In this document: positions 1 to 32,066 of the stretch, piece after piece | Position numbering within the stretch: position 1 is the stretch's first letter | How the letters are laid out: the number at the start of each line of letters is the position of its first letter | From: Desulfobacteraceae bacterium | Lineage (GTDB): Bacteria; Desulfobacterota; Desulfobacteria; Desulfobacterales; UBA2174 | Direction of reading: 5' to 3' | Length of the DNA stretch: 32,066 nucleotides | NCBI GenBank assembly: GCA_011042305.1 | Contig: DQXI01000147.1 | Coordinates: 1-32,066 of the forward strand | Position numbers and translations under genes: made by a program | Notes under the pieces: model-generated | Told to the model about the DNA's origin: nothing | The model's database searches: none | The model's input: only the letters and a program-made list of their open reading frames with translations

Positions 1-234
1 CAGTCGATGCACGCCCTCAACGAGGCGCTGCTGGCGCTTCCGCTGCAACTCGTCTGCGCCCAGCACCTGGAGGGCGGTCCCGAGGCCCAGCTCTTCGTGG
101 CAGTGGGCGATTTCAGCCTGGAGATCATCGGCGGCTACGAAAACAGCTCCGGTGCCGGTGCGCTTCTTGGGGCGGCCTGGCCCCTTCCGAACGTGATCGG
201 CATCGTTCCCCGACCCTGAATTTTGCTTTTCATC

Positions 235-1650
235 CTATCCGTGAATCGCCGCTCCCGCCGCCTTGAGCGCTGCTTCGCCCATGATTTCCGCCAGGGTGGG
301 ATGGGCATGGATGGTGGCGGCCAGATCGGCCACGCGGCAACCTTGGTTGACGGCCAGGGTGGCCTCGGCCACCAACTCGGTGGCGTGGGGGCCGACTAGG
401 TGTACCCCTAAAATCTTTCCCGTGGCAGCCTCGAAGACGATCTTGGCCTGGCCGGCAATGTCGCCGAGGACATGGGCCTTGCCCAGGGCACGAAACAGCA
501 CCGTGCTGGCGGCGGTCTCGATTCCCGCCGTCAGCGCCTCGGCCTCGCTCATGCCCACGGCAGCCACCTCCGGCGTGGTGAAAATCGCCGAGGGCACCGC
601 CCGGTAGTCCATGGGCCGCCGCGAGGCGTCGGTGGCCAGGGCGTTTTCCGCCGCCACGGCGGCTTCGGCGCTGGCCACGTGCGCCAGCATGACGTGCCGG
701 GGGCCGAGCAGGTCTCCGATGGCCAGGATGCCAGGGGACGAGGTGCAAAGATGGGGATCTACCTTGACCCATCCACCGGCGTCGGTGTCGACGCCGACGG
801 TGTCCAAGCCCAGGTCTTGGCTGTTGGGCCGCCGCCCGATGCACACCAGGATCTTGTCGACTTCGAGCCGCGACTTTACGCCACGGCTGTCGGTCAAATC
901 CACCCTCACCTCCGCCTTGTCCGAGCGGGCAGCGGCGACCCTGGTGGCCGGGCGGCAATCGATGCCGCGTTTTTTCATCTCCCGCAGCAGCAGCTTGGAT
1001 ACCTCCGCATCCAGCGACGGCAGGGGCAGGAGCCGCTCCAGGGCCTCCACCAGGGTCACCCGGCTGCCCAGAGCGCGGTAGATAGATGCCAACTCGCACC
1101 CGATCACCCCGCCACCGACAATCAGCAGTCGATCAGGCAGCGTATCGGGAAAGAGCATCTCGTTGCTCGAAACAATCTTTTTCCCGTCGAAGGGCAGGCC
1201 GGCCAGCGACGCCGGCCTGCTGCCGGTGGCCAGGATCAACCGGTCCCAGTCGAGGACCTCGCGGTTTCCATTCCCGGTTTCCACCGTCAGGCGCCCCGGT
1301 CCCTGGATCCGCCCGGTACCGGCCACCAGGCGGACGCCGGCATTTTTGAGCAGGGCCTGGATGCCGCGGGCCTGGATGCCGATGATCCGCTGCTGCCGGT
1401 GGCGCAAGGCCGCCAGGTCCACGACCGCTTCTGTGGAGAGGCGGACGCCGAATTCACTTGCCTTTCTTGCGTCCTCCAGGCGGTCGGCGGCGGTCTTGAG
1501 AATCTTTGACGGGATGCAGCCCCAGTGCAGGCAGGTGCCGCCGACGGCCTCGCGCTCCACCAGGGTGACCTGGGCGCCCCGGCGGGCGGCGTGAAGGGCC
1601 GCGGCGTAACCGCCCGGACCGGCGCCCAGGACCAGAATTTTCAAGGCCAT
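235..1650 (-). CDS. lpdA: Dihydrolipoyl dehydrogenase (E3 / glycine cleavage L-protein)
   Basis: MALKILVLGAGPGGYAAALHAARRGAQVTLVE FAD-binding motif, redox-active GGTCLHWGCIPSK, second Rossmann motif LLIVGGGVIGCELASIYRALGSRVTLVE, C-terminal HAHPTLAEIMGEAAL. Start trimmed to ATG at 1650 from the longer ORF. Confidence 0.96.
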   Translation of the reverse strand: MALKILVLGAGPGGYAAALHAARRGAQVTLVEREAVGGTCLHWGCIPSKILKTAADRLEDARKASEFGVRLSTEAVVDLAALRHRQQRIIGIQARGIQALLKNAGVRLVAGTGRIQGPGRLTVETGNGNREVLDWDRLILATGSRPASLAGLPFDGKKIVSSNEMLFPDTLPDRLLIVGGGVIGCELASIYRALGSRVTLVEALERLLPLPSLDAEVSKLLLREMKKRGIDCRPATRVAAARSDKAEVRVDLTDSRGVKSRLEVDKILVCIGRRPNSQDLGLDTVGVDTDAGGWVKVDPHLCTSSPGILAIGDLLGPRHVMLAHVASAEAAVAAENALATDASRRPMDYRAVPSAIFTTPEVAAVGMSEAEALTAGIETAASTVLFRALGKAHVLGDIAGQAKIVFEAATGKILGVHLVGPHATELVAEATLAVNQGCRVADLAATIHAHPTLAEIMGEAALKAAGAAIHG

Positions 1651-1712
1651 TTTCAAATTCCTCAATTTTTTGATCAGGTTTGGTGATAACGCGCAATTGG
1701 AAACGGTTTTTC

Positions 1713-1745
1713 TTGACATCTTCACAATTTTGTGACTTTTGTCAA
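1713..1745. promoter_or_regulatory. Nested dyad (candidate operator) in the divergent lpdA / Lrp-regulator intergenic region
   Basis: TTGACA-tct-TCACAA-tt-TTGTGA-cttt-TGTCAA: two nested 6-bp inverted repeats read directly from the sequence. Confidence 0.6.
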
Positions 1746-1785
1746 CCTAGGTTTCTCGGGCCGTCTCCACTTTCTGCACCTTGCC

Positions 1786-2229
1786 ATGAAAATTGACGAT
1801 CAGACCATCGGAATTATTCGGCACCTGCGCGACGGCCGCACCTCGTTCAAGAAGATCGCCGCGGCCCTGAACCTGTCTGAGAACACGGTCCGTGCCCGGG
1901 TCAACCGGTTGCGCGAAGAAGGCGTACTGGAGATTTGCGGCCTAGTGGACCCGGAAGCGATCCCGGGCCATCGCATCGTGATGGTGGGCGTCAAGCTGGC
2001 CACGATGGATTTGGTAAAAAAAGGCGAAGAGTTCAGCCGGTTGCGCGGGGTGGTGTCGGTGTCCGTGGTCACCGGCCGCTTCGACCTGATCCTGGTTGTG
2101 CTGCTGAAGGAAGGATTCGGCCTGCTGGAATTCTACACCGAAGACGTGGCCCGCCTCGACGGGGTGCAAAGCGTGGAAACGTTCGTCGTTTACAAGGGCT
2201 ACAACCTCAAGGTGCCCTACATCCTTTAA
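1786..2229 (+). CDS. Lrp/AsnC-family transcriptional regulator
   Basis: MKIDDQTIGIIRHLRDGRTSFKKIAAALNLSENTVRARVNRLREEGVLEICGLVDPEAI: winged HTH followed by a RAM/ligand-binding-type domain (GVVSVSVVTGRFDLILVVLLKEG). Confidence 0.9.
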   Translation: MKIDDQTIGIIRHLRDGRTSFKKIAAALNLSENTVRARVNRLREEGVLEICGLVDPEAIPGHRIVMVGVKLATMDLVKKGEEFSRLRGVVSVSVVTGRFDLILVVLLKEGFGLLEFYTEDVARLDGVQSVETFVVYKGYNLKVPYIL

Positions 2230-2252
2230 CCGATCCACGGAAAGGAGGCGGC

Positions 2253-3530
2253 ATGAACCCGGAGCCGCGCACCACTCCACTGTATCCTCGTCACCGGGAC
2301 GCCGGGGCCAACATGGGGGATTTCGGCGGATACCGCATGCCCCTGTGGTACCCGGCCGGCATGCGCCGGGAACACCGCGCCGTGATCCTGGGCGCCGGTC
2401 TGTTCGATACCAGCCACATGGCGCTGCTCACCGTGGCCGGTGCCGGCGCCCACCGTCTCTTGCAGCGAACTTTCACCAAGGACATGGATCGGGTTGGCCC
2501 CGCCGACCGGCCGTTGGCCGACGGCCGCTGCGCCTACGGCGCCTTCCTGGATTCCCGCGGCCACGTCATCGACGATGCCATTGTCTGCCGTCGGGGGCCG
2601 GAAGACTACTTCGTGGTGGTCAATGCCGGGATGGGGCCCGCGGTGGCCGGGCACCTGGCCGCCGAGGCCGGCGCCTCTGGCCTCGTCGTGACCGACCTCA
2701 CCGATCGGGTGGCCAAGCTCGACTTGCAGGGGCCGGCGTCGGCCTGGATTCTCGGCCGGGTGCTGGAGGCGCCGGAAAGGGCCTTCCAGGGGCTGGGGTA
2801 CTTTGGCTTCAAGGGCCATTTCGATCGGCGCCATCCGGGTGCCGCAGCGGTGCACCTGGACGACGGCACCCCGCTGCTCCTCTCGCGCACCGGCTACACT
2901 GGTGAATTCGGTTTCGAGCTTTTCGTGGAACCCGAGCAGGCCGCGGCGCTGTGGGACCGGCTGCTGGCCGCCGGCGCCGATTTCGGCCTGATCCCCTGCG
3001 GCCTGGCCGCCCGCGATTCCCTGCGCGCCGGGGCGGTGCTGCCGTTGAGCCACCAGGACATCGGCGATTGGCCCTTCGTTCATCACCCCTGGCCCTTTGC
3101 CCTCCCCTATGCTCCTGACGGACGGACCTTTACCAAGGATTTCATCGGGGCTGCCGCCCTGATCCAAGCGGCGGCCTCCGCGCCACACACCCTGGCGTTC
3201 GTGGGACGCGATCCGCGCAAGGTCGCCGCCGGTCCGGATACGCGGGTGCTGGATGAGGTCGGCAGGGCCATTGGCACCGTGCTCACCTGCGCCACGGATA
3301 CCGCCATCGGATGGGTGGACGGCCTGGTGGTCAGTCTGGCGAGCCCCGGGCGGCCCGAGGGTTTCGATCCCAAGGGGTTGAGCTGCGGATTCGTGCGGGT
3401 TGAGCGGCCGCTGCCAGCCGGCAGCCTGCTTGTGCTCGATGACGGCCGACGCCGCATCGAGGTGGCGGTGGCGGCCGACATCCGGCCGGACCGCACGGCC
3501 CGTCGATCCATGGCCCAGATGTGGGGATGA
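2253..3530 (+). CDS. gcvT: Aminomethyltransferase (glycine cleavage T-protein)
   Basis: LYPRHRDAGANMGDFGGYRMPLWY...GLFDTSHMALLTVAGAGAHRLLQ...RGHVIDDAIVCRR...SRTGYTGEFGFELFVEP; followed by gcvH and gcvP. Start trimmed to ATG 2253. Confidence 0.93.
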   Translation: MNPEPRTTPLYPRHRDAGANMGDFGGYRMPLWYPAGMRREHRAVILGAGLFDTSHMALLTVAGAGAHRLLQRTFTKDMDRVGPADRPLADGRCAYGAFLDSRGHVIDDAIVCRRGPEDYFVVVNAGMGPAVAGHLAAEAGASGLVVTDLTDRVAKLDLQGPASAWILGRVLEAPERAFQGLGYFGFKGHFDRRHPGAAAVHLDDGTPLLLSRTGYTGEFGFELFVEPEQAAALWDRLLAAGADFGLIPCGLAARDSLRAGAVLPLSHQDIGDWPFVHHPWPFALPYAPDGRTFTKDFIGAAALIQAAASAPHTLAFVGRDPRKVAAGPDTRVLDEVGRAIGTVLTCATDTAIGWVDGLVVSLASPGRPEGFDPKGLSCGFVRVERPLPAGSLLVLDDGRRRIEVAVAADIRPDRTARRSMAQMWG

Positions 3531-3564
3531 TCATTTTTTCAAGCGAGTCGAAAGGAGACGGCCC

Positions 3565-3963
3565 ATGAAAGAGATCAACGAGCTGAATCTGCCCGAGGAC
3601 CTGCGCTACGCCGATGACCATGAATGGCTGCGGCCTTTGGAAACCGCCGCCCGCATCGGCATCAGCGACTATGCCCAAGACCAGCTCGGGGACATCGTCT
3701 ACGTCGAGCTGCCGGCGGTGGGGCGCCAGCTGGCCAAGGGCGAGGAGTTCGGCACGGTGGAGTCGGTCAAGGCCGTCTCGTCGCTGTACATGCCCGTGGG
3801 GGGGGAAGTGACGGCGGTCAACGAACAGCTGGCCGAGGCCCCGGAGCTGGTGAACACCGATCCCTACGGCCAGGGATGGATGATCGAGGTCAAGGTCGCC
3901 GATCCCGCCGAGGTGGATGCGCTGATGGATCGGGCGGCGTACTTGAAGGCGCTCGGCGGATGA
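3565..3963 (+). CDS. gcvH: Glycine cleavage system H-protein
   Basis: DDHEWLRP...GISDYAQDQLGDIVYVELPAVG...GTVESVKAVSSLYMPVGGEV with the lipoyl-lysine motif ESVKA. Confidence 0.96.
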   Translation: MKEINELNLPEDLRYADDHEWLRPLETAARIGISDYAQDQLGDIVYVELPAVGRQLAKGEEFGTVESVKAVSSLYMPVGGEVTAVNEQLAEAPELVNTDPYGQGWMIEVKVADPAEVDALMDRAAYLKALGG

Positions 3964-4034
3964 CGGACGGATAGCGGATCTGTCCGATAACCCAAAAGGC
4001 TTGATAAACCCCTCAAACCCGACAAGGGGGCGCC

Positions 4035-5366
4035 ATGCGATATCTGCCGCACACACCCGAAGAGATCCAGGAGATGCTGGCGGTGGTCGGGGCCGAGAGC
4101 CTCGATCAACTGTTTTTTCCCATACCCCCGGCGTGCCGGCGCCAGAGTGCCCTGGAGCTGCCGGCGCCACTGAGCGAATGGGCCCTGGATGCGCGCATGG
4201 ACGCGCTGGCGGCCCGAACGGCCGTGGCGCCGCAGGCCAAGGTGTTCCTGGGGGCCGGCAGCTACGATCATTTCATCCCGGCGGCGGTGGATGCCCTGGC
4301 CGGCCGCAGCGAATTTCTCACCGCCTACACCCCCTACCAGCCCGAGATCAGCCAGGGGACCTTGCAGGCCATCTACGAGTACCAGACCCTGGCCTGCCGC
4401 CTCATGGGCACCGAGGTGGCCACCGCTTCCCATTACGACGGGGCCACGGCCCTGGCCGAGGCCCTGCTCATGGCCATCCGCAAGACCGGCCACCGGCGGG
4501 TGGCCGTCTCCCGGCTGGTGCATCCCCACTACCGCCAAGTGGCGGCCACCTACCTGCACCCGGCCGGCTACGAGATAGTGGAGCTGCCGTACCGGCCGGA
4601 CGGGACCACCGACCTGTCCACCGTGGAAGCCGAGCCCGACCTGGCCGCCGTAGCGATTCAGTCGCCCAACTTCTTCGGCTGCATCGAGGACCTGGCCGCC
4701 GGTGCGGCGGCGGCCAAGGGCGTTGGCGCCCTGCTGGTGGCCGGCTTCACCGAGGCCCTGGCCTACGGGCTGCTGAAAAGCCCGGCCAGCCAAGGGGCCG
4801 AGATCGTGGCCGGCGAAGGGCAGAGCCTCGGGCTGCCGCGCAGCTTCGGCGGTCCCGGCCTGGGGATGCTCGGCACCCGCCAGGCCCACGTGCGCAGCCT
4901 GCCGGGCCGGCTGGTGGGAAAGACGGTGGACCAGGAAGGCCGCCAGGGCTTCGTGCTCACCCTGGCCACCCGCGAACAGCACATCCGCCGTGAGCGGGCC
5001 ACGAGCAACATCTGCACCAACAACAGCCATTGCGCCCTGCGGGCCGTCATGTACATGGCGGCCCTGGGCGGGACCGGTTTCCGCGAGCTGGCCGTCCTCA
5101 ACCATGACAAGGCGGCCTATCTCAAGCAGGCCCTGGCCGCCGCCGGACACCGCGTCCCTTTCACCCGGCCGATCTTCAACGAGTTCGTGGTGGATTTCGG
5201 GACCGGCTTCGAGGCGGTGCACCGCCGTCTGCAGGACGCCGGGATCGTGGCCGGGCTGCCCCTGGAGGCCGATTATCCCGAGCTGGCGGGATGCTATCTG
5301 CTGTGCGCTACGGAAACCGCCAGTCGTCAGGACCTGGACCTGCTGGTCAAGGAGGTGAGCCGATGA
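4035..5366 (+). CDS. gcvPA: Glycine dehydrogenase (decarboxylating) subunit 1
   Basis: MRYLPHTPEEIQEMLAVVGAESLDQLF...FLGAGSYDHFIPAAVDALAGRSEFLTAYTPYQPEISQGTLQAIYEYQTL; split P-protein N-terminal half. Confidence 0.95.
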   Translation: MRYLPHTPEEIQEMLAVVGAESLDQLFFPIPPACRRQSALELPAPLSEWALDARMDALAARTAVAPQAKVFLGAGSYDHFIPAAVDALAGRSEFLTAYTPYQPEISQGTLQAIYEYQTLACRLMGTEVATASHYDGATALAEALLMAIRKTGHRRVAVSRLVHPHYRQVAATYLHPAGYEIVELPYRPDGTTDLSTVEAEPDLAAVAIQSPNFFGCIEDLAAGAAAAKGVGALLVAGFTEALAYGLLKSPASQGAEIVAGEGQSLGLPRSFGGPGLGMLGTRQAHVRSLPGRLVGKTVDQEGRQGFVLTLATREQHIRRERATSNICTNNSHCALRAVMYMAALGGTGFRELAVLNHDKAAYLKQALAAAGHRVPFTRPIFNEFVVDFGTGFEAVHRRLQDAGIVAGLPLEADYPELAGCYLLCATETASRQDLDLLVKEVSR

Positions 5367-6820
5367 ATGCACCCCTGGGCACCACTGGATTGATCCTGGA
5401 TGAACCGCTGCTCTGGGAGCGAGGCCGCCCCGGGCGTCGGGGCGCTTGCCTGCCGCCCGCCGATGTCCCGCCGAGTCCCCTGGATCCGGAGCTGTGCGGG
5501 GACGGACCGGATTTTCCCGACTTGAGCGAGGTGGATCTGGTGCGCCACTTCACCCGCCTTTCCACTTGGAACTACGGGGTGGATACCGGGTTTTATCCCC
5601 TGGGCTCGTGCACGATGAAATACAACCCCAAGACCCACGAGCGCCAGGCCGCCCTGAAAGGCTTTGCCGCCGCCCATCCCCTGCTGCCCGCCTCCCTGTG
5701 CCAGGGCGCACTGCAACTGATCTGGGAGCTGGAAAGGGACCTGGCCGCCATCACCGGGATGGATGCCGTTTCCCTGCAGCCGGCGGCCGGGGCCCACGGC
5801 GAGCTGGCCGGGATGCTGGTGATCCATGCCCACCACCAACACCAGGGGCACCAACGGGCCAAGATCATCATCCCCGATACGGCCCACGGCACCAACCCGG
5901 CCTCGGCCGCCCTGTGCGGCTACCGGCCGGTGGCGGTGGCCTCGGGCCCCGAAGGGGTGCTGGAGCCGGCGGCCATCGAGGCCGTGATGGACGAGGAGAC
6001 CGCCGGCATCATGGTCACCAACCCCAACACCCTGGGCCTGTTCGAGACCCACATCCGCGAGATTGCCGCCATCGTGCACGCCAAGGGGGGGCTGGTCTAC
6101 GCCGACGGGGCCAACCTGAACGCCGTGATGGGGATCGTGGACATGGCCGCCATCGGCGTGGACGTGATTCACCTCAACCTGCACAAGACTTTCGCCACGC
6201 CCCACGGCGGCGGCGGGCCGGGCAGCGGGCCCATTTGCGTACGCCGGCAGCTCGAACCCTATTTGCCCGTGCCCCGGGTGGTCAAGGACGGTGACCAGTA
6301 TCACCTGGAAACGGATCGGCCTCTGAGCATCGGACGGATGGGGTCTTTTCACGGCCATTTCGGCGTGATGGTCAAGGCCTACAGCTACATCCGGTCCATG
6401 GGCGCCGACGGGCTGCGGCGCGCCAGCGAGCTGGCGGTGCTCAACGCCAACTACCTGAAAGAAAAACTCAAACAAGACTTCCACTTGGCCTATGACCGGC
6501 CCTGCATGCACGAGTGCGTCTTTTCCGATCGGCGCCAGGCTCCCTTCAAGGTGACGACCCTGGACATGGCCAAGCGCCTGATGGACTACGGGTTTCATCC
6601 CCCCACGATCTATTTTCCCCTCGTGGTCCACGGGGCCATCATGATCGAACCCACCGAGACCGAGTCCAAGGAGGACCTGGACCGTTTCGTGACGGCCATG
6701 CGGGCTATTGCCGAGGAGGCTCGCACGGAGCCGGAAACGGTTAAAAGCGCCCCCCGCTACACCAAGGTGCGCCGCCTGGACGAGGTGACGGCGGCCCGCA
6801 AGCCGTGCCTCGTCGGGTGA
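5363..6820 (+). CDS. gcvPB: Glycine dehydrogenase (decarboxylating) subunit 2
   Basis: GSCTMKYNPK...HLNLHKTFATPHGGGGPGSGPICVRRQLEPYLP (PLP lysine region). ATGA overlap with gcvPA stop. Confidence 0.95.
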   Translation: MNAPLGTTGLILDEPLLWERGRPGRRGACLPPADVPPSPLDPELCGDGPDFPDLSEVDLVRHFTRLSTWNYGVDTGFYPLGSCTMKYNPKTHERQAALKGFAAAHPLLPASLCQGALQLIWELERDLAAITGMDAVSLQPAAGAHGELAGMLVIHAHHQHQGHQRAKIIIPDTAHGTNPASAALCGYRPVAVASGPEGVLEPAAIEAVMDEETAGIMVTNPNTLGLFETHIREIAAIVHAKGGLVYADGANLNAVMGIVDMAAIGVDVIHLNLHKTFATPHGGGGPGSGPICVRRQLEPYLPVPRVVKDGDQYHLETDRPLSIGRMGSFHGHFGVMVKAYSYIRSMGADGLRRASELAVLNANYLKEKLKQDFHLAYDRPCMHECVFSDRRQAPFKVTTLDMAKRLMDYGFHPPTIYFPLVVHGAIMIEPTETESKEDLDRFVTAMRAIAEEARTEPETVKSAPRYTKVRRLDEVTAARKPCLVG

Positions 6821-7533
6821 TGGATTCGGCGGGGGCAGAGCGAAGGAAACGATGCCTTCTCATCGATCTGCCCCTGACGCCGTATGCCGAGGCCCTGGAT
6901 CTGCAGCACCGGCTGGTGGACGCCCGCAGCGACGGGCGCCTGGACACGGATGCGGTGCTGATGCTGGAACACCCCCCGGTCTTCACGCTGGGCCGGCGCG
7001 GCGGCCTCGACGATCTGATCGTCTCCCGGGAGCGGCTTGTCCAGGAGGGGATCGAAGTGTTGCCGGCGGAACGCGGTGGGTTGATCACCTACCACGGCCC
7101 CGGCCAGTTGGTGGTGTATCCCGTCCTCGACCTGAAGCGCTCGGGACTGGGCGTGCAGGAGTTGGTGGCTGCCCTGGAGACGGTCATGATCGGTACCGCG
7201 GCCGATTTCGGTGTCGCCGCCGGGCGGGACGGGCGCAATCGCGGGGTCTGGACGGGAGGGAAAAAGCTGGGCAGCATCGGCCTGGCTGTCCGGCACGGGG
7301 TCAGCTTTCACGGCCTGGCCCTCAACGTCGATCTGGACCTGACCCCTTTTTCCTGGATCCACCCCTGCGGCCTGGCCGGGGTGGCCATGACCTCGCTGGC
7401 CGCGGAAGGGGCCACGGCGGTCTCCCTGGACGCAGCCCGGCGCAGCCTGGCCGCCCATTTTGCCTTGACGCTGGGATTCGACTTGACGCCGGCCTCCCTT
7501 GACGCCTTGCCTGGTTGGCCCGCGGCCCCGTAA
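6820..7533 (+). CDS. lipB: Octanoyltransferase (lipoate biosynthesis)
   Basis: LMLEHPPVFTLGRRGGLDDL...RGGLITYHGPGQLVVYPVLDL...GRNRGVWTGGKKLGSIGLAVRHGVSFHGLALNVDLDLTPFSWIHPCGL. TGATG overlap with gcvPB. Confidence 0.93.
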   Translation: MDSAGAERRKRCLLIDLPLTPYAEALDLQHRLVDARSDGRLDTDAVLMLEHPPVFTLGRRGGLDDLIVSRERLVQEGIEVLPAERGGLITYHGPGQLVVYPVLDLKRSGLGVQELVAALETVMIGTAADFGVAAGRDGRNRGVWTGGKKLGSIGLAVRHGVSFHGLALNVDLDLTPFSWIHPCGLAGVAMTSLAAEGATAVSLDAARRSLAAHFALTLGFDLTPASLDALPGWPAAP

Positions 7534-7685
7534 GCCGGTTGCGGCGGGTCTTGGAAGAACGGGTCTACGAGCTGCCGGGAGGACATTCCGCCGTCGGGCT
7601 GCCGCTGCGGGAGATCGAAAAACGCGCCATCCAGTTGGCCCTGCGCCGCAGGATCAAGCGCTTCGGCATCACCGTTGCGGTTTAG
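7515..7685 (+). other. Possible small ORF or truncated Fis-type HTH remnant (non-ATG start, about 56 aa)
   Basis: Open frame (TTG at 7515, 7539 or 7551 to TAG 7683-7685): ...RLRRVLEERVYELPGGHSAVGLPLREIEKRAIQLALRRRIKRFGITVAV. The segment LPLREIEKRAIQLAL resembles the first helix of Fis-type HTH domains. Confidence 0.3.
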
Positions 7686-9127
7686 GCATCGTTGGCCCCC
7701 GTGATGGCCATGGTCTTGGGAAAAAGGCTGGCGACCCGGCCCTGATCCGCCCCGTAGAATCCCAATCCCAGCACCGCCTCATGCCAGCAAACCAGCACGT
7801 AACCGGTGCCATCGCAGTCTGCCAGCTGCGCGGTGGTTGGCGTGAAAGGCGCTCGACGCAGGTAGGCATCACGCTGTCCGGCGGTGAGGGCGATGCGGTT
7901 ACGGTTGGCCAGGGGGCCGAAGGCGGCGGCCGCCCCGGTGGTGAGGATGGGATAGCGGGGCCGCAGGTGGATGCATTTCAGGCCGCTGGTTTGGTCGGCA
8001 AGGTCCGGTGGACGGTGATCGTCGCCGGCCAGAAAGCCGATCTGGGCGTTGTTTTCCAGGAAAACCAGTCCGTCCCAGGCATTCCGGGGAATACCGAAGC
8101 GCTCTGACAACATCCTGAGAACGTCATCCCGCCGGCCGCTGAGGCGCTGGAAGCCGCCGGGTTCCGGGCGTTTTTCGCTGACAGGAAGCGGCAGTGAATC
8201 GTCCTCGGGGCCGTCCGTGCGCTCCAGCAAGGCGAGGAAAAAACCGCCGGTATCGTTGTGATGGGGCCAGATGCGCCGTGCGGCGGCCACCTCCGGCAAG
8301 AAGGTCGCCTGTTGCCAGCGGGTGAGCCCCTCGCTGGTTTGCAGATGTTCAACCTCAAACGGCACTGTTTGCAGCCGGCCATCGAAGCGTTTCAAGACGG
8401 CGTCCACCACCGCCTCGTTTTCTTCCGGGGCATAGGTGCAGGTGCTGTAGAGAATCCGCCCGCCCACCCGGCAGCGACGCACCGCCTGGGACAACAGGAG
8501 AACCTGCTTGTGCTGAAACCGCAGATGGGGAGGCTGCCGGCGGCGCGAGGCATCCGACGCGCGGCGCGTGGTGCCCTCGCAGGAACAAGGGGCGTCCACC
8601 AGCACCCGATCAAAGGGGCCGGTGCGCGGCGGGTAGTTGACCCCGTCGTGGCAGGTGACGGTAACGTTGAAAAGCCCGAGCCGGTCGATGCTCTGGCGCA
8701 GGGGGCTGAGGCGGCCGCAGACCAAGTCGTTGCCCACCACCGTGCCGCGGTTGTTCATCGCCACGGCGCACTGGACCGTCTTGTTGCCCGGCGCGGCGCA
8801 AAGGTCCAGGACCCGGTGGCCGGGCGCCGGGGCCAGCACCAGGGCCGGCACCATGGCGCTGGCCTCCTGGATCTGGAAGTGGCCGGCCAGGTAGGCCCAG
8901 TGGCGGCCGAGACCGGTCTGCTCGGCGGGAATCCGGAACGCGCCGGGGTTCCAGGGCAGGGGCCGGAGGGCGAATCCATCGGCCCTAAGCCGCCGGGCCA
9001 ATCGTTCCGGCGTCGTGCGCAGTGGGTTGGTCCAGAAAAAATGGGGCAGGGGGGTGCGGCAGGCCGCCTCGAAGGCCGCCGGGTCGTCGACGATGTCATG
9101 GTAGCGGGCAAACAGGGGCGGTGGCAT
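7682..9127 (-). CDS. RsmB/RsmF (NOL1/NOP2/Sun) family rRNA cytosine-C5 methyltransferase
   Basis: SAM-binding VLDLCAAPGNKTVQCAVAM; DRVLVDAPCSCEGTTRR and GGRILYSTCTYAPEENEAVVDAVL catalytic motifs; extra C-terminal domain of about 180 aa. ATG at 9127. Confidence 0.9.
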   Translation of the reverse strand: MPPPLFARYHDIVDDPAAFEAACRTPLPHFFWTNPLRTTPERLARRLRADGFALRPLPWNPGAFRIPAEQTGLGRHWAYLAGHFQIQEASAMVPALVLAPAPGHRVLDLCAAPGNKTVQCAVAMNNRGTVVGNDLVCGRLSPLRQSIDRLGLFNVTVTCHDGVNYPPRTGPFDRVLVDAPCSCEGTTRRASDASRRRQPPHLRFQHKQVLLLSQAVRRCRVGGRILYSTCTYAPEENEAVVDAVLKRFDGRLQTVPFEVEHLQTSEGLTRWQQATFLPEVAAARRIWPHHNDTGGFFLALLERTDGPEDDSLPLPVSEKRPEPGGFQRLSGRRDDVLRMLSERFGIPRNAWDGLVFLENNAQIGFLAGDDHRPPDLADQTSGLKCIHLRPRYPILTTGAAAAFGPLANRNRIALTAGQRDAYLRRAPFTPTTAQLADCDGTGYVLVCWHEAVLGLGFYGADQGRVASLFPKTMAITGANDA

Positions 9128-9304
9128 CAAGGGGCCGGCCTTCCGTCTTGGCGGTAGAAAACTTTCATTTTTTCAGGGAGCGTTTTTTTACCCGGGCCAA
9201 GGGTGGGGTGTCAAGGCGGTCCGGGGTTGACGCGAGTTGCCTTTTTTCGTTTGAGGCTCTATTTTGTCTCCGTATCGATGGGAACCAGGAGACGGGAGGA
9301 CGTC

Positions 9305-9826
9305 ATGGGCGGCGAGGCTCTGATCGTGGTGGATATGCTCAACGATTTTATCGAGGAAAACGGAGCCCTGGACTGTGGCCCGTCGGCCCGGGCCATCGTT
9401 CCTGTCGTGGCCCGCCGCCTCGAAGCCCATCGCCGGGCGGGAAATCCGGTGATTTTTCTCGCCGATGCTCACGCCCCGGACGACAGGGAGTTCGAAAAGT
9501 TTCCCGCCCACTGCATCGCCGGCACCCGGGGGGCCCGGATAATCGCCGAGTTGGGGCCACGGCCTGGCGAGAAGGTGATCTCCAAGACGCGCTACAGCGG
9601 CTTCTACGGCACCGACCTGGAACAGGTCCTGGAGGCTGCCGGGGTGGACACGGTGGAGGTGGTGGGCGTCTGTACCTCGATCTGCGTCATGGACACCGTC
9701 GGCGGCCTGGCCAACCGGGATTACCGCATCCGGGTGCCGGCGGCCGGGGTGGCGGACTTCGATCCCGAGATGCACGCTTTTGCCCTGAGGCGCATGAAAC
9801 AGCTCTACGGCGCCGAAGTGGTCTGA
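9305..9826 (+). CDS. Isochorismatase-family hydrolase, probable nicotinamidase
   Basis: MGGEALIVVDMLNDFIEENGAL...FLADAHAPDDREFEKFPAHCIAGTRGARIIAEL...KTRYSGFYGTDLEQVLEAAGVDTVEVVGVCTSICVMDTV (D/K/C triad). Adjacent to nicotinate phosphoribosyltransferase. Confidence 0.85.
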   Translation: MGGEALIVVDMLNDFIEENGALDCGPSARAIVPVVARRLEAHRRAGNPVIFLADAHAPDDREFEKFPAHCIAGTRGARIIAELGPRPGEKVISKTRYSGFYGTDLEQVLEAAGVDTVEVVGVCTSICVMDTVGGLANRDYRIRVPAAGVADFDPEMHAFALRRMKQLYGAEVV

Positions 9827-9875
9827 AGGTCAGGGGTGCCCCGGCTGAAAACATCACAGAAAGATCCGGTCCAGC

Positions 9876-11237
9876 ATGTCTGCCCGCTCCAACGATGCCA
9901 AGCATTCTAACAATCGCCCGGCCCTGCCGCTGTTCACCGACCTGTACGAATTGACCATGGCCGCCGGTTACCTGGCCCACGGGGTCTCGGGCACGGCCAC
10001 CTTTTCCGTTTACGTGCGTGGGGCGGGACTGCCCCGGAGTTTTCTGGTGGCTGCCGGCCTGGCGCCGGCGCTGGCGGAGCTGGCGGATTTTCGTTTTCGC
10101 CCCGAAGATATCGACTACCTGGCGCAGACCGGTATTTTTCCCGATGACTTCCTCGACTATCTGCCCGCGGTGCGCTTCACCGGCACCGTGCGCGCCCTGC
10201 CCGAAGGAACGGTTTTTTTCCCTGACGAGCCGCTGCTGGAGGTCACCGCGCCCATCCTGGAGGCCCAGCTGCTGGAAACCTTTGTTCTCAACACCCTGGG
10301 CCTCCACACCATGCTGGCCAGCAAGGCGGCCCGTTGCGTGCTGGCCGCCGCCGGCCGGCCCCTGGTGGATTTCGCCCTGCGCCGCACCCAGGGCCAGGAT
10401 GCCGGCATGGCCCTGGCCCGGGCCTGCCACATCGTGGGTTTCGCCGGCACGAGCAACGTGCTTGCGGGAAAGCGCTACGGGATTCCCGTCTCCGGGACCA
10501 TGGCCCACTCGTTCGTGACCGCCTTTGCCGACGAAGAGGCCGCTTTTCGCGCCTACGCCGAGGTGTTTCCGGACAGTTCGGTTTTTCTTATCGATACTTA
10601 CGACACCCTGGCCGGGGCGCGCATCGCCGCCCGGGTAGGAAAGGACATGGCCGCCCGCGGCCACCGGCTCCGGGGGGTGCGCCTGGACAGCGGCGACATG
10701 ATCACCCTGAGCCGTCAGGTGCGCGCCATCCTCGACGAAGCGGGGCTGACCGAGGTGAAAATTTTTGCCAGCAGCGGTTTCGACGAGTTCAAGATCGCCG
10801 ATGCCCTGGCTGCCGGGGCCACCATCGATGCCTTCGGCGTGGGCACCAAGGCCGGCGTGTCGGCCGACATGCCGTTTCTGGACATCGTCTACAAGATGGT
10901 GGCCTTCGCTGGCCGGCCCATCCGTAAACGTTCGCCGGGAAAAGAGACGTTGGGGGGAGAAAAACAGGTGTTTCGCTTCGCGGACAGCACAGGCCGGTTC
11001 GTTGAGGACGTTTTAGGCACGGCCGATGAGCGTGTCGACGGCGGCCAGCCCCTGCTGGAAACGGTGATGCGCGAGGGGCGGGTTTGTGTCGCGTCGCCGT
11101 CACTGGAAGCGATCCGCGAGCGCTGCCGGCGGCAGATGGCCGGCTTGGCCGACCGCTACCGGCGGATATCCGCCCCGGCCGTCTATCCGGTGAGGGTCAG
11201 TCGGCGGCTGCGTGCCCTGCAGCAGGGCCTCCCCTGA
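9876..11237 (+). CDS. pncB: Nicotinate phosphoribosyltransferase
   Basis: LFTDLYELTMAAGYLAHG...FVLNTLGLHTMLASKAARCVLAAAGRPLVDFALRRTQGQDAGMALARACHIVGFAGTSNVLAGKRYGIPVSGTMAHSFVTAF...GVRLDSGDM. Confidence 0.93.
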   Translation: MSARSNDAKHSNNRPALPLFTDLYELTMAAGYLAHGVSGTATFSVYVRGAGLPRSFLVAAGLAPALAELADFRFRPEDIDYLAQTGIFPDDFLDYLPAVRFTGTVRALPEGTVFFPDEPLLEVTAPILEAQLLETFVLNTLGLHTMLASKAARCVLAAAGRPLVDFALRRTQGQDAGMALARACHIVGFAGTSNVLAGKRYGIPVSGTMAHSFVTAFADEEAAFRAYAEVFPDSSVFLIDTYDTLAGARIAARVGKDMAARGHRLRGVRLDSGDMITLSRQVRAILDEAGLTEVKIFASSGFDEFKIADALAAGATIDAFGVGTKAGVSADMPFLDIVYKMVAFAGRPIRKRSPGKETLGGEKQVFRFADSTGRFVEDVLGTADERVDGGQPLLETVMREGRVCVASPSLEAIRERCRRQMAGLADRYRRISAPAVYPVRVSRRLRALQQGLP

Positions 11238-11246
11238 GCCTGCCGA

Positions 11247-11954
11247 TCAGATTCCCAGGTATGCTTTTTTCACATCTTCGTTGGCCAGGAGGTTGGCGGC
11301 GGTGTCGGTGAGGGTGATGCGGCCGGTTTCCATCACGTAGCCGCGGTGGGCGATCTGGAGGGCCAAGTTGGCGTTCTGTTCGACCAGGAAGATCGTGGTG
11401 TTGTTTTCCCTGTTTATCTTTCCAATGATTTCGAAAATCTGTTTGACCACTAAGGGGGCCAAACCCAGGGACGGCTCGTCGAGCAGCAGCAGCCGCGGAC
11501 GGGCCATGAGGGCCCGGCTGATGGCCAGCATCTGCTGTTCGCCGCCGGAGAGAGTGCCGCCGGCCTGGTGACGGCGCTTGGCCAGGATGGGAAACAGGTC
11601 GTAGATGTAGTCGAGATCCCGGGCGATAGCCGCCTTGTCCTTGCGCAGGAAGGCCCCCATGTCGAGGTTTTCGGCTACGGTGAGGTAGGGAAAGATGCGA
11701 CGGCCTTCCGGTACCTGCACGATGCCCAGTTCCACGATGCGGTTGGTGGGCAGGTTCTGGATCTCCCGGTCTTCGAAGACGATGCGGCCGGTACGCGGCG
11801 GCACGACGCCGCAGATGCTCATCAGGGTGGTGGACTTGCCGGCGCCGTTGGCGCCGATGAGACAGATGATCTCCCCGGCGCCGATTTCGAGGCTGATCCC
11901 CTTCAGGGCCTGGATGTTGCCGTAGTAGGTGTTTATGTCGTCGATCTTGAGCAT
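11247..11954 (-). CDS. livF: Branched-chain amino acid ABC transporter ATP-binding protein LivF
   Basis: MLKIDDINTYYGNIQALKGISLEIGAGEIICLIGANGAGKSTTLMSICG; LSGGEQQMLAISRALMARPRLLLLDEPSLGLAPLVVKQIF. Confidence 0.95.
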   Translation of the reverse strand: MLKIDDINTYYGNIQALKGISLEIGAGEIICLIGANGAGKSTTLMSICGVVPPRTGRIVFEDREIQNLPTNRIVELGIVQVPEGRRIFPYLTVAENLDMGAFLRKDKAAIARDLDYIYDLFPILAKRRHQAGGTLSGGEQQMLAISRALMARPRLLLLDEPSLGLAPLVVKQIFEIIGKINRENNTTIFLVEQNANLALQIAHRGYVMETGRITLTDTAANLLANEDVKKAYLGI

Positions 11955-11974
11955 GTTTTTTTGCCGACTTTTCG

Positions 11975-12772
11975 TCAGGCCACGTATTCTTCTCCCAGGT
12001 AGGCCTTGATGACCACCGGGTCGTTCTTGATCTGCTGGGGCGTCCCCTCGGCGATTTTCCGGCCATAGTCCATCACGTAGATACGGTCCGAGAGGCTCAT
12101 CACCAGCTTCATGTCGTGTTCGATGAGCAGGATCGAGACGCCCTCGGTTTCCCTCAGGCGCAGGATCAGCTGGTCCAGCGCATGGGTTTCCTGGGGGTTC
12201 ATGCCGGCCGCCGGCTCGTCCAGCAGCAGCAGAAACGGATCGGTGGCCAGCGCCCGGGCAATCTCCAGGCGCCGCTGGGCTCCGTAGGGCAGGTTCTTGG
12301 CCAGGTCATTGACGAACCGTTCCAGGCCGATTTTTTCCAGGACCCGGTAGCTGTCCATCACCGCCTGGCGTTCCTCCTTCACCGTGTGCTGCGGTCGGAA
12401 CACCGCGCCCGGGATCCCGGACCGCAGTCGGCAGTGACGGCCGATCATCACGTTTTCCAGCACCGTCATCTGCTGAAAGAGGCGGATGTTCTGGAAGGTG
12501 CGCGCCAGCCCGAGTTCGGTGACCCGGTTGGGCTTCAGGCCGTTGATGCGTTTAGCCTGGCCGCCGGGGGGGTGGATATGGATGTCGCCCTCGGTGGGGG
12601 CGTAAATCCCGGTGATGCAGTTGAAAAAAGTGGTCTTGCCCGCGCCGTTGGGGCCGATGAGGGCCACGATTTCGCCCTGTTGGATCTCCAGGTCGAGGCG
12701 ATCCACGGCCCGCAGGCCGCCAAAATCCATGCTCATGCCAACGACTTTGAGGATCGGTTCCGTCGGTGTCAA
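11975..12772 (-). CDS. livG: Branched-chain amino acid ABC transporter ATP-binding protein LivG
   Basis: GPNGAGKTTFFNCITGIY; LPYGAQRRLEIARALATDPFLLLLDEPAAGMNPQE; DYGRKIAEGTPQQIKNDPVVIKAYLGEEYVA. Confidence 0.95.
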   Translation of the reverse strand: MTPTEPILKVVGMSMDFGGLRAVDRLDLEIQQGEIVALIGPNGAGKTTFFNCITGIYAPTEGDIHIHPPGGQAKRINGLKPNRVTELGLARTFQNIRLFQQMTVLENVMIGRHCRLRSGIPGAVFRPQHTVKEERQAVMDSYRVLEKIGLERFVNDLAKNLPYGAQRRLEIARALATDPFLLLLDEPAAGMNPQETHALDQLILRLRETEGVSILLIEHDMKLVMSLSDRIYVMDYGRKIAEGTPQQIKNDPVVIKAYLGEEYVA

Positions 12773-12773
12773 T

Positions 12774-13994
12774 CTACTTGTCCCCGCTGTCAGGTCCCTC
12801 GAACCGGTAGGTGCGGCGCACGTTGCTCACGATGCCGCCGGGCCGGAAGACCATCATTAGTACCAGGACACAGCCGAAAGTCAGGATGCGGTACTCGGCG
12901 AAGGCCCGCAGGTATTCGGGCAGCAACACCAGCACCAGGGCGCCTAGAATCACCCCCACGATGGAGCCCATGCCGCCCAGGACCACGATGCACAGAATGT
13001 TGATCGACTCCCAGAGGGTGAAGCTGGCCGGGTTGATGAAAGTGGTCTTGGCGGCGAAAATCACCCCGGCCAATCCGGCCCAGGTGGCTCCGAGGGCGAA
13101 GGCGGTGAGCTTGGTGCGCACCTTGTCCACCCCCATGGCCTGGCAGGCGATTTCGTCTTCGCGCAAGGCGAGCCAAGCCCGGCCGATGCGCGAGTTCTGC
13201 AGGCGGTTGACCATGAAGATGGTAAAGATCGTTATTAATACCACCAGAAAATAGATGTAGCGGGTGTGGGCCAGCAGGGAAAATTCGACCCCGAAAAAGC
13301 CGGGCCGGGGAATGTTGGAGATCCCGCTGGGGCCGAAGGAAAACTCGTTCCAGTTTTCCAAAATCAGGCGGATGATTTCACCGAAGCCGAGGGTGACGAT
13401 GGCCAGGTAGTCGCCCCGCAGCCGCAGCACGGGAAAACCCAGCAGAATGCCGAAGAGGGCCCCCAAGGCCGCCCCGATGGGCAGGCAGACCCAGAAATTG
13501 AGCCCGAAATGGTAGTTGAGCAGGGCGTAGGTATAGGCCCCCACGGCGTAAAAGGCCACGTAGCCCAGATCGAGCAGGCCGGCCACTCCCACTACGATGT
13601 TCAGCCCCAGGCCGAGCATGATGTACATGAAGGCCGTGGTCATGATGTTGATCTGGTACATCGAGACGAGAAAGGGAAACACCACCACCGCCAAGGCAGC
13701 TGCGGTGAGGGCCGGAAGAAAAATGCGCCGGTCTTCGCCGATGCGCTGGAAGATCGACACCCGGGGCCCGGCGCTTTCCCGCTGGCGCCGTACGCCCTGC
13801 TCCTTGCGCCGGATCAGGTAGCGCCAGACAAAGGAGAGCAGAAAACTGCCCACGCCGACGGCGATCATGTTGTTCCAGCGCCACTCGACGATGTTTTCCA
13901 CGGTGTTGACCCGGATGACCATGATGGGAAAGGTCAAAAACATGAACCAGATCGACACCAGGAACGATTTTCGGATTTCAACGAGAGACATCAT
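12774..13994 (-). CDS. livM: Branched-chain amino acid ABC transporter permease LivM
   Basis: MLGLGLNIVVGVAGLLDLGYVAFYAVGAYTYALLNYHFGLNFW...LRGDYLAIVTLGFGEIIRL; multi-TM; between livG and livH. Confidence 0.93.
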   Translation of the reverse strand: MMSLVEIRKSFLVSIWFMFLTFPIMVIRVNTVENIVEWRWNNMIAVGVGSFLLSFVWRYLIRRKEQGVRRQRESAGPRVSIFQRIGEDRRIFLPALTAAALAVVVFPFLVSMYQINIMTTAFMYIMLGLGLNIVVGVAGLLDLGYVAFYAVGAYTYALLNYHFGLNFWVCLPIGAALGALFGILLGFPVLRLRGDYLAIVTLGFGEIIRLILENWNEFSFGPSGISNIPRPGFFGVEFSLLAHTRYIYFLVVLITIFTIFMVNRLQNSRIGRAWLALREDEIACQAMGVDKVRTKLTAFALGATWAGLAGVIFAAKTTFINPASFTLWESINILCIVVLGGMGSIVGVILGALVLVLLPEYLRAFAEYRILTFGCVLVLMMVFRPGGIVSNVRRTYRFEGPDSGDK

Positions 13995-14018
13995 GGGAGG
14001 TTACCGTTTGCTCCGGTC

Positions 14019-14927
14019 CTAGACCTTCTGGGTTTCCGAGCGTCCCAGGATTCCCGACGGCTTAAAGATCAGGATCACCACCAGGAAGATGAAGGCGAAG
14101 ACGTCTTCATAGTCGCTGGAGATGTAGCCGGTGAAAAAACTCTCCGTCCAGCCGAGGACCAGGGCCCCCACCACGGCCCCGGGCACACTGCCGATGCCGC
14201 CGAGCACTGCGGCCACGAAGGCTTTGATGCCCGCGATGAAACCGATATAGAAGTTAATCTGCCCGATGTGCGAGGCGATGAGCACCGCACCGAGGGCCGC
14301 GGTGGCCGAGCCGATGACAAAGGTCATGGATATGACGCGGTTGACGTCCACTCCGGTCAGCATGGCCATCTCCCGGTCTTGACTGGTGGCGCGCATCGCC
14401 TTGCCCATGCGGGTGAACTTGATCAGCAGGTTCAGCAGGACCATGACAACGGCAGTGACCGTGATAATGACGATTTCCTGGCTGCTGATGATGTGGGCAT
14501 AAGGCTCCCAGAAGGCCAGGTCCGGCACGAGGCTGGGGAAGGGGAGAAAGTCGGAGGTTTGGGCCAGTAGCACATAGTTTTGCAGAAACAGCGACATGCC
14601 GATGGCGCTGATCAGGGCCGAGAGCCGCGGAGCGCCGCGCAACGGCTTGTAGGCGATCTTTTCCATGGTGAAACCGTAGCACGAGGAATAGACCACCGCG
14701 GCCACCGAGGCGATCACCAGTACGGCGAGGGTGGGGAAGCCGGCGAAGGTGAGCACCGTGGCGACGATCAGGCCGGTGAAGGCGCCGATCATGTAGATCT
14801 CGCCGTGGGCGAAGTTGATCAGTTCGATGATCCCGTAGACCATCGTATAGCCCAGGGCGATGAGGGCGTAGATGCTCCCCCGGGTCAGCCCCCCGAGAAA
14901 CAGTTCAGCGAAATATTGCAGATCCAT
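14019..14927 (-). CDS. livH: Branched-chain amino acid ABC transporter permease LivH
   Basis: MDLQYFAELFLGGLTRGSIYALIALGYTMVYGIIELINFAHGEIYMIGAFTGL. Start trimmed to 14927. Confidence 0.93.
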   Translation of the reverse strand: MDLQYFAELFLGGLTRGSIYALIALGYTMVYGIIELINFAHGEIYMIGAFTGLIVATVLTFAGFPTLAVLVIASVAAVVYSSCYGFTMEKIAYKPLRGAPRLSALISAIGMSLFLQNYVLLAQTSDFLPFPSLVPDLAFWEPYAHIISSQEIVIITVTAVVMVLLNLLIKFTRMGKAMRATSQDREMAMLTGVDVNRVISMTFVIGSATAALGAVLIASHIGQINFYIGFIAGIKAFVAAVLGGIGSVPGAVVGALVLGWTESFFTGYISSDYEDVFAFIFLVVILIFKPSGILGRSETQKV

Positions 14928-14975
14928 CGGCTTTGATCTGGCATCGCCCCGCGCCGGCAAAACGGGTGGGGCGGC

Positions 14976-15026
14976 TCAAAAAAACCAGGGGGAGGATCCG
15001 CTGACCGCGGTGTCCCCTCCCCCTGG
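14976..15026 (-). terminator. Intrinsic terminator/attenuator between livK and livH
   Basis: Perfect 11-bp inverted repeat CCAGGGGGAGG (14985-14995) / CCTCCCCCTGG (15016-15026); on the minus strand the stem is followed by TTTTTTTGAG. Confidence 0.85.
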
Positions 15027-15047
15027 AGACGAAGGGATTTTCGGTCA

Positions 15048-16166
15048 TTACTGGACTTCGACGTAAGCGCCGTTTTGCACCTGGTACATGGAAAAGCCGA
15101 CGCCGATGGCGTCACCACGCTCGTCGAAGTGAATTTTCCCCAGGGGGGTGTCCACCAGTTCGGTGCGCAGCGCGTTGACGATGGCATTGATGTCGTCGGT
15201 GCCGCCGGCTTTTTCAACGGCGTTGAGCAGGGCTTGGGCCGCTGCGTAGGCGTTCAAGAAGAAGGCGCCGGGTTCGGCGCCGTAGGTGTCCTGGTGGGCC
15301 TTGTTGGCGGCGATGGCCAGGGGGTTCTTGGAAACATCCTTGGGACCGGTGGCGTAGACGCCCTCGGCGTATTTCCCGGCTACCTTGATGAAGGTGTCGT
15401 CCTTGACGCCGTCATCGGAGATGAACACGGTGTCCATGCGTTTCTTGCGCATCTGGGTGACGATCTTGGAAGCTTCCGGGTGGTAGCCGCCGAAGATCAC
15501 TGCCTCGGCGCCCGAGCGCTTGATCTTCTGCACCACGGCCGAGTAGTCCACTGCACCGGGAGTGATCCCCTCGTAGAGCACCACTTCGGCCCGCGGGTCT
15601 TCCTCGAGGAATTTTTTGGCAAATTCCGCCAGCCCCTTGCCATAGTCGCCCTTGTCGTGGAGAACGGCGATCTTTTTCAGCTTGAGGGTATCCAGGGCAA
15701 AGTCCACCTCGAGTCGGGCCTGGGCGTCGTCGGAGGCGATGGTGCGGAAAAAGTAAGGATTTTCCCCGCTCTGGGTCAAATCCGGATTGGTGGCCGAGGG
15801 CGACATGGCGATGACCTGGGCCTTGTTGTAGATGCTCAGAGCCGCCTTGGTGGCACCGCTGCAGATGTGCCCCAGCACGATGCGCACCCCCTGGTCGACG
15901 AGCTTGGTGGCGGTGTTGGTGGCCACTTCGGGCTTGCATACGTCGTCTTCGACCACCAGTTCCACCTGCTTGCCGAGGATGCCGCCCTTGGCATTGATGT
16001 CCTTGACCACCAGCTCGGCGGCCTTGACGGTGGGCAGTCCGTAGGAGGCCAAGTCGCCGGAGTGGGCACCGCCCACACCGAGTTTGATGGTTTCAGCGGC
16101 GATGCCGGTGCCGGCGAACATCGCAACCAGGGCCACAACGGCGGCAAACAACACAAAACGCTTCAT
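15048..16166 (-). CDS. livK: Branched-chain amino acid ABC transporter periplasmic substrate-binding protein
   Basis: Signal peptide MKRFVLFAAVVALVAMFAGTGIAAETIKLGVGGAHSGDLASYGLPTVKAAELVVKDINAKGGILGKQVELVVEDDVCKPEVATNTATKLVDQGVRIVLGHICSGAT; type I periplasmic-binding fold, upstream of livHMGF. Confidence 0.93.
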   Translation of the reverse strand: MKRFVLFAAVVALVAMFAGTGIAAETIKLGVGGAHSGDLASYGLPTVKAAELVVKDINAKGGILGKQVELVVEDDVCKPEVATNTATKLVDQGVRIVLGHICSGATKAALSIYNKAQVIAMSPSATNPDLTQSGENPYFFRTIASDDAQARLEVDFALDTLKLKKIAVLHDKGDYGKGLAEFAKKFLEEDPRAEVVLYEGITPGAVDYSAVVQKIKRSGAEAVIFGGYHPEASKIVTQMRKKRMDTVFISDDGVKDDTFIKVAGKYAEGVYATGPKDVSKNPLAIAANKAHQDTYGAEPGAFFLNAYAAAQALLNAVEKAGGTDDINAIVNALRTELVDTPLGKIHFDERGDAIGVGFSMYQVQNGAYVEVQ

Positions 16167-16450
16167 GACCGATTCCTCCGTGTTTTTGGTTTTAAATCTT
16201 CCGCTCCGTTTGTAGCGGGGAGGGGGCCGGAGCAGCGTCAGGGCGCTCTGGCCTCTCTGCGGGGCCAACTGCTCAACCCAAGACGGAATTTTCCGATTCC
16301 CGGCGTATATAAACGGTTTAGAAGCCCCCGTCAAGGCGTAATACGGACGGGAAAAAACTGTTGCCGCATCGGTCCAATCCCGGTAGCATGCTTTGCTGAA
16401 GCTGCGTCAAGCACACTTGTTATCCCAACGGACCCGCGAGAAACGCTATC

Positions 16451-17317
16451 GTGGCAGACAAACGCACGAAAATCGGGCTTGTCGTCAAAAAGGAACCGCT
16501 GGCCCAGCGCAAGGCCGAAGAGGTAACCGCCTTGCTGGCCCGGCGGCAGGTGGCGGTGGTTTGTCACCCGGTTTCCCGGCCGGATCGCCATTGGTGTGGG
16601 AAATCGGAGCCCAGCGCCCCGTCGGATCTGGCCTTCGTGCTCGTGCTGGGCGGCGACGGCACCTTTCTCAGCGCGGTGCGCTGGATCGGCGAGCAGCCGA
16701 TTCCCATCCTGGGGGTCAAGTTCGGCGAGGTCGGTTTCCTGGCCGCGGTGGCCGAAGCGCAGATGCACACGGTGGTTCAGGGGCTGTTGACCCACGGATT
16801 TACCACCAGTGCGCGAATGCGGCTGCAGGTGGAGGTGGTGCGGGAAGGAAGGCTGGTGGCCCGGGAAACGGTGCTCAACGATCTGGTGATCAACAAGGGC
16901 GCCCTGGCCCGTCTTGCTTCCATCGAGACTTTCATCGATGGCCATTACCTGACCACCTACCGGGCCGACGGGCTCATCGTGGCCACCCCCACCGGCTCCA
17001 CCGCCTACTCGCTGGCGGCCGGCGGTCCGGTACTTCACCCCCGGGTGCCGGGAATCATCCTGACACCCATCTGTCCGTTTACCTTGACCAATCGTCCGTT
17101 GATCATCCCGGACAGCGCCGGCATCGAGATCCGCCTGGCCAAAGGGGCCAGCGATATTGCCCTGACCCTGGACGGCCAAGTGGGGCTGGCCATCGACGAG
17201 CGGGATCGGATTCAGGTCCGCCGGAGCCCCCAGCCGCTGCGGATGATCGAAATCCCCGCAAGCCAGTATTTCGACGTGCTCAAGACCAAGCTGCGCTGGA
17301 GCGGGGGGCGGGTGTGA
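16451..17317 (+). CDS. nadK: NAD kinase
   Basis: [17 protein letters not shown]...[15 protein letters not shown]...[32 protein letters not shown] start. Confidence 0.94.
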
Positions 17318-18487
17318 TCAAAGCCCGGCTTTCTCCCGGATGGTGTCCACCATGTTGGTATGCTCCCAGGTGAACTCCGGTTCGTTGCGGCCGAAATGGC
17401 CGTAGGCCGCCGTTTTCAGGTAGATGGGCCGCAGCAGGTCCAGGTACTCGATGATCGCCCCGGGCCTCAAGTCCCAGACCTCCCGGATGATTTCCTTGAC
17501 CCGTTTCTTGGGGATCACCCCGGTGCCCATCAGGTCGACCATGATTGAGACCGGCTCGGCCACGCCGATGGCGTAGGCGATCTGGACCTCGCACCTCTTG
17601 GCCAGTCCGGCCGCCACGATGTTCTTGGCCACGTGGCGGGCCATGTACGAGGCGCTGCGGTCCACCTTGCTCGGATCCTTGCCGGAAAAGCAGCCGCCCC
17701 CGTGGCTGCCCTGCCCCCCGTAGGTGTCCACGATGATTTTGCGGCCGGTAAGGCCGCAGTCGCCCATGGGGCCGCCGACCACGAAACGGCCGGTAGGGTT
17801 GATGAAGTAGCGGGTATCGCCGTCGATCATTTTCCGGGGGATTACCTTCTTGATCACCTCTTCGATGATGGCCTCGCGCAGTTCGTCGTGGGTGACGTCC
17901 GGCTTGTGCTGGGCTGAGACCACCACTGTATCCACCCGCCGGGGGGTGCCGTTTTCGTACTCGATGGTTACCTGGCTCTTGCCGTCAGGGCGCAAAAAGT
18001 CGAGGGCGCCGTTTTTGCGAACCTCGGCCAGGCGGCGAGTGAGCTTGTGGGCAAACATGATGGACATCGGCATCAGTTCGGGGGTTTCGTCGGTGGCGAA
18101 GCCGAACATCAATCCCTGGTCGCCGGCTCCCTGGTCCAGGATGACGTTTTCACTGCGGTCGACCCCTTGGGCGATGTCCGGCGACTGGTGGTCGATGCTG
18201 GTGATCACGGCGCAGGTTTTCCAGTCGAAGCCCATCTGGGAAGAGTTGTAGCCGATATCGCGGATCGTATCGCGCACGATCTGGGGCATTTCCACGTAAC
18301 ACTCGGTGGTGATCTCCCCGGCGATGAAGGCGATACCGGTGGTTACCAGGGTCTCGCAAGCTACGCGGCAGCGCTTGTCCTGGGCCATGATGGCGTCGAG
18401 GATGGCATCGGAGATCTGGTCGGCCACCTTGTCCGGATGGCCTTCGGTGACGGATTCGGAGGTGAAAAAGAACTGTTCGTTGCTCAT
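17318..18487 (-). CDS. metK: S-adenosylmethionine synthetase
   Basis: [31 protein letters not shown]...[23 protein letters not shown]...[59 protein letters not shown]. Confidence 0.98.
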
Positions 18488-19404
18488 GGAGTTTCTCCTT
18501 GCGCAGATTCCGGCGGATTCGGAGGCACCAGCGCCATGTTGTCAATCAAGCGGGAGCGGCCCACCCGCACGGCCAGGGCCATGCGTACCGGGCGGTCGAT
18601 GACGGAAACATCCTCAAGGGTTTCCGGGTCGCAGATCTTCACGTAGTCGATGATCGCCTCTGCCTCGGACTGGATCATCGATACAGCAGAGGCAATCACC
18701 ACCGCCGCCTGGCGCTCACCGGCGGCCACCTGCTGGCGGGCTTGGGTCAAGGCCCGCGACAGGGTCAAGGCGGCCGGCCGCTGGCCCTCGGCGAGGTAGG
18801 CGTTGCGCGAGCTCATGGCCAGCCCGTCGGCTTCGCGCACGGTGGGGGCGCCGACGATTTCCACGTCCAGGTTCAGGTCCCGGACCATGCGGCGCACCAC
18901 CAGCAGCTGCTGGTAGTCCTTTTCGCCGAAGACCGCCAGGTGAGGCTTGGCGATATGGATCAATTTGACCACCACGGTGGCCACGCCGCCGAAGTGCACC
19001 GGTCGACTCAGCCCACAGAGGTGCTGCGGCAACCGATCCAGGGTCACCCGGGTCTGGTACCCCTCGGGGTACATCTCGCCGGCGGAAGGCAAAAAGAGGG
19101 TATCGACGCCTTCGGTTGCCAGCAGGCGGCGGTCGCGCTCCAGATCCCGCGGGTAGGCCTCCAGGTCTTCCCCGGGTCCGAATTGGGTGGGGTTGACGAA
19201 GATGCTCACCACCACCTTGTCGGCCATCTCGCGGGCCAGGCGCACCAGCGACAGGTGCCCGGCATGCAAAAAACCCATGGTCGGCACCAGGGCGATGCGC
19301 CGCCCTGCGCGGCGCCAGGCGTCGGCCTGGGCCTGCATGGGGGCAATGGCTTCGATCGTCTCGATGATCGACCTCCTTACAACGGCACGGCGTCGGCCTG
19401 GCAA
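18484..19404 (-). CDS. panC: Pantothenate synthetase (start codon uncertain; see findings)
   Basis: [79 protein letters not shown]...[27 protein letters not shown]...MSSRNAYL. Overlaps the metK start (ATGA). Confidence 0.95.
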
Positions 19405-19620
19405 GGCGCCGGCCGGTCCGCCGATGGGCAGTATTCTAAATTCCAGGTTGCCGACGCTAAATCAAGGCCGCTGGCTTGTCAACAGGCGATCGCCGTCCGA
19501 GAAACCCTCGCTGCCATCAGGTAGCGTTTTTTGAGGTTTTCGGCGCCTCTTGGGCGGGGAGCGGCCTGCTGGCGCTGCCTGGATAAAAAGAATACTCAGT
19601 ACTGCCTGCCGCCAGGGCGC

Positions 19621-19650
19621 TTGACAGCTGGGGAAAGAAATGGATACCAT
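19621..19650 (+). promoter_or_regulatory. Candidate sigma70-type promoter upstream of the transporter/USP/HK block
   Basis: TTGACA (19621-19626), 18-nt spacer, TACCAT (19645-19650, 4/6 match to TATAAT); AT-rich downstream with the ATTAAT-tcg-ATTAAT dyad at 19663-19677. Confidence 0.4.
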
Positions 19651-19774
19651 AAAATAATTTTGATTAATTCGATTAATGAACGTCACGTTCCCGCCTGGAA
19701 AAAATGCGGCAAGTGGGTCGGACCACGGTGAAGCGACACTTTCCCCGCTCGGAGTACACTGGAGGAGCACGCCG

Positions 19775-21208
19775 ATGAAAAACAGGCGGTGGGCGATGCT
19801 GCCGGTTTGGTTCATCCTGATGACGGCTTTTCCGGCGGCGGCGGCCGAGCATGCCACCGCGCACCCGGACCTGGGGCCGTCGATGCCTCTGTGGAGCTGC
19901 CTTCCCTTTGCCGGCATGTTGCTGTCCATCGCGTTGATGCCGCTGCTGCTGCCGCGGTTCTGGCACCATCATTTCGGCAAGGTTTCCGCCTTCTGGGCCG
20001 CCAGTCTGGCCGTTCCGTTTCTTTTGGTTTATCGAGGCAATGCCCTCTACGAAATCGTCCACATCCTCCTGGCTGATTACGTGCCGTTCATCATCCTGCT
20101 CTGGTCCCTGTACACCGTTTCCGGAGGGATTCTGCTCTCCGGCCGCCTTTCGGGAACGCCGCTGGTCAACACCCTCATGCTGGTCATCGGTACGGCCCTG
20201 GCCTCGTGGATGGGCACCACCGGTGCGGCCATGCTGCTGATCCGGCCGTTTTTGCGGGCCAACCACCACCGCAAGCAGCGCACCTTCATGGTGGTGTTTT
20301 TCATTTTCCTCGTGGCCAACATCGGCGGGGCCCTCACCCCCCTGGGCGATCCGCCGCTGTTTCTCGGCTTCCTTCACGGGGTGTCGTTTTTCTGGACATT
20401 CCAGATCATGCCCCACATGCTGCTGGCCGCCGGTCTGCTGCTGGTGACTTATTTCCTCCTGGACAGCTATTTTTACCGGCGTGAAAAACCGGCCGACCCG
20501 TCCGCCGGGGAAGGACAGGCCGCCTTGCGCATCGAGGGCATCCACAACTTTTTATTCTTGGCCGGCATAGTGGCGGCGGTGCTCTTCAGTGGGGTGGCCA
20601 AGTTGGGGGTGATTGATTTCTTCGGGGTCCATCGCGGGGTGCAGGACTATTTCCGCGACCTGTTGCTGATTATCATGGGGCTGCTGTCCATGGTCACCAC
20701 GCCCATCGAAACCCGCGAACGCAACGAATTCACCTGGTTTCCCATCATCGAGGTGGGCCTGCTGTTCATCGGCATCTTCATCACCATGATTCCCTGCCTG
20801 CTGATTCTCAAGGCCGGCAGCCAGGGGGCCCTGGCTTTTCTCATGGATACGGTCCGGAAGCCGTGCCATTATTTTTGGATCACCGGCTTGTTGTCCTCTT
20901 TTCTAGACAATGCGCCGACCTATTTGACCTTTTTCAACACGGCCATCGGCAGCTTCGCCGCCGGTTTGCCGGAACCGGAGGCCGTGGCGATCATGATGGG
21001 CGACAAGGCCGCCTACTTGAAAGCCATCTCCACCGGGGCGGTGTTTTTTGGCGCATGCACCTACATCGGCAACGCCCCCAACTTCATGGTGCGCTCCATC
21101 GCCGAGGAGGCCGGCACCCCCATGCCGAGCTTTTTCGGCTATATCCTGAAGTACAGCCTCGTGTTTCTTGTGCCCTGTTTCGCGCTGGTCAGTTTGCTTT
21201 TTTTCTGA
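19775..21208 (+). CDS. CitMHS/NhaD-like ion transporter (putative sodium:proton antiporter or citrate-transporter superfamily protein)
   Basis: About 12 hydrophobic helices; MGTTGAAMLLIRPFLRAN and FLVANIGGALTPLGDPPLFLGFLHGV; SSFLDNAPTYLTFFNTAIG; FGACTYIGNAPNFMVRSIAEEAG, typical of the IT superfamily NhaD/CitM/ArsB-like fold. Confidence 0.82.
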   Translation: MKNRRWAMLPVWFILMTAFPAAAAEHATAHPDLGPSMPLWSCLPFAGMLLSIALMPLLLPRFWHHHFGKVSAFWAASLAVPFLLVYRGNALYEIVHILLADYVPFIILLWSLYTVSGGILLSGRLSGTPLVNTLMLVIGTALASWMGTTGAAMLLIRPFLRANHHRKQRTFMVVFFIFLVANIGGALTPLGDPPLFLGFLHGVSFFWTFQIMPHMLLAAGLLLVTYFLLDSYFYRREKPADPSAGEGQAALRIEGIHNFLFLAGIVAAVLFSGVAKLGVIDFFGVHRGVQDYFRDLLLIIMGLLSMVTTPIETRERNEFTWFPIIEVGLLFIGIFITMIPCLLILKAGSQGALAFLMDTVRKPCHYFWITGLLSSFLDNAPTYLTFFNTAIGSFAAGLPEPEAVAIMMGDKAAYLKAISTGAVFFGACTYIGNAPNFMVRSIAEEAGTPMPSFFGYILKYSLVFLVPCFALVSLLFF

Positions 21209-21277
21209 CGCGGCGGGCAAAAGGCGTCGAACCGATTGGCCAAAAGTGGCAAAAAGGTGCTAATATTCGGTGATACG

Positions 21278-22168
21278 ATGAAATTCGAATCGATCTTGTT
21301 TCACACCCGTTTGCGTGAGGCGGCCTTCGAAAGTCTCCAGGCGGTGCTGCCCCTGAAGCCAGCCGGGCTGCGGCGGATCGTGCTGGTCTACGTCATCCGG
21401 CGCGAAGAGGTTGCTTTCGTGCCGTACGCGGGATTCGATAAGAAGGAGGCGGAACGCCAGCGCGCCGCGGCCGAGGAGCGTTTTGCCCACTGGGCCGAGG
21501 TGGTGGCCAAGTCCGGCATCGATTGTACGTGGCGCGTCGAGCTCGGCGAAACCAATCCGATTTTGATCAAAATCGCCGAAGAAGAGGCCGTTGATCTGAT
21601 CGTCACGGGACGCAAGTCGCGCACCGGTTTCGACCGGGTGTATGTCGGCTCCCACATCCTGGACATGGTCCGCCGTAGCCCGCTGCCGCTGCTGATGGCC
21701 AAGTACACGGCGCCCTACCAATTGGAGGACGGCCAGGTGGAAACCCGGATCAACAGCCGGCCGTTCGTTCGCCCCATGCTGGCCACCGACTGGTCGCCGC
21801 CCTCCGAGCGCGGGCTGGAGGCCCTCATCGCCTTGGGACCGGCGGTGGAAAAGGCCCTGGTGGTCCATGTGCTGGGCCGCAACGTGACCAAGAACGCCGA
21901 TGCCGACGCCATTGCGGCGCTGGAGAAGGAAAGCCGCAAGCGCCTGGACAGTGCCTGCGTCCGCCTGGCCGAGGCCGGGATCCAGGCCGAAGCGCTTCTG
22001 AGCAGCGGCCATGCGGCCGCCGAGATCGTGCATCTGGCCCGCGTGCACGAGGCCAGCCTCATCGTCATGGGGCGCACCGGCAAGGACTGGTTTCAGGAGT
22101 ACTGGCTTGGCGGGGTATCGCACCGGGTGGCGGAAACTGCGGAGCGCCCGGTCCTGGTGATCCCCTGA
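21278..22168 (+). CDS. Tandem-domain universal stress protein (UspA family)
   Basis: Two Usp-like repeats: ...EEEAVDLIVTGRKSRTGFDRVYVGSHILDMVRRSPLPLLMAKY and ...ARVHEASLIVMGRTGKDWFQEYWLGGVSHRVAETAERPVLVIP (G-2x-G-9x-G-type ATP motif in the second). Confidence 0.88.
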   Translation: MKFESILFHTRLREAAFESLQAVLPLKPAGLRRIVLVYVIRREEVAFVPYAGFDKKEAERQRAAAEERFAHWAEVVAKSGIDCTWRVELGETNPILIKIAEEEAVDLIVTGRKSRTGFDRVYVGSHILDMVRRSPLPLLMAKYTAPYQLEDGQVETRINSRPFVRPMLATDWSPPSERGLEALIALGPAVEKALVVHVLGRNVTKNADADAIAALEKESRKRLDSACVRLAEAGIQAEALLSSGHAAAEIVHLARVHEASLIVMGRTGKDWFQEYWLGGVSHRVAETAERPVLVIP

Positions 22169-22194
22169 GAGGCGATGAAAGGAAGCTGCCAGAG

Positions 22195-25100
22195 GTGAAG
22201 ACGGCGCGGCTCAAAGAGTTGTTGGGAGAACGGCTCGCCATCGTTGGCGGAGGGCGGTTTTGCCGCAATCTGCTGGCTTCTCTCACCGAGGCCGATGAAA
22301 CCCGGTGGCGCCCCCAGGTTGTTGCCGTGGCCGACCCGGACCCCGAGGCCCCGGGCCTCGGTCTGGCGCGCCAGCGGGGGATTCCGGTATTTTCCGACTA
22401 CCGGCAGATCTTCGACCTGCCCGGTCTCACCACGGTGATCGAAATCACCAACGATCCGTCTTTCAACGAGGTTTTGCAGCGCCAGCTGCCGGCCGGGGTG
22501 CGGCTCATCGACCATATCGACGTGCGGGTGGTCTGGGACGCCCTGCAGCTGGAAGCTCTGCGCTCGGAAACCCTGGCGCGGTTGCGGCAGCTTCCCGGCG
22601 TCACGCCGGCACTCGAGGCGCTGATTCGGGATCTTGCCAACCGTTTCTCCGCCATTGCCGAACGCCGCGGCAAGCACGCCTGCCAGATCGAGCGGGAGCT
22701 CTCGCGGCAGCAGCGGGCCCTGGCACAGATCGTCGAGGGCAGCACCATACCCACCTTCGTCATCGACGATAACCATGTGATTACCCACTGGAACCGGGCC
22801 CTGGAGTTGCTCACCGGGTGCCCGGCGGCGGAAAAAATCGGCACCCGTGAACAGTGGTCGCCGTTCTGGAAAGAGCCCCGGCCCTCGATGGCCGACGTTA
22901 TCCTCGACAGGCTCGGCCCGAAAGCCCTCGACAAGCTTTACGGCAGCCGGTGGCGCCCGTCGAGCCTGATCCCCGAGGGCTACGAGGCCGAGGTCCTCTT
23001 CCCCGGCCTGGGCGACGGCGGGCGCTGGTGCTGGTTTACCGCCGCGCCGATAAAGGCGGCCGACGGGCGGCTGATCGGGGCCATTGAGACGATCCAGGAC
23101 ATCACGGAGAAAAAACGCGCCGAGGAGGCCATCGAACGGCAGAACCGACGCCTGGTGGAAAGCGAGCGTTTCACGGCCCAGATTATCCAGGGCAGCACGA
23201 TTCCAACTTTTGTGATCAACCGCGATCACGTGGTCACCCACTGGAACCGGGCCCTGGAGCGGCTCACCGGGGTGCCGGCCGAGGAAATGGTGGGCACGTC
23301 GAACCACTGGAAACCGTTTCGCGGCAACCGGCGGCCCCTGATGGCCGACGTGATCGTCGACCAGCTCGATGAAGCCGAGATCCACCGCCTCTACGGGTCG
23401 CGCTGGCGACCGTCCACCCTCATCGAGGGGGCCTACGAAGCCGAGGAATTCCTCCCCCTGCTGGGTATCGAGGGAAAGTGGTGCTGGTTCACCGGATCGC
23501 CGATCAAGGATCCGGACGGGAACATCGTCGGTGCCATCGAAACCTTGCAGGACGTCACCGAGAAAAAGCGCAGCGAGGTACAGAGCCGGCGGCATACCCA
23601 GAAGCTGGCGGCCCTGTGCGGCATTCACGCCGCCCTGAACGCGCCCCTGAGCCTGGACGAATGCATCGATGCCGCCTTGAAGGAAGTCGGCAATTTCCTC
23701 AGCGCCGATTCCGTTTGCCTGTTCATGCTGGAGGAAGACGGCCGGCAACGGTTCATCAACTATCCGCGCCGAGGGCCCGATGGCGACGTCACCCCGGGCC
23801 GCTGCGGTGCCGATGACATGGTTTCCCGGGTGGCCAGCGACGGCAAGGTTCGCTTTTTCCGCTTCGCGTCCGACGATTTTCCGCCGGAGCTGAACAACCT
23901 GAAGGCGGCCGGAATCCGATCCGTGGCCTATATCCCGGTGGCCCCGGAGAAGGGTCGCATTTTCGGGGTGATCCGTATGGGCAGCCGGCGGGAAGACCAC
24001 CTCGACGAGGAAGACCTCTACGCCCTGGAGCTGATCGGCAACCGCATCGGGGCGACGGTGGAAAACGCCATGCTCAACGAGGAGCTGCGGCGCAAGAACA
24101 ACTTCCAGTCCAATCTGATCCGCAGCTCCACCGATGCCATCGTGGCCACCGACGAAGCGATGCGCATTGTCCTGTTCAACCCGGCGGCCGAGAGCCTCTT
24201 CGGCTACAGGAGAGATGAAGTCGTGCACCGGCGCCGCGCCTTCGACCTTTACCCGGACCAGGTGGAGGAGCTGTGGGACGCCGAGGAGGGCCGGGAGGGC
24301 CGATGGGAGTTTCCCTGGAAGGAAGTCACCATCACCCGCCGCGATGGGGAGGTGATCCCGGTGCGCTATTCGGGCACCTTGCTTCGCGAGGGCGAGCGGA
24401 TGATGGGCTCGGTGGCGTTCTTCCAGGACCTGCGCGAGATCAAGCGCTTGGAGGCGGAACTGCTTCAGTCCGAGCGGCTGGCGGCCGTCGGGCAGACCGT
24501 GGCCGGAATGGCCCACTGCATCAAGAACATTCTCCACGGGTTGAAGGGCGGCAGTTATATGATCGATGTCGGGCTGTCCAGGGACGACCGGGAGAAGCTG
24601 CAAACCGGCTGGCGGATGGTGCAGCGCAACATCAAGCGCACCTCGGACCTGGTGCTTGACCTGCTCTCCTACTCCAAGGAGCGGGAGCCCGATTACGCAC
24701 CGTGCAACCCCAACGAGGTGGTTCAAGACGTCTGTGATCTGGTGCGTGACGAGGCCCTCGAAAACGGGGTGGCGCTGGAGATCGAACTGGATCCGGCCAT
24801 CGGCCAGGTGGCCATGGACAGCCGTACGGTGCACCGCTGCCTGCTCAACCTGCTCACCAATGCCGTGGACGCCTGCGCCTTCGACGAAAACGCCAACAAG
24901 CGCCACAAAGTGCTGGTCCGCACGCTCTTGGCGCCGGATCAGCGAATCCGCTTCGAGGTCGCGGACAACGGCGTCGGTATGAGCGAAGAGGTCCGGCAGC
25001 GCCTGTTCACCTCGTTTTTCAGCACCAAGGGATCCCGGGGAACCGGCCTGGGGCTGCTTGTTACCCGCAAGCTCATCGAGGCTCACCGGGGAACCATCGA

Positions 25101-25227
25101 AGTGGTTTCGGAACTCGGCCGCGGTACCCGTTTTACTATTTACCTGCCATTTTTACCGGTGGCGCCGGGTGCCGGGGACGCCCATGTTCCCAAGGCCCCG
25201 GCCCCGAGCGAAGAGGGTGACCCATGA
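22195..25227 (+). CDS. Hybrid-architecture sensor histidine kinase: N-terminal Rossmann-like domain, PAS-PAS-GAF-PAS, HisKA-HATPase
   Basis: N-term LAIVGGGRFCRNLLASL...VVAVADPDPEAPGLGLARQRGIPVFSDYRQIFDLPGLTTVIEITND (dinucleotide-binding-like); paired PAS (STIPTFVIDDNHVITHWNRALELLTG / STIPTFVINRDHVVTHWNRALERLTG); H-box GMAHCIKNILHGLKGG; N-box LLNLLTNAVDAC; G1/G2 VADNGVGMSEE and GSRGTGLGLLVTRKLIEAHRG. GTG start. Confidence 0.92.
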   Translation: MKTARLKELLGERLAIVGGGRFCRNLLASLTEADETRWRPQVVAVADPDPEAPGLGLARQRGIPVFSDYRQIFDLPGLTTVIEITNDPSFNEVLQRQLPAGVRLIDHIDVRVVWDALQLEALRSETLARLRQLPGVTPALEALIRDLANRFSAIAERRGKHACQIERELSRQQRALAQIVEGSTIPTFVIDDNHVITHWNRALELLTGCPAAEKIGTREQWSPFWKEPRPSMADVILDRLGPKALDKLYGSRWRPSSLIPEGYEAEVLFPGLGDGGRWCWFTAAPIKAADGRLIGAIETIQDITEKKRAEEAIERQNRRLVESERFTAQIIQGSTIPTFVINRDHVVTHWNRALERLTGVPAEEMVGTSNHWKPFRGNRRPLMADVIVDQLDEAEIHRLYGSRWRPSTLIEGAYEAEEFLPLLGIEGKWCWFTGSPIKDPDGNIVGAIETLQDVTEKKRSEVQSRRHTQKLAALCGIHAALNAPLSLDECIDAALKEVGNFLSADSVCLFMLEEDGRQRFINYPRRGPDGDVTPGRCGADDMVSRVASDGKVRFFRFASDDFPPELNNLKAAGIRSVAYIPVAPEKGRIFGVIRMGSRREDHLDEEDLYALELIGNRIGATVENAMLNEELRRKNNFQSNLIRSSTDAIVATDEAMRIVLFNPAAESLFGYRRDEVVHRRRAFDLYPDQVEELWDAEEGREGRWEFPWKEVTITRRDGEVIPVRYSGTLLREGERMMGSVAFFQDLREIKRLEAELLQSERLAAVGQTVAGMAHCIKNILHGLKGGSYMIDVGLSRDDREKLQTGWRMVQRNIKRTSDLVLDLLSYSKEREPDYAPCNPNEVVQDVCDLVRDEALENGVALEIELDPAIGQVAMDSRTVHRCLLNLLTNAVDACAFDENANKRHKVLVRTLLAPDQRIRFEVADNGVGMSEEVRQRLFTSFFSTKGSRGTGLGLLVTRKLIEAHRGTIEVVSELGRGTRFTIYLPFLPVAPGAGDAHVPKAPAPSEEGDP

Positions 25228-25616
25228 CAAAAAAAGTGCTTGTGGTTGATGATGATCCTGATGTGCGACTGTTCAATATCACCGTCATCGAGGAGTGCGG
25301 CTACAGCGCCCTGGAGGCCGAAAACGGGGAGGAGGGATTGGCCAAGGTAAAGCAGGAACGCCCCGACCTGGTGCTGCTCGACGTGCTGATGCCGCGCCAG
25401 AGCGGCATTCGGCTTTACCGCGAGCTAAAAACCGATCCGGCCTTGAAGCAGATCCGGGTGGTGTTGCTTTCCGGCATCGCCGAAAAGACGTTTCTGCGAT
25501 CGCAAAAGGCCCTGACGGAATTCGGCGGCGCCGCAGTGCCCGAGCCGGAGCACTACCTGGAAAAGCCGGTGGAACCCGAAAAGCTGGCCCGGACGCTCAA
25601 GCAGATCCTCGGCTAG
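25224..25616 (+). CDS. Receiver-only response regulator (CheY-like)
   Basis: KVLVVDDDPDVRLFN...RPDLVLLDVLMPRQSGIRLYRELK...VVLLSGIAEK...YLEKPVEPEKLARTLKQILG; no output domain; ATGA overlap with the kinase. Confidence 0.93.
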   Translation: MTKKVLVVDDDPDVRLFNITVIEECGYSALEAENGEEGLAKVKQERPDLVLLDVLMPRQSGIRLYRELKTDPALKQIRVVLLSGIAEKTFLRSQKALTEFGGAAVPEPEHYLEKPVEPEKLARTLKQILG

Positions 25617-25669
25617 CCGATCGGCGTCGCCGCGCCGCAGGCTCGGTCGCGGCCCGGAAAGTGTGGGAC

Positions 25670-26557
25670 ATGGACATTCGCAAAATTCTCTTTGTCACCC
25701 AGTTCGAGGAATTGTGGTTCGACGCGTTGCAGTCGCTGCTCGACCTGAGGCGGGCCGCCCTGGAGCACGTGGTGTTTGTCAACGTGATCGAAAGGGAAAA
25801 GGTCACCATGCATCGCGGCACCGGCTACCAGAAGCGCGAGGCGATGCGGCTGCGCGAGAAGGCCAACATCCATTTCATCAACTGGGCCGAAGCCCTCTTC
25901 GAGCAAGGCCTCGAAGTGGGCGTGTACATCGTGGTGGGCGCCCTGGTGACCCGGGTGGTGGAAGCCGCCGCCAAGGAGGAGGCGGATCTGATTGTCCTGG
26001 GGGACCGCCGGCAAGGCGGTTTGAAGCAGTTTTACGCTGGCGAGGAGCTGGCCGAGATTGTCCGGCGCAGCAGGGTGCCGGTCATGCTGTACCGCTACGC
26101 CGGCGCCCGCCACGAGGCCCTGCCGCCGTTTCAACGGCCGCTGCTGGCCACCGACTGGGGGCCGGCCAGCCGGAACGCCGTGGCCTACCTGCGGCGCCTG
26201 CAGGCGGTGATCGAGGAGATCAACGTGGTCCACGTCGCCGACGAGAGACAGCTCCGGGGCGATTCCGCCATGACGATTCAAAAGACCCGCAAGGATGAGC
26301 GCGCCCGGCTGGAAGCCCTCTGCGAGCAGTTCGAGGGCGACGGCATCCCCGCCAGGGCCCATCTGGTGGTGGGCGAGCCGGCGGATCTGATCGTCAAGGC
26401 CGCCCGCCAGTGCCAGGCGACGATGATCGTCTCCGGCATTTCCACCCGCAGGGGATTCGGGGCGCGTTGGCGCGGCGGCACCTACCGGGCCATCGCGGAC
26501 AAGACGGATTTGACAACCCTCATCGTCCCGGTCCCCGCAACCGCTGAAGACCGATGA
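25670..26557 (+). CDS. Tandem-domain universal stress protein (UspA family)
   Basis: MDIRKILFVTQFEELWFDALQSLLDLRRAALEHVVFVNVIER...EADLIVLGDRRQGGLKQFYAGEELAEIVRRSRVPVMLYR; second repeat PLLATDWGPASRNAVAYLRRL...ATMIVSGISTRRGFGARWRGGTYRAIADKTDLTTLIVPV. Confidence 0.85.
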   Translation: MDIRKILFVTQFEELWFDALQSLLDLRRAALEHVVFVNVIEREKVTMHRGTGYQKREAMRLREKANIHFINWAEALFEQGLEVGVYIVVGALVTRVVEAAAKEEADLIVLGDRRQGGLKQFYAGEELAEIVRRSRVPVMLYRYAGARHEALPPFQRPLLATDWGPASRNAVAYLRRLQAVIEEINVVHVADERQLRGDSAMTIQKTRKDERARLEALCEQFEGDGIPARAHLVVGEPADLIVKAARQCQATMIVSGISTRRGFGARWRGGTYRAIADKTDLTTLIVPVPATAEDR

Positions 26558-26643
26558 AGCACTGGTTCAACAACGCCTGCGGAGGGACGGCAGCCGGCGG
26601 CAGGCCGGGGGGCTTTCCCCGCTGATCCAAACAGGAGGCATCG

Positions 26644-27258
26644 ATGGCGGTCATCACCATTTCCAGACAGTATGGCGCCGGCGGCCGGACCCTTGGCCGA
26701 ATGGTGGCGCAAAAGCTCGGCTACACGTTCGCCGACAGCGAGATCATCGAACGCCTGGCCACGGAAGCCCGGGTGTCGCCCCAGTGGGTCGAGTCCTTCG
26801 AGAAAGAGGCCGGCAGCCGCTTGTCGCGTTTCGTCTCCTCCATGGTGGCCAAGAAATGGGTCGACCGGGTTCTCAAGGACGAGCATGGCTACCTGGACGA
26901 GCAGTCCTACCTGGATTACCTGGTGCTGATCATCGCCCAGGTGGCCGACGAGGGCAACGTGGTCATTCTCGGGCGCGGCAGCCAGTACATTCTCAACGAC
27001 CATCCGGACGCCTACCACATCTTGCTGGTGGACGAGGCGGCCAACCGGATCAAATTCCTCATGGAGCGACAGGGGCACCCGGAAGCGAGAGCCGCGGCGC
27101 TGGTGGAATCGGAGGACCGTCGTCGTGCCAAGCTTTACGGGCGTTTGGGCAAGAGTGATTTCGACACGCCGCAGCTCTACCACTTGGTCATCAACATGGC
27201 CCGGTTGAGTCTGGATCGGGCCTGCGACCTGGTCTGCCGACTGTCGGGCGAATGTTGA
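26644..27258 (+). CDS. Cytidylate kinase-like family protein
   Basis: MAVITISRQYGAGGRTLGRMVAQKLGYTFADSEIIERLATEARVSPQWVESFE...VVILGRGSQYILNDHPDAYHILLVDEAANRIKFLMERQ; GxGGR in place of a canonical Walker A lysine. Confidence 0.82.
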   Translation: MAVITISRQYGAGGRTLGRMVAQKLGYTFADSEIIERLATEARVSPQWVESFEKEAGSRLSRFVSSMVAKKWVDRVLKDEHGYLDEQSYLDYLVLIIAQVADEGNVVILGRGSQYILNDHPDAYHILLVDEAANRIKFLMERQGHPEARAAALVESEDRRRAKLYGRLGKSDFDTPQLYHLVINMARLSLDRACDLVCRLSGEC

Positions 27259-27288
27259 AGATCGTTCACTTGCTTGACAGAATTTAAG

Positions 27289-27558
27289 ATGTTCGATTAC
27301 AAGAAGAACCGGGCTTGGGCGGAGAACCTTTCCATCGTTCTCCAGATCGGCCTGACCATGGTGGGCTGTGTCGCCTTCTGCTTTTTCGTGGGGCTCAAGC
27401 TGGACCGATGGCTGGGGCTCAAAGGAATCGGCGTCGCGGTGATGACGCTGCTCGGTGTGGTGGGCGGTGGCCACGTGGTCTATCGCCAGATCACCGAGTT
27501 GCTGGCCACCGGTGGCAACCACCGGGAAGGACCACCGCCGCCATCACGCAAGGATTAA
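27289..27558 (+). CDS. AtpZ/AtpI-like small membrane protein of an ATPase operon
   Basis: MFDYKKNRAWAENLSIVLQIGLTMVGCVAFCFFVGLKLDRWLGLKGIGVAVMTLLGVVGGGHVVYRQI: two TM helices, immediately upstream of Fo genes. Confidence 0.75.
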   Translation: MFDYKKNRAWAENLSIVLQIGLTMVGCVAFCFFVGLKLDRWLGLKGIGVAVMTLLGVVGGGHVVYRQITELLATGGNHREGPPPPSRKD

Positions 27559-27568
27559 GGTCTTCCAA

Positions 27569-27952
27569 ATGGGCGAAACGCTGCGTGACATCCAGAAGCG
27601 CTACGCGAGCCGGGCCTTGTATGTCGCCATGGCCCTGGGCGTCTGCCTCATGGTCGCCGGCTTCAAGCCGCTGGGGAAGGGATTGATCCTCGGGGCCCTG
27701 TTCAGCGGGCTGAATTTCGTGCTGCTGGGTGCACTGATTACCCGGCGGACGGCAGGCATGGGAGGGCGGCTGGCGGGGGTGGCGCTGCGGCTGGCGCTGA
27801 TGGCCGTGCCCCTGGTGACCGCTGTCAACTTGCCGTCCATCGACTTGTTGGGCGTGGTACCTGGCTTGTTCAGCGTGCCGGTGTTGATCCTGCTCGATGC
27901 CGGCGCGGGGTCGAGCGGAGCTTCCTCTGACCGGAGAATCCAGGAAGGATAG
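27569..27952 (+). CDS. atpI: AtpI/AtpR-like ATP synthase subunit I
   Basis: MGETLRDIQKRYASRALYVAMALGVCLMVAGFKPLGKGLILGALFSGLNFVLLGALITRR: multi-TM, positioned directly upstream of subunit a. Confidence 0.72.
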   Translation: MGETLRDIQKRYASRALYVAMALGVCLMVAGFKPLGKGLILGALFSGLNFVLLGALITRRTAGMGGRLAGVALRLALMAVPLVTAVNLPSIDLLGVVPGLFSVPVLILLDAGAGSSGASSDRRIQEG

Positions 27953-27955
27953 CAC

Positions 27956-28630
27956 ATGGGAGAGTTGGGGCGGATTCACCAATTGCTTGTTTCCATCGGC
28001 GATTACCGGCTGGCCATCAACCTGGAAGTGGTGGTGATGACCTGGATCGTCATTGCGCTCCTGGTGGTCTTCGGCCTGGCCACCAGCCGGCGGCGCAGCC
28101 TGCTGCCCCAGCCGATCCAGGTGCTGGGCGAAATTCTCGTCACCCAGCTCTACAACCTCACCGAAGACGCCCTGGGGGCCGACCTGGCACGCAAGTACGC
28201 GCCCCTGGTTTCGGCCCTGTTTCTCTTTCTGCTCGCCTCCAACTGGCTGGGGATCATTCCCCACCTGGAAGAGCCTTCCAAGGATCTCAACACCCCCTTG
28301 GCCCTCGGGCTGATGGGATTTGCCATCGCCCACTGGGCCGGGATCCGCTCCAAGGGGTTCAAAGCCTACATCCTGGAGTACTTCCAGCCGATCTTCTTCA
28401 TGATGCCGTTGAATCTGATCGGCGAGTTCGCCAAGATCGTCTCGATTTCCTTCCGTTTGTTCGGCAACATCATGGGCGGCTCGATCATTATCCTGGTGGT
28501 GTCCTACCTGTGCTGGAACATCCTGCTGCCGCCGCTGCTCTACGCCTTCTTCGGACTGTTTGTCGGGACGATCCAGGCCTTTGTGTTTACCATGCTTACC
28601 GTGGTCTACATCGCGGTCCAGGTGAAATGA
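27956..28630 (+). CDS. atpB: F-type ATPase subunit a
   Basis: FLLASNWLGIIPHLEEPSKDLNTPLALGLMGF...PLNLIGEFAKIVSISFRLFGNIMGGSIIILVV (essential Arg in SFRLFGN)...LFVGTIQAFVFTMLTVVYIA. Confidence 0.94.
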   Translation: MGELGRIHQLLVSIGDYRLAINLEVVVMTWIVIALLVVFGLATSRRRSLLPQPIQVLGEILVTQLYNLTEDALGADLARKYAPLVSALFLFLLASNWLGIIPHLEEPSKDLNTPLALGLMGFAIAHWAGIRSKGFKAYILEYFQPIFFMMPLNLIGEFAKIVSISFRLFGNIMGGSIIILVVSYLCWNILLPPLLYAFFGLFVGTIQAFVFTMLTVVYIAVQVK

Positions 28631-28633
28631 TCG

Positions 28634-29608
28634 ATGCAATGGAATCCTGAAACCATCGTGGCCGTGGCCGCTTACGCGGGGGCGGGGATCTGCATGGGGT
28701 TCGGGGCCGTGGGCGCCGCCATCGGCGAGGGCTACACTGCGGCCCAGGCCAACCATGCCGTTTCGCGCAACACCGATCTTTCCGGCGACGTCTTCAAAAA
28801 CATGCTGGTGGGGCAGGCGGTGGCCGAGTCGGCTTCCATCTTTGCCCTCGTCATCGCCATCCTGTTGATGTTCCTGAATTTCCAGGGGGCTCCGCTCATC
28901 AAGGCGCCCGCCCTCTTCGGGGCCGGCTTGTGCATGGGGCTGGGGGCCCTGGGATCGGGGATCGGCTCCGGGCTGCCCGGCGGCCAGGCCTGTTTCGGCA
29001 TTGCCCGCCAGCCGGCGGTGACCGGACGCCTCACCACCAACATGCTCATCGGCTCGGCGGTCTGCCAGACCCCTGCCATCTTTGCCATGGTGGTGGCCCT
29101 GCTGCTGATTTTCATCGACTTTAGTAGCGTGCCCCTGCGGCCGGGATGGGCGGCCCTTATCGGCGCCGGGCTCAGTACGGGGCTGGCGGCCATCGGCTCC
29201 GGCTACGGCGGCGGAGTGGCGGCCGGGGCGAGCTGCGAAGGGGTGGCGCGCCAGCCGCTGGCCGTGGCGCCGGTGACCACCACCATGCTGGTGGGGCAAG
29301 CCGTGGCCCAGACGCCGGCGATTTTCGGCCTCCTGGTGAGCTTCATCCTGCTGTTTCGCGGGATTCCGGCCTCCGAGAGCCTGGCCCCGGCCATGGCGTT
29401 GCTGGCGGCCGGCTTGTGCACCGGCCTCGGGGGGATCGGGCCGGGGATCGGCAACGGCCAGGTGGCCGGCGGCGCGGTACGCTGGGTGGCGCGCAATTCG
29501 GCCATCGCCACCGACCTGATGCGCGTCATGCTCGTGGGCCAGGCGGTGAGCCAGTCCACCGCCATCTATGCCATGGTGGTAAGCTTGGTGCTGATTTTTG
29601 TCGTCTGA
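28634..29608 (+). CDS. Fused four-hairpin F-type ATPase c subunit (tetra-proteolipid concatemer)
   Basis: Four tandem c-subunit repeats of 80-83 aa: 28634-28882, 28883-29122, 29123-29362, 29363-29605. Helix-2 cores: [14 protein letters not shown] / MLIGSAVCQTPAIF / [14 protein letters not shown] / MLVGQAVSQSTAIY. Confidence 0.92.
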   Translation: MQWNPETIVAVAAYAGAGICMGFGAVGAAIGEGYTAAQANHAVSRNTDLSGDVFKNMLVGQAVAESASIFALVIAILLMFLNFQGAPLIKAPALFGAGLCMGLGALGSGIGSGLPGGQACFGIARQPAVTGRLTTNMLIGSAVCQTPAIFAMVVALLLIFIDFSSVPLRPGWAALIGAGLSTGLAAIGSGYGGGVAAGASCEGVARQPLAVAPVTTTMLVGQAVAQTPAIFGLLVSFILLFRGIPASESLAPAMALLAAGLCTGLGGIGPGIGNGQVAGGAVRWVARNSAIATDLMRVMLVGQAVSQSTAIYAMVVSLVLIFVV

Positions 29609-29715
29609 GACGGCGGCCGATAAGGCGTCGAACCAGGGTGAAAACGGCCGGCCAAGGTGTGCATGAACATGAACTGGCCAAGAACCGGAAGTGACAATCC
29701 TCAAGGAGAAACGAA

Positions 29716-29964
29716 ATGGCTATCGAAGGTGCGGATCTGATCAAAGCGGCGGCTTTTTTGGGAGCAGGATTGGCAATGGGGCTGGGGGCCATCGGACCTG
29801 GCATCGGCGAGGGAATGACGGCGGCCAAGGCCTGCGAGGCCATCGGGCAAAATCCCAACGAGGCCGGGCTGCTGACCCGAACCATGCTGGTGGGGCAGGC
29901 GGTGGCCGAGTCCACCGGGATTTACTCCCTGGTGGTCGCCCTGCTGCTGCTTTTTGTCGTCTAA
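29716..29964 (+). CDS. atpE: F-type ATPase subunit c (single hairpin, 82 aa)
   Basis: [91 protein letters not shown] at 29703-29708. Confidence 0.95.
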
Positions 29965-29986
29965 CCTTTTTACGGGAGCGGCGAGG

Positions 29987-30442
29987 ATGGAAATCGTCTC
30001 GACCATCGCCTTGATCAGCATCAACGCCACCCTGGTGGTTCAGCTCGCGAGCTTTCTGCTGTTTCTGCTGATCATCAACCGGGTCATGTTCCGCCCCTTG
30101 CGCAACACGATGCGGGAGCGCGAATTCTTCATCGAGAATCTCGGCCGGGAGATCGAGGCCGCCGAGGGAGAGCGCGACCGGATCATGGACCTGCTAACAC
30201 GGCAGGAGCGGGACGTGCGCCAGGAGGCCGACAGGCTGCGGTGCGAGCGGCGCGACGAGGGGGCGGCGGAAGCCCGCCGCCTCGTTGACCGCGCCCTGGC
30301 GCAGATCGCGCAGATGCACCGGGACGCCGAGGCGGACGTGGCCCGCCAGATGGCCGAGGCGCGCCAGGGCACGGTCCAGGAAGCCGAGCGGATCTCGGTG
30401 GTGTTGATGGAAAAAGTGCTCGAGCGGAGGATCGAATCATGA
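29987..30442 (+). CDS. atpF: F-type ATPase subunit b (first b-type stalk subunit)
   Basis: N-terminal TM ALISINATLVVQLASFLLFLLIINRVMFRPL followed by a long charged coiled coil. Confidence 0.85.
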   Translation: MEIVSTIALISINATLVVQLASFLLFLLIINRVMFRPLRNTMREREFFIENLGREIEAAEGERDRIMDLLTRQERDVRQEADRLRCERRDEGAAEARRLVDRALAQIAQMHRDAEADVARQMAEARQGTVQEAERISVVLMEKVLERRIES

Positions 30443-31029
30443 GGGTGCCAGCGGAGACCAGGCGAACATGGGCAGCGGCAATTCTCGGGGTTGCGGCAAT
30501 GGCGGCCTGTGCCGATCCCCTTTGGGCGGCGGAGGCCTCCGCCGACTGGCGCCCCACCTACGACCTGGTGATGCGCTGGGTCAACTTCGGCATCCTCGCC
30601 GGGCTGATCTTCTATTTCGGGCGGCGCCCGGTGGCCAACCTGCTCACCACCCAGGCGGCCAGACACGCGGAACGGATCCGGCAGTTTGAGGCGCAGCGTG
30701 ACGCGGCCCTGGAACGGCTCGCCGAGGTGCAGCGGCTGCAACAGGAGCACCAGGACCGCCTGGAGGTAATCCGGCAGCGGATTGTCGCCGAGGGAGAACG
30801 GCAGCGCGAGGCCCTCATCGAAGAGGGCCAAAGGGAAGGGGAGATGCTGATTGCCCAGGCTCACAGACGGATCGGTTTGGCGTTGCGTGACGCCAGGGCA
30901 CAGTTGCGCAACGAGATGGTGGACCTGGCTGTGGAGCGGTCCCTGGAAAAGTTGCCGGCGCTGGTGACGCCGCAGGACAACGAAGCGCGCGTGGCGCATT
31001 TCTTCAAGGCGGTCCAGCGGGTTCAGTGA
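30439..31029 (+). CDS. F-type ATPase subunit b (second b-type stalk subunit, with signal-like N-terminus)
   Basis: MRVPAETRRTWAAAILGVAAMAACADPLWAAEA...YDLVMRWVNFGILAGLIFYFGRRPVANLLTTQAARHAERIRQFEAQRDAALERLAEVQRLQ; ATGA overlap with the preceding gene. Confidence 0.88.
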   Translation: MRVPAETRRTWAAAILGVAAMAACADPLWAAEASADWRPTYDLVMRWVNFGILAGLIFYFGRRPVANLLTTQAARHAERIRQFEAQRDAALERLAEVQRLQQEHQDRLEVIRQRIVAEGERQREALIEEGQREGEMLIAQAHRRIGLALRDARAQLRNEMVDLAVERSLEKLPALVTPQDNEARVAHFFKAVQRVQ

Positions 31030-31050
31030 CCGCGGCAGAGCCGCCTTTAT

Positions 31051-31086
31051 CGCAAAACGCCCGGTTGCCAAACCGGGCGTTTTGCG
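31051..31086. terminator. Strong stem-loop at the end of the Fo operon
   Basis: Perfect 16-bp inverted repeat with 4-nt loop: CGCAAAACGCCCGGTT-GCCA-AACCGGGCGTTTTGCG. Confidence 0.85.
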
Positions 31087-31156
31087 TTATGGGGCGATGC
31101 GTCTAGAATCTAAAACGCCGCTGTGGGATGGGGCGGCTCTATCGGAGGGGAAGCGG

Positions 31157-31858
31157 ATGAACGAGGATCAAAACGGGTCCGAGCGGTTGTTCAAGGACCA
31201 CGTGGAAAAGTGGCGTCAGCGGGTTCTGGCGTCCCCGAAAGCCATGGGGGCGGCCGACAGGGTGATCACCATGAGCATGGAGCCGGGCAGCGGTGGACGG
31301 ATCATCGCCGAAAAGCTCGCTCAGCGTCTCGGTTTCGACCTGTTCCACCGGGAGATCATCAAGGCCATCGCCAAAAGCAGTCGGATGTCCGCCAGCGTCA
31401 TCGACACGGTGGAAAAGGAGCGGCTCAGCGGGCTGGAGGATTTCCTGTCTTCCCTGATCCGCAAGAAGTACTTTCACCCGGGATCATACCAGCATCACCT
31501 GTTCAAGGTCATCGGCACGGTGGCCCGCCACGGGCGAGTGGTGATTGTCGGCCGGGGCGCCAACTTCATCCTGCCGCCGGCCGAGCGCCTGGCCGTACGC
31601 GTCATCGCGCCGCTGGAAACGCGCATCCGCAACGTGGCCAGGGGGTATGGATGTACCCTGGAGGTGGCCGAAAAACGGGTTCGCCAGCGCCAGGCCCGCC
31701 GGCGCGATTTTGTCCGCCAGGCCTTTCACCAAGACATCGACAAACCGCACCACTACGACCTGGTCGTCAACACCGGGCAGCTTTCCCTGGATACGGCCGT
31801 CGAGGCGATCCTGGCCGTTCATGCCCACCGCAACGGTGACGGGCGCCCGCCAGCTTGA
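31157..31858 (+). CDS. Cytidylate kinase-like family protein (second copy, divergent)
   Basis: RVITMSMEPGSGGRIIAEKLAQRLGFDLFHREIIKAIAKSSRMSASVIDTVEKERLSGLEDFLSSLI...RVVIVGRGANFILPPAERLAVRVIAPLETRIRNVA; collinear with the 26644-27258 product. Start trimmed to ATG 31157. Confidence 0.8.
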   Translation: MNEDQNGSERLFKDHVEKWRQRVLASPKAMGAADRVITMSMEPGSGGRIIAEKLAQRLGFDLFHREIIKAIAKSSRMSASVIDTVEKERLSGLEDFLSSLIRKKYFHPGSYQHHLFKVIGTVARHGRVVIVGRGANFILPPAERLAVRVIAPLETRIRNVARGYGCTLEVAEKRVRQRQARRRDFVRQAFHQDIDKPHHYDLVVNTGQLSLDTAVEAILAVHAHRNGDGRPPA

Positions 31859-31877
31859 TGGCCTTCGGTTAAAGGTG

Positions 31878-32066
31878 CTATCGCCAGCGGTGCTGGGCCA
31901 GGAGACGGGTCATGTCGGGGGGCTGACGGATGATGTGCAAAAGCTGCTCGGTGCGGTGCACCACCAGGCGCTGCTTGATGACCCGGGGGAGGCGTCGGTA
32001 CACCAGGTAGCCGATGGTGTGGCCGGCTTCGCGCAGTCGGATGCACATCTCTTCGTGGATGACGCA
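31878..32066 (-). CDS. C-terminal part of an unidentified protein running off the right edge
   Basis: Minus-strand open frame ...CVIHEEMCIRLREAGHTIGYLVYRRLPRVIKQRLVVHRTEQLLHIIRQPPDMTRLLAQHRWR*, stop at 31880-31878; family not recognised. Confidence 0.45.
   Translation of the reverse strand, partial: CVIHEEMCIRLREAGHTIGYLVYRRLPRVIKQRLVVHRTEQLLHIIRQPPDMTRLLAQHRWR

What the first reader, a model, noticed from the sequence alone, without database searches (positions are those of the whole stretch)
28634..29608. Four-hairpin fused ATPase c subunit with a carboxylate in only one of its four hairpins
Seen in sequence: one 324-aa ORF contains four complete c-type hairpins. Hairpin 1 keeps E32 (GEG) and E65 (AVAESAS; GAG codon 28826-28828). 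Hairpins 2, 3 and 4 have Gln at the E65 position (CAG codons 29066-29068, 29309-29311, 29552-29554) and S/G/N at the E32 position. Established: V-type c subunits are two-hairpin duplications with one carboxylate, and Acetobacterium woodii mixes a duplicated c1 with single c subunits in a Na+ F-ATPase. Inference: this rotor subunit would span four hairpins with one ion site, and the Glns may act as permanently neutral mimics. That would sharply lower the ion/ATP ratio and favour ATP-driven ion pumping (steep gradients) over ATP synthesis.
Basis: partly seen in the sequence, partly recalled or inferred. Interest (0 to 1): 0.9.

Follow-up and report, generated by a model that had tools for sequence, protein, structure and literature searches.

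The report
Four-unit sodium rotor with one site
This sulfate-reducer-type bacterium, like many of its relatives, carries a spare membrane motor for its single ATP-making/ATP-burning head, and one rotor part of that motor is four rotor units joined in one chain with only the first able to carry an ion; this suggests a natural low-ratio 'gear' for pumping sodium, which has not yet been tested at the bench.

Summary
ORF 28634-29608 (324 aa) holds four complete c-type hairpins: E32/E65 in hairpin 1, and Q at the carboxylate position (S/G/N at the inner position) in hairpins 2-4. It is not an assembly artefact or a decaying gene: homologues fill 80 named loci including isolates, pN/pS is low in every hairpin, and 102/102 four-hairpin proteins keep E65 in hairpin 1 and Q in hairpin 2. 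Inner and outer acids are kept or lost together. The family runs from 2 to 6 hairpins per chain (E-Q up to E-Q-Q-Q-Q-Q), always beside a single-hairpin c with the Fusobacterium nucleatum Na+ signature. The nearest solved relative is the Acetobacterium woodii two-hairpin c1 (E-Q; 4bem_J). The gene lies in an Fo-only operon (Q-R-a-c4-c-b'-b) without F1. In 25/25 tested carrier genomes the number of Fo a-subunits is F-type F1 + 1; in 15/15 non-carriers it equals F1. In other orders the same Fo heads the standard F1 operon. Best reading: an extended F/V-hybrid Na+ rotor, a second Fo for a shared F1, with a lowered ion/ATP ratio favouring ATP-driven pumping. New variant of a known kind; ring composition, ion and direction are untested.

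The parts
28634..29608 (+). fused c subunit (c4), 324 aa, four hairpins, E-Q-Q-Q
28661..28879 (+). hairpin 1: E32 (28727 GAG), E65 (28826 GAG), S66, A67, F70; the only carboxylate-bearing hairpin
28901..29119 (+). hairpin 2: S at the inner position, Q145 (29066 CAG), T, P
29144..29362 (+). hairpin 3: G at the inner position, Q226 (29309 CAG), T, P
29387..29605 (+). hairpin 4: N at the inner position, Q307 (29552 CAG), S, T, Y
29716..29964 (+). single-hairpin c subunit with full two-carboxylate Na+ signature (E32 V63 E65 S66 T67 Y70)
27956..28630 (+). Fo a subunit; essential Arg kept in SFRLFGN
   Evidence: PF00119 E 8e-49
27274..27558 (+). AtpQ/AtpI-like (PF09527)
27569..27952 (+). AtpR/AtpI-like (PF03899, below cut-off); start inferred from relatives
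29987..30442 (+). Fo b' subunit (PF00430); ORF opens at 29954, ATG start inferred from relatives
30439..31029 (+). Fo b subunit (PF00430)
26644..27258 (+). cytidylate-kinase-like gene upstream (PF13189), neighbour in a minority of loci
31082..31858 (+). cytidylate-kinase-like gene downstream (PF13189), neighbour in a minority of loci

Best explanation
The gene encodes an extended F/V-hybrid rotor subunit. It is part of a second, Na+-type Fo module (a, c4, c, b', b) that docks on the cell's single F1, alternating with the housekeeping a-c rotor. In the membrane ring, c4 contributes one ion site (hairpin 1) and three neutral hairpins in which Gln replaces Glu, and single c subunits supply the other sites. 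Fewer ions therefore cross per turn, so ATP hydrolysis can build a steeper Na+ gradient than a ring with a site in every hairpin could. The long neutral arc should also make ion-driven (synthesis-direction) rotation difficult. Shown here by sequence: the pattern, its conservation, the co-encoded c, the missing F1, and the one-extra-Fo gene count. Inferred: mixed ring, Na+ as the ion, docking on the shared F1, low ratio, pumping direction.
For: Four hairpins with E-Q-Q-Q. Purifying selection in all four hairpins: pN/pS 0.04-0.07 at 97% identity, 0.18-0.27 at 84%. Inner and outer acids coupled in fused hairpins: E/E 148, other/Q 254, other/E 6, E/Q 0; Q hairpins keep V63 and S/T66, the ligands a neighbour supplies in the F. 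nucleatum site. Closest solved chain is A. woodii c1, E-Q in the same order, present once beside nine F-type c chains in 4bem; best fold match is also 4bem_J. Clostridium aceticum has the same Q....ET / Q....QT layout and is credited with a reduced Na+/ATP ratio (PMC7911925). The single c has E32, E65, S66, T67 and Y70 in 118/118 and V63 in 116/118 members, the F. nucleatum Na+ ligand set (PMC3692424). Seven-gene order Q-R-a-c4-c-b'-b in nearly all of 80 loci, no F1 gene within the flanks fetched. Count of a = F1 + 1 in 25/25 carriers and = F1 in 15/15 non-carriers. In other orders the same Fo heads a full b'-b-delta-alpha-gamma-beta-epsilon operon, and four such genomes hold one b'b pair and one F1 but two a-c sets. 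a-subunits of this Fo form one group (96*) with Arg kept.
Against: No biochemical or expression data. F1 sharing is inferred from gene counts only; draft genomes could hide a gene, though completeness is high and G011, G060, G317 and G366 are single contigs. A single E56Q in a fused c10 ring of Bacillus PS3 abolishes synthesis, pumping and DCCD-sensitive hydrolysis (PMC8809890), so three neutral hairpins in a row would have to be tolerated by special adaptation. Hairpin 1 lacks T67 and Y70 (A, F). A Na+ motif does not guarantee Na+ coupling: Sporomusa ovata ATPase activity was not stimulated by Na+ despite the motif (PMC9430772). About 44% of four-hairpin relatives keep a second carboxylate in hairpin 4.
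Confidence: 0.6

Rival explanations
1. Ring-composition device: one c4 per ring fixes ring size or seeds assembly, as A. woodii c1 occurs once per ring. The effect on ion/ATP ratio is moderate (about 8 sites in 11 hairpins) and the enzyme still makes ATP when the Na+ gradient is high.
For: 4bem holds one c1 and nine c2 chains; the hybrid A. woodii enzyme conserves energy at 3.3 Na+/ATP (PMC7793690); a full-site c is co-encoded in nearly every locus; in G071, G196, G060 and G213 this Fo heads the only standard F1 operon.
Against: Five neutral hairpins in a row (c6) is far beyond what assembly alone needs, and would leave roughly half of an 11-hairpin ring unable to be driven by ions.
Confidence: 0.22
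2. Fo working without F1: a regulated Na+ channel or another membrane device made from Fo parts, not coupled to ATP.
For: No F1 gene in the operon in any of the 80 loci of this order's kind.
Against: In other lineages the same Fo is in one operon with a full F1; b and b' are kept; a bare ring with a neutral arc could not turn freely past the stator (inference).
Confidence: 0.1
3. Relic: a duplicated, decaying Fo whose extra hairpins lost their sites by neglect.
For: Loss of carboxylates in three of four hairpins.
Against: Low pN/pS in every hairpin, equal conservation of all four hairpins (0.68-0.71), Gln in hairpin 2 in 102/102 and coupled loss of inner and outer acid; operon kept intact.
Confidence: 0.03

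Closest known systems
Acetobacterium woodii / Clostridium aceticum F/V-hybrid Na+ rotor (subunit c1 with c2/c3)
   Same: Fused c with Glu in hairpin 1 and Gln-Thr after it; co-encoded single-hairpin c with Na+ motif; best sequence and fold match (4bem_J; PMC7911925).
   Different: Two hairpins there, four here (2-6 in the wider family); inner residue Glu32 here instead of Gln; operon here lacks F1 and is a second Fo in a genome with one F1.
Fusobacterium nucleatum two-carboxylate Na+ c ring (3zk1, PMC3692424)
   Same: E32 + E65 with V63, S66, T67, Y70: all present in the single c; E32, E65, S66 and V/I63 in c4 hairpin 1.
   Different: One hairpin per chain, all sites active; T67 and Y70 are A and F in c4 hairpin 1.
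V-type c/K subunits (Enterococcus hirae NtpK 2bl2, eukaryotic proteolipid)
   Same: Fused hairpins with one carboxylate per chain; lowered ion/ATP.
   Different: Two hairpins; the acid lies in the last hairpin (own knowledge, E139 in NtpK), here in the first; partner a subunit and operon are F-type.
Archaeal multi-hairpin c (Methanocaldococcus jannaschii 3, Methanopyrus kandleri 13 hairpins; PMC2359735)
   Same: More than two hairpins per chain.
   Different: Archaeal enzymes; M. kandleri keeps the full site in all 13 hairpins.
Ectopic duplicated Fo of Desulfococcus oleovorans (PMC4154653)
   Same: Probably a member of this same orphan Fo group: a, c, b', b without F1.
   Different: Reported as a single-species case, possibly transferred from Thermotogae; no fused or Gln-bearing c described in the passages read. 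Not compared directly here.
Desulfatiglans-related MAGs, NaphS2 and D. anilini with 2-4 atpE copies (PMC13343851)
   Same: Multiple c genes in related sulfate reducers, linked there to hybrid rotors.
   Different: Copies only counted; hairpin number, Gln pattern and the F1 shortage not described in the passages read; ion specificity left unresolved.

Membership tests
F/V-hybrid rotor (A. woodii type) | F-type single-hairpin c and fused c encoded side by side | tested here: met
F/V-hybrid rotor (A. woodii type) | Carboxylate in hairpin 1, Gln in the following hairpin | tested here: met
F/V-hybrid rotor (A. woodii type) | Fused c has two hairpins (four helices) | tested here: not met
   four hairpins; two-hairpin members exist in relatives (L162, L163)
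F/V-hybrid rotor (A. woodii type) | Both c types in one complete F1Fo operon | tested here: not met
   no F1 genes in the window operon; met in L156, L158, L161, L164 of other orders
F/V-hybrid rotor (A. woodii type) | Both c types present in one ring | not testable with these tools
   needs purification
Na+-type c subunit (two-carboxylate) | E32, V63, E65, S66, T67, Y70 | tested here: met
   for the single c: E32, E65, S66, T67, Y70 in 118/118 and V63 in 116/118; c4 hairpin 1 lacks T67 and Y70, so only partly for c4
V-type c/K subunit | Carboxylate in the last hairpin; V/A-type operon | tested here: not met
   E in hairpin 1; neighbours are F-type a, b, b'
N-ATPase | Own alpha, beta, gamma, epsilon in order D-C-Q-R-B-E-F-A-G; N-type a subunit | tested here: not met
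   no F1 genes; a subunit groups apart from N-type a; only the Q-R-B-E order is shared

The most novel reading that the evidence does not exclude
One F1 is served by two exchangeable Fo motors: a housekeeping one and a low-ratio Na+ one whose fused c carries a long blind arc (up to five neutral hairpins). The cell can thus change gear, and the blind arc acts as a one-way clutch that allows ATP-driven pumping but blocks ion-driven rotation, and blocks leak when the Fo is undocked.
Probability: 0.35. Interest if true: 0.95.

Novelty: new variant of a known kind. Interest (0 to 1): 0.8.

Why it matters
Rotary ATPases set the ion/ATP exchange rate by the number of ion sites in the ring. Ordinary F-type rings have one site per hairpin; the A. 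woodii type has one hairpin without a site. Here nature offers a graded series (2, 3, 4, 5, 6 hairpins per chain; one, two or three sites per chain) in which sites are removed in register, in F-type enzymes, where one E-to-Q change kills a laboratory ring (PMC8809890). That makes directly testable how far a rotor can be neutralised, whether a ring with a blind arc can still make ATP, and whether one F1 can serve two Fo motors. It also bears on how marine sulfate reducers handle Na+.

Tried and rejected
Misassembly or repeat collapse: rejected, the same length and pattern recur in independent and isolate genomes and TRF finds no DNA tandem array here. Decay: rejected. N-ATPase: rejected. A second F1 elsewhere belonging to this Fo: not found in 25 genomes by counting. 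Promoter/terminator scan of 26500-31200: no sigma-70-like site, terminator-like sites near chance. Fold of the c4-c gap: no structure beyond chance, z -0.10. Plasmid collection: only distant single-hairpin hits. A first parse of hairpin columns gave wrong residues because insert columns were miscounted; redone correctly. Whole-genome download, the A. woodii structure paper (PMC4228694) and the Brandt & Muller 2015 survey of hybrid rotors were not available, so that survey may already list some members.

Full report
OBSERVATION. The ORF at 28634-29608 translates to 324 aa. Pfam ATP-synt_C matches it four times (E 7.5e-60). The four hairpins align without gaps over 73 residues each. AlphaFold2 on 33 relatives gives an all-helical model with four hairpins, pLDDT 94.9, pTM 0.90.

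IS IT REAL? A scan of 85,462 species genomes returned 80 kept loci, nearly all 324 aa, from Desulfobacterales MAGs and isolates. Between the window and a 97%-identical relative, pN/pS is 0.059 over the gene and 0.036-0.073 in each hairpin; at 84% identity it is 0.18-0.27. All four hairpins are about equally conserved (mean pairwise identity 0.71, 0.69, 0.68, 0.68). The neutral hairpins are not decaying.

THE PATTERN. In 102 distinct four-hairpin proteins hairpin 1 has E65 in all and hairpin 2 has Gln in all. Hairpin 3 has Gln in 95 and Glu in 7; hairpin 4 has Gln in 57 and Glu in 45. The inner acid goes with the outer one: E/E 148, other/Q 254, other/E 6, E/Q 0 (Fisher p about 1e-105, a figure that ignores shared ancestry). 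On the tree the state of hairpin 4 changes at least 3 times and that of hairpin 3 at least 3 times. Gln hairpins keep V63 and Ser/Thr66; in the F. nucleatum ring those two are ligands given by the adjacent subunit (PMC3692424).

A GRADED FAMILY. In 396 genomes sampled over the phylum, 43 have a strong match. Chains of 2 (E-Q, E-E), 3 (E-Q-Q), 4, 5 (E-Q-Q-Q-Q, E-Q-Q-Q-E) and 6 hairpins (E-Q-Q-Q-Q-Q) occur. The 576-aa frame holds six hairpins behind an N-terminal stretch that is probably only upstream open frame. Nearly every examined locus also has a single-hairpin c with E32/E65 beside it.

NEIGHBOURS. The order atpQ-atpR-a-c4-c-b'-b is found in 77-80 of 80 loci per gene, the gaps being mostly contig ends. 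No delta, alpha, gamma, beta or epsilon gene lies in the fetched flanks; one weak beta hit in L103 (27 bits) is not an F1 beta. The own genome has F1 (b'-b-delta-alpha-gamma-beta-epsilon) on contig C20 and a housekeeping a-c pair on C68. The a subunit here keeps the essential Arg, and a-subunits of this Fo form one group apart from housekeeping and N-type ones (96*; quick tree, long branches to the outgroup).

ONE F1, TWO Fo. In 25 carrier genomes I counted F-type F1 alpha/beta pairs (flagellar FliI-like and V/A-type hits set aside by length, score and pairing, which is a judgement) and Fo a subunits: a = F1 + 1 in all 25. In 15 genomes of the order without the fused c, a = F1 in all (in G006 only one subunit of the pair was found). 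In other orders the same Fo is joined to F1 in one operon (L156, L158, L161, L164). In G071, G161, G196 and G213 there is one b'b pair and one F1, while a second a-c pair stands alone elsewhere. So both rotors must share F1, and there also the stator, unless one of them is not part of an ATPase at all.

MECHANISM (inference). By analogy with 4bem (nine single c plus one two-hairpin c1, i.e. 11 hairpins and 10 sites; 3.3 Na+/ATP, PMC7793690), one c4 E-Q-Q-Q in an 11-hairpin ring would leave 8 sites, 2.7 ions/ATP; E-Q-Q-E 9 sites, 3.0; c6 6 sites, 2.0. A ring of three c4 alone would give 1.0. Successive sites across c4 would be about 131 degrees apart. F1 can carry the ring across such an arc by hydrolysis; an ion gradient cannot push it across directly. 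Hence the enzyme should work best as an ATP-driven pump, probably for Na+, given the ligand set of the single c. Against this, A. woodii makes ATP with one neutral hairpin, and the Na+ motif does not always mean Na+ coupling (PMC9430772).

WHAT IS KNOWN. Two-hairpin hybrid rotors are known (A. woodii, C. aceticum). Archaeal three- and thirteen-hairpin c are known (PMC2359735). A duplicated Fo in Desulfococcus oleovorans was noted once (PMC4154653), and multiple atpE copies were noted in Desulfatiglans relatives (PMC13343851). I found no paper in the held library describing F-type c of three or more hairpins with Gln in series, or the one-F1/two-Fo count. From memory, Brandt & Muller 2015 list twelve species with an F-type plus a V-type c in one operon; that paper could not be read here. 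Verdict: new variant of the F/V-hybrid rotor kind.

Noticed in passing
window 19676-21208: NhaD/ArsB-like Na+/H+ antiporter-type membrane protein upstream on the same strand; the same gene lies near the c4 operon in L054, L059, L101 and L126, which fits a Na+ role. Name is from sequence resemblance, not from a family search.
   Followed up: partly
window 21236-26557: Block of two universal-stress-type proteins, a PAS-type histidine kinase and a response regulator directly before the operon; HK/RR/USP recur near c4 in about 11-16 of 80 loci, hinting at stress control.
   Followed up: partly
window 26644-27258 and 31082-31858: Two cytidylate-kinase-like genes (PF13189) flank the Fo operon on both sides; each recurs beside it in 18-19 of 80 loci. 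Purpose unknown.
   Followed up: no
L162 9165-9653: Two-hairpin c with both sites intact (E-E), and its a subunit is near the base of the group: possible early stage of the fusion series.
   Followed up: partly
L155 7134-10961: Reordered operon: c4 (E-Q-E-E) lies after b, not before the single c.
   Followed up: no
G037:C16:6574-7542 (L023) and G037:C29:1107-2075: One genome carries two separate four-hairpin c genes.
   Followed up: no
L124 7339-13963 (G011): A complete N-type ATPase operon coexists with the c4 Fo and the housekeeping enzyme, so this genome has three Fo a subunits and two F1.
   Followed up: partly
window 1935-7533 and 11197-16334: Looks like a glycine cleavage cluster (GcvT, GcvH, GcvPA, GcvPB) with a LipB-like gene, then a branched-chain amino acid ABC transporter set on the other strand; by eye only.
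   Followed up: no
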